Assembly: GCF_000715505.1 (NCBI RefSeq)
Contig: NZ_JHEH01000005.1
Coordinates: 62,001 to 126,000, forward strand
Source of the DNA: Thioclava dalianensis
Lineage (GTDB): Bacteria > Pseudomonadota > Alphaproteobacteria > Rhodobacterales > Rhodobacteraceae
DNA length: 64,000 nucleotides
Direction of reading: 5' to 3'
Part shown: positions 1 through 64,000 of the stretch, one piece after another
Layout of the letters: every line of letters starts with the position of its first letter
Position numbering within the stretch: position 1 is the stretch's first letter
Position numbers and translations under genes: made by a program
Notes under the pieces: model-generated
What the model was told of the DNA's origin: nothing
Databases searched by the model: none
What the model saw: only the letters and a program-made list of their open reading frames with translations

Positions 1-47
1 AAAACCAGAGCAACCGAGAGAAACCCGTGCGAAAGCGGCGCGACCAA

Positions 48-92
48 CTCATAACCTGAAGGTCGTAGGTTCAAATCCTACCCCCGCAACCA
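48..92 (+). other. 3' fragment of an initiator tRNA-Met gene (candidate attachment site)
   Basis: The 45 bp read as the 3' part of a tRNA from the anticodon loop onward: anticodon loop 48-54 with CAT at 50-52, anticodon 3' stem 55-59, T arm 65-81 (stem GTAGG/CCTAC, loop TTCAAAT), acceptor 3' strand CCCCGCA at 82-88, discriminator A and encoded CCA at 90-92. The acceptor strand fits initiator tRNA, whose 5' strand would be CGCGGGG. Nothing in 1-47 can form that strand, the D arm or the 5' anticodon stem, so the gene is incomplete although its whole upstream space is visible. Such fragments mark the distal end of elements integrated in a tRNA 3' end; that reading is inference. Confidence 0.75.
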
Positions 93-220
93 ATAAAACC
101 TCATCAAAATCGATAGTCTACATCGGGAATACGCGCCCGTGGTTTCCTCTGTGCGATCTCTTGCTCGCGGTTGATCCACGGCCCGCGCGGTCAGTCAGTC
201 GACACCCCACACTCCCAATG

Positions 221-254
221 AAAAAGGCCGCGCGGTCAGGGTGACTGCGCGGCC
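221..254 (-). terminator. Rho-independent terminator of icd
   Basis: On the minus strand a GGCCGCGC... stem of 13 bp with one mismatch and a 3-nt loop (arms 226-238 and 242-254) is followed by five T residues (the A-run at 221-225). It lies 24 bp past the icd stop codon. Confidence 0.8.
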
Positions 255-277
255 CGTCTTGGGTCTGGAGAGACGCC

Positions 278-2470
278 TTAGCCGATGATGGCGTTAAGCG
301 TCTGCGAGGGGCGCATCACCGAAGCGGTCTTCGCGGCATCGGTGTGGTAATAGCCGCCAAGATCGGCAGGCTTGCCCTGAGCGGCGGCCAGCTCGGAGAG
401 GATTTGCGCCTCACCATCGGCCAGCGCCTGAGCGATGGGCGCGAAATGCGCGGCCAGCTCGGGGCTGTCGCTTTGTGCGGCCAGCGCCTCGGCCCAGTAG
501 CGGGCGAACCAGTAGTGGCTGTCGCGGTTGTCGGGCTCGCCGACCTTGCGCGAAGGCGACCGACCGTGGTCCAAGATGCCTTGGGTTGCGGCATCGACCG
601 CCTGCCCCAGAATCCGCGCCTTCTCATTGCCCTTGCTGTCGGCGAGGAACTTGAGGCTCTCGCCAAGCGCGCAGAACTCACCAAGGCTGTCCCAGCGCAG
701 GTGGTTTTGCTCGACGAGCTGCTGGACATGTTTGGGGGCCGAGCCGCCAGCGCCGGTCTCAAACAGGCCGCCGCCGTTCATCAGCTTCACGATCGAAAGC
801 ATCTTCGCCGAAGTGGCAAGCTCAAGGATCGGGAAAAGGTCGGTCAGGTAGTCGCGCAGCACGTTGCCGGTGATCGCGATCATCGTCTCGCCCTTGGTGA
901 TCGTCTCGAGCGAGGCACGGGTGGCCTCACGCGGAGCCATGATCTCGAACTTGTCGGCCACGCCGCGTGCCTCGAGGATCGGCTTCACATATTTGATCAG
1001 CTCGGCGTCATGAGCGCGCTCGGCATCCAGCCAGAAGATCGCGCGGCAGCCCTCGGCTTTCTGACGATCAATCGCAAGACCGACCCAATCCTCGATCGGT
1101 GCCTTGCGCGCAGAGGCCGACCGCCAGATATCCCCGGCCGCGACCTTATGCTCATGCAAGACAGTGCCATCGTCGAGGATCATCTTGACGGTGCCCGCTT
1201 GCGCGATCTCGAAGGTGGTCGGATGCGAGCCGTATTCCTCGGCCTTCTGGGCCATCAGACCGACGTTTTGCACCGTACCGGCGGTGGCCGGGTTCAACTT
1301 GCCGTTCTCTTTGAAGAACTTGATCGTCTCGTCATAGACCGGCGCGTAGGAGTTGTCGGGGATCACGCAATTGGTGTCGTGCTCTTTGCCATCGGGGCCC
1401 CAGCCCTTGCCGCCTGCGCGGATCAGTGCGGGCATCGAGGCGTCGATGATCACGTCCGACGAGACATGCAGGTTGGTGATGCCCTTGTCGCTATCGACCA
1501 TATACATCGGCGGGCGCGCATCCATGCAGGCCTTGATATCGGCCTCGATCTCGGACTGCCCCTCAACGCGCGACAGCAGATCCTTCAGGCCCGCATTGGG
1601 GTTCACGCCCAGATCGGCCAGTGCTTTGCCGTGCTTTTCAAAGACCGGAGCGAGGAAGGCTTTGACCGCATGACCGAAGATGATCGGGTCCGAAACCTTC
1701 ATCATCGTGGCTTTCATATGCAGCGAGAACAGCGTGCCCTCGGCCTTGGTTTTCTCGATCTCGTCGGCGAGGAAGCTCTCAAGGGCGGCGGCACTCATGA
1801 AGGTCGCATCGACCACGGTCCCGGCCGGGTAGGTAACCTTCTCCTTGAGAACCGTTTCCTCGCCTGCCTCGTTGACCAGAACGATCTTGGCGGTGGCTTC
1901 GTGCTCGAGCGTGCTCGAGACCTCGTTGGAGAAGAAATCGCCGCCCGACATCGCGGAGACATGCGTCTTGCTGTCGGCGGTCCAATCGCCCATCCGATGC
2001 GGGTTGCTTTGTGCAAAGCTCTTCACGGCATTGGCGGCGCGGCGGTCGGAATTGCCCTCGCGCAGAACCGGGTTCACGGCCGAACCCTTGATCCCGTCAT
2101 ATTTGGCCCGAACTGCCTTTTCAGCGTCGGTTTCGGGCGTTTCCGGATAGTCGGGCAGCGCGAAGCCCTGCGACTGCAACTCGCGGATCGCGGCCACAAG
2201 CTGGGGCACCGAGGCCGAGATGTTCGGCAGCTTGATGACGTTTGCCTCGGCGGTTTTCACCAGTTTGCCCAGAGCGGCCAGATCGTCGCTTTGCTGCTGC
2301 TCGGCGCTCAGATGCTCGGGGAAGGTGGCAAGGATCCGCCCTGCGAGGCTGATATCTTTGGTCCCCACGGACACGCCCGCGGCGGCCGCGAATTTCTGGA
2401 TGATCGGGAGGAAGGACGCAGATGCCAGTTCGGGCGCTTCGTCCACCTTGGTGTAAATGATATCAGCCAT
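278..2470 (-). CDS. icd: Isocitrate dehydrogenase, NADP-dependent, monomeric type
   Basis: Oxidatively decarboxylates isocitrate to 2-oxoglutarate with NADP+ in the TCA cycle, in the cytoplasm. The 730-residue product has the size of the monomeric IDH family (about 740), not the 410-residue dimeric enzyme, and keeps family stretches such as [30 protein letters not shown] and [18 protein letters not shown]. The ATG at 2470 has AAGGAG nine bases upstream. It is a single-gene unit: its own terminator lies at 221-254 and a terminator of the upstream operon at 2611-2641. Nothing about its composition is unusual. Identification is secure from sequence recognition. Confidence 0.96.
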
Positions 2471-2610
2471 CGAGAACTCCTTAAAACGGGATTTTGCCTT
2501 GTCATACCCGACCGCTGTGCAAAGGTCGACAGTGCACTATCGCATACCGTACGCGGAATGCCGCACCCGGGCCGCCCCATGATGGCACGCGCCATAGGCG
2601 GAAGGCGTCC

Positions 2611-2641
2611 AAGGCCCGGCGGAAGAATGCCGCCGGGCCTT
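2611..2641 (-). terminator. Terminator-like hairpin after the aldehyde oxidoreductase operon
   Basis: A perfect 12-bp inverted repeat (AAGGCCCGGCGG, arms 2611-2622 and 2630-2641) with a 7-nt loop starts 4 bp after the stop codon of the minus-strand operon. There is no long T-run, so its strength is uncertain. Confidence 0.65.
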
Positions 2642-2645
2642 GTGA

Positions 2646-4880
2646 TCAGATCAGCGATTCCGGATGGATCGGGAACCGCGCCGGGCGGATGCCAGTCGCG
2701 TGCCAGACCGCATTGGCGATGGCTCCCACCGTGCCTGTCACCCCGATCTCGCCCACTCCCTTGATGCCAAGCGCATTCACGAAGGGATCGTCCTCATGCA
2801 CCGTCATCGCCTCGATCATCGGCACATCGGCATTGACCGGCACGTGATAGCCCGCAAAATCGTTATTCACGAACCGGCCCGTGCGCGCATCGTGCAGCGC
2901 CTCTTCGTGCAAGGCGAACCCGATGCCCCAGATCATCCCGCCCAGAAGCTGGCTGCGGGCCAGACGTGGGTTGATGATCCGACCGGCGGCAAAGGCCCCG
3001 ATCAGGCGGCTGACGCGGATCTGCCCCAGATCGGGATCGACCAGCACCTCGGCGAAGACGCCGCCATGCGAGAACATCGCGCGCTCAGGCGTGCCCTCAC
3101 GCGAGGCTTTTCCCTCGCCGCGCAGCAGCTCAAGCCCGGCCCGCGCCAGAATGTCCTCGTAGGATTCCGAGCGGTCATCATCGTTGCGATGCAACCGTCC
3201 GCCCCGCGCCGTGACGCCCAAATTGCCCGCGCCAAAGAGCGGCGAGGCCGGATCATTGGTGGCCAGATCCACCATCTGGCGCACCGCATCCGCCCCGGCA
3301 TTGAAGAGCGCATTGCCCGCCGTAGCAGTATGCCCCGATCCCCCGGCCACGCCCGCATCTGGCAGGTCCGAGCGCCCCGAGCGGAACTCGACCTTATCGA
3401 CATCGATGCCCAAGCCATCGGCCGCGATCTGGGCCAGCGCGGTCCACGCCCCCTGCCCCATATCCGCCGCAGAGGTCTCGATCACAGCGCTGCCATCGGC
3501 GCGCAGCGTTGCATGGGCTGCGGCCTGAAACATCGGGCAGGGGAACTGCGCCGTGCCCATGCCCCAGCCTTTCAACAAACGGCCCTCGCGCATCTGCCGC
3601 GGCGCGAGCGGGCGGCCCTCCCAGCCGAAGGCCTCAGCCGCCTTGGCGTAGCATTCCTCCAAGGCCTTCGAGGAAAACGCCAGCCCGGTCGACGGATCGA
3701 TCTTGGCGTAATTGAGCCGCCGGAACGCCAGCGGATCCATCCCGCGCGCCTCAGCCGCGACATCCATCGCGATCTCCAGCGCCGCAGAGCCCGACGCCTC
3801 ACCCGGCGCGCGCATCGGCCCCGGCGTGCCGATATCGGCGCGGCGGGCATGGTGCTCGGTACGCAGGGCCGAGGTCGCATAGACGCTATGCGAGGCGTTC
3901 GATGCGCTCTCCAGGAACTGATCGAAGGTCGAGGTGGTCGTGATCGTGTCATGCTCGAGCGCGAGGATATGCCCCTCCGCGTCAAGATCCAGCTGCAGGG
4001 TCTGGCGGGTCGGCGCGCGGTGACCGACCGGGCCATACATCTGATCGCGCCGCAGCACCATCTTGACCGGCTGGCCCAGATCGCGCGCCGCAAGGATCGT
4101 CAGAAACTGAGCGCCAAACACGATCGCCTTGGCACCGAACCCACCGCCCAGGAATGGGCTGCGCAGCAAGATCTGCGATGGGTCGATCCCGAGAAAGGCC
4201 GCGATGGTCTGCTTGGCCAGCCCGATTGCCTGGTTCGGCGTGTCGATCTCAAGCTGATCACCATGCCATTGCGCGGTGATCGCATGTGGCTCAAGCGGGT
4301 TGTGATATTGCGACGGCGTCTCGACCGTCGTGGTGAGATGACTATCCGCCGCCGCACGCGCCGCCTCGATATCGCCCGAGCTGTGCCCCGAGGGACGGCC
4401 AAAGGCGGTGGTGTCGGTCTCATAGGGCTCGGCATCGTCCAGCGTGACCCGCGCGGGCTGGGCGTCATATTGCGGGGCCAGAAGCCGCGCGCCTTCGGTC
4501 GCCGCCTCAAGGCTATGGGCCACCACCAGCGCAATCGGCTGGCCCGCATAGCGCACCTCGTCGCTTTGCAGCGCATCCATCCGCCAGACGAAGGGGTGGA
4601 TCTTGTTATCCGGGCTCAGCGCAAGCGGCAGCGCATTGGCATGGGTGTAGACCTTCACCACGCCGGGATGGGCCTCGGCGGCGGCCACATCGAGATGGGT
4701 GACCCGTCCGCGCGCGATCCCGGCCGAGGCCGTCACCGCATGCAACAGCCCCTCGGGGCGGCAATCGGCAGCATAGCCCGCGCCCCCTGTCACCTTGAGC
4801 ACACCGTCGCGGCGCGTCAGCCCCTGACCGGCGTTCGATCCAAGGCGCACATGGCCCCCAGCTGTCATCATGTCAGCCAT
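2646..4880 (-). CDS. Aldehyde oxidoreductase, molybdenum-cofactor subunit (PaoC/YagR-like)
   Basis: Large subunit of a xanthine-oxidase-family molybdoenzyme that would hydroxylate or oxidise an aldehyde or heterocycle at the Mo centre. The 744 residues start MADMMTAGGHVRLGSNAG and carry Moco-binding glycine-rich stretches (SPFLGGGFGAKA, MRAPGEASGS) and the catalytic Glu near residue 711 in GVGEIGVTG. The start at 4880 is chosen because GGAG precedes it and it overlaps the FAD-subunit stop by 8 bp; an open frame runs further upstream but through the neighbouring gene. The stand-alone three-subunit plan fits PaoABC rather than fused XDH. Substrate is unknown; aromatic aldehydes are the E. coli precedent. 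Confidence 0.88.
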   Translation of the reverse strand: MADMMTAGGHVRLGSNAGQGLTRRDGVLKVTGGAGYAADCRPEGLLHAVTASAGIARGRVTHLDVAAAEAHPGVVKVYTHANALPLALSPDNKIHPFVWRMDALQSDEVRYAGQPIALVVAHSLEAATEGARLLAPQYDAQPARVTLDDAEPYETDTTAFGRPSGHSSGDIEAARAAADSHLTTTVETPSQYHNPLEPHAITAQWHGDQLEIDTPNQAIGLAKQTIAAFLGIDPSQILLRSPFLGGGFGAKAIVFGAQFLTILAARDLGQPVKMVLRRDQMYGPVGHRAPTRQTLQLDLDAEGHILALEHDTITTTSTFDQFLESASNASHSVYATSALRTEHHARRADIGTPGPMRAPGEASGSAALEIAMDVAAEARGMDPLAFRRLNYAKIDPSTGLAFSSKALEECYAKAAEAFGWEGRPLAPRQMREGRLLKGWGMGTAQFPCPMFQAAAHATLRADGSAVIETSAADMGQGAWTALAQIAADGLGIDVDKVEFRSGRSDLPDAGVAGGSGHTATAGNALFNAGADAVRQMVDLATNDPASPLFGAGNLGVTARGGRLHRNDDDRSESYEDILARAGLELLRGEGKASREGTPERAMFSHGGVFAEVLVDPDLGQIRVSRLIGAFAAGRIINPRLARSQLLGGMIWGIGFALHEEALHDARTGRFVNNDFAGYHVPVNADVPMIEAMTVHEDDPFVNALGIKGVGEIGVTGTVGAIANAVWHATGIRPARFPIHPESLI

Positions 4881-5898
4881 TGTCGTCTCCTGCGAAAAGG
4901 GATGCGGGAAGGGCGGGAAGCCGCTCGGGCGTCCCTGCAGCAGCGCGCTCAAGCGCGCGGATCGCGATTTTGCGTGCCAGTCGGATCTTGGCCTCGTTGG
5001 CGCCTGAGGGGCTTGCGCCCTCCAGCGCCAGTTCGGCGGCTCTGGTGAAAGTCTCGATGGTGGCGGGCTGGCCAAGCAAAGCCGCCTCGGCGGTACGGCA
5101 CCGCCATGGCCGCGCAGCGACGCCGCCCAAAGCCAGACGGGCCTGCGTGATCCGCCCGTCTTCGACCGCAAGCGCGGCTGCCGCAGACACGATTGCAAAG
5201 GCAAAGGACGTCCGCTCGCGCAGCTTGACGTAGCGCGCATGGCGGGCCATCGCGCCGGGATCGGGCAGCCGGATATGGGTGATGATCTCGCCTGCAGCCA
5301 ACGGAGCGTCCCCCGCCCCTTGAGCATCAGGCAACGGATGGAACTCTGCCATCGCGACGCTTCGTGCGCCCTCAGGACCAGAGATTTCGACCACCGCGTC
5401 ATAGGCTGCGAGCGCCACGCACATATCGGAGGGATGCGTCGCGATGCAGCCCTCGGTCCAGCCCAGCACCGCGTGATTGCGGGTCTCGCCCCCCAGCGCG
5501 CCGCAGCCGCTGCCCGGATTGCGCCGGTTGCAGGGTGAGAGCGGGTCCTGATAATAGCTGCACCGCGTCGCCTGCATCACATTGCCGCCGGTGCTTGCAG
5601 CATTGCGCAATTGCGCCGACGCCCCCGACAGCAGCGCCTCGGCCAGCGCCGGATATTTCGCGAGCACCTGCGGATCGCGCGCCAAAGTGGAATTGCGCAC
5701 CATCGCCCCGATCCGCAACCCGCCCTCGACCGGCTCGATCTCGGTGAGCGGCAGGCGCGAGATATCCACGAGCCGCGCGGGCGCTTGCACACCGATCTTC
5801 ATCAGATCCAGCAGGTTCGTGCCCCCGGCCAGAAAAGCGCCCTCGGCCCCGATGGCCTCGGCCAGCGTCCCGGCGCGCTCATATTCGAAACGGTTCAT
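4873..5898 (-). CDS. Aldehyde oxidoreductase, FAD-binding subunit (PaoB/YagS-like)
   Basis: Medium subunit (341 residues) that carries FAD between the iron-sulfur and molybdenum subunits. The FAD-binding AGGTNLLDLMK lies near residues 24-34 and TGGNVMQA near 103-110. Cysteines 113, 123, 132 and 151 (RCSYYQ, PCNRRNPGSGCGA, GWTEGC) match the extra four-cysteine insertion that binds a [4Fe-4S] cluster in E. coli PaoB, a feature most xanthine-oxidase FAD subunits lack. This is the main reason to place the operon in the Pao group. It overlaps the small-subunit gene by 4 bp (5895-5898) and the large-subunit gene by 8 bp. Confidence 0.88.
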   Translation of the reverse strand: MNRFEYERAGTLAEAIGAEGAFLAGGTNLLDLMKIGVQAPARLVDISRLPLTEIEPVEGGLRIGAMVRNSTLARDPQVLAKYPALAEALLSGASAQLRNAASTGGNVMQATRCSYYQDPLSPCNRRNPGSGCGALGGETRNHAVLGWTEGCIATHPSDMCVALAAYDAVVEISGPEGARSVAMAEFHPLPDAQGAGDAPLAAGEIITHIRLPDPGAMARHARYVKLRERTSFAFAIVSAAAALAVEDGRITQARLALGGVAARPWRCRTAEAALLGQPATIETFTRAAELALEGASPSGANEAKIRLARKIAIRALERAAAGTPERLPALPASLFAGDDNG

Positions 5899-6389
5899 GC
5901 CGATGTCCCTTCCTGCGCGCTCATCTCTCGGGTGGCTTCCAGCACGGCCTCGGTGATGCCCGCGTAAGCGGCACAGCGACACAGATTGCCGCTCATCCCC
6001 TCGCGCACGCGCTCGGGGTCCAGCCCCGCCTCGCCTTCGGCGATCAGCCCGACGGCGGACATGATCTGACCCGGTGTGCAATAGCCGCATTGGAACCCGT
6101 CATGCGCGACAAAGGCCGCCTGCACGGGATGCAGGGTCTCGCCCTTGGCCAGCCCTTCGATGGTGGTGATCTCGGCCCCGTCATAGGACAGCGCCAGCGC
6201 CAGACAGGCGTTCATCCGCTGGCCGTCGATCAGCACGGTACAGGCGCCGCATTGTCCGCGGTCGCAGCCCTTCTTAGTGCCGGTCAGCCCGACCCGTTCG
6301 CGCAGCACATCGAGCAGCGTCACCCGGGGATCGTCCAGCGCAATCTGTTGCGCTGTCCCGTTGATCGTGAGATTCAGGTTAAATGTCAT
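5895..6389 (-). CDS. Aldehyde oxidoreductase, [2Fe-2S] subunit (PaoA/YagT-like, no Tat signal)
   Basis: Small electron-transfer subunit of 164 residues with two [2Fe-2S] domains: plant-ferredoxin-type cysteines 42, 47, 50 and 62 (GCDRGQCGACTVL...NAC) and the helical-domain pairs C101-x2-C104 and C137-x-C139 (QCGYC, NLCRC). The ATG at 6389 has GAGGG upstream and gives the mature-type N-terminus directly. E. coli PaoA has a twin-arginine leader of about 50 residues; none is encoded here, since the upstream frame is promoter DNA. The complex is therefore predicted to be cytoplasmic. First gene of the operon, read divergently from the TetR regulator. Confidence 0.9.
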   Translation of the reverse strand: MTFNLNLTINGTAQQIALDDPRVTLLDVLRERVGLTGTKKGCDRGQCGACTVLIDGQRMNACLALALSYDGAEITTIEGLAKGETLHPVQAAFVAHDGFQCGYCTPGQIMSAVGLIAEGEAGLDPERVREGMSGNLCRCAAYAGITEAVLEATREMSAQEGTSA

Positions 6390-6449
6390 CTTTCCCTCTT
6401 TGGCGATTAGCTGATGGGGATACCGGAGAGTCGGCATAAATACTAAAAT

Positions 6450-6466
6450 ACGGAGGTCGCCTCCGT
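6450..6466. promoter_or_regulatory. Palindromic operator candidate for the TetR regulator
   Basis: A perfect inverted repeat ACGGAGG-tcg-CCTCCGT, flanked by A- and T-rich bases, sits in the 107-bp space between the divergent oxidoreductase operon and the TetR gene. Size, symmetry and position fit a TetR-family operator; binding by this regulator is inferred. Confidence 0.6.
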
Positions 6467-6496
6467 TTTCAAGAAAAATGCCGCATGGAAGACGAA

Positions 6497-7036
6497 ATGA
6501 GCGAACAAGCCCCCAAGTCAAGAAAGCCGCGCGCCGATCAGCTCCGCAATCGTGCACGCCTGCTTGAGGCGGCGCGTGAGGTGTTTCGCGGTGAGGGCGG
6601 CAATCTTGAAGCCGTGGCGCGCAAGGCCGGACTTGGCATCGGCACGCTCTATCGCAATTTCCCGACCCGCGAGGCGCTGTTTCAGGCGGTCTACGCCCAT
6701 GAGGTCGAGACGCTTGAGCAACGTGCGCAGGTGGACGGGCTGGAAGACTGGATGCGCGAGGCCTTGCAGATGATGGCCACCAAGCGCGGCATGGTCGCAG
6801 CGCTCGCGCCCGTGATTGACCCGGAGTCGAGCTTCATCTCGGATCAGTCGCTGCGGATGCGCGGGGCGGTGGCGCAACTGCACGCCCGCGCCGTGGCCGA
6901 TGGCACGGTGCGCCCCGATGTTACCCCTGATGATCTGATGCGCGTGCTGCTGGCGATCAATTACGGCCCCGGTGCCGATCCTGCGCGCTCCTCTGTCTTG
7001 CTTGATGTGTTCCTCGCGGGCCTGCGCTCCGCCTGA
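6497..7036 (+). CDS. TetR/AcrR-family transcriptional regulator
   Basis: Protein of 179 residues with an N-terminal TetR helix-turn-helix (around residues 20-60; LEAVARKAGLGIGTLYRNFP is the recognition region) and a short C-terminal ligand domain ending in FLAGLRSA. It is read away from the aldehyde oxidoreductase operon, and the palindrome at 6450-6466 lies between them, so it probably represses that operon and itself until an aldehyde-type inducer binds. The start at 6497 is preferred because GGAAGA lies six bases upstream; an in-frame ATG at 6485 would add four residues (MEDE). Confidence 0.85.
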   Translation: MSEQAPKSRKPRADQLRNRARLLEAAREVFRGEGGNLEAVARKAGLGIGTLYRNFPTREALFQAVYAHEVETLEQRAQVDGLEDWMREALQMMATKRGMVAALAPVIDPESSFISDQSLRMRGAVAQLHARAVADGTVRPDVTPDDLMRVLLAINYGPGADPARSSVLLDVFLAGLRSA

Positions 7037-7142
7037 CACGCCTCCGCCCATTGTGGTTTGATCGCCCGCGTGGGCAAACTAGCTCTGAAAAAAGGGGATC
7101 GCGCCCCCTCCCCCCGATCCGCCGCAGAGAGCCGCCTATACC

Positions 7143-8594
7143 ATGCCAGACACGTCCCGCGCCATGCACGCCCCCTCTGCCGCACCGACCGGACAAACGC
7201 CGCCCACGAAAGTCTCGATCACGCTCGGCCTGTTGCTGGGTGCGATCATCTTGCTCAAACTGCTCAACGGGTTTGGCGTTTTGCCCCCTGTGACCTCGGG
7301 GTTGGCCGATGCAGCCTCAGTCCTCGTGCTCGCGCTGCTCGCGCCGCAGGTCCGGGGTTGGCGGCATCTGTTTCTGGCGATCTCAACGGTGATTGTGGTC
7401 TATTGCCTGATCGCGCGCGACGACCCGGCCCATATTCTCAAACCCGCATTCGATCAGGCGAGCTTCATCATCGCGTTTTTCTGCGCGTTGGCCAGCTTGC
7501 AGCATGTCGCGGCCCGCTCCAAGGCGATCAGCCGCGCCGCCGCCTTTCTGGCCAACCAGCCCTCAGGGCGGCGCTACCTTGCGCTGAGCTGTGGCGCGCA
7601 GGTCTTTGCATTGATGCTCAATTACGGAGCGCTCTCGCTGCTGGGCACGATGGCGCGGCGCTCGGCGGAGCGCGAAAGCGAACCGGCGGTGCGCGCCCTG
7701 CGGATCCGGCGGATGCTACAAGGCGCGCAATGCGGCTTTGCGGCCTCGCTGACATGGTCGCCACTGGCTTTTGCCACCGTAATCACCTCGACCCTGATCC
7801 CCGGCGTCACGGTTGGACAGGTGATCGCGCATGGTCTGGGGTCGGCGGCGATCCTCGTGCTGATCGGCTGGCTGGTGGACCGTCCGCTCAAGAACAGCCT
7901 GCCGCGCGGCACGGTCGTGGCCCCGCCCGATCCGGTGGCCGCCCATGACGTCCGCTCACTCTGGCCGCTGCTCTGGCTGTTGCTGGGCGTGGCGATCCCG
8001 GCGGCGCTGTTGGATTTCGGAGCCCATGTCGCGCCCTCGCGCGCGGTGCTGGGGCTGGTGCCGCTGGTGGCAGCGCTCTGGATCGCCATCGAAACCGATG
8101 TCGGGCGCAAGGCGCGCGAGCTGAGCGCCCGCAGCCGACATTTCTTCTTCGGCGATCTGCCCTCGTTCAAGAATGAACTGGTCTTGCTCAGCACCGCCGG
8201 ATTCATCGGCAATGCGGCGGGCGCGCTTTTGGCAGGCTGGATCGCCGCCGCTGGCTTCGATCTGAGCGCTGTCCCCGCCCGGTTGCTGCTGGTGCTGCCG
8301 ATTATACTGGTGCCGCTGGCCGGTCAGGTTGGGCTCAACCCGATTCTCTTCGTGTCGCTCTTTGCGCAGCTTTTGCCCGATCCGGTCTCGATTGGGGTCT
8401 CGCCAATCTCGATGGTGCTCGCGCTGACCTCGGGCTGGGCGCTGGCGGCCCCCACCTCGCCCTTCACCGCCTCCGTGATGATCATCTCGCGGATCGGCGA
8501 GGTCACCCCGCGCGACGTGGCCTTCAAATGGAACGGACTCTTTGTCCCCTGCGCCGCGGCTGCCCTTGCCCTTTGGGTACAGCTTCTGGCCTGA
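7143..8594 (+). CDS. Polytopic membrane protein of unknown substrate (transporter-like)
   Basis: A 483-residue integral membrane protein with about eleven or twelve hydrophobic segments, beginning near residues 25-50 and ending with a C-terminal helix (FVPCAAAALALWVQLLA). A basic cytoplasmic stretch near residues 170-190 (ARRSAERESEP...RALRIRRM) and another near 320 divide it into halves. A conserved-looking SLTWSPLAFATV segment and the late ALAAPTSPFTASVM segment resemble the re-entrant parts of ion-transporter-superfamily permeases, but I cannot assign a family or substrate. It stands alone between the TetR gene and a convergent efflux operon. The ATG at 7143 lacks a strong ribosome site, so the start is uncertain. 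Confidence 0.75.
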   Translation: MPDTSRAMHAPSAAPTGQTPPTKVSITLGLLLGAIILLKLLNGFGVLPPVTSGLADAASVLVLALLAPQVRGWRHLFLAISTVIVVYCLIARDDPAHILKPAFDQASFIIAFFCALASLQHVAARSKAISRAAAFLANQPSGRRYLALSCGAQVFALMLNYGALSLLGTMARRSAERESEPAVRALRIRRMLQGAQCGFAASLTWSPLAFATVITSTLIPGVTVGQVIAHGLGSAAILVLIGWLVDRPLKNSLPRGTVVAPPDPVAAHDVRSLWPLLWLLLGVAIPAALLDFGAHVAPSRAVLGLVPLVAALWIAIETDVGRKARELSARSRHFFFGDLPSFKNELVLLSTAGFIGNAAGALLAGWIAAAGFDLSAVPARLLLVLPIILVPLAGQVGLNPILFVSLFAQLLPDPVSIGVSPISMVLALTSGWALAAPTSPFTASVMIISRIGEVTPRDVAFKWNGLFVPCAAAALALWVQLLA

Positions 8595-8616
8595 GCCGCG
8601 CCGCCCCCGCGAACCG

Positions 8617-9492
8617 CTACTCGATCGCGACCGTGGCCGTGCGCCCCAGCACCAAGCCCCGCGCCTGATCGCCATCCAGCTTGATGCGCACCGGCACCCG
8701 TTGCGCCAGCCGCACCCATGAGAAGGTGGCGGCGACATGGGCCAGCTCTCCCGCAGTGTCGGAGCGCTCACTATCGGCGATCCCCGCAGAGATGCTCTCG
8801 ACATGCCCGCTCAACGCCCGGCGCGTCCCCATCAGCGTGACCTTCGCCTTTTCTCCCACTGAGATCCGGGGCAGCTTGGTCTCCTCGAAATAGCCCACGA
8901 CATAGGTGGACGCTTCGTCGACCAGCGCCGCCACAGCCGCGCCCGCCGTGGCATAATCCCCCTGCTTGAGATGGAAATTCGTCACTCGCCCGTCCACCGT
9001 CGCACGTACCGCCGTGCGCTTGAGGTTGAGCTTGGCCAGATCCAGCGCGGCCTGCGCGGCGGATTCTGCCGCGATTGCAGATGTGAGGCTCGCCTCGTTC
9101 TCGTCCAAGACCTGCTGGGTCGCGAAATCCTGCCCCGCGAGGCGCTTCTTGCGATCAAGCGTCAATTGCGAGAGGCGGACCGACGCGCGCGCCTCATCAA
9201 GGGCCGCCTGCGCCTGTGACAGCGCCAGCTTGAAGCGCTCAGGATCGATGCGAAACAAGATGTCGCCCTTGTGGACCCGCTGCTCGTCATGGACCAGCAC
9301 CGCCCCCACCGGACCCGACACATCCGGCGTCACCCGCACGACATCGGCGCGCACATGCCCATCGCGCGTCCAAGGCGCGGCCATGTAGTAATCCCACAGG
9401 CTATGCGCGAGCACGAGCGCACAGGCACAGATCGCCAGCGTAATCACGACACGCCCTGCCGATCCCATCGCGTTTTTCAGTAAAGCAGCCAT
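8617..9492 (-). CDS. HlyD-family periplasmic adaptor of an efflux pump (AaeA/EmrA-like)
   Basis: Membrane-fusion protein of 291 residues: one N-terminal membrane anchor (about residues 15-33), a first half-lipoyl strand set (VTPDVSGPVGAVLVHDEQRVHKGD, partly cited), a coiled-coil hairpin rich in Ala, Gln and Glu (about residues 85-150), the second half-lipoyl part (RATVDGRVTNFHLKQGDYA region) and a beta-barrel. It would bridge the FUSC inner-membrane protein to an outer-membrane channel. Its start overlaps the DUF1656 gene by 16 bp. The order FUSC-DUF1656-HlyD matches AaeB-AaeX-AaeA, known for exporting hydroxybenzoates. Confidence 0.9.
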   Translation of the reverse strand: MAALLKNAMGSAGRVVITLAICACALVLAHSLWDYYMAAPWTRDGHVRADVVRVTPDVSGPVGAVLVHDEQRVHKGDILFRIDPERFKLALSQAQAALDEARASVRLSQLTLDRKKRLAGQDFATQQVLDENEASLTSAIAAESAAQAALDLAKLNLKRTAVRATVDGRVTNFHLKQGDYATAGAAVAALVDEASTYVVGYFEETKLPRISVGEKAKVTLMGTRRALSGHVESISAGIADSERSDTAGELAHVAATFSWVRLAQRVPVRIKLDGDQARGLVLGRTATVAIE

Positions 9493-9686
9493 TTCAACAC
9501 ATATCCGATCAGACCAAGGAGAACCCCGTAAAGGGCAACATCAAAGAGAGGGCGGTGCCAGATGAAGCGATAGGCTCCGATCCGGGCCAGCCCGTTGCGC
9601 AGCGCAAGAAACATCGCGTAAGCCATCAGCGCGGCAACCAGCAAAGTTGGCAGGAACACACCGTAGAGGTCGATTTGCTGCATCAC
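9477..9686 (-). CDS. DUF1656 small membrane protein (AaeX-like)
   Basis: A 69-residue protein with two hydrophobic helices (about residues 8-27 and 47-66) joined by a short basic loop containing GAYRFIWHRPLFDVALY, the usual DUF1656 signature. It overlaps the upstream FUSC gene by 4 bp and the downstream HlyD gene by 16 bp, so the three are translationally coupled. Its role in the efflux complex is not known. Confidence 0.88.
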   Translation of the reverse strand: MMQQIDLYGVFLPTLLVAALMAYAMFLALRNGLARIGAYRFIWHRPLFDVALYGVLLGLIGYVLKWLLY

Positions 9687-11800
9687 GCATCCCCGTTTTG
9701 CAAAAGCGCGGGCTGCGCCAGATCCAGCGGGCGCGGCGGCTTCCCGGCAGGCGAGATCCCCAGCCGCATCCCCGTGAGCGCCGCATAGACCTGCGCACGC
9801 GGGCGGCCATGAAGCTGCGGATTGAGACGCTGCGCCACGGCATCCAACGCCTCAAGCAGCGCCTCGCCCCCGGCTGTGTCCTGACGCGCGCGCCCGGCGT
9901 AGTAGCGCGAGACCTGCGCCAGAAACTGCTCCAGCACCGCGCCCGCCTCAGAGCCAAGCTGGGGCGCGAAGTGTTTGAGACGGATCACGTTGAGACCGAC
10001 GCGCAGGTCGCGCAGGATATCGACCGACAGCAGGTCATGGCCCGCGCTGAGCTGCGCCAGCCGCGGCCCCGCCTGCCCCAGCGCATCGACCAGCACCGGC
10101 CCCAGATCATCGGCAGACACCCGGCTTTCGGCGCGCGTGGCCTCGGCGATCCGGCGCCATGCCTCGCGCAGCACGCGATGGGCGGCCACATCCGCCCCGA
10201 TCGCGCGCACATTCGAAACCACGACCATCGCGATAATCATTCCCATGACAGTGCCGATATTGCCGCTCAGAAAGAGGCTCAGGTTGGGGCTGTACTCGGC
10301 CTTGAGCAGCAGCATGTAGGGAAAGTTCACGCACAGCGTCAGCCCGATTACCGCCGTCGCCGGGCGCGCCATCAAAACCCCGAAAGGCAAAAGATAAAGG
10401 CCCAGCGCGGCCAGAAGTGGCACGATCCCGGTGATCTGCGGCAAGACCGCATATTCATAGACGAAGACCGCGACCATTGTGCAGAGCAGGTATTTCAGAA
10501 AGCCCCGCATCGCAGGCACCGGATTGTCGATGCCCGCAAGGATGCAACAAAAGACCGGGGCCAGCTCGGCCATCGCAAAGCCGCCATCGCGCCAGCCCAA
10601 GGCCCGCCAGAGCGAGGCGGCAATCAGCACGGCCAAAAATGCCGCAAGGCCCGCCATCGCGGCGCTGCGCCAGTCGCGCACAGGCCGCCCTGCAGGCAAG
10701 CTGCCCAACAGCGCACGCACGTCTGGCCCGGGCCTTGCATCGCTTGCGATTGCCGCGCGCAAAGCCGCACAGTCGCGCCACAGATGCAGCAGATCGCGCA
10801 GCCGCTCGGCCAGATTGACATGGACAAGATTGCTCCAGCCGCGCTGCTCGCGCGCCTCTTCGCTGATCCGGCGCGCCCGCTCGATCAAGGGCACGGCCGA
10901 GATGCCGCTTGTGGCCCCGTCCTCGATCCAGCGCGCGATATCCTCAAGCAGCGCACTGGTCTCGGGCGTCAGCGCATCAAGCGATTTGAGCACGCGGATC
11001 TGATCTTGCAGCGCCGAAAGCAGCGGCAGCAGGCGCGTCATCCGGGTTTGCAGCGCAAGGCTTATCTGCACGAGATCGCGGTGATGCGACGTGTCGTAAG
11101 AGATATGGGCCGTCAGCGCGCGCATATCCGTGGCATCGGCGGCCAGTTTGCGGATTTCGAGGCGCGCAGCCTCTCCGTCCAACGCGTCCCGCAAGGTCTG
11201 GCCCGCCAGCGCAGCCCCCGTATCCAACCAGCCCGAGGCGCGACCAAACACCACCGGCCCGATATGACGCGGAAAGATCAGCCGATTGACCAGCGCCGCG
11301 CAGATCACGCCGACGGCGATCTCTTCGACCCGTGCGACGACGGTCGGAAACACCGCCTGCGGGGTGTCGACCACGGTGAAGGCGACCAGCGCCACCGTGT
11401 AGCCGCCCAGCATAAAGACATAGCTGCGCGGCGTGCCGTCCAGCATCGACACGAACAGGCACCCGCCGATCCAGAGCCCGGTCACGAGAATGAACAGCGG
11501 CGGCGCGGCGACGAGATTGGGCAGAAAAGCGATTGTCATCACCCCGCCAAGGATCGTTCCCAACAGCCGGTAGACCGCCTTCGAGGTACTGGCCCCCGCC
11601 AACGGGTTCGACACGAGATAGACACAGCCCATCGCCCAATAGGGGTTTTCCAGATTGAACGCGCAGGCGATGAAAAACGCTACGCCCGCCGCGATGAAGG
11701 CCTTGATCGAGAACAGCGCATCGGCCACGAACAGCCCGGGGGGCGCCGAGGCTGGCGCGGGCCGTGATATGGCCCGTGCGGAGGCGGAAGCCTCACTCAT
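9683..11800 (-). CDS. FUSC-family efflux protein (AaeB / fusaric-acid-resistance type)
   Basis: Inner-membrane protein of 705 residues with two repeats of about six transmembrane helices (roughly residues 25-190 and 370-520), each followed by a large soluble helical segment, as in AaeB and FusB. The N-terminal half contains NPYWAMGCVYLVSNPLAGASTSKA-type FUSC motif (partly cited) and RLLGTILGGV. It probably exports aromatic acids or related amphipathic compounds with the HlyD partner, using the proton gradient. It is preceded by, and overlaps by 4 bp, a MarR-family gene that is likely its repressor. Confidence 0.9.
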   Translation of the reverse strand: MSEASASARAISRPAPASAPPGLFVADALFSIKAFIAAGVAFFIACAFNLENPYWAMGCVYLVSNPLAGASTSKAVYRLLGTILGGVMTIAFLPNLVAAPPLFILVTGLWIGGCLFVSMLDGTPRSYVFMLGGYTVALVAFTVVDTPQAVFPTVVARVEEIAVGVICAALVNRLIFPRHIGPVVFGRASGWLDTGAALAGQTLRDALDGEAARLEIRKLAADATDMRALTAHISYDTSHHRDLVQISLALQTRMTRLLPLLSALQDQIRVLKSLDALTPETSALLEDIARWIEDGATSGISAVPLIERARRISEEAREQRGWSNLVHVNLAERLRDLLHLWRDCAALRAAIASDARPGPDVRALLGSLPAGRPVRDWRSAAMAGLAAFLAVLIAASLWRALGWRDGGFAMAELAPVFCCILAGIDNPVPAMRGFLKYLLCTMVAVFVYEYAVLPQITGIVPLLAALGLYLLPFGVLMARPATAVIGLTLCVNFPYMLLLKAEYSPNLSLFLSGNIGTVMGMIIAMVVVSNVRAIGADVAAHRVLREAWRRIAEATRAESRVSADDLGPVLVDALGQAGPRLAQLSAGHDLLSVDILRDLRVGLNVIRLKHFAPQLGSEAGAVLEQFLAQVSRYYAGRARQDTAGGEALLEALDAVAQRLNPQLHGRPRAQVYAALTGMRLGISPAGKPPRPLDLAQPALLQNGDA

Positions 11801-12246
11801 TCCTTTTCGTCGAGATAAAGGGCGTTCGAGAGCCGCGCGAGCACACGCTCGGTCGCTGCCAGATCCTCGCGGCTGACATCCCCCAGCAAACGCATCCGCA
11901 GCGCGCGCAAAAGATCGGAGGCATTTTGCGCATGCGTACGGCCCATCTGCGTGAGATAGACCAGCTTCGCGCGGCGGTCGCTCGGATCGCCCTCCCGGCG
12001 CAGATAGCCATCGCGCTCCAGCACGTCGAGAATGCGCACAAGTGCTGTCCCCTCCACGCCGACCCTGCGGGCCAGTTCGGTCTGACGGATGCCATCGCCG
12101 TCGCGCAACAGATGCACCATCGGCAAGGCCATCGCATCCGACCAGCCTTCGCGGCTCAGCTCGCGCGCGATCTCACGCCGCCACGATTGCGCCACCGCAA
12201 TCAACAGCGGCGCAAAGCTGGTATTGTCCTCAATGCGGTCGGTCAT
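11797..12246 (-). CDS. MarR-family transcriptional regulator
   Basis: A 149-residue winged-helix regulator: the recognition region RQTELARRVGVEGTALVRIL lies near residues 54-73 and the wing REGDPSDRRAKLVYLT near residues 83-98, both typical of MarR. As first gene of the MarR-FUSC-DUF1656-HlyD operon it most likely autoregulates and derepresses the pump when a phenolic ligand binds. GAAGGG lies six bases before the ATG at 12246. An inverted repeat at 12284-12312 upstream is a candidate operator. No outer-membrane channel gene is present nearby. Confidence 0.9.
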   Translation of the reverse strand: MTDRIEDNTSFAPLLIAVAQSWRREIARELSREGWSDAMALPMVHLLRDGDGIRQTELARRVGVEGTALVRILDVLERDGYLRREGDPSDRRAKLVYLTQMGRTHAQNASDLLRALRMRLLGDVSREDLAATERVLARLSNALYLDEKE

Positions 12247-12283
12247 TTTCGGCCCTTCCCTCTCAGCGGCGGGCCGACAAATA

Positions 12284-12312
12284 GATGATATATCAACTAT
12301 TGCAATATCATC
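12284..12312. promoter_or_regulatory. MarR operator candidate
   Basis: AT-rich inverted repeat GATGATAT/ATATCATC (arms 12284-12291 and 12305-12312, 13-bp spacer) immediately upstream of the marR-type gene; a perfect 10-bp palindrome TGATATATCA at 12286-12295 overlaps the left arm. The AT-rich patch contrasts with the GC-rich surroundings and probably holds the promoter as well. Confidence 0.5.
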
Positions 12313-12383
12313 TTAATGTGCATCTGCGCACGGAGCAGTCGCAGACGGAAAGAAGCCACAGGACCCAATCGGGAAAACGCGAA

Positions 12384-12408
12384 GGGGCTGGCCACATGGG
12401 CCAGCCCC
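12384..12408 (-). terminator. Hairpin at the end of the ycj-like sugar operon
   Basis: Perfect 10-bp stem GGGGCTGGCC/GGCCAGCCCC with a 5-nt loop, 50 bp after the last gene of the minus-strand operon. Only a short T-rich tail follows, so termination strength is uncertain. Confidence 0.6.
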
Positions 12409-12457
12409 GAACACATCGCTTCCGCGCAAGCTCACTCTGCCAATGAGCGCAGGAGAT

Positions 12458-13612
12458 CTAGAGCGCGCACCAGATCCCGCCCGCATCCGACGAGCGCAGC
12501 GCGGCCTCGACAAAGCGCATCCCTTGCACGCCATCCGCCACGCCCGGCAATGAGCCCTCTGACGCAGGCGCACCGGAGGCATGCGCAAGGATCGCATCAG
12601 CGGCATCGGAATAGAGCGTCGCGAAGGCCTCCAGGAAGCCCTCGGGATGACCTGCCGGAACACGCCCGAGCGCCGCCACCTCCGGCGCAAGCCCCGGCCC
12701 ACCCCGCGACAACAGGCGTGGCGGCTCGCCAAACGGAGTATGGCGCAACGTGTCGGGCGCGGTATGCGCCCATTCGAGCCCGCCCTGCGCGCCGTAGACA
12801 CGCAGCTTCAGCGCGTTCTCATTGCCCGGCGCGACCTGACTGGCCCAGAGCATCCCCTTCGCGCCGCCATCATAGCGGATCATCATCTGCACATCGTCAT
12901 CGACCTGCCGCCCCGGCACGAAACGGGTCAGCTCGGCGCAGATTTCGCGCGCCTCCAGCCCTGTCACAAAGCTTGCAAGGTTCATCGCATGCGTGCCGAT
13001 ATCGCCAAGCGCCCCGGCCGCACCCGCGCGTTCCGGGTCCACACGCCAGAGCGCCTGTTTCGTGCCATCCTCCGAGACCGGCTCGGTCAGCCAGTCCTGC
13101 GGATATTCGACCTGCACCACCCGGATCGGCCCCAGCGCACCGGCGGCCACCATCGCGCGGGCCTGCCGGATCATCGCGTATCCGGTATAGGTATGGGTGA
13201 GGACGAAAAGCGCACCGCTCTGCGCGACCTGCTCGGCCAAAGCCTCCGCCTCGGCCAGCGTGCGCGTGATCGGCTTGTCGCAGATCACATGGATGCCCGC
13301 TTGCAGAAAGGCCGTGGCGACCGGCGCGTGCAGGTGATTGGGCGTGACGATGGAAACCGCCTGAATGCCATCAGGTCGGGCGGCCTCGGCGCGCGCCATC
13401 TCCACGAAATCGCTGTAGCTGCGCGCCGGATCCAGCCCCAGCGCCGCGCCCGAGCGCCGCGCGCGCTCAGGGTCCGAGGACAAGGCCCCTGCGACCAGTT
13501 GATAGCGATCATCGAGCCGGGCGGCGATCCGATGCACCCCCCCGATAAACGCGCCTTCACCGCCGCCAACCATCCCAAGGCGAATACGCCGATCTGTTAT
13601 CTGCTCGCTCAT
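12458..13612 (-). CDS. Gfo/Idh/MocA-family NAD(P)-dependent sugar dehydrogenase
   Basis: A 384-residue oxidoreductase with an N-terminal Rossmann fold (RIRLGMVGGGEGAFIGGVH, glycine-rich, residues 10-28), the family lysine in CDKPITRTLAEAEALAEQ near residues 112-115, and the substrate-side motif GALGDIGTHAMNL near residue 205 with the catalytic Asp/His pair. Family members oxidise or reduce a sugar or polyol hydroxyl with NAD(P). It is the last gene of an operon that holds a second, only distantly similar Gfo/Idh/MocA gene, two sugar isomerases/epimerases and a complete ABC importer, so it may catalyse the closing reduction or the opening oxidation of an epimerisation sequence. Substrate unknown. 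Confidence 0.88.
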   Translation of the reverse strand: MSEQITDRRIRLGMVGGGEGAFIGGVHRIAARLDDRYQLVAGALSSDPERARRSGAALGLDPARSYSDFVEMARAEAARPDGIQAVSIVTPNHLHAPVATAFLQAGIHVICDKPITRTLAEAEALAEQVAQSGALFVLTHTYTGYAMIRQARAMVAAGALGPIRVVQVEYPQDWLTEPVSEDGTKQALWRVDPERAGAAGALGDIGTHAMNLASFVTGLEAREICAELTRFVPGRQVDDDVQMMIRYDGGAKGMLWASQVAPGNENALKLRVYGAQGGLEWAHTAPDTLRHTPFGEPPRLLSRGGPGLAPEVAALGRVPAGHPEGFLEAFATLYSDAADAILAHASGAPASEGSLPGVADGVQGMRFVEAALRSSDAGGIWCAL

Positions 13613-13623
13613 GTCTGGCCCCC

Positions 13624-14679
13624 TTATCCAATCCCGAGAATGCGTTTGTTGGCGGTCTCATCGGTGCCAGCGCCTGCGAAATCGTCAAAGGCGTGGTCGG
13701 TCACGCGGATGATGTGATCGGCAATGAATGCAGCCCCTTCGCGCGCGCCGTCCTCGGGATGTTTGAGCGCGCATTCCCATTCCAGCACCGCCCAGCCGTC
13801 GAAATCATGCGCGGCGAGCTGCGAGAAGATCCGTTTGAAATCGACCTGCCCATCGCCCAGAGACCGGAAGCGCCCGGCGCGATCCACCCAAGACTGATAG
13901 CCGCCATAAACCCCTTGCCGCCCCGAGGCGACGAACTCCGCATCTTTGACGTGAAAGGCCCGGATCCGTTCGTGATAGATCTCGAGGTGATCGAGATAAT
14001 CGAGCTGCTGCAGCACGAAATGCGAGGGATCATACAGCAGGTTTGCGCGGGCATGGCCGCCGACCCGCTCGAGAAACATCTCATAGCTGATCCCGTCATG
14101 CAGATCCTCGCCGGGATGCAGCTCAAAGCACAGATCAACGCCGTTCTCTTCGCAGATATCCAGAAGCGGGTGCCAGCGGCGGGCCAGCTCGTCAAAAGCG
14201 GTCTCGATCAGCCCCGCAGGGCGCTGCGGGAACGGGTAGAGGAAGGGCCATGCCAGCGCGCCCGAGAAGCTGGGCAACGCGCTCAGCCCCATCCGGCGCG
14301 AGGCTTGCGCTGCAAAGCGGAGCTGCGCGCAAGCCCATTCTTGCCGCGCCTCCGGGCGGCCATGCAGCTCGGGCGGGGCGAAGCCGTCGAGCAAGGTGTC
14401 ATAGACCGGATGGGCCGCGACAAGCTGGCCTTGCAAATGCGTCGCAAGCTCGGTCACCGCCAAGCCATGCGCGGCAACAGTGCCAAGGATTTCATCACAG
14501 TAATCCTGCGAGCCCGCCGCGCGCTCGATATCGATAAACCGACGATCCCACGCAGGGATTTGGACCCCCTTATAGCCGAGCCCGGCGGCCCAACCGCAGA
14601 TCGCATCCAGCGAATTGAAAGGGGCGTCATCGCCCGCGAATTGCGCAAGGAAGAGGGCGGGCCCCTTGATCGTTTTCAT
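13624..14679 (-). CDS. Sugar phosphate isomerase/epimerase-like TIM-barrel protein (351 aa)
   Basis: A xylose-isomerase-like TIM barrel. Metal-ligand candidates sit at strand ends: the Glu in CFELHPGEDLHDG (about residue 180), the Asp/His of LLYDPSHFVLQQ (about residue 217), the His in IRAFHVKDAEFV (about 243) and the Glu in WAVLEWECALKHPEDG (about 300). Enzymes of this fold interconvert keto-sugars or epimerise carbons next to a carbonyl. GGAG lies upstream of the ATG at 14679. It is paired with the dehydrogenase at 12458-13612 (11-bp gap), repeating the dehydrogenase/isomerase pairing found upstream in the same operon. Confidence 0.85.
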   Translation of the reverse strand: MKTIKGPALFLAQFAGDDAPFNSLDAICGWAAGLGYKGVQIPAWDRRFIDIERAAGSQDYCDEILGTVAAHGLAVTELATHLQGQLVAAHPVYDTLLDGFAPPELHGRPEARQEWACAQLRFAAQASRRMGLSALPSFSGALAWPFLYPFPQRPAGLIETAFDELARRWHPLLDICEENGVDLCFELHPGEDLHDGISYEMFLERVGGHARANLLYDPSHFVLQQLDYLDHLEIYHERIRAFHVKDAEFVASGRQGVYGGYQSWVDRAGRFRSLGDGQVDFKRIFSQLAAHDFDGWAVLEWECALKHPEDGAREGAAFIADHIIRVTDHAFDDFAGAGTDETANKRILGIG

Positions 14680-14702
14680 GCGGTGTCTCCTATGGAAATG
14701 GC

Positions 14703-14731
14703 GCGGGGGAAGCCCTGAGGCGCGCCCCCGC
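14703..14731 (-). other. Intercistronic stem-loop in the sugar operon
   Basis: Seven-base inverted repeat GCGGGGG/CCCCCGC with a 15-nt loop between the second dehydrogenase gene and the 351-residue isomerase gene. It may mark an mRNA processing or stability point; no T-run follows. Confidence 0.4.
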
Positions 14732-14738
14732 CCGTGTG

Positions 14739-15881
14739 TCAGGCAACCCGGCGCAACAGCGCGCGAGCGGCATCGGGGTCCAGCGGTTCGGGCCGGGTGC
14801 AGGTGGTGCTCAGCTCAACGAACCCGCCCTCTTCGCCCGAGCGCAGGATCGCGCTCATGATGTCGATCCCATGCGGCGCCCGGTCGATCGAGCAGCGCGC
14901 CTCGCGCCCCTCAAGCAATGCCAGCGCCATATCGGCCAGACCGGCAGAGCGGTAATTGGCCAGCTTGCCTGCCTTATGCTCTTGGTTGGGCACGCCGAAG
15001 GGATGATCCCACGGCGCAACCGGTGCAATCGCCCCGTCGCGCCCCGCGATCTCGACCGGACCGCTGAAGAAGTTCGGATCGGGCAGAAAGAGCGAGCCCT
15101 CTGTGCCGTAAAGCTCCATATGGCCGTGGCGATGCGCCCAGACATCCCAGCTGGTCGAAAGAGTCACCGTAGCCCCTTGGGCAAACTCCAGCAGTGCGTG
15201 GATATTGGTTGGCGTGTTCACCTCGATCGTCTCGCCCGCGCGCGGCTCGGAGGTGATCGTGCGTGTGGGCGTCGCGCTGGAAGTCAGTGCGGCCACACGT
15301 TTGACCGGCCCGATCAGATTGATCAGATTGGCGAGGTAATAAGGCCCCAGATCCAGCATCGGACCGCCGCCCGGCTGGAAGAAGAAATCGGGATTGGGGT
15401 GCCAATGCTCCATCCCGTGGCTCATCACATACGCGGTGCCCGCGATGATCGTGCCAAGGTCTCCCGCATCCAGCACGGCGCGCGCCTGCTGATGCGCCCC
15501 GCCCAAATAGGTGTCGGGCGCGCTGCCCACCGAAAGCCCCTTGGACTGCGCCAGATCGCGCAGCTCCTTGCCCTCTTGCGTCGAGAGCACGAAGGGCTTT
15601 TCGCTATAGACATGCTTGCCCGCCTCCAGCGCCGCTTTCGCAACCGCGAAATGCGCGCCCGGAATGGTGAGGTTGATGATCAGATCGACTGACGGATTGT
15701 CCAGAAGCGCCGCGACGCTTTGCGCCTCCACGCCATATTGCGTCGCGCGCGCCTGAGCCGCCGCAAGATCGAGATCGGCGCAGGCGACGACTTTGATCCC
15801 GCGAAACAGTGGCGCAAAGTCGAAATAGGTGGTCGAGATATTGCCGCATCCGATGATGCCGATGCCAAGTTCAGTGCTCAT
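14739..15881 (-). CDS. Gfo/Idh/MocA-family sugar dehydrogenase (380 aa)
   Basis: Second NAD(P)-dependent oxidoreductase of the operon. Rossmann motif GIGIIGCGNISTTYFD at residues 6-21, conserved Lys in SEKPFVLSTQEGKELRDLA near residue 95, and GGGPMLDLGPYYLANLINL near residues 171-189 carrying the Asp/Tyr active-site pair. The C-terminal half contains the beta-sheet substrate domain (WDVWAHRHGHMELYGTEG region). It differs clearly from the 384-residue paralogue in the active-site block (DLGPYYL against DIGTHAM), so the two probably act on different substrates or carbon positions. Confidence 0.88.
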   Translation of the reverse strand: MSTELGIGIIGCGNISTTYFDFAPLFRGIKVVACADLDLAAAQARATQYGVEAQSVAALLDNPSVDLIINLTIPGAHFAVAKAALEAGKHVYSEKPFVLSTQEGKELRDLAQSKGLSVGSAPDTYLGGAHQQARAVLDAGDLGTIIAGTAYVMSHGMEHWHPNPDFFFQPGGGPMLDLGPYYLANLINLIGPVKRVAALTSSATPTRTITSEPRAGETIEVNTPTNIHALLEFAQGATVTLSTSWDVWAHRHGHMELYGTEGSLFLPDPNFFSGPVEIAGRDGAIAPVAPWDHPFGVPNQEHKAGKLANYRSAGLADMALALLEGREARCSIDRAPHGIDIMSAILRSGEEGGFVELSTTCTRPEPLDPDAARALLRRVA

Positions 15882-15890
15882 GGAAAATCC

Positions 15891-16652
15891 TCACAGCTTG
15901 CGGGCGTTGTCGATGGAGACACGCGCAAAGCGCGCATCGTCGCTGGGATTGTCATGCTCCATCACGAAATGGGTCACATCGGCTTTGCGCAGAGCCGGGA
16001 GCAGCCGGTCCCATGGCAGGACGCCAAGACCCACATCGGACCAGCCATCCTCATCCGCCTTCTCGCCCTCGGGCGCGATATCTTTGACATGGGCGGCGTG
16101 CATCTGGGCGCCATAACGATCAATCCACTCGAAGGGATCAGCACCGCCGCGCGCGATCCACGCAATATCGGCCTCCCATGCAAGATCCGGCGCGGCCTCC
16201 AGGAGATGCGTCATCGGCACGCTGCCATCTGCCAGCGGCTTGAACTCGAAGTCGTGATTGTGCCAGCCAAACCCGAAACCGGCCTCGCGCAGCGGTGCCC
16301 CGGCACGGGCCAGACGGGCGCCAAACGCGGCCCAGCCCCCGGCATCGCTGGGGCGGTCATCGGGCATCAGGAAGGGCACGAAAAGCGAGGTCATACCAAG
16401 CGTCCGGGCGATCTCGATGGCGCGCTCGGGCGTGTCCTCGACAAGGGCGAGGCTGAAATGCCCGCTTGGCATGGTCAGACCCACCGCGTCGAGCTGCCTG
16501 CGAAAGGCGCTCAGCTCCGAGTCCGAAGAACTCTCGTAAAGCCCGCCAAAGCCCTCGACCCCGGTATATCCCGCGGCCGCCAGCATACCGAGCGTATCCT
16601 CGAGCGGTCCAAAATTGCGCGAACTGTAAAGCTGATAATTGAAATCGGTCAT
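15891..16652 (-). CDS. Sugar phosphate isomerase/epimerase-like TIM-barrel protein (253 aa)
   Basis: Compact xylose-isomerase-like TIM barrel. Candidate metal and catalytic residues: Glu in YTGVEGFGGLYE, His in FGFGWHNHDFEFKP (about residues 127-135), Asp in WEADIAWIARGG (about 160), His in MHAAHVKDIAPEGEK (about 182) and Glu in THFVMEHDNPSDD (about 230). The size and the WHNHDFEF block resemble the family that includes E. coli YcjR and inosose-type enzymes. The start at 16652 follows CAGGAGG by eight bases; an open frame extends seven codons further without support. Expected to act between the two dehydrogenases, for example on a 3-keto-sugar; this is inference. Confidence 0.85.
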   Translation of the reverse strand: MTDFNYQLYSSRNFGPLEDTLGMLAAAGYTGVEGFGGLYESSSDSELSAFRRQLDAVGLTMPSGHFSLALVEDTPERAIEIARTLGMTSLFVPFLMPDDRPSDAGGWAAFGARLARAGAPLREAGFGFGWHNHDFEFKPLADGSVPMTHLLEAAPDLAWEADIAWIARGGADPFEWIDRYGAQMHAAHVKDIAPEGEKADEDGWSDVGLGVLPWDRLLPALRKADVTHFVMEHDNPSDDARFARVSIDNARKL

Positions 16653-16691
16653 CTGGGGATCCTCCTGACGCATGTCTGTTTGGCCTCTGGC

Positions 16692-17783
16692 TCAGAGGCG
16701 GCGTTCTGTTTCGGCGTCGAAAATCGACGCGCGGGAAATATCGAAGGCAAGCGGCACCCGGTCGCCGGGCCGGTAGCGCCGCCCCGAGCCACAACGCACC
16801 GACAGGCGCGCCTCGCCAAGCGTGAGCCACACGAGACTGTCCGCGCCCATGGGCTCCTCCAGCTCGACCACCGCCTCGACCTGCCCGGGGCGGCCCACCG
16901 CGTCTTGATCGAACAGCAGATGCTCGGGCCGCATGCCGAAAATCACCTCGCGCCCGGGCAATAGCGCTGTATCGCCATCATAGCCCGCAAGCGGGGTCTC
17001 GATGCCTTGGCCGCGAAAGCGGACACCGTCTGCGCCCTCCTCCAGCCGCCCCCGGAAGAAATTCATCGCGGGCGAGCCGATAAAGCCCGCCACGAAAAGG
17101 TTGCAGGGCCGGTTGTAGATGGTGAGCGGATCGTCGAGCTGCTGAATTGCGCCGCCCTGCATCACCGCGATCCGGTCGGCCAGCGTCAAAGCCTCGATCT
17201 GATCGTGGGTGACATAGACCATGGTGGAGCGCAGCCGCTGGTGCAGACGCTTGATCTCGACCCGCAGATCGACGCGCAGCTTGGCATCAAGGTTCGAGAG
17301 CGGCTCGTCGAAGAGGAAAACATCGGCATCGCGCACCAGCGCCCGCCCAATCGCGACCCGCTGACGTTGCCCGCCCGACAGGTTCGAGGGGCGCCGCTTG
17401 AGCAAGGGCTCGATCTGCAAGATCTCGGCGGCCCGCGCGACCCGTTTATCGATATCCTCACGCGAATGCTTGGCCACGCGCAGACCGAAGCTGAGGTTCT
17501 TCTCAACCGTCATCTGCGGGTAGAGCGCATAGGACTGAAACACCATGCCGATCCCGCGATCCTTGGGCTCATCCCAGGTCACATTGCGCTCGTTGATCCA
17601 GACCTCGCCATCCGAGACATCAATCAAACCGGCGATTGCATTGAGCAGGGTCGACTTGCCACAGCCAGAGGGGCCAAGCAGCACGAGAAACTCCCCCGGC
17701 GCGATGTCGAGTTGCAGATCGCGGATGACATCCAAAGCCCCGTAGCTGATGCGCAGGTCGCGAACACTGACAGAAGAATCCAT
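16692..17783 (-). CDS. Sugar ABC transporter ATP-binding protein (UgpC/MsmX family)
   Basis: A 363-residue ATPase: Walker [10 protein letters not shown] (about residues 38-46), Q-loop FQSYALYPQMTV, ABC signature [15 protein letters not shown], Walker [12 protein letters not shown]-loop YVTHDQ, then an OB-fold MOI/TOBE regulatory domain from about residue 240, as in MalK/UgpC. It energises the CUT1-type importer made with the two permeases and the binding protein encoded just upstream. The gap to the next permease gene is 3 bp. Confidence 0.95.
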   Translation of the reverse strand: MDSSVSVRDLRISYGALDVIRDLQLDIAPGEFLVLLGPSGCGKSTLLNAIAGLIDVSDGEVWINERNVTWDEPKDRGIGMVFQSYALYPQMTVEKNLSFGLRVAKHSREDIDKRVARAAEILQIEPLLKRRPSNLSGGQRQRVAIGRALVRDADVFLFDEPLSNLDAKLRVDLRVEIKRLHQRLRSTMVYVTHDQIEALTLADRIAVMQGGAIQQLDDPLTIYNRPCNLFVAGFIGSPAMNFFRGRLEEGADGVRFRGQGIETPLAGYDGDTALLPGREVIFGMRPEHLLFDQDAVGRPGQVEAVVELEEPMGADSLVWLTLGEARLSVRCGSGRRYRPGDRVPLAFDISRASIFDAETERRL

Positions 17784-17786
17784 GGC

Positions 17787-18674
17787 TTATCCTTTCACGG
17801 CGCCTGCGGCGATGCCGCGGACGAACCAGCGTCCCGAGACGAAATAGACGATCAGCGGCACCATGGCCGTGAGGATCGTCGCGGCCATATTGACGTTATA
17901 GGCCTTCGTTCCGGTGGTGGTGTTGACGATGTTATTGAGCTCGACGGTCATCGGCAGATGATCGCGCCCGGCGAAGATCAGACCGAACAGGAAGTCGTTC
18001 CAGATCCCGGTGACCTGCAAGATCGCGGCCACCACAAGGATCGGCCCCGACATCGGCAGCATCACACGGGTGAAAATGGTCCAGAACCCACCGCCGTCGA
18101 TCCGGGCCGCCTTGAACAGATCCACCGGCACCGCCGCGTAATAGTTGCGAAACAGCAAGGTCATCACCGGCATGCCAAAGATCACATGCACCACGATAAT
18201 GCCCGGCAGGGTGTTATAGAGCGACACCATCGAGAGCATCCGCACCAGCGGGTAGAGATAGACCTGATAGGGAATGAACGCGCCCATCAGCAGGACCGCG
18301 AAGATCAGGTTGCCCCCGCGCGGACGCCAGAATGACAGCGCATAACCGTTGATCGCGCCCAGCAGGATCGACAGGAAGGTACTTGGGATCATGATCTTGA
18401 AGGAGTTGAGCACGCCGACCCGAATGCCCTCACAATTGACCCCGGTGCAGGCCTTGGCCCAAGCGGTGACCCAAGGGGCGAGCGTCAGCTTCGAGGGCAG
18501 CGAGAAGATATTGCCCTGCTGGATCTCGGGCATCGTTTTGAACGAGGTCACGACCATCACATAGAAGGGCAGCAGGAAGAAGGCCGCAGCAAAGACGAGA
18601 AAGGCATAAAGCCCGATCCGTCCGGGGGTCAAATGGCGCGGCTTGGCACCGCGCGGATGGATGGGATCGCTCAT
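17787..18674 (-). CDS. Sugar ABC transporter permease (MalG-type)
   Basis: Inner-membrane permease of 295 residues with six helices and the EAA loop AAVPVDLFKAARIDGGGFWTIF near residues 190-210, which docks to the ATPase. It belongs to the MalG side of CUT1 importers. A periplasmic insertion contains two cysteines (ACTGVNC, near residues 88-94). The start at 18674 follows GGAGGGCAGC and overlaps the upstream permease by 4 bp; the longer open frame upstream lies inside that permease gene. Confidence 0.93.
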   Translation of the reverse strand: MSDPIHPRGAKPRHLTPGRIGLYAFLVFAAAFFLLPFYVMVVTSFKTMPEIQQGNIFSLPSKLTLAPWVTAWAKACTGVNCEGIRVGVLNSFKIMIPSTFLSILLGAINGYALSFWRPRGGNLIFAVLLMGAFIPYQVYLYPLVRMLSMVSLYNTLPGIIVVHVIFGMPVMTLLFRNYYAAVPVDLFKAARIDGGGFWTIFTRVMLPMSGPILVVAAILQVTGIWNDFLFGLIFAGRDHLPMTVELNNIVNTTTGTKAYNVNMAATILTAMVPLIVYFVSGRWFVRGIAAGAVKG

Positions 18675-19555
18675 GCTGCCCTCCGTTCTTTGCGGAAATA
18701 CTGGCGATAAAGCCACGGGCCCAACACCACGAGCACCGCCACGAACATCACCGAGGCTGCCGCCGTCGCAAGCGCGATATTCTGCCGGTTGAAGAGGTAA
18801 TCGATGACGAATTTCGCGGGCACTTCGGTCGAGATCCCGGGGCCGCCGCCGGTCATCGCCACGACGATATCGTAGACTTTCACCACCGCAATCGCGAGCA
18901 GCACGATGGCGGTCACGAACATCCCCGACATCATCGGGATGACGATCGAGATATAGACCCGCCATGTCGGAATGCCGTCGACGCGCGCGGCCTTCCAGAT
19001 ATCCTCGTCGATGCCGCGCAGCCCGGCCAGCAGGATCGCCATCACGAGGCCCGCCGATTGCCAAATCCCGGCAAAGCCCACCATATAGATCGCCCGATCC
19101 CCCCGCGCGAGCCAGTCGAAGCTAAAGCTCGTCCAGCCCCAGTTGTGCATCGCGTGCTGGATACCCAGCGTCGGGTTGAGGATCCATGCCCAGACCAGAC
19201 CGGTGACGATGAAGGACATGGCGTAGGGATAGAGAAAGATCGTGCGGAAGATCCCCTCGCCCTTGATCCGCTGATCGAGAAAGACCGCCATCAGAAAGCC
19301 AAGGACAAGGCATCCGACGATGAACATCACCCCAAAGATCGCGAGGTTCTGCACCGAGATAATCCAGCGCGCCGAGCGGAACAGTCGTTCATATTGCTCA
19401 AAGCCCACGAAGTCATATTTGGGCAGAATGCCCGAGCTGGTGAACGAGATACGGATCGTCCAGAGGATCGTTCCGAGATAGGCGAAGATCACGATCACCC
19501 AAGTCGGTATCAGGGCAGCCTGTGCACTCAGGCGGCGCAAGCGAAGCGGTTTCAT
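18671..19555 (-). CDS. Sugar ABC transporter permease (MalF-type)
   Basis: Inner-membrane permease of 294 residues with six predicted helices, the first at about residues 13-35, and the EAA loop GIDEDIWKAARVDGIPTWRVY near residues 200-220 (partly cited). Works with the MalG-type partner downstream. The ATG at 19555 has GGAG about nine bases upstream; an in-frame ATG ten codons earlier has no ribosome site. Confidence 0.93.
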   Translation of the reverse strand: MKPLRLRRLSAQAALIPTWVIVIFAYLGTILWTIRISFTSSGILPKYDFVGFEQYERLFRSARWIISVQNLAIFGVMFIVGCLVLGFLMAVFLDQRIKGEGIFRTIFLYPYAMSFIVTGLVWAWILNPTLGIQHAMHNWGWTSFSFDWLARGDRAIYMVGFAGIWQSAGLVMAILLAGLRGIDEDIWKAARVDGIPTWRVYISIVIPMMSGMFVTAIVLLAIAVVKVYDIVVAMTGGGPGISTEVPAKFVIDYLFNRQNIALATAAASVMFVAVLVVLGPWLYRQYFRKERRAA

Positions 19556-19587
19556 GAAAGGGGTCTCCTGTCGGGGCGCGGGCATGA

Positions 19588-19642
19588 CTGTCCAGTCCGA
19601 TCAGAACCGGACAGCGCGGCTCGGGCGGCCCAAAGACCGCCC
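19588..19642 (-). other. Tandem stem-loops between binding-protein and permease genes
   Basis: Two short inverted repeats lie in the 101-bp gap after the binding-protein gene: GGGCGG/CCGCCC (19623-19628, 19637-19642) and CTGTCC/GGACAG (19588-19593, 19609-19614). Such hairpins often protect or partly terminate the binding-protein transcript so that it exceeds that of the permeases. Confidence 0.5.
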
Positions 19643-19656
19643 TCACCTTTTGGCGC

Positions 19657-20901
19657 TCAGCCGCCGATGATTGCGGCGAACTGATCCACGAATTGCTGCG
19701 GAGTTTGGCTCTTATCGGTGAAATAGGCCGAGACGAGATCCTGAATCGAGCCGCTCATATCGGGCGTGATCAGGATGTCCGAGCTGGGCACGTAATCGCC
19801 CGATTTCAGCAGGGCGAGCCCCTTCTGGGCGCATTGATCCATCCCTTCGGAAGAGACATCCTTGAGAACGGGCACCGCCCCTTTCTTCTCGTTGAACGCA
19901 AGCTGGACCTTGGGCTCAAGCAGCACCTTGGCCAGCAAAGCCTGCGAGGCTTGCTCGGCCTTGCTTTTCACCTTGGGGAAGACGAACACATCGCCGCCGA
20001 CCCAATAGGTCTGATGTCCAAGACCCGGGATGCAGCCGACATCCTTGCCGGGCACTTTCTTGTTCACGTCGATCTCGCCCTTGGCCCAATCGCCCATGAA
20101 GTTGAAGCCGGCCTTGTTGTCGATCACAAGCGCGATCGCCTGATTCCACTGCCGCCCCTGCATGCCGGGATCGACATAGTCGCGCAGCTTGCCGAAGGTC
20201 TCGGCAACCTTCAGGAACTCCGGCGATTTGACCGCATCGACGTCATGATCCTTGATGATCTTCATATAAAGATCCTTGCCGCCCTGCGTGATCAGCACGT
20301 TGTAAAAGGTCAGAACCTGCGTCCAGGCATCGCCCGCTTGCGCCAGCGGGATCACCCCGTCCTTCTTGAGCGCTGCGAGATCGGTCAACAGGTCATCCCA
20401 AGTCTTCGGGGGCTCCAGCCCCGCCTTCTTGAGCACCTCGGGTGAGTACCAGAGCCACGTGTTGGAATGGATATCGACCGGCACTGCATACATGTGCCCA
20501 TCCACCGAAACCGCGTTGAGCAGCACCGGGTTGATCTTGTCTTTCCAGCCATATTCCTTGGCCAGCGGATCGAGGTTGCGCAGCAACCCGTTCGAGACGA
20601 GCTCATCGAATTGCTTGCCGGTATTAAACTGCATCGCGGTGGGCGGATTGCCCCCGATGATCCGGTTGATGCCATCGGTCCGGGCCGCATCGCCACCGCC
20701 CCCCGCCACGGCCGCATCGACCCAGTCGCCGCCCTGCGCATCAAAGGCTTTCTCAAATTCCATCACCGCTGCATGCTCGCCACCCGAGGTCCACCAATGG
20801 ATGACTTCTGCCTTGTCGGCGGCTTGCGCCTGCATACCCGCCAGACCGAACGCCGCGGATGCGACGACGGCGAGGGCACGGTTCTTCGTGACAGTATTCA
20901 T
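19657..20901 (-). CDS. Sugar ABC transporter periplasmic binding protein (CUT1)
   Basis: Extracytoplasmic binding protein of 414 residues with a clear Sec signal peptide (MNTVTKNRALAVVASAAFG..., cleavage likely after AQA near residue 27). Mature-region features of the family-1 sugar-binding proteins include VIHWWTSGGEHAAV near the N-terminus and FNFMGDWAKGEI. First gene of the eight-gene operon that runs to 12458. GGAGGAGAGA precedes the ATG at 20901. The upstream 100 bp carry two LacI-type operators, so it is probably induced through the divergent LacI regulator. Ligand unknown; a glycoside or disaccharide is likely from the enzymes downstream. Confidence 0.93.
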   Translation of the reverse strand: MNTVTKNRALAVVASAAFGLAGMQAQAADKAEVIHWWTSGGEHAAVMEFEKAFDAQGGDWVDAAVAGGGGDAARTDGINRIIGGNPPTAMQFNTGKQFDELVSNGLLRNLDPLAKEYGWKDKINPVLLNAVSVDGHMYAVPVDIHSNTWLWYSPEVLKKAGLEPPKTWDDLLTDLAALKKDGVIPLAQAGDAWTQVLTFYNVLITQGGKDLYMKIIKDHDVDAVKSPEFLKVAETFGKLRDYVDPGMQGRQWNQAIALVIDNKAGFNFMGDWAKGEIDVNKKVPGKDVGCIPGLGHQTYWVGGDVFVFPKVKSKAEQASQALLAKVLLEPKVQLAFNEKKGAVPVLKDVSSEGMDQCAQKGLALLKSGDYVPSSDILITPDMSGSIQDLVSAYFTDKSQTPQQFVDQFAAIIGG

Positions 20902-20956
20902 TCTCTCCTCCCTGATTGCTCGCGACTCCTCAATCGCGCAATTGATTGCTCTCCAC

Positions 20957-20970
20957 TGCAATCGATTACA
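20957..20970. promoter_or_regulatory. LacI-family operator candidate (proximal)
   Basis: TGCAATCGATTACA matches the LacI/GalR pattern TGNAANCGNTTNCA at all fixed positions. It lies 55 bp upstream of the binding-protein start codon. Confidence 0.7.
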
Positions 20971-20987
20971 GACACGGTAGATTCGAA

Positions 20988-21001
20988 TGCAATCGATTGC
21001 A
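20988..21001. promoter_or_regulatory. LacI-family operator candidate (distal, perfect palindrome)
   Basis: TGCAATCGATTGCA is a perfect 14-bp palindrome with the central CpG typical of LacI-family operators. Its centre is 31 bp, about three helical turns, from the proximal site, so two repressor dimers could sit on the same DNA face. It is only 19 bp from the regulator's own first possible start codon, which implies autoregulation. Confidence 0.75.
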
Positions 21002-21019
21002 AGTTTCAAGTTTTAGGCT

Positions 21020-22171
21020 ATGAATAATGTGACCAACGTCGTACCTGTTCTTTCCCTAGAGCGGGCAAAAGCGCCTGTCTGCACAGGCGACAATGAGGTT
21101 TCGGTGAACAAGACGACAGGCGAGATACCCCCTCGGCCAGAGCGGCGACGGACCACAGGTCAGCGACAGACGATGGCGGATGTCGCCCGGCGTGCGGGTG
21201 TGTCGACGGCAACTGTCTCGCGCGCGCTCACCCGCCCCGATCAGGTGAACGCAAAGACCCGCGACATGGTACGCAAGATCGCGCAAGAGCTTGGCTTTCG
21301 TCCCAATCTGATCGGGCGGCAGCTGCGCACACAGGCCGCCCACTCACTGCTGATCCTCGTGCAGGACCTTGAAAACCCGTTTTATTCCGAGCTGATCAAA
21401 GGGGCGGAATCGGTCTGTCGGGAGCGCCAGTTCTCGGTCATGGTCGGCGGCACCGATGGCTATGAGGATGTCGAGACGCTCTATGCCGAGCAATTTCTGG
21501 GAGGCCGCGTCGACGGGCTGATCCTGCTGACCGGACATCTGCCCGCGGGCCTCTCGGCCAGCCTTGCCACCCAAAGCCCCGTGGTTCTGGTCTCCGAGGA
21601 CAATCCAGAGCTCGATCTCTGCGCGGTGTTGATTGACAATCCCGGCTGGGCCACGCGCGCCACCGCCCATCTTATCGCGCAGGGCCACCGTCGCATCGCG
21701 CATCTCTGTGGCCCGATGACCCGCATCATCAGCCCCGAGCGCCGCGAGGGGTATCGCCGGGCGCTGGCCACGGCCGGGATCGCGCATGATCCGCAGCTTG
21801 AGGTGCCCGGCGACTTCTCATTTGAGTCCGGACGAGAGGCGGTGCGCCAATTGCTCAGCCTGCCAGAGCCGCCAACCGCGATCTTCTGCGCCAATGACGA
21901 ATCCGCCCTTGGCGCGATCCGCGCGGTTCAGCAAGCGGGGCTCTCGGTCCCCGGCGACATCTCGATCATCGGCTTTGACGACACCAAGCTCGCCCAGTTT
22001 TCCGACCCGCCGCTCACGACAGTGCGCCAGCCGCGCCAGCAAATGGGGGCCGCCGCCGCCGATCTGGTGATCGGCCTGATCGAGAACGGCCCCGCGCAAC
22101 GAACGCGCCTGCTGCTGGACTGTCAGCTGATCGAGCGCGGAACCGTCGGCCCCTGCCCCGTCCCGCGTTAA
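21020..22171 (+). CDS. LacI-family transcriptional regulator of the ycj-like sugar operon
   Basis: Contains the LacI helix-turn-helix MADVARRAGVSTATVSRALT followed by the hinge and a periplasmic-binding-protein-like sugar domain (VDGLILLTGHLP, PPTAIFCANDESALGAIRAV, GFDDTKLAQFSDPPLTTVRQP). It is read divergently from the sugar operon and the two palindromes lie between them, so it most likely represses the operon until a sugar ligand binds. From the ATG at 21020 the protein has 383 residues, with about 50 unusual residues before the HTH; a GTG at 21104 preceded by TGAGG, or the ATG at 21173, would give a more typical N-terminus. Confidence 0.92.
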   Translation: MNNVTNVVPVLSLERAKAPVCTGDNEVSVNKTTGEIPPRPERRRTTGQRQTMADVARRAGVSTATVSRALTRPDQVNAKTRDMVRKIAQELGFRPNLIGRQLRTQAAHSLLILVQDLENPFYSELIKGAESVCRERQFSVMVGGTDGYEDVETLYAEQFLGGRVDGLILLTGHLPAGLSASLATQSPVVLVSEDNPELDLCAVLIDNPGWATRATAHLIAQGHRRIAHLCGPMTRIISPERREGYRRALATAGIAHDPQLEVPGDFSFESGREAVRQLLSLPEPPTAIFCANDESALGAIRAVQQAGLSVPGDISIIGFDDTKLAQFSDPPLTTVRQPRQQMGAAAADLVIGLIENGPAQRTRLLLDCQLIERGTVGPCPVPR

Positions 22172-22182
22172 AGCACGCGATC

Positions 22183-24219
22183 TCACAGATCCTTCATCAG
22201 CCGCAGCGCATCATAGATCGCCGCATGGGTGTTGCGCGCGCTCACCGCATCGCCGATTCTGAACAGCGCAAACTGCCCGTCGGGATTGCGCGCGCTCTCT
22301 TGCGGACGGCCTGAGATCAGCGCCTCATAATCCACCTCGCCCAGATTGGACGAGAGCGGCTTGAGCTCAAAATACAGCTCATCAAGCGGGCGCGTGCCGT
22401 GATTGATCACAACCTGATCGACCAGCCGCTCCTGCGTCGCTGCACCGTAATCGCTACCCAGCGTCGCGCGCAGCCGGTTTCCCTCGCGCGCCACCGAAAG
22501 CAGCCGCCATGTCACGGTAAACACCGTGTCGCGGGTTTGCAGGTTTCGCATATAGGGCACGAGGTTCATCGCCATCACCTCGGGCGCGAAGCTGCGATCG
22601 GGCGTCACGATCTCGACGCGCGCGCCCGTGGCCGAGATCTTATCCGCCGCCATCAGCCCCGGATTATCCCCCGCATCATCGAAGATCAGCACATCGCGCC
22701 CCGGCGCTGCATCACCCGACAGGATATCCCAAGCCGAGACCACAAGCGCATTTCCCTGCGCCAGCACCTCGGTATGCGGCAGCCCGCCCGTGGCCACGAT
22801 CACCAGATCGGGCGCACTCTCAACCACGTCGGACGCTTCGGCATAGGTGTTGAAGCGGAACGTCACGCCGCGCTTGAGACATTGCTCATAGCGCCAGTCG
22901 GTGATCGAGATCATCTCGCGCCGCCGGGGATCCTGTGCGGTGAGCCGGATCTGGCCGCCTGGCTGATCGGCGGCCTCAAAGACTGTGACCGCATGGCCGC
23001 GCTCGGCGGCGACCCGCGCCGCCTCCAGCCCCGCAGGCCCCGCCCCGATCACGCTCACCCGCTTGGGCAGAGGCGCCGGGGCAATCGTGTGGCCCACTTC
23101 GCGCTCACGCCCCGTCGCCGGGTTGTGCAGACAGAGCGCCATACCGCCCTGATAGATCCGATCGAGGCAATAGTTCGCCCCGACGCAAGGCCGGATATCC
23201 GCCTCGCGCCCTTCGACGATTTTGCGCACGAGATGCGGATCGGCGATATGCGCCCGCGTCATCCCGACCATATCGAGCTTGCCGCTGGCGATGGCGTGAC
23301 GCGCGGTCGCGACATCGGGGATCTTCGCGGCATGGAAGGTCGGGAACTGCGTCGCCGCCCGGATCTCTCCGGCGAAATCGAGGTGCGGTGCGTTGCGCAT
23401 TCCCTGAATCGGGATCACATCGGTCAGCCCCGGATCGGAGTCGATATGCCCCTTCACGACATTAAGGAAATCGACCATCCCGCTGTCTTTCAGACGCTGC
23501 GATATCTCCAGCCCGTCGGCGCGCGTCAGCCCGCCCGGCAGATCCTCATCGCCGGTATAGCGCACGCCGACGATGAAGTCCGGCCCGACGCGCTCGCGAA
23601 TGGCGCGCAGCGTGTCGAACGTAAAGCGCAGCCTGTTGTCGAGACTGCCGCCATAGGGTGCGTCGAGATCATTGGTCAGCGGCGACCAGAACTGATCCAT
23701 CAGATGGCCATAGGCCTGCAATTCGATCCCGTCTAGCCCGGCGTCCTTCATCCGCTCAGCGGCATCGGCATAATCTTCAATGATGCGCGCGATATCCCAG
23801 TCTTCGAGCCGTTTGGGAAAGGCACGATGCGCAGGCTCTCGACTATGACTGGGTGACACAACAGGCAGCCAATCGGCCTTATCCCAACGCGTACGCCGTC
23901 CCAGATGCGTCAGCTGGATCATCACCGCCGCGCCATGATCGTGGCATTCGTCGGTGAGCGCGCGCATCCATCCGACGACCTCATCCTTCCAAGCCAGGAT
24001 ATTGTTGAACACCGGCGGGCTGTCGCGCGCAACGCTGGCAGAACCCGCCGTCATCGTCAGCGCCACCCCGGCCCGCGCGCGTTCGACGTGATAGGCGCGG
24101 TAGCGGTCTTTCGGCATCCCATCTTCGGGATAGGCCGGTTCATGACTGGTGATCATGATCCGGTTGCGCAGCGTGAGATGTTTGAGCTGATAGGGCTGAA
24201 GGAGTGGATCGTTGGACAT
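22183..24219 (-). CDS. NADH:flavin oxidoreductase / N-demethylase (DgcA/HpbB type)
   Basis: A 678-residue fusion of an Old-Yellow-Enzyme TIM barrel (residues 1-370) with an FAD/NAD(P) reductase half, as in trimethylamine dehydrogenase. Between them lie cysteines in RPCVGANYCLDRIY and ALCLHNPATG that fit the [4Fe-4S] site, then the dinucleotide fold VSVIGAGPAGLEAARVAAERGH near residue 385 (partly cited). Relatives demethylate dimethylglycine (DgcA) or N-methylproline (stachydrine pathway). With the Rieske oxygenase next door it would remove later methyl groups of a betaine. The start at 24219 follows AGAGG. It is divergent from the TetR gene. Exact substrate is not decided by sequence alone. 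Confidence 0.88.
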   Translation of the reverse strand: MSNDPLLQPYQLKHLTLRNRIMITSHEPAYPEDGMPKDRYRAYHVERARAGVALTMTAGSASVARDSPPVFNNILAWKDEVVGWMRALTDECHDHGAAVMIQLTHLGRRTRWDKADWLPVVSPSHSREPAHRAFPKRLEDWDIARIIEDYADAAERMKDAGLDGIELQAYGHLMDQFWSPLTNDLDAPYGGSLDNRLRFTFDTLRAIRERVGPDFIVGVRYTGDEDLPGGLTRADGLEISQRLKDSGMVDFLNVVKGHIDSDPGLTDVIPIQGMRNAPHLDFAGEIRAATQFPTFHAAKIPDVATARHAIASGKLDMVGMTRAHIADPHLVRKIVEGREADIRPCVGANYCLDRIYQGGMALCLHNPATGREREVGHTIAPAPLPKRVSVIGAGPAGLEAARVAAERGHAVTVFEAADQPGGQIRLTAQDPRRREMISITDWRYEQCLKRGVTFRFNTYAEASDVVESAPDLVIVATGGLPHTEVLAQGNALVVSAWDILSGDAAPGRDVLIFDDAGDNPGLMAADKISATGARVEIVTPDRSFAPEVMAMNLVPYMRNLQTRDTVFTVTWRLLSVAREGNRLRATLGSDYGAATQERLVDQVVINHGTRPLDELYFELKPLSSNLGEVDYEALISGRPQESARNPDGQFALFRIGDAVSARNTHAAIYDALRLMKDL

Positions 24220-24277
24220 GGGAGCCTCTGGGTTGCTCCGTTCAGCCTGCCACAATGTTCACATGTGTCAAGTTTAA

Positions 24278-24291
24278 GTTCACTAGTGAAC
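24278..24291. promoter_or_regulatory. TetR operator candidate in the betaine cluster
   Basis: Perfect 14-bp palindrome GTTCACTAGTGAAC between the flavoenzyme gene and the TetR gene. A further half-site TGTTCACATGTG lies 22 bp to the left (24256-24267), closer to the flavoenzyme start. The pair fits a TetR-type site controlling both divergent promoters. Confidence 0.7.
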
Positions 24292-24332
24292 ATTTTCTTG
24301 TATGCCACCCGCGGGACCGCTAGCCTGCGCGC

Positions 24333-25016
24333 ATGACACGACACGGCGACATGGACACAGGCTGGCGCGGCTCGCGGGAGGGCTGGCTTGATGCGGCGCG
24401 CGCGGCGCTGATCGAGGGCGGCGTGGATGCGGTCAAGATCCAGCCGCTCGCCAAACGGCTGAAACTGTCCCGCACGAGTTTCTACTGGTTCTTCAAGGAT
24501 CGCGATGCGTTGCTCGCAGCGCTGTGCGAAGATTGGGAGGCGGGCACCACCGCGCCGCTTCTCGCCGCCACCCAAGCCTATGCCGCGACCGACACCGAGG
24601 CGATGCTCAATGTCATCGCCTGCTTCTTGTCAGGCGCCTTCGATGCGGGGCTGGAATATGCGCTTCGGGCTTGGGCGCTGAGCGACGATCAGATTGCCGA
24701 GACCCTGCGCGCAGCCGATGACCAGCGCCTCGCGGCGTTGCGCGAGATGCTCGCCGCGCATGGTCACGGCCCCGACGAGGCCGATGCGCGGGCGCGCGCG
24801 GTCTATCTTGTGCAGATCGGTTATATCTCGATGCGCACGGAAGAAACGCTGGAGATACGACTGTCGCGCATCGCGCATTACGTTGAGATTTTCACGGGCC
24901 GTAGCGCGACCGCAGAGGAGTTGGCCCGCTGCGAAGCCCAGCTCTATCAAGCGCAGGATGCGCACGCAGAGGGCGGCCCCTCTCGACCGCCCAATGACGG
25001 GGACGACACGGCCTGA
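24333..25016 (+). CDS. TetR-family regulator of the betaine demethylation cluster
   Basis: Protein of up to 227 residues with an N-terminal TetR HTH (AALIEGGVDAVKIQPLAKRL then LSRTSFYWFFKDRDALLAAL, about residues 25-65) and a helical ligand domain. The palindrome at 24278-24291 immediately upstream suggests autoregulation and control of the divergent demethylase; the Rieske genes downstream may be read through or have their own promoter in the 225-bp gap. An ATG at 24351 is an equally possible start. That gap (25017-25241) shows no gene. Confidence 0.88.
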   Translation: MTRHGDMDTGWRGSREGWLDAARAALIEGGVDAVKIQPLAKRLKLSRTSFYWFFKDRDALLAALCEDWEAGTTAPLLAATQAYAATDTEAMLNVIACFLSGAFDAGLEYALRAWALSDDQIAETLRAADDQRLAALREMLAAHGHGPDEADARARAVYLVQIGYISMRTEETLEIRLSRIAHYVEIFTGRSATAEELARCEAQLYQAQDAHAEGGPSRPPNDGDDTA

Positions 25017-26480
<1,464 letters not shown>

Positions 26481-26484
26481 GGCG

Positions 26485-27570
26485 ATGGGAGACTATGTCG
26501 ATCTGAGCGCCTCAGAGGATGCCGGGATCTGGACCGATCGCGAGATGCTGGAATGCTGCTCGGTCGTGCCTGAGGCGCCCAACACCGTCACCTTCAGCTT
26601 CGTGGCCCCCTCCGGCGCGCTCTTTCGCTACGCGCCGGGCCAGTTCCTGACGCTTGAGCTGCCGGTGCCCGGCGGGCCGCTCTGGCGGACCTATACGATC
26701 TCGTCTTCGCCCTCGCGCCCGCTGGGCATCACGATCACCGTCAAGGCGCAGGACGGCAGTCTGGGAACCCGCTGGATGCTGGACACCTTGCGCCCGGGCA
26801 TGAAGATCAAGGCCATCGGCCCGGCAGGCGTCTTCACGCTGCCGCCCAAAGAGCGCAAGAAATACCTCTTTATCTCGGCAGGTTCAGGGATCACGCCGTC
26901 GCTGTCGATGACCACTTATCTCTATGATCGCGGCACCGATATCGATGTGACGCTGATCGCCTGCGCACGCCGCCCCTCCGAGATCATCGGGCGCCACCGG
27001 CTGGAGCTGATGGCCGCACGGGTGCCCACGATCAAGCTGCATTTCATCGTCGCGCAAGATGACCCTTATCAAGTCTGGACCGGCTATCGCGGGCGGCTCA
27101 ACCAGATCATGATCGGTCTGATCGCAGGCGACTACCTTGAGCGCGAAGTCTATTGCTGCGGCCCCGAACCGTTCATGGCCGCCGTGCGCGAGATGCTGAT
27201 CGCGCTTGGATATGACATGGAGCGCTATCATCAGGAAAGCTTCACCGCCCCGGCAGAAGACGCAGCCGACGTGGATATTCCCGACGATCTGGTGCCTGAT
27301 GAGACCAGCGCCGCCGAAGTCCGTTTTGCCGCCTCCGATGTGGCCGCGGAATGCAACGAGACCGACACGATCCTCGCCGTGGGCCGCGCCTCCGGCATCG
27401 TGATCCCCTCGGGCTGCACCTTTGGCGTCTGCGGCACCTGCAAGATCCGCAAGCTCTCGGGCAATGTGCACATGGTTCATAACGGCGGGATCTCGCAGGA
27501 GGATATCGACGCGGGCTATATCCTCGCCTGCTGCTCGAAACCCATCGGCACGGTCGAAATCGACGTCTAA
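26485..27570 (+). CDS. Oxygenase reductase with C-terminal [2Fe-2S] ferredoxin domain (GbcB-like)
   Basis: NADH-dependent reductase of 361 residues that passes electrons to the Rieske oxygenase. Order: FAD-binding beta-barrel with WRTYTISSSPSRP (about residues 70-82), NAD-binding domain with FISAGSGITPSLSMTTYL and the CCGPEPFMAAVREML nucleotide motif, then a plant-type ferredoxin domain with CTFGVCGTCKIRK and a distant Cys in ILACCSKP. The domain order matches GbcB and carnitine/stachydrine oxygenase reductases. Ends the betaine block; next gene is a LysR regulator after 105 bp. Confidence 0.92.
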   Translation: MGDYVDLSASEDAGIWTDREMLECCSVVPEAPNTVTFSFVAPSGALFRYAPGQFLTLELPVPGGPLWRTYTISSSPSRPLGITITVKAQDGSLGTRWMLDTLRPGMKIKAIGPAGVFTLPPKERKKYLFISAGSGITPSLSMTTYLYDRGTDIDVTLIACARRPSEIIGRHRLELMAARVPTIKLHFIVAQDDPYQVWTGYRGRLNQIMIGLIAGDYLEREVYCCGPEPFMAAVREMLIALGYDMERYHQESFTAPAEDAADVDIPDDLVPDETSAAEVRFAASDVAAECNETDTILAVGRASGIVIPSGCTFGVCGTCKIRKLSGNVHMVHNGGISQEDIDAGYILACCSKPIGTVEIDV

Positions 27571-27642
27571 AGCGCGACGCCCCCGACCGCCCGCAAGCTC
27601 TCGCGCAATTGGGACTGGCGAGGGCGGGCCTGACTCCTTATG

Positions 27643-27653
27643 TTTGGGCCAAA
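27643..27653. promoter_or_regulatory. Possible LysR box
   Basis: TTTGG-G-CCAAA is an interrupted palindrome inside a larger TTAT...ATAA-like context 23 bp before the preferred LysR start codon. It has the T-N11-A form expected of LysR sites, but such short motifs occur by chance; no divergent target lies here. Confidence 0.3.
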
Positions 27654-27675
27654 TAACAAGGGCCCGCTTATACCG

Positions 27676-28584
27676 ATGCTAAATCTTCGCCATTACGAGC
27701 TGCTCGTTGCCCTTGCCGAAGATCTGCATTTCGGGCGGGCGGCAGAGCGGCTCGGGATCTCGCAACCGCAGCTCACGGTCCTGCTCAAGCAGATGGAAGA
27801 CCAGATCGGCACGCTGCTCTTTGAGCGCAACCGCCGCCGCGTCTCGCTTGCCCCGGCAGGAGAGCGCCTTTTGCCCGAGGCCCGCGCCGTTCTACGCCAC
27901 GCCCGACGCGCCCAAGACGTGGCGCTGCGAGTCGGGCGGGGGATGATCGGCGAGCTGCGCTTGGGCTATATCGGGGCTGCGTCCTATAACGGCGTGCTCA
28001 CGCGGCTTGTGCGCGCCTTTCGCCACAAGGCCCCCGACACACAGCTGCAATTGACGTTGATGGATCTCGACCGTCAGATCCCGGAAGTGTCCGCAGGCAA
28101 TCTCGATGCCGGGATCATCCGCCTGCCCTATCCCGACATGCCCGACAATCTGGTGACCCGCACCCTATGCGACGAAGAGCTGTGGATCGCGCTGCCCTCG
28201 GACCACCGGTTGGCCGGCAGCGCCGGACCTATTGATCTGGCCGCGCTGCGCGACGAGCCGTTCATCGCCACGCATCTGCACTCCACCAGCGGGTTTTCCG
28301 CCGCGATGCATCTGGCCTGCGCACATGCGGGCATCACCCCGAACATCGTGCAGCGCTCGCCGCAATTCTCGTCCATAGCAAGCCTCGTGGCCGCACGACT
28401 GGGCGTGGCGATCGTGCCCGAGGCAATCCGCAATGTGCATATTCCCGACGTCTGTTACCTGCCTTTGGCCGATCAGCACGTCGCCGCAAATATCTCGCTG
28501 GTCCATCAGAGGGAGCGCGAAAACCCCGCGCTCGATCTGCTGCTGACCTGTCTGGATGAAATGAACTTCGAGGAGACATCATGA
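27676..28584 (+). CDS. LysR-family transcriptional regulator
   Basis: Protein of 302 residues with the LysR winged HTH at the N-terminus (LRHYELLVALAEDLHFGRAA, then LGISQPQLTVLLKQMEDQIG) and a two-lobed inducer domain (GELRLGYIGAASYN, LWIALPSDHRLAG, SSIASLVAARLGVAIVPEAI). It resembles the CatR/BenM group in the HFGRAAERLGISQP block. It overlaps the enol-lactonase gene by 4 bp, so the two form one operon and the regulator probably responds to an intermediate of that pathway. An in-frame ATG at 27640 would add 12 residues but would cover the palindrome at 27643. Confidence 0.9.
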   Translation: MLNLRHYELLVALAEDLHFGRAAERLGISQPQLTVLLKQMEDQIGTLLFERNRRRVSLAPAGERLLPEARAVLRHARRAQDVALRVGRGMIGELRLGYIGAASYNGVLTRLVRAFRHKAPDTQLQLTLMDLDRQIPEVSAGNLDAGIIRLPYPDMPDNLVTRTLCDEELWIALPSDHRLAGSAGPIDLAALRDEPFIATHLHSTSGFSAAMHLACAHAGITPNIVQRSPQFSSIASLVAARLGVAIVPEAIRNVHIPDVCYLPLADQHVAANISLVHQRERENPALDLLLTCLDEMNFEETS

Positions 28585-29360
28585 GAGTTGAGACCTTCAC
28601 CGCGATTGACGGCATCCATCACGGCTACCGTGCCCCCGAGCCGGGCGCGCCCACGCTGGTCTTCGCCAATTCGCTGGGCACCGATCTGCGTGTCTGGGAC
28701 CGGGTCGTGGCGCGGCTGCCCACCGAATGGGGTCTCTTGCGCCACGACAAGCGTGGCCATGGCCTAAGCCGGAGCGCGCAGACGCTAACAATCGAGACCA
28801 TGGCGCAGGATGTCGAAGCGCTTCTCGATCACTATGAGATCACCGATTTCATCGGCGTCGGCCTCTCGGTCGGCGGGCTGATCATGCAATGCTTGGCGCT
28901 GCGCCAACCGCAGGCGATGCGCAAGCTGGTGCTCTCCGACACGGCAGCCAAGATCGGCTCGCCCGAGCTGTGGAACCCGCGCATGGAGGCCGTGCGGACC
29001 AATGGGATCGCCTCGATCTCCGAGGCGATCCTCGCGCGCTGGTTCGCCCCGAGCTATCTGGAGACCGAAGACTTCGCGATGTGGAAGGCGATGCTCGAAC
29101 GCACCCCCGCCGAAGGCTATGCGCAGGTCTGTGGCGCGATCCGCGATGCCGATTTCACCGCCGATCTGCCCAACATCGCCCAGCCCACGCTGGCCATCGC
29201 CGGGGCGCAAGACGCCTCGACCCCGCCCGATCTGGTCCGCGCGACCGCCGAGAAAATCCCCGGCGCACGCTTCGAGACGATCGAAGTGGCAGGCCACCTG
29301 CCCTGCGTCGAGCAACCCGCGCGTTTCGTCGAGCTGCTGAGCGCCCACGTCACGGGCTAA
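28581..29360 (+). CDS. pcaD: Alpha/beta-hydrolase, 3-oxoadipate enol-lactonase type
   Basis: Protein of 259 residues with the alpha/beta-hydrolase fold: oxyanion strand LVFANSLGTDLRVWD (about residues 26-40), nucleophile S96 in GVGLSVGGL, acid in the DASTPPDLV segment (about residue 213) and catalytic His in VAGHLPCVEQP (about residue 238). The RHDKRGHGLS block is characteristic of PcaD, which opens 3-oxoadipate enol-lactone in the beta-ketoadipate pathway. No catechol or protocatechuate dioxygenase and no cycloisomerase lies in the window, so the true substrate here may be a related enol-lactone. Confidence 0.82.
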   Translation: MRVETFTAIDGIHHGYRAPEPGAPTLVFANSLGTDLRVWDRVVARLPTEWGLLRHDKRGHGLSRSAQTLTIETMAQDVEALLDHYEITDFIGVGLSVGGLIMQCLALRQPQAMRKLVLSDTAAKIGSPELWNPRMEAVRTNGIASISEAILARWFAPSYLETEDFAMWKAMLERTPAEGYAQVCGAIRDADFTADLPNIAQPTLAIAGAQDASTPPDLVRATAEKIPGARFETIEVAGHLPCVEQPARFVELLSAHVTG

Positions 29361-29369
29361 GCGCCAACC

Positions 29370-29404
29370 AAAAGGGCCGCCCGTGATACGCGGGCGGCCC
29401 TTTT
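29370..29404. terminator. Bidirectional Rho-independent terminator
   Basis: Perfect 14-bp stem (AAAAGGGCCGCCCG and its complement, arms 29370-29383 and 29391-29404) with a 7-nt loop, and A/T tracts at both ends, placed between the convergent pcaD and SDR genes. It should stop transcription from both strands. Confidence 0.93.
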
Positions 29405-29426
29405 CTTTTCCACCGGATCGAGGCGC

Positions 29427-30146
29427 TCAGCCCACAGTGACACCGCCGCAGACAAACAGCGTCTGCCCGGTCACGAACCCCGCCTCAGGGGCGCAGAAAA
29501 ACGACACCGCATTCGCGACATCCGCGCCTGTGCCCACGCGGCGCACCGGGATATTCCCGATGATCTCTTGCGTGGCGGGCGCCTCGGGCGGGTTGTTGCG
29601 CCAAAACGCCTCGGTGCCGATTGGACCGGGCGCCACGCAGTTGACCGTGATGCCCTCCGGCCCGAGTTCGAGCGCCCAAGTGCGCGCCATCGCCTGCGCC
29701 GCGCCCTTGGTGGCCGAATAGAGCGTGCGGCGCTCCTTGCCCCGGCTCACCCGGCTGGTATTCATCACGATCCGCCCGCCGCCTCGCGCCTTCATGCCGG
29801 GCAAGATCGCCTGCGCGCAGATCAGCGAGGCGCGCAGGTTGAGATGCATCATCGGATCGAAATCCTCCAATGCCACCTCTTCCAGCAAGGCCGGCGAGAC
29901 GATCCCGACATTATTGACCAGACAGGTGATCTCTTCGTCGCGGGTCAGCTCTGCGCAGAGCGCCTTTGTCCGCGCGGCATCCGCCAGATCAATGACGCAG
30001 GAGCGATCTGCGATCTCTGGGTCGGCCGGATGCTGATCGAGCACGATGACGCGAAAGCCATCCGATTTCAGCCGCGCCGAAATCGCCGCGCCGATCCCGC
30101 CTGCTCCGCCGGTCACAAGTGCAGCGCGCCGACGGAACGGGCTCAC
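29427..30146 (-). CDS. Short-chain dehydrogenase/reductase (SDR)
   Basis: NAD(P)-dependent oxidoreductase of 239 residues: cofactor motif VTGGAGGIGAAIS (about residues 11-23), structural NNVG (about 86-89), catalytic Ser in VMNTSRVSRG and Tyr/Lys in YSATKGAAQA (about residues 149-153), and a C-terminal TGQTLFVCGG typical of FabG-like members. It starts with GTG at 30146, overlapping the stop of the muconolactone-isomerase-like gene by 4 bp. Last gene of a four-gene minus-strand operon; probably oxidises or reduces a hydroxy acid or cyclic diol of the same pathway. Confidence 0.9.
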   Translation of the reverse strand: MSPFRRRAALVTGGAGGIGAAISARLKSDGFRVIVLDQHPADPEIADRSCVIDLADAARTKALCAELTRDEEITCLVNNVGIVSPALLEEVALEDFDPMMHLNLRASLICAQAILPGMKARGGGRIVMNTSRVSRGKERRTLYSATKGAAQAMARTWALELGPEGITVNCVAPGPIGTEAFWRNNPPEAPATQEIIGNIPVRRVGTGADVANAVSFFCAPEAGFVTGQTLFVCGGVTVG

Positions 30147-30433
30147 TGATCGCCCTCACGCACGCTGGAAGGGTGACGGCAGAGCGGCATGATCTCCATC
30201 TCCATCCACGGATAAAGCGGCAGCCCCATCAGCACCTCGTGCAGATGCGCATGATCGCGGCAATCGAGGATCGAGATATTCTCGTAGAGCCCCGCAATCC
30301 GCCAGATATGCCGCCAGATCCCCTGTTTCTGAAGATCCTGCGAATAGGCCTTTTCGCGGGCCTTGATCTCGGCGGCGCGCTCGGGATCCATATCCGCGGG
30401 CAGGTTCACCTTCATTTTCACATGATATAGCAT
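30143..30433 (-). CDS. Muconolactone Delta-isomerase-like protein
   Basis: A 96-residue protein with the ferredoxin-like fold of CatC: MLYHVKMKVNLPADMDPERA at the start, the conserved region WRHIWRIAGLYENISILDC in the middle and LMGLPLYPWMEMEIMPLCRH at the end. Known members shift the double bond of muconolactone to give 3-oxoadipate enol-lactone, the substrate of PcaD, whose gene lies 1 kb away on the other strand. Its start abuts directly on the stop of the upstream YciI-like gene, and its end overlaps the SDR gene. Confidence 0.82.
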   Translation of the reverse strand: MLYHVKMKVNLPADMDPERAAEIKAREKAYSQDLQKQGIWRHIWRIAGLYENISILDCRDHAHLHEVLMGLPLYPWMEMEIMPLCRHPSSVREGDQ

Positions 30434-30739
30434 TCAGCCCTCCGTTAATGTGTTCTGGCCATTGAGATAGGCCTTGCGCCAGCGCGTAACGACAACGCGC
30501 TCAAACAGCGCACCCGTGTAGAACGGATCGGCCTCGATAAAGGCCTCCGCCTGCGCGCGGGTTTCGACATCGAGACAATAAAGCCCGCCGCTGGCCGCCG
30601 CGCCCGCATCGTCAAGCTTGGCCCCGCAGGCCAGCAGCCGGGCTTTGTGAGCCTCGAGATAGTCAAGATGCGCGGGCCGCAGACGCGCACGCAGCGCGCC
30701 GTGGCCCGGCTTGTCATAGGTCTCGATCATCCAGGGCAT
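30434..30739 (-). CDS. YciI-family protein
   Basis: A 101-residue protein of the YCII dimeric alpha/beta-barrel fold: MPWMIETYDKPGHGALRARL, RPAHLDYLEAHKARLLACG with the conserved His (about residue 24), and EAFIEADPFYTGALFERVVV with the family Asp (about 74). The fold is shared with muconolactone isomerase and chloromuconolactone-type enzymes, so it may be a second small lactone or dienelactone-handling protein. Function is not established. It shares one base with the transporter stop upstream (TGATG) and abuts the next gene. Confidence 0.82.
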   Translation of the reverse strand: MPWMIETYDKPGHGALRARLRPAHLDYLEAHKARLLACGAKLDDAGAAASGGLYCLDVETRAQAEAFIEADPFYTGALFERVVVTRWRKAYLNGQNTLTEG

Positions 30740-32064
30740 CAGGCCGCCACCATACCCCAGATCGCGACCGTCGCGAGAAACACGATGCCGAGATAGAGAG
30801 TGATCACAACCATATAGCCCATCAGATCCTTCAGCTTGAGGCCCGAAATCGCCATCGCGGGCAGCAACCAGAAGGGTTGCACCATATTGGTCCATTGATC
30901 CCCGATCTGCACCGCCAGCGCCGTCGCGGGCACCGAGGCGTGCAACTGGCGCGCGGCCTCCATCATCACCGGCCCTTGGATAACCCACTGCCCGCCGCCC
31001 GAGGGCACGAAGAGGTTGATCAGCCCCGCCGACAGGAACGAGAAGATCGGCAAGGTGCCTCCGCTCGAGATCGACACAAACCAATTGGCCAGCGTCACGA
31101 TCAGCCCCGAGCCAGACAGGATCGCAAGGATACCCGCATAGAACGGATATTGGATGATGATCCCACTGACGACTTTGATGCCGTCTTGCAGCGCCGCCAG
31201 AAAGCGGTTCGGCGTGACAAACAGGGTGATGCCGAGAAACAGGAACAGCGTGTTGACGAAGTTCAGCGTCACGCTGCCGCCATTGACCAGATAAAGCACC
31301 ACGTAAAGCAGCCCGAACAGCCCCATGCCGACGCCAAGGATGCGCGAATTGTTGAGCCGGTCTGCAAGCGTGGGCGCGGCGCTCTCGGTCGGGGTCAGCA
31401 CCGTCTCCGGCTCCGGCTTGGCCTCGATCACATCTTCAGCCCGTTTCGGATGCAGCATCGCGTTGAAAAGCGGCAGCGTAACCAGCAAGATCAGGTTCAT
31501 CGTGATCAGATAGGGCGAGAAGATCGTCTCGCTCAGCGGCACCAAACCGATCACGCTTTCCATGAAATGTCCGGGCGTGTTGATCAAGAGCGGCACCGAT
31601 CCCGAAAGCCCCACGCCATAGACGGCAAAGCCCGAATAGGCCGCGGCGATGACCAGAGGGTAGTGCAGCCCCTTGACGCTCCGCCCGAGTTTCTGCGCGA
31701 TCAAGGTGCCCAGAACCAGCCCGAAGCCCCAGTTCAGCCAACTCCCGACACCGCCGCATAGCGTGGCCACGATGATCGCGGCGCGCGGCGAATGGATGCC
31801 TCCAACCACCATATTCATCAGCCGGTCCACCAGCGGCGTGCGTGCCAGAATATAGCCCGCAAGCAAAATGATCGTCATCTGCATCGTGAAGGAGAGCAGG
31901 TTCCAGAACCCGTCTCCCCAATATTGCGTCACCTCCAGAAAGCCGCTGCCCTGGGCGAGCATCGCAAAGATCACCGTCAGCGCCGTGAGAAGAATCGCCA
32001 CGACCAGCGGGTCGGGCATGTAGCGGCTCACGATCCGCGTAAAGAAATTGGCAAGCGCGTTCAT
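30739..32064 (-). CDS. atoE: Short-chain fatty acid transporter, AtoE family
   Basis: Inner-membrane protein of 441 residues with about ten to twelve helices. Family marks include SRYMPDPLVVAILLTALTVI near the N-terminus, GSWLNWGFGLVLG and the late block FVPSGGGQWVIQGPVMMEAA. AtoE imports short-chain acids such as acetoacetate or butyrate. As first gene of the operon AtoE-YciI-CatC-like-SDR it probably brings in the organic acid that the cluster degrades. The promoter lies in the 102-bp AT-rich gap shared with the divergent dehydrogenase gene. Confidence 0.88.
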   Translation of the reverse strand: MNALANFFTRIVSRYMPDPLVVAILLTALTVIFAMLAQGSGFLEVTQYWGDGFWNLLSFTMQMTIILLAGYILARTPLVDRLMNMVVGGIHSPRAAIIVATLCGGVGSWLNWGFGLVLGTLIAQKLGRSVKGLHYPLVIAAAYSGFAVYGVGLSGSVPLLINTPGHFMESVIGLVPLSETIFSPYLITMNLILLVTLPLFNAMLHPKRAEDVIEAKPEPETVLTPTESAAPTLADRLNNSRILGVGMGLFGLLYVVLYLVNGGSVTLNFVNTLFLFLGITLFVTPNRFLAALQDGIKVVSGIIIQYPFYAGILAILSGSGLIVTLANWFVSISSGGTLPIFSFLSAGLINLFVPSGGGQWVIQGPVMMEAARQLHASVPATALAVQIGDQWTNMVQPFWLLPAMAISGLKLKDLMGYMVVITLYLGIVFLATVAIWGMVAA

Positions 32065-32166
32065 TTGTCTCTCCCCTTTCGGACCCCTCCGCCCGATATT
32101 GATATGATTTACAAATCACCAGCATTAACTTATAACGTCAACATATATTTTTTGGAGGAGGCGTCG

Positions 32167-33099
32167 ATGGAGACTGGGATCGTAATTGGCGCGGGCATCA
32201 TGGGCACCGCACTGGCCCGGCATTTCCTGAAATGCGGCCATCGCATCGCGTTGATCGACCCGGACGAAGCGGCCCGTGCGGCAGCGGCGGCGCAGATCGG
32301 CCCCTCGGAGGAGTTCATCACCGCTCCGACGCCCGAGGCCCTGCCCGCCGCGTGGGGGCCGTGCCACTTCGTGATCGAGGCGGTTCCCGAGCGGCTCGAG
32401 CTCAAGCGGCAGGTTCTTGGGGCGCTGTCGCGGCAGTTCGGCCCGGATACGCTGATCGCATCGAACACATCAGGGCTGCGGGCCGCTGATCTCGCGCGGG
32501 ATATGACCCATCCCGAGCGCTTTGCGATTGCGCATTTCTTCAACCCCGCCGATCTGATCCCGGCGGTCGAGCTGGTGCCCGCCCCGGCCACAAGCCCGCA
32601 GACCATGGATCTTTGGGAGGCGCTGCTCACCCGCTCGGGCAAGAAGGTCGCGCGGCTGCGCGCGGACCTGCCCGGATTCGTTGCAAACCGGCTGCAACAT
32701 GCGATGGCGCGGGAGTGCTTTCACCTGCTCGAAGCCGGGGTGATCGATGCCGAAGGGCTCGACACGCTGACCCGCTATGCGCTTGGCGTGCGGCTGGCGC
32801 TGATCGGGCCGATCCTGCAGCGCGATCTCAACGGGATCGATACCCATCACGCCATCGCGCGCTATCTCTACCCCGACCTCGCGGCCAACACGACGCCCGC
32901 GCAGGTACTTGACGACAAATGTGCCGCGGGGATGCTGGGGCGCAAAACCGCACAGGGCTTCTACACATGGGACGCCAGACAGGAACGCCGCGCGCAACGG
33001 GTCGAAGCCCTGCTGCCTGCGGTGATCGCTCTGGCGCGCCAGATTGAGACAGAGGAGAATGACGATGCCGAGATGGGTGAACAGGCCAGAGGGCTCTAA
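32167..33099 (+). CDS. 3-hydroxyacyl-CoA dehydrogenase family protein
   Basis: NAD-dependent dehydrogenase of 310 residues: Rossmann motif GIVIGAGIMGTALARHFLK at residues 4-22, signature FAIAHFFNPADLIPAVELVP near residues 119-138 with the catalytic His, and a C-terminal dimerisation domain ending in GMLGRKTAQGFYTWD. Relatives include 3-hydroxybutyryl-CoA, L-carnitine and L-gulonate 3-dehydrogenases, so a free hydroxy acid is possible as substrate. GGAGGAGGCGTCG precedes the ATG. It overlaps the cyclase-family gene by 35 bp and is divergent from the AtoE operon. Confidence 0.87.
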   Translation: METGIVIGAGIMGTALARHFLKCGHRIALIDPDEAARAAAAAQIGPSEEFITAPTPEALPAAWGPCHFVIEAVPERLELKRQVLGALSRQFGPDTLIASNTSGLRAADLARDMTHPERFAIAHFFNPADLIPAVELVPAPATSPQTMDLWEALLTRSGKKVARLRADLPGFVANRLQHAMARECFHLLEAGVIDAEGLDTLTRYALGVRLALIGPILQRDLNGIDTHHAIARYLYPDLAANTTPAQVLDDKCAAGMLGRKTAQGFYTWDARQERRAQRVEALLPAVIALARQIETEENDDAEMGEQARGL

Positions 33100-34078
33100 C
33101 TGGGGCGATTTTGGCGCCGACGATCAACTGGGCACGCTCAACCTGATCGGAGCCCCAGAGCGGCGCGCGGCGGCGCAGGAAATCCGCGACGGCGAGGCGT
33201 TTTGCCTCTCGCTGCCGCTTGATCTGCCCGGCGCCGTGACGCTCAATCCGCGCCGCAAGCCGCCGGTTCTTCAGCCAACCTTTCTGGAGGACACGCCCTA
33301 TATCAATTACGCGCTTGCCAATGTGGACCCGATTCTGCGCGACGTGCTCAGCGACGATCAGGTGCTGCTCTCGACCCAATATTCGACCCAATGGGATTCG
33401 CTGGCCCATGTCGGCGCACTGTTCGATGCTGACGGCGATGGCACGCCCGAGCGCGTCTATTACAACGGTTATCGCGCCGGAGAGGATATTCTGGGCGCGG
33501 ATGCCGAGGGCGATCACGGCTCTTACGCGCATCGCCTGTCGGTTTGCGAGATGGCCAAGACCCCGGTTCAGGGGCGCGGCGTGCTGATCGATTGCCTGCG
33601 CCATTTCGGGCCGGGCCGTACCCTTGTCGGGCATGAGGCGCTGCAAGACGTGATCGCCGCGCAAGGCATCACGCTGAAGCGCGGCGATATCGTGCTGCTG
33701 CGCACCGGCTATGCCGAGGCGCTCCGCGATATGCAGGACGCCCCCGATCCGGCGGCGCTTGATGCCACGGGCGCTGTGCTCGACGGAACGGATGAGGCGC
33801 TGAAAAACTGGCTGAGCACCAGCGGCATCGCGGCAATCGCATCGGACAATTACGCCGTGGAAAACCCGCATACCGACCCCTCTGCCTGCTGCCTCCGCCT
33901 GCCCCTGCATCACCACTGCTTGTTTAAGCTGGGCATGCCGCTGGCCGAGCTGTGGTATCTGCGCGAGCTGGCCGAAGCGCTCGAAGACCGCCAGCGCCAC
34001 GCGGTCTTCCTGACCGCGCCGCCGCTCTATCTTCCCGGCGCAATCGGCTCGCCCGTGACCCCGGTCGCGACGATCTGA
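33065..34078 (+). CDS. Cyclase-family (PF04199-type) metal-dependent hydrolase
   Basis: Protein of 337 residues related to kynurenine formamidase and polyketide-cyclase-like hydrolases, in the long subfamily with QWDSLAHVGALFDADG (about residues 109-124) in place of the usual HxGTHxD motif, followed by GVLIDCLRHFG, GDIVLLRTGYAEA and AIASDNYAVENP. Members hydrolyse amide or lactone-like bonds with a bound metal. AGGAG at 33053-33057 is seven bases from the ATG at 33065 and too close to the ATG at 33059, so the later start is chosen. Ends the two-gene operon; substrate unknown. Confidence 0.82.
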   Translation: MPRWVNRPEGSNWGDFGADDQLGTLNLIGAPERRAAAQEIRDGEAFCLSLPLDLPGAVTLNPRRKPPVLQPTFLEDTPYINYALANVDPILRDVLSDDQVLLSTQYSTQWDSLAHVGALFDADGDGTPERVYYNGYRAGEDILGADAEGDHGSYAHRLSVCEMAKTPVQGRGVLIDCLRHFGPGRTLVGHEALQDVIAAQGITLKRGDIVLLRTGYAEALRDMQDAPDPAALDATGAVLDGTDEALKNWLSTSGIAAIASDNYAVENPHTDPSACCLRLPLHHHCLFKLGMPLAELWYLRELAEALEDRQRHAVFLTAPPLYLPGAIGSPVTPVATI

Positions 34079-34115
34079 GCCCCGCGCAGGGCGCGGCAAG
34101 TGCAAAAAAGCACGT

Positions 34116-34146
34116 GTGGCGCAAGCGGAAGTTTCGCTTGCGCCAC
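34116..34146 (+). terminator. Hairpin downstream of the cyclase-family gene
   Basis: Perfect 12-bp stem GTGGCGCAAGCG/CGCTTGCGCCAC with a 7-nt loop, 38 bp after the stop codon. A smaller hairpin GTGC-aaaaaa-GCAC lies at 34100-34113. No T-run follows either, so termination is likely but not certain. Confidence 0.55.
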
Positions 34147-34278
34147 GCGCTCAATTGGGCAACACGTGGGGTGTCGCGCGCGACCGTTGTGTCCGGTCCG
34201 GCACAGCCGCAACCTAGGTGCGCCACGCCCTTCCCCAGCCTCTCCCAAAATTTCTGCCCGCGGCGGACAATCTACATA

Positions 34279-34308
34279 TTGACAGCCGGGGGGCTAAAAC
34301 ATCAATAT
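34279..34308 (+). promoter_or_regulatory. Possible promoter of the nrdHIEF transcript
   Basis: TTGACA at 34279-34284 followed after 18 bp by CAATAT (34303-34308) in an AT-rich patch just before the riboswitch. The -35 is exact and the -10 is poor. The rest of 34147-34278 shows no gene or clear signal. Confidence 0.4.
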
Positions 34309-34310
34309 GC

Positions 34311-34487
34311 AGTTGCTTTGGGTCCTGCACCAACATGTGCAGGCTAGAGGGAAACCGGTGAAAAACCGGTACTGCCCCCGCAACTGTAAGCGGCAAGCCA
34401 AGCTCCGTTGCCACTGACGCATCCGCGTCGGGAAGGGGATCTTGGCGCTTGAGCCGCGAAGTCAGGAGACCTGCCTGAAGCGTGAGA
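34311..34487 (+). ncRNA. Cobalamin (B12) riboswitch
   Basis: All conserved blocks of the cobalamin aptamer are present in order: the 5' strand GGGTCCTGC near 34320-34328, GAGGGAAACCGGTGAAAAACC at 34348-34368 (partly cited), the ACTGCCCCCGCAACTGTAA core at 34371-34389, GCCACTG at 34410-34416, CGGGAAGGG at 34429-34437 and the B12 box GTCAGGAGACCTGCC at 34461-34475. It lies in the leader of nrdHIEF and is expected to reduce expression when adenosylcobalamin is bound. Expression platform: see the hairpin at 34553-34589. Confidence 0.95.
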
Positions 34488-34552
34488 AACGACGACCGCG
34501 GCGGAGGGCCCGGGCGCGTGGCAGAGCCGCCAAGGGTGCGCTCTTGCCCGCC

Positions 34553-34589
34553 CCTGTCCCCGCGCCAATGGCCATAGAAAAGGGACAGG
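34553..34589 (+). promoter_or_regulatory. RBS-masking hairpin, candidate riboswitch expression platform
   Basis: CCTGTCCC (34553-34560) is exactly complementary to GGGACAGG (34582-34589), which contains the ribosome-binding site of nrdH five bases before its ATG. The 8-bp stem with a 21-nt loop would block initiation. This suggests translational control by the riboswitch; an alternative pairing in the ligand-free state is assumed, not shown. Confidence 0.55.
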
Positions 34590-34593
34590 ACAG

Positions 34594-34815
34594 ATGACCA
34601 TCACCGTGTATTCCAAACCCGCCTGCGTGCAATGCACCGCCACCACCCGCGCGCTGGACGCCAAGGGGATCCATTACAACGTGATCGACCTGACCGAGGA
34701 TGCGGGCGCGATGGAAATGGTTCAGGGACTTGGCTATCGTCAGGCACCCGTCGTGGTGGCAGGCGACGACCACTGGGCGGGCTTCCGGCCCGACATGATC
34801 GGTCGGCTGTCGTAA
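34594..34815 (+). CDS. nrdH: NrdH glutaredoxin-like redoxin
   Basis: A 73-residue thiol redoxin with the active site C11-V-Q-C14 (KPACVQCTATTRALD) and the C-terminal NrdH mark GFRPDMIGRL. It delivers electrons from thioredoxin reductase to the class Ib ribonucleotide reductase. First gene of nrdHIEF, directly behind the cobalamin riboswitch; AGGGACAGGACAG precedes the ATG and lies in the masking hairpin. Confidence 0.95.
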   Translation: MTITVYSKPACVQCTATTRALDAKGIHYNVIDLTEDAGAMEMVQGLGYRQAPVVVAGDDHWAGFRPDMIGRLS

Positions 34816-34819
34816 GCCG

Positions 34820-35233
34820 ATGAGCGGGCTTGTCTATTTCTCCAGCGGTTCGGGCAATACCCAGCGCTTCGTGGAGAAGCTGGGCCTGCCCGCGACCCGG
34901 CTGCCGATCCGTGCCAGCGCAGCCCCGCTTACGCTTGAGGCGCCCTTCGTGCTGATCTGCCCGACCTATTCCGATGGCGAGGGGCGCGGCGCGGTCCCCA
35001 AACAGGTGATCGCGCTGCTCAATCGTCCCGAGGCCCGCAGCCTGCTGCGCGGCGTCATCGGCGCGGGCAACCGCAATTTCGGCGCGCAATTCGCCCTTGC
35101 GGGCAGCGTGATTGCCCGCAAATGCCGCGTCCCTCTGCTCTACAAATTCGAGCTGGCGGGCACTCAGACCGACATCATCCGCATCCGCGACGGGCTCGAC
35201 TTGTTCTGGGGGCGCGCGAAAGCAACCGCCTGA
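34820..35233 (+). CDS. nrdI: NrdI flavodoxin-like protein
   Basis: A 137-residue flavoprotein with the FMN loop [17 protein letters not shown] (residues 6-22), [16 protein letters not shown] and the [14 protein letters not shown] loop near residues 78-91, all diagnostic of NrdI. It makes the oxidant that assembles the dimanganese-tyrosyl cofactor of NrdF. Four bases separate it from nrdH. A 91-bp gap without features precedes nrdE. Confidence 0.95.
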
Positions 35234-35324
35234 GCCTCGCCCGAGCACGGCCCAGAGATCACTGAAACAGACCCGCGCCGCAAGCTTGAGCTTGTCATGC
35301 GCCCAGCCGAGGAGTTGTGGGACG

Positions 35325-38455
<3,131 letters not shown>

Positions 38456-38462
38456 GCCCGCG

Positions 38463-38478
38463 GGGCGCTTATGCGCCC
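38463..38478. terminator. Short convergent hairpin between nrdF and the GntR gene
   Basis: GGGCGC-ttat-GCGCCC is a perfect 6-bp stem whose 4-nt loop holds the stop codon of the minus-strand GntR gene (TTA at 38469-38471). It lies 7 bp after the nrdF stop. No T-run; may act as a weak bidirectional terminator. Confidence 0.45.
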
Positions 38479-39224
38479 GTGCCCGGGTCATGGCGCGCGC
38501 GTTCCATCTCGTCGCGCGCGCTTTGGATCACCGCCTGCATCGCGGCACGGGCCGCCTCGGGCGAGCCCTGTTCGATGGCACGCACGATGGCGCGGTGCTT
38601 CTCGACGACCTCCGCGAAATCGGCAGGGCCTCGTTGTGGGGCGCCGCTATCCGTCTCGCTGGCCAGCAGCGAATAGAGCGCCGCCTGAACCAGATCGCCC
38701 AGCGATTGCAGGAACCGGTTGCCCGAGAGATGTAGCACCAGCTTGTGAAACTCCAGATCGGCAATCGCAAAAGCATCGCGGCGATTGGCATTGGCAAGTG
38801 CGGTGCATTTCGCCGCCAGCAGCGCGTGATCTTCGGGCTGCGCGCGGCTGGCGACCTGCGCGGCAGCAGCCGGCTCCACGATCAGGCGCACCTCGTATAG
38901 CTCTGCCAGAAACTGCTCGGGGCGGCGCTGCATCGTGTGCCAGCGCAGCAGATCGGGGTCGAACATGTTCCAGTCCGACGCCGGGCAGACCCGCGTGCCG
39001 ACCTTCGCCTTCGAGACCAGCAGCCCCTTGGCAATCAGCGTCTTCTTCGCCTCGCGAATGACCGTGCGCGAGACCCCGAACATCTCTTCGAGATCGGGGT
39101 CCAACGGGATCATCGTGCGTTCGGGATATTCTCCGGCCACGATGGCAAGGCCAAGACGGTCGACGACATAGGCAGTGTTGTTGAAGGCACGATCCGTGAA
39201 CCCGCCGCCTGCCGACAGGTTCAT
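38469..39224 (-). CDS. GntR/FadR-family (FCD domain) transcriptional regulator
   Basis: A 251-residue regulator: winged HTH with VDRLGLAIVAGEYPERTMIP and DLEEMFGVSRTVIREAKKTL (about residues 20-65), then the all-helical FCD ligand domain with LYEVRLIVEPAAAAQVAS, FAIADLEFHKLVLHLSGNRF (metal-binding Asp/His) and VVEKHRAIVRAI. The ATG at 39224 overlaps the YjfF stop by 4 bp; a longer frame upstream lies inside yjfF. Its place as last gene of the galactofuranose importer operon suggests it controls that operon; a GTNNNAC-type palindrome at 43847-43857 upstream of ytfQ is a candidate site. Confidence 0.9.
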   Translation of the reverse strand: MNLSAGGGFTDRAFNNTAYVVDRLGLAIVAGEYPERTMIPLDPDLEEMFGVSRTVIREAKKTLIAKGLLVSKAKVGTRVCPASDWNMFDPDLLRWHTMQRRPEQFLAELYEVRLIVEPAAAAQVASRAQPEDHALLAAKCTALANANRRDAFAIADLEFHKLVLHLSGNRFLQSLGDLVQAALYSLLASETDSGAPQRGPADFAEVVEKHRAIVRAIEQGSPEAARAAMQAVIQSARDEMERARHDPGTGA

Positions 39225-40213
39225 GATCGCGCGGCGGATACGTTCGCCCGCGGAATGCGTGCCGTCGTTGCCCAAGCCAACCCCTTCTGCAACATAATAA
39301 AGGTAAACAACAAACCGCCAATCACGATCTTCGTCCACCAGCTCGATAATGTCCCATCGAAAACGATGTAGGTCTGTATCAGCCCCATAATCATGATGCC
39401 AAAGAAGGTGCCAGCCACAAAACCACTACCGCCCGAGAGCAATGTGCCCCCGATCACCACTGCGGCAATTGCGTCCAGCTCGGTGCCGACGGTCGCCAGC
39501 GAATATCCCGCCGAGGTATAAAGCGAGTAAACGATCCCCGCCAGCCCGGCCAATCCGCCCGAGACCGCATAGATCGAGATCGTCGTGCGCGCACAGGGCA
39601 CCCCCATGAGCTGCGCGGTCTGGGCCGAGCCGCCGAGTGCATAGACATTGCGGCCAAAGCGGGTGCGGTGCAGCGCGATCGCTGCAGCCACGAAGCTCAG
39701 CACCATCAACAGCCCGGTGATCCGGAAGCGCCCGCCCCCCGGGGCTTTCCAGTAAAGCGATTGCAGCCAACCATAGAATTCGTGCGTGATCGGCACCGAT
39801 TCCGTCGAGAGCACATAGGCCAGCCCGCGCATCAAAAACATCCCCGCAAGCGTGACGATGAAGGGCGGCATCTCAAGATAGTAGATGATCGCCCCCATCG
39901 CCGCGCCGAAGACCGTGGTGATGACCAAAACAATGGCGAAAGCGGCCAGCGGATGGATCGAGGTATCGCGCAAGATCACCGCCAGAAAGACGCCGGTGAA
40001 GGCGATCACCGAGCCCACCGACAGATCGATGCCGCCCGAGAGGATCACAAAGGTCATGCCGACCGCCGTGATCCCCAGAAAAGCATTGTCGGTCAGCAGA
40101 TTTGCCACCACACGCGACGAGAGCATATTGGGAAACTGGAAGATACAGGCCGCATAGGCCACGAAAAACGTGACGATCGTGATGTAAAGCGGCAGGCGCG
40201 TCGAATGTCTCAT
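39221..40213 (-). CDS. yjfF: Galactofuranose-type ABC transporter permease YjfF
   Basis: Inner-membrane permease of 330 residues in the CUT2 (RbsC-like) family: about ten helices, the central GMTFVILSGGIDLSVGSVIA block (about residues 51-70) and a late VVIGGTLLSGGSGFVAGTFF block (about 250-270). It pairs with YtfT to form the channel. The 4-bp overlaps with ytfT upstream and the GntR gene downstream show one transcript. Confidence 0.9.
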   Translation of the reverse strand: MRHSTRLPLYITIVTFFVAYAACIFQFPNMLSSRVVANLLTDNAFLGITAVGMTFVILSGGIDLSVGSVIAFTGVFLAVILRDTSIHPLAAFAIVLVITTVFGAAMGAIIYYLEMPPFIVTLAGMFLMRGLAYVLSTESVPITHEFYGWLQSLYWKAPGGGRFRITGLLMVLSFVAAAIALHRTRFGRNVYALGGSAQTAQLMGVPCARTTISIYAVSGGLAGLAGIVYSLYTSAGYSLATVGTELDAIAAVVIGGTLLSGGSGFVAGTFFGIMIMGLIQTYIVFDGTLSSWWTKIVIGGLLFTFIMLQKGLAWATTARIPRANVSAARS

Positions 40214-41253
40214 GGATGGTCCTCCCCGACCGCGCCTTTGGCCGCCACTGCGCGCCGCGCCAAGACCGGACCCGATGAGGCCCGCAGCAAATAGATGGAA
40301 TGTTTCACCCGTGGCGACTGAATCACCAGGATTGCGATGATGATGATCGCCTTGATCACGAGGTTGAACTCGACCGGCATGCCCGAAAGCAGAATGGCCG
40401 AATTGACCGACTGGATGATCAGCGCCCCGAGCAGCGAGGCAGTGATGGAAAAGCGCCCGCCCAGCAGCGAGTTGCCCCCGATCACCACGGCAAGGATCGC
40501 GTCCAGCTCCATCCAGAGCCCCGCATTATTGGCATCCGCCCCGCGAATATCTCCCGTGACGACGATCCCCGCCAGCGCAGCGCAAAGACCGGTGACAAGA
40601 TACACCGCGATCAGCAAAACCTTGGCATTGATCCCGGCGAGCCGCGCGGATCTTTCATTGATGCCCGTGGCCTCGATCAGCAGGCCAAGCGCCGTGCGCC
40701 GCACGACGAGCCCCACGACGACCGCAAGCGTGACCCAGATCCAGATCGGGGTCGGCACGCTCAGGATCGTGCCGCCGCCCAGACGGATCAGCCCCGGATC
40801 GTTGAAGGTCAGGATTGCGCCCTTGGTCAGCAGCTGCGCAATCCCCCGCCCTGCGACCATCAAGACCAGCGTGGCAACAATCGGCTGGATGCGCAGCACC
40901 GCAACTAGAAAGCCATTCCAGATCCCGCACAGCGCCCCTGCCCCAAGCGCGGCCAGCAGCGCCATGATCCACGATCCGCCCTCGGTCACGACCGAGGCGG
41001 CCACGGCCCCGGTAATTGCCATCACCGCGCCCACCGACAGATCGATGCCGCGCGTGGCAATCACCAGCGTCATGCCCACCGACAAAAGCGCCACCGGAGC
41101 GCCTCGGTTCAGCACGTCGATGATATTTCCAAACAGACGCCCGTTATGCATCTCCAGATGAAAGAAGCCCGGGAACATCGCGAAATTCAGCCCCAGCACC
41201 AGCGCCAAAATGACGAGCTGCGGCAAGATACGGCGGATGGTTGCACGGATCAT
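40210..41253 (-). CDS. ytfT: Galactofuranose-type ABC transporter permease YtfT
   Basis: CUT2 permease of 347 residues with GMTLVIATRGIDLSVGAVMA (about residues 60-79) and ILAVVIGGNSLLGGRFSITA (about 255-274), and roughly ten hydrophobic helices. Partner of YjfF and YtfR. Overlaps the ATPase gene and yjfF by 4 bp each. Confidence 0.9.
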   Translation of the reverse strand: MIRATIRRILPQLVILALVLGLNFAMFPGFFHLEMHNGRLFGNIIDVLNRGAPVALLSVGMTLVIATRGIDLSVGAVMAITGAVAASVVTEGGSWIMALLAALGAGALCGIWNGFLVAVLRIQPIVATLVLMVAGRGIAQLLTKGAILTFNDPGLIRLGGGTILSVPTPIWIWVTLAVVVGLVVRRTALGLLIEATGINERSARLAGINAKVLLIAVYLVTGLCAALAGIVVTGDIRGADANNAGLWMELDAILAVVIGGNSLLGGRFSITASLLGALIIQSVNSAILLSGMPVEFNLVIKAIIIIAILVIQSPRVKHSIYLLRASSGPVLARRAVAAKGAVGEDHP

Positions 41254-42761
41254 GCGACGGCCTCCTCTTCGGCGGCAATGGCGCGGATGATGGATGTGGG
41301 CGAGATCGCCTCACCGCGCAGCTCGCCGACCTGACGCCGGTCGCGCATCACGACGATGCGGCTGGAATAGGCCACCAGCTCCTCCATCTCGGACGACGCC
41401 ACCAGCAGCGCCATCCCCTGCGCCCGCAACCGCTCGATCAATGCGATGATCTCGGCATGCGCGCCCACATCGATGCCCCGCGTAGGCTCGTCGAGGATCA
41501 GGAAATCTGGCTCCGTGGCAAGCCAGCGCGCCAGCAGCGCCTTTTGTTGATTGCCCCCCGACAAAAGCCGGATCGGCGTGTCGAGATTGGCCAGCCGGAT
41601 ATCGAGCGCCTTGACATAGCCCTGCGCAATTTCCTCGATCCGGGCGCGGGGCAGCGGTCGGAACCAGCCCTGCCGCGCCTGCAAGGACAAGATGATATTC
41701 TCGCGCACCGACAGATCGCCCACGATTCCTTCGGTCTTGCGATCCTCCGGGCAGAGCGCAAAGCGATGCCGGATGGCCGCGCGGGGATTGGGGATCTGCA
41801 ATGGCGCGCCGCGCAGCTCGGCTGTGCCCCGATCGGCGGCCTGAGCGCCAAAGATCGCGTTGCAGGTCTCGCTGCGTCCCGAGCCCAGAAGCCCGGCCAG
41901 CCCCACCACCTCGCCTTCATGAATGTCCAGATTGAAGGGCTCGATTGCGCCACGGCGGGCAAAGCCGCGCAAGGACAGCAACAGCTTGCCGGGCGGACCG
42001 GCATCGTGATGCTTGGTCGCCGCCTCAAGCTGACGGCCCAACATCATCGTCACAATTTCGGTCTGGCTGACGCTCTCAAGTCGCCGGGTCCCCACGACAC
42101 AGCCATTGCGCAGGATCGTCGCGCGGTCACACAGCTCAAGCACCTGATCGAGGAAATGGGTGATGAACACCACGGCAAGCCCGCGCGCCTTGAGGCGGCG
42201 GATCACCGAAAACATCAGCTGCACCTCATCGCGATCAAGGCTCGCGGTCGGCTCGTCAAGGATCAGAACCTTGCCCGACAGCTCGACCGCGCGGGCGATG
42301 GCCACGATCTGCTGGATCGCGATGGAATAGCTCGACAGCAGGCGCGCCGGATCAAGATCGAGCCCGTATTCGGCCAGCACCGCGCGTGCATCGCGCACCA
42401 TCCGGCGGTGGTCAATCATCCCAAAGCGGCGCGGCTGGCGACCCAGATACAGGTTTTCAGCGACGCTCAGATTGGGCAAAAGGTTGACCTCTTGATAGAC
42501 CGTGCCGATCCCGGCTGCCTGACTGGAGAGCGGATCGCGCGGATCTATCGGCTTCCCGTCGAGCAAGATCGTGCCGCCGTCGCGCGAATAGGCCCCTGTG
42601 AGACATTTGATCAAGGTGGATTTGCCCGCGCCGTTCTCACCCAGAAGCGCGTGGACCTCGCCGGGATAGAGGGCAAGCTCGACATCATCGAGCGCGATCA
42701 CCCCGGGAAAGAATTTGGAGATGCCCGTCGCATGCAGGACGGGCGGCGTATCAACAGCCAT
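41250..42761 (-). CDS. ytfR: Galactofuranose-type ABC transporter ATP-binding protein YtfR
   Basis: CUT2 ATPase of 503 residues with two nucleotide-binding domains. First: Walker A GENGAGKST (about residues 40-48), Walker B VLILDEPTASLD and FITHFLDQ. Second, from about residue 260: GLAGLLGSGRSE as a degenerate Walker A, signature LSGGNQQKALLARWL and LILDEPTRGIDVGA. The FFPGVIALDDVELALYPGE stretch is typical of the YtfR/RbsA group. AAGGGG precedes the ATG at 42761; the frame continues upstream without support. Confidence 0.92.
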   Translation of the reverse strand: MAVDTPPVLHATGISKFFPGVIALDDVELALYPGEVHALLGENGAGKSTLIKCLTGAYSRDGGTILLDGKPIDPRDPLSSQAAGIGTVYQEVNLLPNLSVAENLYLGRQPRRFGMIDHRRMVRDARAVLAEYGLDLDPARLLSSYSIAIQQIVAIARAVELSGKVLILDEPTASLDRDEVQLMFSVIRRLKARGLAVVFITHFLDQVLELCDRATILRNGCVVGTRRLESVSQTEIVTMMLGRQLEAATKHHDAGPPGKLLLSLRGFARRGAIEPFNLDIHEGEVVGLAGLLGSGRSETCNAIFGAQAADRGTAELRGAPLQIPNPRAAIRHRFALCPEDRKTEGIVGDLSVRENIILSLQARQGWFRPLPRARIEEIAQGYVKALDIRLANLDTPIRLLSGGNQQKALLARWLATEPDFLILDEPTRGIDVGAHAEIIALIERLRAQGMALLVASSEMEELVAYSSRIVVMRDRRQVGELRGEAISPTSIIRAIAAEEEAVA

Positions 42762-42811
42762 TGCGGCCCCTTTCAGCAAGAATGTCCTCGGACAAGCCAA
42801 CCCCGAAATCA

Positions 42812-42839
42812 CCGGGCGCGCGAGAGATCACGCACCCGG
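42812..42839 (-). other. Stem-loop between ytfQ and ytfR
   Basis: Nine-base stem with one G-T pair (arms 42812-42820 and 42831-42839) and a 10-nt loop, 11 bp after the ytfQ stop. It probably stabilises the binding-protein transcript or partly ends transcription. Confidence 0.5.
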
Positions 42840-42849
42840 CGAGGGAGGA

Positions 42850-43806
42850 TCAGTATCCAAGATCCTTCTTGCGCTCATAGGCCGCCATATTGTCGGAATC
42901 CTGCGTGTAGAGCGTGGACTTGGTCTGGATCCATTTCGGAGGCATCGTACCATCCTTCCAATACGCCTCAAGCGCAGTGAAGGCGGGCCCGGCCATGTCC
43001 GGCGTCAGCTCGACCGTCGCATTGGACTGCCCATGCGCAATCGCGAGGTGCATATCGGGCACGGAGTCGACTGACACGATCTTGATATCCTCACCCGGCT
43101 TGAGCCCGGCTTCCTTGATCGCCTGAATCGCGCCAAGCGCCATGTCGTCGTTATGGGCGTAGAGCGCGCAGATATCCTTGCCGCCATTCTCAGCCTTGAG
43201 GAAGCTCTCCATCACGATCTTGCCCTGCGAGCGCGTGAAATCGCCGGTCTGGCTGCGGATGATCTTGATATTGGGTGCATCCGCAATCGCGTCGGCAAAG
43301 CCCTTCTTGCGGTCGATGGTCACCGACGCGCCGGTCGTGCCTTGCAGCTCGACCACGTTGCACGGCTTGCCGTCCTCGGCCTTCTTGAGCCAGTCGCCCG
43401 CGACCTCGCCCTCATGCACGGTATCCGAGGTAACCGCCGTCAGATAGAGATCGTCGGGCGCATCGACCTTACGATCCATCAGCACGACCGGAATATCGGC
43501 ATCCTTCGCCTCGCCCAGAACCTCGTCCCAGCCGGTCGCGACCACGGGGGCCAGCAAGATCGCATCGACGCCCTGCGCGATGAAGCCACGGATCGCCTTG
43601 ATCTGGTTTTCCTGCTTTTGCTGGGCATCCGCGAATTTCAGCGTGATCCCGCGCTCTTTCGCGTCGGCCTTGGTCACCGAGGTCTCCGCCGCGCGCCAAC
43701 CGGATTCCGATCCGATCTGCGAAAATCCGACCGTTTCATTCGCGGCAAAAGCGCTCGCAGGCATCAAGACAGCCGCGCTCAACAAAAGTGATTTCAGAAT
43801 GTTCAT
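42850..43806 (-). CDS. ytfQ: Galactofuranose-type periplasmic sugar-binding protein YtfQ
   Basis: A 318-residue CUT2 binding protein with a Sec signal peptide (MNILKSLLLSAAVLMPASAFA, cut near residue 22). The mature start ETVGFSQIGSESGWRAAETS is diagnostic of YtfQ, as are VDAILLAPVVATGWDEVL and ALYAHNDDMALGAIQAIKEA. E. coli YtfQ binds galactofuranose and galactopyranose. Placement next to a galactoside regulon fits that ligand. GGGAGG lies before the ATG, and the operon promoter should be in the AT-rich stretch to 43870. Confidence 0.92.
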   Translation of the reverse strand: MNILKSLLLSAAVLMPASAFAANETVGFSQIGSESGWRAAETSVTKADAKERGITLKFADAQQKQENQIKAIRGFIAQGVDAILLAPVVATGWDEVLGEAKDADIPVVLMDRKVDAPDDLYLTAVTSDTVHEGEVAGDWLKKAEDGKPCNVVELQGTTGASVTIDRKKGFADAIADAPNIKIIRSQTGDFTRSQGKIVMESFLKAENGGKDICALYAHNDDMALGAIQAIKEAGLKPGEDIKIVSVDSVPDMHLAIAHGQSNATVELTPDMAGPAFTALEAYWKDGTMPPKWIQTKSTLYTQDSDNMAAYERKKDLGY

Positions 43807-43846
43807 GTGTTCCTCCCTTTGAATGGTCCTCCAACCGAGAGCTATT

Positions 43847-43857
43847 AAGTATTACTT
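43847..43857. promoter_or_regulatory. GntR/FadR-type operator candidate upstream of ytfQ
   Basis: AAGTATTACTT is symmetric around one central base and contains GT-ATT-AC, matching the GT-N3-AC core of FadR/FCD-family sites. It lies 41 bp before the ytfQ start in an AT-rich promoter stretch. Between 43870 and 44071 I see no gene or clear signal. Confidence 0.45.
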
Positions 43858-44071
43858 TATTATTCTTGTAAACAGTTCTGATTGCTGGCGATCACAAGAT
43901 TCCGCAAGACAATGATATTAAATGGTTATTTTACCCACGGAATCGGCAGTTACGGGCTCGCCGCCCCGGAAGCCACCCACGTCCTTCGTCTTTTTGAATC
44001 AAAACCAGCCCGCAGAGTCGCGCCCTGCACCAGACGGACGAGCCGCTGCAAACTTGGCCCCTAGACGAAAT

Positions 44072-44102
44072 TTCCCCGCGCCCTGTCCGAGGGAGCGGGG
44101 AA
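44072..44102 (-). terminator. Terminator-like hairpin after the sulfur operon
   Basis: Eight-base perfect stem TTCCCCGC/GCGGGGAA with an inner CCCT/AGGG extension (arms 44072-44079 and 44095-44102), 43 bp past the small membrane peptide gene on the minus strand. It is followed on that strand by ATTT, a weak T tail. Confidence 0.55.
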
Positions 44103-44144
44103 GATCTGGATCTCAAACAACCGCGCGTCCAAGCCGCGCGCGCG

Positions 44145-44309
44145 TCACTTCGGCAAGGCGCCGCAGAACCCGCCAGAGGCCGCACTGCCCGACCCCAGCG
44201 CAAAGACCGCCGGGGCTTGATAAGGGTTGGGCGGCGCAACCACGAGATCAAAGACGACCAGCGCGGCAATCGAGACAATCGCAACAGTTGCGGTGAAAGC
44301 GCGGGTCAT
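44145..44309 (-). CDS. Small membrane peptide (54 aa) of the YeeE/sulfurtransferase operon
   Basis: A 54-residue product with one hydrophobic helix (about residues 5-25, TATVAIVSIAALVVFDLVVA) and a soluble Gly/Pro-rich tail ending GGFCGALPK with a single Cys. Its ATG at 44309 overlaps the YeeE-type stop by 4 bp, which argues that it is a real, translationally coupled gene rather than a chance frame. I do not recognise a named family. The lone Cys could take part in sulfur handling next to the transporter; that is speculation. Confidence 0.65.
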   Translation of the reverse strand: MTRAFTATVAIVSIAALVVFDLVVAPPNPYQAPAVFALGSGSAASGGFCGALPK

Positions 44310-45445
44310 GTGCGCGCCTCCAGCCCCAGAATCGGGCGCAGGCGAATGCCGACGAAAGCCCCAGCGAAGGCCGCGACAAACCATGCCCAGCCATGCAGGC
44401 TGCCCGTGGAGATGCCCGAAAAGAACGCGCCCACATTGCAGCCAAACGCCAGCCGCGAGGAATAGCCCAGCAGGAAGCCGGTGATGATCGTGGCGACCCA
44501 CGCCCGTGCACGGTAGTTCGGCAGCTTTGCGTCAAGCCCACCCCGGCGCCACGCCGCGACCCCGAAAGCGCCTGCGATCAGGCCGATATCGGAGAGCGAG
44601 GTGTAATCCGTCAACAGGCTCGCATGCAGGCGTGCGACAGAACCGGGCGCGCTCCAGAAAGCCGATCCCGAAAGATCGACGCCGAAGACATTCACCACCT
44701 TGGCCGCCCAAAGGCCCAGCCCATAGACCACGCCCCAAGGCTGGCCCGCAACGGCGAGATACAAGATCGCAAGCCCCGCCAGGATCACCGCGGCCAGCGC
44801 ATGGCGACGGCTGAGCCAGACGGTGCCCGGAGCGGCACGCCACAGCGTGACCCCTGCAACCAAAGCCAGCAGAACGAGCGTGATCACAAGCCCCGTCACG
44901 CCGCGAAACTGCAAGATCGGCAGCGCGCCGAGATTGGTCCACCAGATCAGACCATAGGCGCCCGCAAAGCTGCCAATGGCGAAAAACGGCAGCGCCACAA
45001 GCGCCACCGGATTGCCACTGCCCGCGTTGACCAGCGTCCCCGAGCCACAGCCCAGCAGGATCTGCATGCAGGCGCCAAAGACGAAGGCTCCGCCGACCAT
45101 CGCAAAGCCGATTGGAGCCTCTGCCCCGACCAGCTCACCCGCATGCGAGGTCAGAAGCGGGATCGCCACAATGGCCACAAGCGCAATCGAGAGAAGCTGC
45201 GCGACCAGTCCCGAGGGCTCACGGCGCAGGATCATCGCCCGCCACGGCCCGGCAAAGCCAAAGCGCATGCCCTCAAGCAAGACGCCCAGCCCAAGCCCGA
45301 CCGCCAGCAAAAGGCCGTAGCGCGCGCCCACGAACAGCGCGACCAGTCCGATCATCACGAGGCCCGCTAGGATCAGCACGCCCCGGCGGAACCCGACCGA
45401 GGCCGGGCGCTCCGCCGGAACGTCAGAGACAGCCGCCTGCGTCAT
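44306..45445 (-). CDS. YeeE/YedE-family sulfur-compound transporter (TsuA-like)
   Basis: Inner-membrane protein of 379 residues with about ten helices. The family cysteines sit in MQILLGCGSGTLVNAGSGNP (about residues 129-148) and SRLAFGCNVGAFFSGISTGS (about 333-352), the motifs that pass thiosulfate through TsuA by transient S-S...S contacts. It probably imports thiosulfate or a similar sulfane-sulfur compound. It overlaps the sulfurtransferase gene by 4 bp, which would process the sulfur on the periplasmic side. Confidence 0.9.
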   Translation of the reverse strand: MTQAAVSDVPAERPASVGFRRGVLILAGLVMIGLVALFVGARYGLLLAVGLGLGVLLEGMRFGFAGPWRAMILRREPSGLVAQLLSIALVAIVAIPLLTSHAGELVGAEAPIGFAMVGGAFVFGACMQILLGCGSGTLVNAGSGNPVALVALPFFAIGSFAGAYGLIWWTNLGALPILQFRGVTGLVITLVLLALVAGVTLWRAAPGTVWLSRRHALAAVILAGLAILYLAVAGQPWGVVYGLGLWAAKVVNVFGVDLSGSAFWSAPGSVARLHASLLTDYTSLSDIGLIAGAFGVAAWRRGGLDAKLPNYRARAWVATIITGFLLGYSSRLAFGCNVGAFFSGISTGSLHGWAWFVAAFAGAFVGIRLRPILGLEART

Positions 45446-46386
45446 CCCTTATCGCTCCGGAACTGGTTGAGCAGGTTGTCGATCAGGCCGGGCGTGTGCT
45501 CCATCTTGCCGTCGCCATGCGAATATTCGACGACCGAACCGGGATAGAGTTTGACGTTTTCGATCCCGGCCAGCTCGCTCAGCGCGAACCAGTCGGTCGC
45601 AGCCCAATGCCCGGTATTGCAGAAGGAAATCACCTCTTGGCCATCCGAGATGCCGAGCGCCGATTTCAGCGCGCGTGCATCTGTCACGTTCGAGATCGCA
45701 GTCGCGCCGGATTGGAAGAACTTGGTGTAGGGATAGTTTTCGGCCCCCGGCAACGTGCCCGGACGAGAGGCTGCGGGATGTGCCTTCTTGCCCTCGAAGA
45801 ACGCGGGCGGACGGGCATCCAGAAGCACGGCTTTTTGCTTGCCATCAACGACATTGGAGACGTCCGGCGTATCTGCCGTCCAGGCGTTGTTCCAGGTGAT
45901 CGACAGCTCGGTCGGCACCGGTTTGACCGCATCGGTCGAGACCTGCTGACCGGCATTGACCCAAGCCTGCTCGCCGCCATTGAGCACGGAAAGCAACGTG
46001 AAGCCGCTGCTTTTGAGCGTCCAATAGACGCGGGCCGCGGCGCCGAAATCGGTGTCCGTATCGCCTTGCGAGACGATCACGACGGGCTTTTGCGGATCAA
46101 GGCCGAGCTTTTCATAGGTCGCTTCAAGCTGCTCCACGGGCAAAAGCTCGCCCGGATTGTCGGCCGGGCCGCGAAAGAGCCCGTAAGGGGCATGCACTGC
46201 GCCCGCAATATGGCCCTGCGCATAGGCATCAGAGCGGATATCGAGCACAACAGGCGCGCCCGACGGCGCTGCCAGCGCGGTCTGGAGCTCTTGCGGCGTG
46301 ACGAGCGGGCCCAGATCGGCCGCCCAACTGGCGGTGGCGGAAACAGCGACGAGCGTCGCTGCGAGCGAAAGCGCTAAGCGTTTCAT
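45442..46386 (-). CDS. Periplasmic two-domain sulfurtransferase (rhodanese)
   Basis: A 314-residue protein with a Sec signal peptide (MKRLALSLAATLVAVSATASWA) and two rhodanese domains. The first lacks an active-site Cys (VIVSQGDTDTDFGAAARVYW), the second has it in VISFCNTGHWAATDWFALSE (about residue 264), the classical catalytic/regulatory split. It would move sulfur from thiosulfate or persulfides in the periplasm. GGGAG lies eight bases before the ATG. A small hairpin GGGGTG/CACCCC at 46403-46418 lies in the leader. The rest of the gap to 46637 shows no gene. Confidence 0.9.
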   Translation of the reverse strand: MKRLALSLAATLVAVSATASWAADLGPLVTPQELQTALAAPSGAPVVLDIRSDAYAQGHIAGAVHAPYGLFRGPADNPGELLPVEQLEATYEKLGLDPQKPVVIVSQGDTDTDFGAAARVYWTLKSSGFTLLSVLNGGEQAWVNAGQQVSTDAVKPVPTELSITWNNAWTADTPDVSNVVDGKQKAVLLDARPPAFFEGKKAHPAASRPGTLPGAENYPYTKFFQSGATAISNVTDARALKSALGISDGQEVISFCNTGHWAATDWFALSELAGIENVKLYPGSVVEYSHGDGKMEHTPGLIDNLLNQFRSDKG

Positions 46387-46637
46387 GTCAGGATCTCCCG
46401 ATGGGGTGTGTTCACCCCTCATTTCGGCCGCGATCACGCGACTGTCAAGCTTCGCGGCGCACTACGTGAGACCCGCTTGCGAAAGACGACCCATAGGCGG
46501 GGGGCTCTTGCGAAACATTCGGCATCAGGGCGACGCCTTGCGGATTGCCATTCCACGCATCGCGGAGTGCATCGAACAAGATTTTTTAGCCCAGCCCTGC
46601 GGCCCGAGCGGGGCAAACGCGCCCTGCACGCCTCAGA

Positions 46638-47492
46638 TCAGACCAGCACGACGCGCGGTACCGGCTGGCCGCTTACCCCTGCATCGGCGGTATAGACCAG
46701 ACCCTCCCCAGCCACAGGTGCCTCGATCCCCTCGCGCGCCGTGGTGACGAAGAGATCGCGCATCTGCGGCCCGCCAAATGCCGGACAGGAACTGTGCTGA
46801 CCGCCCACGGAGATCGCCCGATCAAATGTGCCGTCTGGCAGGTAGCGCGCGACACGCGCCGCCCCCCATTGCGCGTTCCAAACCCCACCGTCGCTGTCGC
46901 AGATCGCCCCGTCCGGGTTCAGGCCTTCGGGTTCAAGATCGACGAACAGCTCGGGCGCCCCCTCGGGCCAGCCGTCGGCATCCAGCGCAACCGTCTGAAT
47001 GCGCCCGCTCGGCGTATCGGCGAAATAGGCGCGCCGCCCATCGGGCGAGAAACAGATCGCGTTGGGGATCGTAATCTTGGGAAAGAGCGGCTCCACCGAT
47101 CCTTTGTAATAGCGATAGATCGTGCCCGCACCCGGCTCTGCGCCCTTGCCCATCGTCGAGACCCACATGCCGCCCATCGGATCGGCGCGACCGTCATTGC
47201 AGCGCGTCTCGGAACGCTCCGCCTCGACTTTGGCCACCGGCTCATGCGTGCCAGAGGCAATGTCGAACCGGCGCAGCCCCGTCTCGGTCGAGATCAGCAG
47301 CGTGTCGCGATCGACCCAGCCCGCAGCCGAGGCCATCTCGCCCAGTTGCCACTCCAGCGGGCCGCTCGCGTCGCGGCTCAGCAACCGGCCCGCGAGAATG
47401 TCGAACCAGAACAGCTGTGCGCGTTCGGGATGCCACATCACACCTTCCCCAAGGAAGCAGGCGCGGTCGTCGTAAACAGTCGTCCCAGTCAT
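46638..47492 (-). CDS. SMP-30/gluconolactonase-family lactonase, probable galactonolactonase
   Basis: Six-bladed beta-propeller lactonase of 284 residues: metal ligands Glu16 in [10 protein letters not shown], Asn in [20 protein letters not shown] (about residue 98), [17 protein letters not shown] (about 143-159) and the Asp in [21 protein letters not shown] (about 193). It would hydrolyse the lactone made by galactose 1-dehydrogenase. Last gene of the galactoside operon read leftward from 54165, overlapping dgoA by 4 bp, which supports galactono- over gluconolactone as its substrate. Confidence 0.87.
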
Positions 47493-48094
47493 GCGCAGAC
47501 CTCATCGAAGCGAGCGACGAGGGCACGGGCTTTGGCCGCCACGGTTGCCGCATCATCGCCGGGTTTGTAGATTGACGAGCCGATGCCGTAGCCTGCCGCC
47601 CCTGCCTTGTGCCACGCGGGCATATTTTCCACCGACACGCCGCCCACGGCAAACATCGGCATCTCGCTCGGGATCACCGCGCGCATCGCCTTGAGACCAG
47701 CAGGCCCGACCAGCTCACCGGGAAACAGCTTAAGCCCGTCCGCCCCCGCCGCGATCGCAGCAAAAGCCTCGCTGGGCGTCATCACCCCGGGGAAGCTCTG
47801 CAAGCCCGCCGCTTTGCTCGCCTTGATGACATCCGTGTCGCAATTGGGCGACACGATGAGCTGCGCGCCCGTTGCAGCCACAGCACTCACCTGCTCGGGG
47901 GTCAAAACGGTGCCCGCGCCGATCAGGGCCTGCGCGCCAAACTTGGCAACCATGGCCGCGATGCTCTCAAGCGGGTCGGGCGAATTCAGCGGCACTTCGA
48001 TCCGCGTCACGCCCTCGGCGAGCAGGGCCTCGGTGATGGGCAAAGCCTCATGCGGGGAAATCCCGCGCAGAATGGCGATCAGGGGACGGCTCAT
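47489..48094 (-). CDS. dgoA: 2-dehydro-3-deoxy-6-phosphogalactonate aldolase
   Basis: Class I aldolase of 201 residues that splits KDPGal into pyruvate and glyceraldehyde 3-phosphate. Schiff-base Lys122 lies in [11 protein letters not shown] and the catalytic Glu33 in [12 protein letters not shown], with [18 protein letters not shown] typical of DgoA rather than Eda. Coupled by 4-bp overlaps to dgoK and the lactonase gene. Confidence 0.93.
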
Positions 48095-48987
48095 GAAAAG
48101 GCTCCTAGGCTTTGGCGGGCCATGTTCAGCCCGGCGAGAGTAACGGGATCGATGGCATGGGTCTCGGCCTGCAGGCCCTGCCCGGCCAGCGCACGCGCGT
48201 AAAGCGGGCTCAGCGTGGCACTGCCAATCAGCGCGACCCGCGCACCGGTCCAGAAGCTCCGCGTCGCGGCAAGCTCCCAGCCGATCAGCAGGCCAGACAG
48301 GCGCGAAGCGGCCTCGCGCGGCGACAGATCGTGCAGCAAGCCACCTGCGCGCAGAGCAAACAGAGCTCCATAGGCGCCCGCCGGATCGTCCAGCGCCTCG
48401 GCGACGGCCGCGTCAAAGGCATCCATGTCATCGGCCTGCGCCGAAAGCGTGTGGCGCAGCACCGATTGATTGCTAAGCAGATCGAAGATCTCCCCCGTCA
48501 TGCAGCTCCGAAAGCCCGTGATCTGCCCCTGCGCCACGCCAACCCATTTGGTATGCGTCCCCGGCAGACAGACGACGCCTGCAAAATCCGGCTCAAACGC
48601 CAGAAGGCCCGCAATCTGGGTCTCTTCGCCGCGCATCACGTCGGGCGGACTGTCTTGCCGGATGCCGCAGGCGATATAAACGGCGCGCGCGGCATGATCG
48701 GGCACGCGCACGAGCTGCGGCTTGGCTGCACAAGGTGCGGCGACATAGGGCGCCTCGGCCCAGCCCTGCCGCGAGCCCACCATGCCACAAGCCATGACCG
48801 GCGCCGGGCCCCAGCCCGCGATGGTCTCTTCGAGCACCGCGCCAAACTCCTCGGGACGCACCACCCCCATGCCCTTTCGGACGCTGCGATGATCGAGCAC
48901 ATCCGTGCCGCGCATCGCCCAGACCCGCAGATAGGTCGTCCCCCAATCGGCGGCGATCCAGTCCGGCTGTTGGGCTGGTTCGGTCAT
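48091..48987 (-). CDS. dgoK: 2-dehydro-3-deoxygalactonokinase
   Basis: Sugar-acid kinase of 298 residues that phosphorylates KDGal. Phosphate-binding [13 protein letters not shown] (about residues 13-25), [31 protein letters not shown] and GTHTKWVGV are the DgoK family blocks. Overlaps both neighbours (alpha-galactosidase and dgoA) by 4 bp. Confidence 0.93.
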
Positions 48988-51068
48988 AAACGTTCTCCTT
49001 CAATGACCCACATGGTCTGCGGATAGCCGCAAGTCAGCAAAAGCCCCTGCCCCATCAAGGCCTGACCGCTCAACTCGAGATCTCCGCTCTTGAGCGCAGG
49101 CGCCCCGCGCGACAGGCCCACGACATCGTCGCGGTTGCGCAGGCTGACCCGGTAGCGCGCCTTCGGGTCGAGACCGGTCAGCCGCAGCGGGCGCGGCAAG
49201 ACCTGCGCCGAGCTTTGCGCCTGTCCTGAAAACAGCACGAAGCGGTGACCATCCTCGGCCAGTTGCATCTCGGCGATCACCGCCGGATCGGCGCTTTCGA
49301 GCCGCAAGATATCGGCCCGTGCGCGCCAGCAGCGATTGTCTTTCCACCACTGCGTGACCTCGCGCAAGACCTGCGCCTCCTCGTCGGTCAGTTCGCGGGG
49401 ATCCATCTCGAACCCCATATGCCGCTGCGCCGCGACCCAGGCGCGCATCCGTATGTCGATCACCCGTCCCGACGTGTGGCAGGTGCGCGGACCGACATGG
49501 CTGCCGGTCACATCGAGCGGCAAGAACAGTGCCGCGTCATGCTGGATGCGCAGCCGCTCGATGGCATCGTTGCTGTCAGACAGCCAGACCCGGGAGCTGC
49601 GCCCCAGAATGCCGAAGTCGATCCGCCCGCCGCCCGAGGAACAGCTCTCGAACTCGACCATCGGATGAGCCGCGCGCAAACGGTCAAGAAGCGCATAAAG
49701 CCCGCGCGCCTGATCGGCGTCAGGATAGGGCAGCACCCGGTTGTGATCCCATTTCACGTAGCTGATCGCATGGGCCGAGAGAATGGCATCAATCGCGCCG
49801 AACAGATAGTCACGCACATCGGCGCGCGCGACGTCCAGCACGCGCTGCTGGCGTCCCTCGATCTGATCATCGGGGCCCAAAATCCACTCGGGATGGGCGC
49901 GCGCCAGATCGCTGTCGCAATTGACCATCTCGGGCTCGAACCAAATGCCAAAGCCCATGCCGAGCCCGCGCACATGCTCCACCAGCGGCCCCAGACCCTC
50001 GGGATATTTACGCGGATCGACCTGCCAATCCCCCAAGCTCGATCTGTCGTCATCGCGCCGACCGAACCAGCCATCATCCAACACGAAGCGTTCGGCCCCA
50101 AGCGCCGCCGCGCGCGCCGCAATGTCCTTGAGCTCAGCCAGATCGTGGCGGAAATAGATCGCCTCCCAGCAATTGTAATGCACCGGGCGCGGCTGCGCGC
50201 CTTCGGGGAAGGTGACGATCTGATCGCGCAGATGGCGCTGGAAAGCCACCGCGCAGCCATTCGAGCCTGCGCTGGAATAGGCGGCGTAAAGGGGTGCGCT
50301 TTCAAAGCGGGTGCCGGGGCGCAGCTCTGTGCCGCTCGCATGGCCAAACTGGACCTGCCTGCGCCCGTCGGGCAATTCCTCGGCCACCATCCGATGCCCG
50401 CCGGACCAGCCGTAATGCAGCGCCCAAGTCTCGCCTTGGGTTTTTCCAGCGCCGCGCGCGGGCAGAATAAGTCCCGGGAAATGCGCGTGATCTGTGCGCC
50501 CCGTGGGATTGTCGCGCACCCGCTGCCCGGGGATCCAAGGCGTGCGGTTGATCTGAAACTCAGCGCACCACCGCCCCGAAATCTCCTGCATCTCATCGCA
50601 AAGCTGCGGCGCGGGAAAGACCGGCGCGGCCAGCCAGTTCAGAGCGACCGGCTGGTCTGCCTCAAGCGCGGAATGCGCGGTGATCAGCCCGGTGGTCGCC
50701 TCAATCGCGAACCGCGCCTCGTAGCGCAGACCTAGGCTTGCATCGTGAAATGACAGGATAAGCGTGCCTGCCTCCTCGCGCTCTGCCTCAAAGCGGAAAG
50801 CGGGCCGCAGAACCGTACCGCCTCTGCCGCGTAGGCTCAGCCCCGCCGCGCCTGGGAAGCTGCGCGAGATCTCGGGGCAGATCGAGATCTCGGGCGCCTC
50901 ATCAAGCATGCCCCCCGTCGCATCGGGCCGCGCCGCCGCGACAAGCTGCGCGAGATCCTCGCCCTCAGGCAGTGCAGCCCCCCAATAGACCACCTGCGCC
51001 AGACGGTCCTCATGGCTTGCGAGCACGAGGCTCACCGAAGGGCCGTTCAAGTGCCATATTCTGTTCAT
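48984..51068 (-). CDS. Alpha-galactosidase, glycoside hydrolase family 36
   Basis: A 694-residue enzyme without signal peptide, hence cytoplasmic, that frees galactose from alpha-galactosides such as melibiose or raffinose. Order: N-terminal beta-sandwich, TIM barrel with FVLDDGWFGRRDDD, nucleophile Asp441 in SYVKWDHNR, the FESCSSGGGRIDFG loop and the acid/base Asp in WLSDSNDAIERLR (about residue 498), then a C-terminal sheet. The start at 51068 overlaps the permease gene by 4 bp. A cytoplasmic enzyme implies that the ABC importer takes up the intact galactoside. Confidence 0.94.
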   Translation of the reverse strand: MNRIWHLNGPSVSLVLASHEDRLAQVVYWGAALPEGEDLAQLVAAARPDATGGMLDEAPEISICPEISRSFPGAAGLSLRGRGGTVLRPAFRFEAEREEAGTLILSFHDASLGLRYEARFAIEATTGLITAHSALEADQPVALNWLAAPVFPAPQLCDEMQEISGRWCAEFQINRTPWIPGQRVRDNPTGRTDHAHFPGLILPARGAGKTQGETWALHYGWSGGHRMVAEELPDGRRQVQFGHASGTELRPGTRFESAPLYAAYSSAGSNGCAVAFQRHLRDQIVTFPEGAQPRPVHYNCWEAIYFRHDLAELKDIAARAAALGAERFVLDDGWFGRRDDDRSSLGDWQVDPRKYPEGLGPLVEHVRGLGMGFGIWFEPEMVNCDSDLARAHPEWILGPDDQIEGRQQRVLDVARADVRDYLFGAIDAILSAHAISYVKWDHNRVLPYPDADQARGLYALLDRLRAAHPMVEFESCSSGGGRIDFGILGRSSRVWLSDSNDAIERLRIQHDAALFLPLDVTGSHVGPRTCHTSGRVIDIRMRAWVAAQRHMGFEMDPRELTDEEAQVLREVTQWWKDNRCWRARADILRLESADPAVIAEMQLAEDGHRFVLFSGQAQSSAQVLPRPLRLTGLDPKARYRVSLRNRDDVVGLSRGAPALKSGDLELSGQALMGQGLLLTCGYPQTMWVIEGERL

Positions 51069-51910
51069 TTGACCGCCCCGAGCGTGAGCCCTGCAATAAA
51101 GTGACGTTGCATCAGGAAGAACATCGCGACAGGCGGAAGCGCGGCCAAGATCGACCCTGCCGACACCAGTTGCCACGCCGCGACCCACTGGCCATTCAGC
51201 GATTGCAGACCGGCGGTGATCGGCTGGGTATCAGAGCCCGTGGTAAGCACGGTTGCCCAGAAATAGTCATTCCAGATGAAGGTGAAGACCAGCACCGAAA
51301 GCGCCGCAATCGCGGGCCGCACCAGCGGCATCACGATATGCCAGAAGATCTGCCATTCACCCACACCCTCGACACGGGCCGCCTCGATCAGCTCTTTGGG
51401 CAGCGCCTTGATGAAATTGCGCATGAACAGGGTGCAAAACCCGGTCTGAAACGCGACGTGGAACAGCGCCAGACCGGTGACTGTATCATACAGCCCCATC
51501 TTCACCGTCAGATCGCGCACCGGCACCATCAGGATCTGGAACGGCACGAAATTGCCCGCGACGAAAATGAAGAAGATGATCAGATTGCCGCGGAACTTGT
51601 AGATCGCAAGCGCATAGCCCGTCAGGCACGACAGCGCCACAGCGCCGATCACGGTCGGAATCGTGACCCGGAACGAGTTGAGCATGTAGCTGGCAAAAGG
51701 CGAGTTGTGGAAAATCTCGAGGTAATTGCCGAAGGCCAGCCGCGAGGGCACGCCGAAGTAATTGCCCTGCGCGAGATCGCTTGCGGGCCGCAGCGAGGTC
51801 ACCGCCACACCCAGAAGCGGCAGCAGCCACAAGATCAACATCACCGGCAGCGCAACCTGATAGGTGACGCGTGCCGCCGGGCTCATGGTTTGGATTGGAC
51901 GTGGAAACAT
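51065..51910 (-). CDS. Galactoside ABC transporter permease (MalG/LacG-type)
   Basis: CUT1 permease of 281 residues with six helices and the EAA loop ALPKELIEAARVEGVGEWQIF (about residues 173-193, partly cited). Ends with the family tail RHFIAGLTLGAVK. Works with the permease upstream and the ATPase encoded on the other strand at 55098. Three bases separate it from the upstream permease. Confidence 0.93.
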   Translation of the reverse strand: MFPRPIQTMSPAARVTYQVALPVMLILWLLPLLGVAVTSLRPASDLAQGNYFGVPSRLAFGNYLEIFHNSPFASYMLNSFRVTIPTVIGAVALSCLTGYALAIYKFRGNLIIFFIFVAGNFVPFQILMVPVRDLTVKMGLYDTVTGLALFHVAFQTGFCTLFMRNFIKALPKELIEAARVEGVGEWQIFWHIVMPLVRPAIAALSVLVFTFIWNDYFWATVLTTGSDTQPITAGLQSLNGQWVAAWQLVSAGSILAALPPVAMFFLMQRHFIAGLTLGAVK

Positions 51911-51913
51911 CGC

Positions 51914-52849
51914 TCACAGCCCCCGTTCGTCGCGCCACATCTTCCAGATGAAGCCCGAGATGAAAATCATCATGATGGCAAACAGCACCACCGCGATCGC
52001 CGCGCCGTAGCCCATGCGATAGCCGTATTCCGAGAGCGCCTGCTCATACATGTAATAAGACAGCACCCGAGACGAACCGAACGGCCCGCCCGAGGTCATG
52101 ATCGACACCAGATCGAAGCTCCGAAGCGCACCGATCACCGTCACCACCAGCGCGATGAAGGTCGCGGGCCGCAATTGCGGCAGCACGACATACCACAGCA
52201 TCTTGATGCCCTTGGCGCCATCAAGCCGCGCCGCCTCGATCTGATCGGGGGCGACGGAATTGAGACCGGTGAGATAGAGGATCATGCAATAGGCGATCTG
52301 CGGCCAAAGCCCGGCTGCAATGATCCCGTAGGTCACCGTGTTGGGATTGGCCAGAAGCGCGATCCCGGTCCCGTCGAGCCATTTCGTCAGCTCGAAGAAC
52401 AGCCCGAAGCCCGGCGCGTAGAACCATGAGAAGATCAGGCCGACGACGACCTGAGAGATCACGAAGGGAAAGAAGAACAGCGACTTGTAGAGCCGTATCC
52501 CGCGCACACTCTGGTTAAGAAACAGCGCGATCAGCAGCCCGAACGGGATCGCCAGCATATACAGCACCAGCCAGATGATGTTGTTCTTGAGGCTGGTATA
52601 GAACGCATCGTCATCGAGCAGTTCGAGATAGTTGGAGATGCCGACCCAGACCTTCGCGCTCATCCCGTCCCATTGGTAGAACGAGATCCACATCGATTCC
52701 ACGATTGGGATGATTACATAGACCAGAAACATAAGCGCGCCGGGCGCCAGAAACAGCCAAGGCGCAAGCTTGCGGCCCAGACGGCGGCGGCGCGGTGCGG
52801 GCTGGCCCGGTGCGGTCTGCACCTTCGGATAGGCAGGGGAGACGGTCAT
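51914..52849 (-). CDS. Galactoside ABC transporter permease (MalF/LacF-type)
   Basis: CUT1 permease of 311 residues with six predicted helices, the first at about residues 30-52, and the EAA loop SVAPDQIEAARLDGAKGIKM (about residues 212-231). ATG at 52849 has GAGGAG about seven bases upstream; a GTG two codons earlier is too close to it. Second gene of the operon, after the binding-protein gene and a hairpin. Confidence 0.93.
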   Translation of the reverse strand: MTVSPAYPKVQTAPGQPAPRRRRLGRKLAPWLFLAPGALMFLVYVIIPIVESMWISFYQWDGMSAKVWVGISNYLELLDDDAFYTSLKNNIIWLVLYMLAIPFGLLIALFLNQSVRGIRLYKSLFFFPFVISQVVVGLIFSWFYAPGFGLFFELTKWLDGTGIALLANPNTVTYGIIAAGLWPQIAYCMILYLTGLNSVAPDQIEAARLDGAKGIKMLWYVVLPQLRPATFIALVVTVIGALRSFDLVSIMTSGGPFGSSRVLSYYMYEQALSEYGYRMGYGAAIAVVLFAIMMIFISGFIWKMWRDERGL

Positions 52850-52883
52850 CGCCACACTCCTCGATCAGGAAAGCTGGGGAAAA

Positions 52884-52909
52884 GGGCGGCGCTTGGTCGA
52901 GCGCCGCCC
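52884..52909 (-). other. Stem-loop between binding-protein and permease genes
   Basis: Perfect 10-bp stem GGGCGGCGCT/AGCGCCGCCC with a 6-nt loop, followed on the minus strand by TTTT. It lies 20 bp after the binding-protein stop and can act as a partial terminator and mRNA-stabilising end that keeps the binding protein in excess. Confidence 0.7.
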
Positions 52910-52929
52910 CCATGAGATCCGCGGCGAGA

Positions 52930-54165
52930 TCAGTTTTTATAGACCCGCTTGCGGATCTTCTCGAGCCGGTCGAGGATCTGGTCGAGATGGTCGGGATAGG
53001 CCATGAATTCCTGGAAACCTTCCATCCCGGCCTTCGCCATCTGTGCGGGCGCATCGCGGTCGAAGAACTGCGAGATACCCCCCGGCGCGGTCGACAGGAT
53101 CTTGAAGCCCGCTTGCAGGTAGGGATCGTCTGCGACGGTCGAGTTCTTGTTGACCGGAAGCTGACCGAGGATGTCGTTCATCTGCGTCTGCACCTCAGGC
53201 GAGGCGACATAGGCCATGAATTTCTTCGCATCCGCGACGTTCTTGGCCCCCGAGGGGATATGCATCGACTCGGTCGGCGCTTCTTCGGCGCGCGGGATGT
53301 CAGGATTGATCTCGGGGAAGTCCATGAAGCCGAGGGTCGCGTCGGTCATGCCACCTTCTTTGAAGGTCGCAACCGCGAAATTGCCCATCACGTAGTTTGC
53401 AGCCTTGCCCTGCACGAGATTGGACGCAGCATCCTGCCAGTCGATCGCAGCGGCGTTGGACGTGGTATAGGGCAGCACTTTTTTCCACTGCGCGAAGACA
53501 TCCTTGACGCGTGGGTCCGTCCACGGGATCTCGCCATTGGTGAGCTTCATATGAAACTCATAGCCGTTCTGGCGCAGGTCGAGATAGTCGAAGATCCCGG
53601 CTGCGGGCCAAAGCGCCTTGGTCCCGGTCGTCAGGCATTCAACGCCGATTGCCTTGAATTTCTTGCAGTTCTCAATGAACTGATCCCAGGTCTTGGGCAC
53701 CTCGACGCCCGCTTTCTTGTAGACGTCTTTGTTGTAGTAGATGCCCCACTGATAATAGCTATAGGGCACGCCATATTCCTTGCCGTCCGAGCTGACCGCT
53801 TTAAGGGCCGAGGCGAGCTGTTCCTTGAGATTGTTGTCCGCATAGACATCCGAGATGTCCATGAACTGCCCCGATTTCACGAAGGGCAGCATGCGGTTGC
53901 CCGAATACCACGTCATCACATCCGGCGGATCAGCGCTCAGGAAGTTGCGCATCGCGGTCTTGTAGCCCTCGTGGTCGAACGTGTTCACAACGACGTGCAC
54001 GTCGGGATACTTCGCCTCGAACCCTTTCACCAGCGCCTCGAAGGCCGCCTTGGGCGCCGGGTCGGACGCGTCTGTGTTGAAGGTGAGCGTGCGTTGCTCG
54101 GCAAATGCCGGAAACGCCAAGGCGCCCATCAATGCGGCTAGCGCCGTGGTTTTCAAAATATTCAT
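52930..54165 (-). CDS. Galactoside ABC transporter periplasmic binding protein
   Basis: Family-1 sugar-binding protein of 411 residues with signal peptide MNILKTTALAALMGALAF... cut after AFA near residue 22. Mature features: RTLTFNTDASDPAPKAAFEA, DVMTWYSGNRMLPFVKSGQF and YYQWGIYYNKDVYKKAGVEV. Two Cys (ENCKKF, VECLTTG) may form a disulfide. GGGAGGAGAACCGA precedes the ATG. First gene of the leftward galactoside operon, divergent from the IclR gene. Confidence 0.93.
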   Translation of the reverse strand: MNILKTTALAALMGALAFPAFAEQRTLTFNTDASDPAPKAAFEALVKGFEAKYPDVHVVVNTFDHEGYKTAMRNFLSADPPDVMTWYSGNRMLPFVKSGQFMDISDVYADNNLKEQLASALKAVSSDGKEYGVPYSYYQWGIYYNKDVYKKAGVEVPKTWDQFIENCKKFKAIGVECLTTGTKALWPAAGIFDYLDLRQNGYEFHMKLTNGEIPWTDPRVKDVFAQWKKVLPYTTSNAAAIDWQDAASNLVQGKAANYVMGNFAVATFKEGGMTDATLGFMDFPEINPDIPRAEEAPTESMHIPSGAKNVADAKKFMAYVASPEVQTQMNDILGQLPVNKNSTVADDPYLQAGFKILSTAPGGISQFFDRDAPAQMAKAGMEGFQEFMAYPDHLDQILDRLEKIRKRVYKN

Positions 54166-54208
54166 TCGGTTCTCCTCCCGATTTTCTGCGCAACAAGAGA
54201 CTCATTAG

Positions 54209-54243
54209 TTCCAATAAATGAAACCTTGTTTTACATATTGAAA
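54209..54243. promoter_or_regulatory. IclR operator candidate
   Basis: Imperfect inverted repeat with 16-bp arms (54209-54224 and 54228-54243; 12 of 16 positions pair) around a 3-bp spacer, AT-rich, in the middle of the divergent galactoside promoters. Arm length and AT content fit IclR-family sites. Confidence 0.4.
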
Positions 54244-54291
54244 TCCTGCCGCGAATCTTTCATCCTGTCAACAGCTCGAGGAGGAGCCCCC

Positions 54292-55101
54292 ATGAACGAA
54301 CAGACCCCCGCCCCCACCAAAGCGGATGGCACGGTCGGTCGCACGCTGGCCGTGCTCGATCTGGTGGCGGAGTTTGCCCGCCCGGTGCGTTTTGGAGAAT
54401 TGCTGCCTCGCTCGGGCCTGCCCAAGGCGACGCTCTACCGCTTCCTGCAAACGCTCACCAATCAGGGCATGCTCGCCTATGACGAGGACCGGCAATGCTA
54501 CAGCCCGGGCCTCCGGCTGGTGCGGCTGGCCCACGCAGCCTGGACGCAAAGCGCGCTCGCCCCTGTGGCAGCCCCTTTCCTTGATGCGCTGTCACAGGAA
54601 ACCGGCGAGACGCTGCATCTGGCCCAATTGGATCAGGGCATGGTGCTCTATGTCGATAAGCGCAACGCCGCCCGCCCCGTCGAGATGTTCTCGCAATCGG
54701 GCAAGGTGGGCCCAGCCTATTGCACCGGGGTCGGCAAGGCGATGCTCGCCCATCTGCCCGAGCCGCTTCTCAAAGCCGCCCTCGCCCGCCAAAGCTTTCA
54801 CCGCTTCACCGATGCCACACTGGCCGACGAGGCCAGCCTGCGCGCCGAGCTGAGCGCGATCCGTACCCGCGGCTACGCCTGGGACAATGAAGAACACGAG
54901 CCGGGGATTCGCTGCATCGCGGCCCCCATCTTGTCGCCACAAGGCCGCATCCTTGGGGCGCTGTCGATCACCACCGGGCACAGCGAAAGCCGCGAAATGC
55001 TGCAAGGCTACGCTCCGCTGATGCTGAAGACCGCAGCAAAGATTGCAAAGGCCGCCACAGATTGGCGCTTTCCAGAACAGAAAAAGGAGGACACCCCGTG
55101 A
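54292..55101 (+). CDS. IclR-family regulator of the galactoside regulon
   Basis: A 269-residue regulator: winged HTH at residues 12-75 ([40 protein letters not shown]) and an effector domain with [20 protein letters not shown] and [20 protein letters not shown], both IclR signatures. It begins the rightward operon and faces the leftward one, so one regulator likely controls uptake, both galactosidases and the galactonate pathway. GAGGAG lies before the ATG at 54292. It overlaps the ATPase gene by 4 bp. Confidence 0.92.
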
Positions 55102-56156
55102 GCGGAGTCGCATTGCACAAGATCGTCAAACGCTTTGGCGAGGCAGAGGTTATCCATGGCGTCGATCTGGCGGTCGAACCCGGAGAATTCTGTGTCTTCG
55201 TCGGCCCCTCGGGCTGTGGCAAATCCACGCTCTTGCGGATGATCGCAGGGCTGGAGGTCACGACCTCGGGGCAGATCCGGATCGGCGACAATGACGTGAC
55301 GAGCGCCGAGCCTGCCGAGCGCGGCATCGCGATGGTGTTTCAGACCTACGCGCTCTACCCGCATATGACAGTGGCCGAAAACATGGGCTTCGGGCTCAAG
55401 ATGAACGGCCATCCCAAGGCCGAGATCACCCAGAAGGTCCAGCGCGCCGCCGAGATCCTCAAGCTCGAACCGCTGCTGGACCGCAAACCGGCGGCCCTCT
55501 CGGGCGGTCAGCGTCAGCGCGTGGCCATCGGGCGTGCGATCACACGCGGGCCAGAGGTGTTTCTCTTCGATGAGCCACTCTCGAACCTCGATGCGGAGCT
55601 GCGCGTCGAGATGCGTGCCGAGATCGCCCGCCTGCACCGCGAAATTGGCGCCACGATGATCTACGTGACCCATGATCAGGTCGAGGCGATGACGATGGCC
55701 GACAAGATCGTCGTGCTGCGCTCGGGCCATATCGAGCAGGTCGGCGCGCCGATGGATCTTTATGACGATCCCGACAACCGCTTCGTCGCAGGCTTCATCG
55801 GCTCGCCGGCGATGAACTTTCTCAAAGGCACGGTGCGCGGCGGCAAGATCGACGTGCCGGGTCTGGGCGGCGCGGTAAGCGCCCCGGTCTCGCTGCCCTC
55901 CGAAGGCGTCGAGGTCGAAATCGGTCTGCGCCCCAACGCGCTGACCATCGTGCCCGAGGGCAATCTACGTGTCGATATGGTCGAAAACCTCGGCGGGGTC
56001 AGCTACGCGCATCTGCGCACCGCCGACGACGAGCGCCTTGTGATCGAGACCGAGAAACGCGGTGTCGCCAGCGAGGGCGGCACGGTCGGCGTCACCTTCG
56101 ACCCCTCCGATCTCTATGTCTTCCGCGCCGATACCGGTGCGCGGGTGCGCGCATGA
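55098..56156 (+). CDS. Galactoside ABC transporter ATP-binding protein (UgpC family)
   Basis: A 352-residue MalK/UgpC-type ATPase starting with GTG (AAGGAGG seven bases upstream). Walker [10 protein letters not shown] (about residues 36-44), [13 protein letters not shown]-loop, [41 protein letters not shown] and a C-terminal MOI/TOBE domain. It must energise the importer whose other parts are encoded divergently at 51065-54165, since no other permeases are near. Confidence 0.94.
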
Positions 56157-57085
56157 GCCTTGCCATCGGTCTCGTCGGACTGGGCGCCATCGCGCGCGCC
56201 CAGCACCTTCCGGCCATTGACGCGGTCGACGGCGTGCATCTCGCAGCCATTGCCAGCCGCAACGCCACCCTGCCCGATCTGCCCGGCTATCCCGATATCG
56301 AGAGCCTTCTGGCCGAACAGCCCGGCATCAAGGCGATCTCGCTGTGCACGCCCCCTCAGGGCCGGTTCGAACAGGCGATGGCCGTGCTGCAAGCCGACCG
56401 CCACCTGATGCTGGAAAAGCCCCCCGGCACGACCGTATGCGAAGTCGAACGGCTGCGCGACGAGGCAGCTCGGCGCGGCTTGAGCCTCTTTACCACATGG
56501 CATTCGCGCGAGGCAGCGGCGGTCGATCTGGCGCGGGACTGGCTGGCCGGACGCGAGCTGCTGACCATTCGGATCGACTGGCGCGAAGATGTGCGCAAAT
56601 GGCATCCCGGCCAGACTTGGATCTGGCAGGCGGGCGGGCTCGGCGTCTTCGATCCCGGCATCAATGCGCTGTCGATCCTCACCAAGCTGCTCTCGGATGT
56701 GCCGCGCGTGCTGTGCTCCGATTTCGAGACGCCCGCGAACAGCCAGACCCCGATTGCCGCGATCCTCGAGATGGAGGCCCAAGGCGTCCCGATCACCGCG
56801 CAATTCGACTGGCGCGAAACCGGCTGCGAGCTTTGGTCGATCCATATCGAGACCACCGACGGCGCGGCGACGCTGGATCAGGGCGGCGCGCGGCTGCGCA
56901 TCGGCGGGACCGTTCAACCGGTCGAGACCGCCAGCGAGTATCAGCGCCTCTATGCCCGGTTTCGCAATCTCGTGGCGCAGGGGCAGAGCGAGGTCGATCT
57001 CTCACCGCTGCGCCTTGTCGCGGATGCGTTCCTGAACGCCAAGACCCGGCCCACCGCCGCGTTCCACGAGGATATCAATGCCTGA
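56153..57085 (+). CDS. gal: D-galactose 1-dehydrogenase (Gfo/Idh/MocA family)
   Basis: A 310-residue NAD(P)-dependent enzyme that oxidises beta-D-galactose (or L-arabinose) to the lactone. Rossmann start [18 protein letters not shown], family Lys in [16 protein letters not shown] (about residue 91), then [12 protein letters not shown] and [20 protein letters not shown], blocks specific to the galactose/arabinose 1-dehydrogenase group. Neighbours galM and dgoD point to galactose. Overlaps the ATPase gene by 4 bp and galM by 8 bp. Confidence 0.9.
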
Positions 57086-58004
57086 ACCCACATGCGTCAT
57101 CGCTCTGCCCTCCGGCATGAGCGCCACGATCCTGCCCTTCGGCGCGACCTTGCACAGCCTGCGGGTGCCCGACCGGGCGGGCGTTGCGGGCGAAGTGCTC
57201 GTGGGGCAACCCGAGCCCGCCCAGCGCCGCGCGGCCCGTAGCTTTCACGGCGCGACCATCGGGCGGTTTGCCAACCGCATCCGCGAGGCGCGCTTCACGC
57301 TGGACGGCACGACCTATGATCTGTCCGCCAACGAGCCGCCGAACCTGCTGCATGGCGGAGCCGACGGTTTCGACCAGCGCGACTGGGAGGTGATCGCGCA
57401 AAGCGACACCGCCGTGACCCTGCGCCTGCACAGCCCCGCGGGCGATCAGGGATTTCCGGGTGCGCTCGATCTGACGGCGGAGTTCGCGCTGCACGCGCCG
57501 GGCACGCTCAGCCTGACCTACCGCGCGCGCGTCAGCGAAGCCTGCCCGGTCTCGATCACCTCGCATGGCTATTTCAACCTGAACGGCGGTGGCGACATCG
57601 CGGGCCATGAGCTGGAGATCGCAGCGCCGCATTATTTGCCCATCGACGCCCAGACCCTGCCCGCAGGCGCCCCGCAGCCGGTCGCAGGCACCGCGTTCGA
57701 TTTTCGCACCCCGCGCCCGGTTCTGCGCGAGGGTGAGCCGGGCTTTGACCATTGCTTCTGCTTTGCGCCCGAAGACACGCAAGGCGACCGCGCCGTGCTC
57801 TATGATCCCACCTCCGGGCGCGAAATGCGGCTGCGCAGCAATCATCCGGGCGTGCAATTCTACACGACGCCAAGCTCGCTCTGCCTTGAGCCGCAACATT
57901 GGCCGGACGCGCCCAACCGACCGGACTTTCCCGACGCGACCCTGCGTCCGGGCGAGGACTACACCCACCGCATCGAGATGATTTTTTCCACGAGGCCGCA
58001 ATGA
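57078..58004 (+). CDS. galM: Aldose 1-epimerase (galactose mutarotase)
   Basis: A 308-residue mutarotase that converts alpha- to beta-galactose, the form used by the dehydrogenase. The conserved GRFANRI (about residues 61-67), NLLHGGADGFDQRDW, catalytic His in TSHGYFNLNG (about residue 160) and catalytic Glu in SLCLEPQHWPDAPNRPDFPD (about residue 275) are all present. Starts inside the end of the dehydrogenase gene and overlaps dgoD by 4 bp. Confidence 0.93.
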   Translation: MPEPTCVIALPSGMSATILPFGATLHSLRVPDRAGVAGEVLVGQPEPAQRRAARSFHGATIGRFANRIREARFTLDGTTYDLSANEPPNLLHGGADGFDQRDWEVIAQSDTAVTLRLHSPAGDQGFPGALDLTAEFALHAPGTLSLTYRARVSEACPVSITSHGYFNLNGGGDIAGHELEIAAPHYLPIDAQTLPAGAPQPVAGTAFDFRTPRPVLREGEPGFDHCFCFAPEDTQGDRAVLYDPTSGREMRLRSNHPGVQFYTTPSSLCLEPQHWPDAPNRPDFPDATLRPGEDYTHRIEMIFSTRPQ

Positions 58005-59149
58005 AGATAACCGCCATCGAAACATTCGTCGTGCCCCCGCGCTGGTGCTTTGTCAAAATCTCGACGGATGAAGGGATCTCCGGCTGGGGCGAGCCCGTGC
58101 TTGAAGGGCGCGCAGCGACAGTTGCGGCCTGCGTCGAGGAGCTGTCGGATTACCTGATCGGGCGCGATCCGGGCCATATTCAGGATCACTGGACGGTCAT
58201 GTATCGCGGCGGTTTCTATCGCGGCGGCGGCATCCATATGTCGGCCATTGCCGGGCTCGATCAGGCCCTGTGGGACATCAAGGGCAAGGCGCTCGGTCAG
58301 CCGGTCCACGCGCTTCTGGGCGGCCAGCAACGCGACCGCATCCGCGTCTATAGCTGGATCGGCGGCGACCGCCCCGGCGATACGGCCCGGATGGCGCGCG
58401 ACTGCGGAGATCGCGGTTTCACCGCGGTCAAGATGAACGCCACCGAAGAGCTGCAATTCATCGACAGCCACGCCAAGATCGATGCTGTGCTCGCGCGCGT
58501 GCAGGCGATCCGCGAGGAGATGGGCCCCGATTTCGGCATCGGCATCGACTTTCACGGGCGCGTGCATCGCCCGATGGCAAAACAACTCGCCAAAGAGCTT
58601 GAGCCCTTCAAGCTGATGTTCATCGAAGAACCGGTGCTCAGCGAACATGCCGAGGCACTGCGCGAGATCGCCAATCACTGCGCAACGCCAATTGCGCTCG
58701 GAGAGCGACTTTATACGCGCTGGGATTTCAAAGAGATCCTCGCCGGAGGCTATGTCGATATCATCCAGCCCGATCCAAGCCATTCGGGCGGCATCACCGA
58801 GACTTTCAAGATCGCCGCGATGGCCGAGGCCCATGACGTGGCTCTCGCGCTGCATTGCCCGCTCGGGCCAATCGCCTTGGCCGCGAACCTGCAACTGGAT
58901 GCCGTTTGCTACAACGCTTTCATCCAAGAGCAATCGCTGGGCATTCACTACAACAAAGGCTCGGACCTGCTCGATTATCTGATCGATCCTTCGGTCTTTG
59001 CCTATGAGGACGGCTTCGTCGCAATCCCGCAAGGACCGGGGCTTGGGATCGAAGTCAATGAAACGAAAGTGCGTCAAGCCGCAGCCGAAGGGCATCGCTG
59101 GCGCAACCCCATCTGGCGGCACGCCGATGGCAGCTTTGCGGAGTGGTAA
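58001..59149 (+). CDS. dgoD: D-galactonate dehydratase
   Basis: Enolase-superfamily enzyme of 382 residues, the same length as E. coli DgoD, turning galactonate into 2-keto-3-deoxygalactonate. Metal ligands D183, E209 and E235 and catalytic H185 and H285 fall at exactly the E. coli positions (GIDFHGRVHR, MFIEEPV, LGERLYTRWDF, ALALHCPLGP). The N-terminal block RWCFVKISTDEGISGWGEPV is DgoD-specific. One base separates it from the beta-galactosidase gene. Confidence 0.95.
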   Translation: MKITAIETFVVPPRWCFVKISTDEGISGWGEPVLEGRAATVAACVEELSDYLIGRDPGHIQDHWTVMYRGGFYRGGGIHMSAIAGLDQALWDIKGKALGQPVHALLGGQQRDRIRVYSWIGGDRPGDTARMARDCGDRGFTAVKMNATEELQFIDSHAKIDAVLARVQAIREEMGPDFGIGIDFHGRVHRPMAKQLAKELEPFKLMFIEEPVLSEHAEALREIANHCATPIALGERLYTRWDFKEILAGGYVDIIQPDPSHSGGITETFKIAAMAEAHDVALALHCPLGPIALAANLQLDAVCYNAFIQEQSLGIHYNKGSDLLDYLIDPSVFAYEDGFVAIPQGPGLGIEVNETKVRQAAAEGHRWRNPIWRHADGSFAEW

Positions 59150-59150
59150 A

Positions 59151-61361
59151 ATGAGAACCGTCACCAAACTGAACACAGACTGGCACTTCGCAGAGGGCTT
59201 CTCGCCCGACTGGATCAACGCCCCGCTCGACGGGACGCCGGTCTGCCTGCCGCATAATGCCGTCGATATGCCGATGAGCTATTTCGACGAAACCGGATTT
59301 CAGCGCGCCTTCACCTATCAGCGCGAGATCACATGGGCGCCGGAATGGGCGGGACAGCGCGTGCGCCTGCGCTTCGATGCCGCGATGGCCGATGCGGTCG
59401 TCTGGCTCAACGGGGTCGAGCTGGTGGCGCATCGCGACGGCTACACACCCTTCACCGCCGATCTGACCGACCATCTGGTTGAGGGGTCCAACCGGGTCAC
59501 CGTGAAGATTGACGGATCGGAAAACCCGCAGATCCCGCCCTTTGGCGGCCGGATCGACTATCTCACCTATGCCGGGATCTACCGCGATGTCTGGCTTGAG
59601 ATCCTGCCCGAACACCACATCACCTCGATCAAGATCGAGACCCCCGATGTGCTGGCGGCGCAAAAGCAGGTAAGCGCCCGGATCGAGACCGCAACGCCCG
59701 GCCCGGTGCGCGCCGTTCTGCGCGACCCAGAAGGCACAGAGATCGCGCGGGCCGAGGGAACGGAGACGCTCGCATTCTCAGACTTGTCCGACATCACGCT
59801 CTGGACGCCCGAGACGCCTGCGCTCTACAGCCTTGAGATCACCCTGCCCGAGAGCGGCGACAGCCGCACGGAGCGCTTCGGGTTTCGCCATGTTGAGTTC
59901 ACCCCCGAGGGGTTCTTCCTCAATGGCAAACGCATCGTGCTGCGCGGGTTGAACCGGCATCAGAGCTTCCCCTATTCGGGCTATGCGCAGGGCAAGCGCG
60001 CACAAGAGCGCGACGCCGAAATCCTGCGCCATGATCTGGGCTGCAACGTGGTGCGCACCTCGCATTACCCGCAAAGCCCTTGGTTCCTTGATCGCTGCGA
60101 CGAGATCGGCCTGATGGTTTTTGAGGAAATCCCCGGCTGGCAGCATATCGGTGAGGCCGGTTGGAAAGACGAAAGCGTCGCCAATGTCGAGCGGATGATC
60201 CGGCGCGACTGGAACCACCCCTCGATCATCATCTGGGGCGTTCGGATCAATGAAAGCCCCGATGACGACGCCTTCTACGAGCGCACCAATGCAACGGCCC
60301 GCGCGCTCGATACGACCCGCCCGACCGGTGGCGTGCGCTGCATCACCGACAGCACGCTGCTTGAGGATGTCTACACGATGAACGATTTCATCCTCGGCGA
60401 TTTCGAGCTGCCCGGATCGAACCGCCCGCGCACCGCTCTGCGCGATCAGCAAGAGGTGACGGGGCTGCCCAAACGCGTGCCCTATCTGGTCACCGAATAT
60501 AACGGGCATATGTACCCCACCAAGGCCAGCGACCCCGAGCACCGTCAGGTCGAACACGTGATCCGCCATCTCGACGTGCTCAACGCCGCCCATGATCCGG
60601 ATGCGGGTATTTCGGGCTGCATCGGCTGGTGCATGTTCGACTATAACACGCATAAGGATTTCGGCGCGGGCGACCGGATCTGCCATCACGGCGTGATGTC
60701 GATCTTCCGCGAGCCGAAATATGCAGCCTTCGCCTATTCGAGCCAGAAAGACCCCGCCGAGGGGATCGTGCTGGAGCCGGTCACCGCCTGGTCGCGCGGC
60801 GAGCGCAATATCGGCGGCATCCTCCCTCTGATCGTGCTGACCAATTGCGACGCGGTGGAGCTGTCTTATGACGACGTGGTCAAGCGCGTCGAACCCGACC
60901 GCGAGCGCTATCCGCACCTGCCCCATCCGCCCGTGATCATCGACCACCGTCACTTCACCAAGGACGAGCTGGGGAGCTGGGGCGCAAGCTGGCGCGACGG
61001 CAAGATCACCGGCTATCGCGATGGCAAGAAGGTGGCCGAGCGGCACTTCCCGGCCAATCCCCTTCTCGCACGGCTGGAGGTTGTCGCCGATGACGCCTCC
61101 ATGCCCGCAAGCCCGGATGAGGAGGTCCGCGTGATGATCCGGGCGCGCGATCAATCGGGCAACAAGCTGCCTTTCCTCAATGAGCCGGTGCAGCTGGACC
61201 TCGACGGCCCCGCCACCCTGATCGGCCCCGATTGCGTGCCGCTTACAGGCGGGGCGACGGGCTGCTGGCTGCGCCTGTCGGGCACGCCCGGCACCGTGCG
61301 CCTGACAGCCCGGCTGCGCGATCTGAGCGAGACGGCAGAGATTACGGTCGGCGGGGCTTAA
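59151..61361 (+). CDS. Beta-galactosidase, glycoside hydrolase family 2
   Basis: A 736-residue cytoplasmic GH2 enzyme: sugar-binding jelly roll (residues 1-160), Ig-like sandwich, TIM barrel from about residue 260 with LRGLNRHQSFPYSGYAQ, acid/base Glu368 in WGVRINES, nucleophile Glu449 in YLVTEYNGHMYP, and C-terminal sandwich domains. The spacing of 81 residues between the two Glu is normal for GH2. It ends the rightward operon, feeding galactose to the dehydrogenase. The stop codon lies in the loop of a hairpin shared with the convergent LacI gene. Confidence 0.92.
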   Translation: MRTVTKLNTDWHFAEGFSPDWINAPLDGTPVCLPHNAVDMPMSYFDETGFQRAFTYQREITWAPEWAGQRVRLRFDAAMADAVVWLNGVELVAHRDGYTPFTADLTDHLVEGSNRVTVKIDGSENPQIPPFGGRIDYLTYAGIYRDVWLEILPEHHITSIKIETPDVLAAQKQVSARIETATPGPVRAVLRDPEGTEIARAEGTETLAFSDLSDITLWTPETPALYSLEITLPESGDSRTERFGFRHVEFTPEGFFLNGKRIVLRGLNRHQSFPYSGYAQGKRAQERDAEILRHDLGCNVVRTSHYPQSPWFLDRCDEIGLMVFEEIPGWQHIGEAGWKDESVANVERMIRRDWNHPSIIIWGVRINESPDDDAFYERTNATARALDTTRPTGGVRCITDSTLLEDVYTMNDFILGDFELPGSNRPRTALRDQQEVTGLPKRVPYLVTEYNGHMYPTKASDPEHRQVEHVIRHLDVLNAAHDPDAGISGCIGWCMFDYNTHKDFGAGDRICHHGVMSIFREPKYAAFAYSSQKDPAEGIVLEPVTAWSRGERNIGGILPLIVLTNCDAVELSYDDVVKRVEPDRERYPHLPHPPVIIDHRHFTKDELGSWGASWRDGKITGYRDGKKVAERHFPANPLLARLEVVADDASMPASPDEEVRVMIRARDQSGNKLPFLNEPVQLDLDGPATLIGPDCVPLTGGATGCWLRLSGTPGTVRLTARLRDLSETAEITVGGA

Positions 61362-61370
61362 CCGCCCCGC
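61351..61370. terminator. Convergent hairpin containing both stop codons
   Basis: GCGGGGC-ttaacc-GCCCCGC: a perfect 7-bp stem (61351-61357, 61364-61370) whose 6-nt loop holds parts of the TAA stops of the beta-galactosidase (plus) and the LacI-family gene (minus), which overlap by 4 bp. No T-run; possible bidirectional terminator. Confidence 0.5.
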
Positions 61371-62386
61371 TGCGTCGATGTCCGCGCAACCACCTCGAAG
61401 CCGAGATCCAAAACCGGCTCCGAGGCGGGGGCCTTTTCAGCCAGAGCATCGAGGATCATCTGAATCGCGCCCTCGCCCATCTCGCGGCGGAAGGTCCGCA
61501 CCGAGGTGAGCGCGGGCTCGGCGGCCCCCATCATCTCCATGTCGTTGAACCCGCAGATCCCAAGGCTTTCCGGGACACGAAGGTTGCGCCGCTGCGCCTC
61601 GAACATCGCCCCCAGCGCAAGATCGTCATTGATGCAAAACACCGCATCGGTCTCGGGCGCGACGCTCAGCAGCTCGCCCAGAAGATAGCTGCCCAGCGTC
61701 ACCGAGGAGGGGCGCGTCGTGGTATGCACGCGCCGCCCCTCCTCGAGCCCCTGCGCACGCAACTCGTCGCGAAACCCGTGCAACCGGCGCTGCGTGCGCG
61801 GATCCATCCGCGCGCCAAGGAAACCCGGCGCGCGGTACCCCTGCGCGATCAAATGCGCGGTGGCCACGCGCGCCGCATCATAATGCGAAAACCCGATCAT
61901 CCGGTCATAGGGCTCGGGCCCGGTCTCCATGATCTGCACCACCGGGCAATTGGCCTGCCCCAGCAGCGTCTTCGTGGCATCGGTCTGATCAATGCCCGTG
62001 ACGACGATCCCCGCCGGGCGCTGACGCAAAAACAGCTTTGTGAGGTTTTCCTCGGACAGGGGCGAATAGCGCGAATAGCCAAGCTGTACCGAATAGCGCG
62101 TGCCCTCGGCTGCCGCGTAGATCCCGTCCATCACATCGGCGAACACATTGTTGGAGACCGAGGGCAAAATCACCGCGATCAGATCCGAACGGGTCGAGGC
62201 AAGCGCGCGGGCCGCTGGGTCCGGCAGATAGCCCAGCGTGTCGATCGCTGCGGCGATTCGCGCCCGAACGGCGGGCGACACTTGCTCGGGATTGCGCAGC
62301 GCGCGCGACACTGTGGCAACGCTTACACCGACATGATCGGCCACGTCTCGCATCTTTATAGACTTGTTTTCATTATCATTAGCCAT
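61358..62386 (-). CDS. LacI-family regulator (GntR-like) of gluconate genes
   Basis: A 342-residue repressor: HTH MRDVADHVGVSVATVSRALR near residues 12-31, hinge, then the sugar-binding domain (LIAVILPSVSNNVFADVMDG, DAVFCINDDLALGAMFEAQR, GICGFNDMEM). The SVSNNVFADVMDGI stretch resembles E. coli GntR, the gluconate repressor. It is divergent from gntK, with a LacI-type palindrome at 62434-62449 between. The ATG at 62386 is preceded by a GGGGGCGGG stretch; the frame continues upstream over the operator and is not used. Confidence 0.9.
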   Translation of the reverse strand: MANDNENKSIKMRDVADHVGVSVATVSRALRNPEQVSPAVRARIAAAIDTLGYLPDPAARALASTRSDLIAVILPSVSNNVFADVMDGIYAAAEGTRYSVQLGYSRYSPLSEENLTKLFLRQRPAGIVVTGIDQTDATKTLLGQANCPVVQIMETGPEPYDRMIGFSHYDAARVATAHLIAQGYRAPGFLGARMDPRTQRRLHGFRDELRAQGLEEGRRVHTTTRPSSVTLGSYLLGELLSVAPETDAVFCINDDLALGAMFEAQRRNLRVPESLGICGFNDMEMMGAAEPALTSVRTFRREMGEGAIQMILDALAEKAPASEPVLDLGFEVVARTSTQRGG

Positions 62387-62433
62387 AGTCCCGCCCCCTA
62401 AACAGCCAACATTCGCACTTCGATCATTGACGA

Positions 62434-62449
62434 ATGTAACCGCTTTCAT
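62434..62449. promoter_or_regulatory. GntR/LacI-type operator candidate
   Basis: ATGTAACCGCTTTCAT fits the LacI-family pattern TGNAANCGNTTNCA and resembles gluconate-repressor sites. It lies 48 bp before the LacI gene and 46 bp before gntK, so it can serve both promoters. Confidence 0.6.
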
Positions 62450-62494
62450 TACTCACTCTTCGTCAGGAAACACGGCCAACCGCGAGAAGGCAAG

Positions 62495-63031
62495 ATGACA
62501 GATCCGCTCCCTGCGCGCCCGACACCGATCCTCGTGATGGGTGTGTGCGGCACCGGCAAGACCACCGTCGCGCAGCGCGTGGCGCAGGGCATGGGCGGGT
62601 ATTTCCTCGATGCCGATGATTTTCATCCGCGCGAGAATGTCGAGCGGATGGCTGCGGGGCAGCCGCTCAATGACGAGATGCGCCATGACTGGCTGGAGCA
62701 TGTCGCGGCGGGCGTGATCCGGGCGCAGGCGGAATGTGAAGGGCCGGTGACGCTGGCCTGCTCGGCGCTCAAGCGGCGCTATCGCGACCGGCTGCGCCAC
62801 GGCATCGGAGCGCTGCATCTCGCCTATCTCCGCGGGAACCGTGCGTTGATCGCCGAGCGCATGTCGGGCCGCATCGATCACTACATGCCGATTGAGCTGC
62901 TCGACAGCCAGTTGGCCGATCTCGAACCACCGGGGCCAGAGGAAACCCCGTTGATCTGCGACATAGTCCAGCCCCCCGAGGTGCTGGCCGCGCAGATCCA
63001 AGCCGCGTGGGGATCAACCCCGCAAGACTGA
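62495..63031 (+). CDS. gntK: Gluconokinase
   Basis: Thermoresistant-type gluconate kinase of 178 residues. P-loop VMGVCGTGKTTVAQR (about residues 14-28), substrate block LDADDFHPRENVERMAAGQPLN (partly cited), ACSALKRRYRDRLR and RMSGRIDHYMP are the family marks. It makes 6-phosphogluconate for the Entner-Doudoroff or pentose phosphate route. 24 bp before the TRAP binding-protein gene, so the two are co-transcribed. Confidence 0.95.
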   Translation: MTDPLPARPTPILVMGVCGTGKTTVAQRVAQGMGGYFLDADDFHPRENVERMAAGQPLNDEMRHDWLEHVAAGVIRAQAECEGPVTLACSALKRRYRDRLRHGIGALHLAYLRGNRALIAERMSGRIDHYMPIELLDSQLADLEPPGPEETPLICDIVQPPEVLAAQIQAAWGSTPQD

Positions 63032-63055
63032 CTTCGTCGACAATGGGAGGAACCA

Positions 63056-64000
63056 ATGACGAAACCGATCCAACAACTCGCCTTCGTGACGCTGGCGACG
63101 CTGGCACTGGCCGGCACGGCTCAGGCGCAGACGCATAAATACAAATTCCAATCGTCCGATCCTGCGGGCAACCCGAACTTCATCTTGCAGCAGGACTGGG
63201 CCAAGGATCTCGCCAAGCGCACCGACAACCAGATCCAGATCGAAATGATGCCGGTGGGCTCGGTCGTCGAGCATAACGAGACGCTTGATGCAGCCGGTGC
63301 AGGTATCATCGACGGCATCGTGACGGATATCTCGTATTTCGCGGGCAAAGACCCGGCCTTCTCGCTGCTGGGCAACCCGGTGGGCGCATGGTCGAGCCCC
63401 GATCAGCTGCTCGATTTCATGAACAATGGCGGCGGTCAGAAAGTGGCCAATGACCTGTTCGAACCCTATGGCGTGCATTACGTCGGCTCGACCACGACGG
63501 GGCTTGAGGCGCTGGTCTCCAAGGTGCCGCTGGACGGTGTGGCCGATCTCAAGGGCCTCAAGATCCGCGCGCCCGAGGGGCTGGTGCAGGACGTGTTTGC
63601 CGCGGCAGGCGCGGCCCCCGTGAACCTGCCCGGTTCCGAGGTCTATACCGCGCTCGACAAGGGCGTGATCGATGCCGCCGATTACACGGTCTTCTCGACC
63701 AATCAGGCGCAGGGCCTCAACGATATCGCGCCCAACCCGGTCTATCCCGGCTTCCACTCGATGCCGCTGGTGGGTGTTGCGATGAACAAGAAGGAATGGG
63801 ACAGCCTTTCGCCCGAGCTGCAAAAAGCCTTTGAAGACTCGGTGAAAAGCTTTGCCACAACCGAGGTGAACGATCTCGCCGCAGCCGATAAGAAAGCGGT
63901 CGCGGAGGCCGAGGCCGGTGGCAAGATCCATATCCACGACTGGTCCGCCGAAGAGCGCGCCAAGTTCCGCCGCATCGCGACCCCGCAGTGGAAGAAAGTG
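63056..64000 (+). CDS. TRAP transporter solute-binding protein, DctP family (3' end outside window)
   Basis: At least 315 residues, cut by the window end. Signal peptide MTKPIQQLAFVTLATLALAG... cut after AQA (about residue 24). Mature part shows the DctP pattern: KFQSSDPAGNPNFILQQDWA, QIQIEMMPVGSVVEHNETLD, LKGLKIRAPEG and the PGSEVYTALDKGVIDAADYT block that contacts the carboxylate. GGGAGG precedes the ATG. Neighbours gntK and the GntR-like repressor suggest a sugar acid such as gluconate as ligand. The membrane subunits DctQ and DctM would be expected to the right of the window. Confidence 0.92.
   Translation, partial: MTKPIQQLAFVTLATLALAGTAQAQTHKYKFQSSDPAGNPNFILQQDWAKDLAKRTDNQIQIEMMPVGSVVEHNETLDAAGAGIIDGIVTDISYFAGKDPAFSLLGNPVGAWSSPDQLLDFMNNGGGQKVANDLFEPYGVHYVGSTTTGLEALVSKVPLDGVADLKGLKIRAPEGLVQDVFAAAGAAPVNLPGSEVYTALDKGVIDAADYTVFSTNQAQGLNDIAPNPVYPGFHSMPLVGVAMNKKEWDSLSPELQKAFEDSVKSFATTEVNDLAAADKKAVAEAEAGGKIHIHDWSAEERAKFRRIATPQWKKV

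Follow-up and report, generated by a model that had tools for sequence, protein, structure and literature searches.

How could an imported sugar compound be processed by an operon that encodes two dehydrogenases and two TIM barrels? This question is raised by a locus of nine predicted genes in the Thioclava dalianensis DNA analyzed here (the window, a stretch of 64,000 nucleotides). The original prediction read it as a ycj-like operon in which two sugar epimerases work with two dehydrogenases in the absence of a hydrolase. Open reading frames and profile matches confirm the architecture: eight co-directional genes on the minus strand, with intergenic gaps of 71, -4, 3, 18, 9, 59 and 11 nt, face a gene for a LacI-family regulator, P0009 (21020..22171, plus strand), which was identified by family profiles and lies on the opposite strand, its start 118 nt away from the gene for the binding protein. 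P0001 (12458..13612) and P0003 (14739..15881) are two unlike members of the Gfo/Idh/MocA family, while P0002 (13624..14679) and P0004 (15891..16673) are TIM barrels of the AP_endonuc_2 family. The remaining genes specify an ABC ATPase, two permeases and an SBP_bac_1 binding protein. No match to a glycosidase or phosphorylase family in Pfam was found among the nine proteins, in line with the absence of a hydrolase. Terminator-like sites between 12000 and 22400 are not above chance (5 found, against a shuffle mean of 7.8). The flanking genes for FUSC, MarR, flavin oxidoreductase and TetR proteins had been candidates for aglycone handling; they have no counterparts at E 1e-10 in the related loci compared, and we therefore dropped this idea and claim no link between them and the operon.

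P0002 is identical at 243 of 349 residues (70%, full length, 584.9 bits) to PDB entry 8ro4, named '2-hydroxy-3-keto-glucal hydratase', which we took from the alignment as the hydratase reference in place of the AtHYD record. In the barrel tree it falls in the hydratase (HYD) clade with an SH-aLRT support of 99. Both this and the Gfo tree discussed below derive from quick searches with SH-aLRT as the sole support measure, place YcjS, YcjR and others on long branches, and leave open 14 of 38 (barrel) and 15 of 49 (Gfo) inner branches. Together, identity and clade membership point to P0002 being an orthologous 2-hydroxy-3-keto-glucal hydratase. An inositol-like substrate had also been considered for this locus. 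Inositol or rhizopine-type catabolism, by an inosose dehydratase and inositol dehydrogenases, would accommodate the weak matches of P0002 to IolE (69.6 bits, cut-off 290) and of P0001 and P0003 to IolG (55.9 and 52.6 bits, cut-off 355). However, every one of these scores is far below its cut-off, with both barrels falling well short of IolE, and a true IolE is encoded on another contig (343.7 bits, against 69.8 for the P0002 gene in the same search). Given also the identity of P0002 to the glucal hydratase, membership of this locus in a myo-inositol iol system is extremely improbable.

The second barrel, P0004, matches the Agrobacterium 3-keto-O-glycoside beta-eliminase (OGE), AtOGE (8bvk), with 39% identity and 155 bits. 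All five metal and catalytic residues of AtOGE given in the available text of PMC10628242 (H132, H134, D163, H189 and E233) are kept, as H138, H140, D169, H195 and E239, and P0004 groups with AtOGE in a clade with a support of 98. The conserved metal site and catalytic histidine suggest that P0004 is likewise an eliminase, although its preference for leaving group or anomer may differ, given that it shares only 39% identity with AtOGE and belongs to a sister subclade. Its likely start is Met8, at 16652, with an AGGAGG ribosome site upstream. Judged by eye, as were all signal peptides here, P0004 has no leader, whereas the eliminases of two operons with a GMC-type flavoenzyme (L111 and L112) carry one; the eliminase starts of L001, L005 and L126 are uncertain.

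These placements also bear on the comparison with the E. coli ycj system, in which two dehydrogenases and a 4-epimerase turn one glycoside into another. Such a route would be consistent with the broad families that P0001 and P0003 share with YcjS and the barrels share with YcjR. Yet BLAST comparison with YcjR finds nothing for P0004 even at E 10 and a match of just 45 residues for P0002, and in the tree the two barrels cluster with the hydratase and the eliminase, apart from YcjR. Moreover, of the two ycj dehydrogenases to which P0001 and P0003 had been likened, only YcjS is a Gfo/Idh/MocA enzyme; YcjQ belongs to the zinc-type alcohol dehydrogenases (PF00107) and has no counterpart among the nine genes, which also lack the ycj phosphorylases and phosphoglucomutase. 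We thus regard ycj-type epimerization as highly improbable. Of the route originally proposed, glycoside import and redox chemistry, probably through 3-keto intermediates and unlike that of ycj, survive; the labels 'epimerases' and 'ycj-like' do not.

In the Gfo tree, P0001 falls in a 19-row clade (SH-aLRT 99) with the reductases of L111 and L112, which serve as stand-ins for AtGfo. YcjQ, not being a Gfo enzyme, was excluded from this tree; of the P0003 homologues in L116-L132, those of L117 and L118 are absent from it, and the L034 dehydrogenase is represented by a 319-aa part. One of the 19 rows, L115_g2, comes from a non-HYD locus, where it adjoins a different barrel, and without it the support is 85. 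A P0001 homologue of at least 250 bits lies within the fetched stretch of 72 of the 80 HYD loci compared (the best 80 of 593 confirmed loci), a count that depends on score thresholds of our own setting and includes loci ending at contig ends. This neighborhood and the tree argue for P0001 as a putative 3-keto-glucose reductase (Red). P0003 is of the ThuB type by tree: its 13-row clade (99), the other 12 rows of which all come from loci with an adjoining OGE homologue, is nested in a 27-row ThuB/DH group (99). It is 45% identical to the dehydrogenase adjoining ThuA in L076, and has no close solved relative, the best PDB match being DgpA at 69 bits. The association is not universal, in that neither OGE nor ThuA adjoins the P0003 homologue in 5 of the 17 regions having one. 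P0003 is accordingly a candidate NAD-binding glycoside 3-dehydrogenase, with both the C3 position and the use of NAD over NADP being predictions.

From the hydratase identity of P0002, the clade of P0004 and the groupings of P0001 and P0003, the operon most likely encodes oxidation, elimination, hydration and reduction, as a variant of the recently described bacterial pathway with this chemistry. In placing the four enzymes largely in a known route, albeit neither that of inositol nor thuAB as such, the phylogeny gives much of the outcome that the original prediction had named as counting against it. We consider it highly probable that this LacI-controlled operon achieves the net hydrolysis of an imported O-glucoside by means of four separate enzymes, presumably in the cytoplasm, going by leaders judged by eye. 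The importer would grip the glucosyl end and carry the intact compound inside, where P0003 would use NAD+ to oxidize the glucosyl unit at its C3 hydroxyl. P0004, as a metal enzyme, would then use His140 to remove the C2 proton and expel the aglycone, yielding 2-hydroxy-3-keto-glucal, to which P0002 would add water to give 3-keto-glucose. Finally, P0001 would reduce 3-keto-glucose to glucose with the NADH from the first oxidation, and since it consumes that NADH the route could be redox-neutral. These activities in T. dalianensis are predicted from sequence; the lgd pathway offers a precedent in which two Gfo enzymes and two barrels suffice for a whole route, according to the available text of PMC7676230.

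The importer itself, probably of the CUT1 type, comprises a UgpC/MalK-type ATPase, P0005 (16692..17783, minus strand; 439 bits against the UgpC cut-off of 432), two PF00528 permeases, P0006 (17787..18674, minus strand) and P0007 (18671..19585, minus strand), which are GlcU-like (159.1 bits) and GlcT-like (107.5 bits) at scores under the respective cut-offs, and the binding protein P0008 (19657..20901, minus strand). The best PDB matches of P0008 are 8hqq (248 bits), 5xpj and 5dvf, placing it in the GltB/ppGBP glucose-binding family with an altered pocket: 9 of 12 glucose contacts are kept, while K92 is replaced by N93, N301 by G302, and H379 lies opposite a gap.

By analogy with AtOGE, which is described as preferring beta-glucosides, the substrate is most likely a beta-glucoside. 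The hints on the anomer are nevertheless at odds. The closest named relative of P0003, ThuB, is associated with trehalose and sucrose isomers, which are alpha-glucosides, whereas the accessible part of the AtOGE account has 3'-keto-maltose not being cleaved. That the same four-step chemistry acts instead on an anhydrosugar, an alpha-disaccharide or another C3-oxidizable hexoside is possible but rather unlikely. The ThuB kinship favors it, as does the lgd set, whose published description likewise lists two Gfo enzymes, two barrels, an ABC importer and LacI; against it, P0001 reaches 114.2 bits and P0003 56.7 bits where the NCBIfam levoglucosan dehydrogenase cut-off is 650, the genome has no ThuA match, and AtOGE has the preference noted above.

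Among 289 sampled genomes of the class a P0004 homologue (E < 1e-30) occurs in 10, with an adjoining P0003 homologue in 8 of them. HYD (E 1e-40 or better) is present in all 8 block-bearing genomes, compared with 18 of the 281 others (Fisher 1.4e-9, uncorrected for kinship, with 3 of the 8 from one family); an OGE homologue also occurs without HYD, in G056. The order OGE-DH-HYD-Red seen here is repeated in L001, L002, L005, L034, L052, L128, L129 and L131. ThuA (E 1e-30) is found in 9 of the 289 genomes, of which five have HYD at E 1e-40 (G252, G040, G161, G247 and G267) and four do not (G154, G117, G128 and G222). This linkage is weak; four of the five also have the OGE block, leaving only G267 as an independent case.

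Between the regulator and binding-protein genes lie two copies of a LacI-type operator-like perfect palindrome, TGCAATCGATTGCA (20988..21001) and TGCAATCGATTACA (20957..20970). The genome-wide palindrome scan carries the weight of the operator reading rather than the window scan, as in the window alone chance not infrequently yields a pair of matches with 2 or fewer mismatches (14 of 100 shuffles). Of 15 upstream stretches, 8 contain a TGYAATCGATTRCA-like palindrome (the window, L001, L002, L021, L034, L128, L129 and L131) and the others (L082, L083, L084, L085, L126, L127 and L130) do not, although L083 has a related palindrome, CGAAATCGATTTCG; these stretches are of unequal length, have limits set by match positions, and are not all verified gaps between LacI and binding-protein genes.

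Many poorly named proteins carry the labels 'sugar phosphate isomerase/epimerase' or 'Gfo/Idh/MocA oxidoreductase', and four such genes here receive concrete proposed steps. With a dehydrogenase/eliminase pair like this one, a cell would be able to cut glucosides in the absence of a glycoside hydrolase, and NAD would be recycled within the route. More tentatively, and as conceivable rather than probable, HYD-Red may be a general back-end for 3-keto-glycosides with at least four front-ends: a flavoenzyme with a leader-bearing OGE (L111, L112), a ThuB-type dehydrogenase with a leaderless OGE (this operon), ThuB with ThuA (L076, the only one of the best 80 of 593 loci to have HYD-Red near ThuB-ThuA), and a levoglucosan dehydrogenase with an LgdB1-like barrel (L087). 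ThuA would then stand in for OGE in cleaving 3-keto-glycosides, and this would account for what becomes of 3-keto-trehalose in rhizobia. The varied partners of one hydratase-reductase pair make the role of ThuA, and the missing hydratase of some levoglucosan users, testable.

Among known systems, the Agrobacterium tumefaciens O-beta-glucoside pathway, with the flavoenzyme GlycDH, AtOGE, AtHYD and a Gfo reductase in the available text of PMC10628242, shares with this operon the eliminase active-site residues, the closely similar hydratase and the proposed order of chemistry, and the GMC-type operons standing in for it have reductases in one clade with P0001. There, however, a flavoenzyme and a partner with a TAT signal act first, where a ThuB-type NAD-binding dehydrogenase is found here; the nine genes include no GMC flavoenzyme with a gluconate-2-dehydrogenase-subunit-3-like partner, and L111 and L112 have apparently CUT2-like genes, going by annotation, in place of the CUT1-like importer. 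Among the titles and abstracts listed in the literature search, which covers few subscription journals, none concerned a ThuB-type dehydrogenase with OGE. The lgdA-lgdB1-lgdB2-lgdC set of Bacillus smithii, as far as the available text of PMC7676230 describes it, resembles this operon in gene content and in an NAD-dependent first step followed by elimination, hydration and reduction. It differs in that P0001 and P0003 are far below the levoglucosan dehydrogenase cut-off and P0004 lies in the AtOGE clade, not among LgdB1-like barrels. The E. coli ycj operon is similar in having an ABC importer, a nearby repressor gene, a Gfo dehydrogenase and an AP_endonuc_2 barrel, but it has the zinc enzyme YcjQ, two phosphorylases and YcjU, and its 4-epimerase YcjR is close to neither barrel here. 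The thuAB genes function in trehalose and sucrose-isomer utilization, and P0003 resembles the ThuA-adjoining dehydrogenase of L076; this genome, however, has no match at E 0.001 to PF06283, which we take to be ThuA, and an OGE homologue adjoins the dehydrogenase instead.

Reading the genes at their positions bore out the original prediction's placing of the nine genes, and profile matches did the same for the families it named. The eight minus-strand genes of the operon (12458..22171) are closely spaced, with gaps of -4 to 71 nt, and terminator-like sites within this stretch show no excess over chance. The LacI gene (P0009) starts 118 nt off on the opposite strand, and two palindromes, TGCAATCGATTGCA and TGCAATCGATTACA, both lie inside this 118-nt gap. 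Because nothing else in the genome (4.18 Mb) fits their pattern at one mismatch or fewer (control 0), and 7 of the 14 further upstream stretches that were scanned hold similar palindromes, the evidence points to a dedicated local regulator. Immediately downstream of the operon (8617-12246) lies an aromatic-acid-type efflux set of HlyD, FUSC and MarR, the latter two having no match in the related loci compared. On the other side (22183-29360) are an FMN/FAD oxidoreductase, TetR, a Rieske ring-hydroxylating oxygenase subunit and reductase, LysR and an alpha/beta hydrolase, a set suggestive of aromatic or related catabolism. Farther along, at 52930-61361, is another sugar ABC cluster; with it come a further Gfo/Idh/MocA gene (56153-57085) and, at 58998-61361, a glycoside hydrolase of family GH2.

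The two TIM-barrel proteins had been described as epimerases. P0002 matches 8ro4, a '2-hydroxy-3-keto-glucal hydratase', with 584.9 bits over residues 1-350 and 243/349 identities, two other solved matches being far lower. The top solved match of P0004 is 8bvk, which is AtOGE, the O-glycoside beta-eliminase (OGE) of Agrobacterium tumefaciens, with H132, H134, D163, H189 and E233 as metal-binding or catalytic residues according to PMC10628242. In our alignment the P0004 counterparts are H138, H140, D169, H195 and E239, and all five positions are conserved in 10/10 aligned rows. A tree of 41 barrels places P0002 in a hydratase clade (SH-aLRT 99) and P0004 in an OGE clade (SH-aLRT 98), with YcjR and IolE outside both. 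Judged from the solved matches, conserved residues and barrel tree, 'epimerase' is a family label for these proteins and unlikely to be their function.

When 52 Gfo proteins are placed in a tree, P0001 belongs to a 19-member clade (SH-aLRT 99) of reductases located near a hydratase, including those of the flavoenzyme-type operons L111 and L112; a single row, L115_g2, has a different setting, and dropping it leaves clade support at 85. P0003 falls in a 13-member clade (SH-aLRT 99) in which every other row is from a locus with an OGE homologue, nested within a 27-member group (SH-aLRT 99) that also contains dehydrogenases adjoining ThuA. Among 17 regions with P0003 homologues (L116-L132), OGE adjoins in seven (L126-L132), ThuA in five (L120-L123, L125) and neither in five (L116-L119, L124); L076 is an additional locus with ThuA beside the homologue. 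P0003 is 45% identical to this ThuA neighbour and 26% to YcjS, and its top solved match is DgpA (69 bits). In a Devosia MAG (L034, 7939-8898) its homologue appears as two separate matches, the first open frame stopping at 319 aa, perhaps through a frameshift or assembly error.

Of the 289 alphaproteobacterial genomes sampled, 18 have a P0004 match at E 0.001, and 10 of the 18 reach E <1e-30; in eight of these 10, the window's own genome counted, a P0003 homologue adjoins OGE. A hydratase (E 1e-40) is present in all 8 genomes with this block versus 18 of 281 others (Fisher 1.4e-9, without kinship correction; the eight span six families, three belonging to the window's own). It lies immediately behind the block in three of the seven other genomes (L128, L129, L131), and the remaining four have it at another genomic position. 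OGE has no P0003 neighbour in G231, where the hydratase and reductase stand beside it with a Gfo of another kind, and in G056, in whose genome no hydratase was found. Among the best 80 of 593 hydratase loci, by score thresholds chosen in this analysis, a reductase homologue lies within the stretch in 72, a P0003-type dehydrogenase in seven (including the one next to ThuA in L076), a P0004-type OGE in six and a GMC flavoenzyme in four. On plasmids the halves are separated by a regulator (L083, Agrobacterium sp. T29; L084, Phaeobacter), or the hydratase half is absent within 9 kb (L082, S. meliloti Ak57; L085, Phyllobacterium). Linkage counts and separated halves therefore indicate that the importer, OGE and dehydrogenase behave as a substrate-specific module, and the hydratase and reductase as a shared one.

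Several loci carry the hydratase-reductase pair. L133 (2888-7077, from G231), a single run of OGE, hydratase, reductase and a further, dissimilar Gfo dehydrogenase, is another front-end on the same back-end. In L076 (2410-12262, Agrobacterium pusense) ThuB-ThuA point away from an ABC importer, behind which the pair lies, and ThuA occupies the place of OGE in the window's operon type. L090 (1774-11435, Rhizobium beringeri pRlX3) has the window's make-up (LacI, ABC importer, Gfo, OGE-like barrel, hydratase, reductase); its barrel is 46% identical to P0004 and its first Gfo protein is highly divergent. L087 (4237-14224, Klebsiella pneumoniae plasmid pBS317-1.2) combines the pair with a levoglucosan dehydrogenase (749 bits, cut-off 650) and an LgdB1-like barrel that clusters in the tree with that of the Arthrobacter cluster L088. 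In one levoglucosan-using Klebsiella, PMC10066097 reports, no homologue of lgdB2 or lgdC was identified; a hydratase and reductase of the L087 type could fill these steps there, and the hydratase may be the protein that this paper names LgdB3.

In L112 the first step belongs to a GMC flavoenzyme with a gluconate-2-dehydrogenase-subunit-3-like partner, as in L111 by annotation. By eye, the eliminases of both have hydrophobic leaders, window-type eliminases with a clear start open at the barrel, and no leader was seen in P0003 or P0001. A cytoplasmic, NAD-linked front half would thus have taken the place of a periplasmic, electron-transport-linked one, which would allow NADH from the first step to cover the cost of the last. 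Precedent comes from the lgd pathway (PMC7676230), in which two Gfo enzymes close such a loop. The GMC-type operons may have two cleavage routes, since each encodes a 3-keto-disaccharide hydrolase-type protein (L112, 13128-13874, PF06439 tested; L111, 13847-14623, DUF1080 by annotation).

The binding protein P0008 matches 8hqq with 248 bits and falls in the Pseudomonas glucose-binding family, to which its matching PDB entries belong. The family is named here from PMC7927077, which lists 12 glucose-contact residues for the P. putida protein. Nine of the 12 are conserved in P0008 (numbering shifted by 2, judging by W35/W36), with K92 replaced by N93, N301 by G302 and a gap opposite H379. Of 15 related binding proteins, 13 have N at the K92 position, the exceptions being L083 (A) and L084 (T), and 12 have G at the N301 position; D303 and K339 are conserved in all 15, and the G68 position is variable. 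By sequence, a glucose-type pocket with three altered contacts would fit the glucosyl end of a glucoside. By analogy a beta-glucoside is favoured, because AtOGE acts on 3-keto-beta-glucosides including 3'-keto-cellobiose and does not cleave 3'-keto-maltose (PMC10628242), although the ThuB kinship of P0003 hints against such a substrate.

The operon had also been called ycj-like, a description that does not hold: YcjQ is a zinc alcohol dehydrogenase, YcjR lies outside the P0002 and P0004 clades, and ycj has two phosphorylases and a phosphoglucomutase of its own. A levoglucosan-type operon was rejected, the levoglucosan dehydrogenase cut-off being missed by a wide margin, as was an inositol route, the IolE and IolG cut-offs likewise being missed by wide margins and the genome's IolE lying on another contig. 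A search of the genome for ThuA gave no match at E 0.001. The combination of a ThuB-type dehydrogenase, leaderless OGE, shared hydratase-reductase pair, glucose-type importer and own operator was not found described in the literature searched, though Kastner 2024 may cover it. The oxidation-elimination-hydration-reduction route itself is known from A. tumefaciens, B. smithii and the gut strain PUE (PMC10628242, PMC7676230), and we rate the window's operon as a variant of it.
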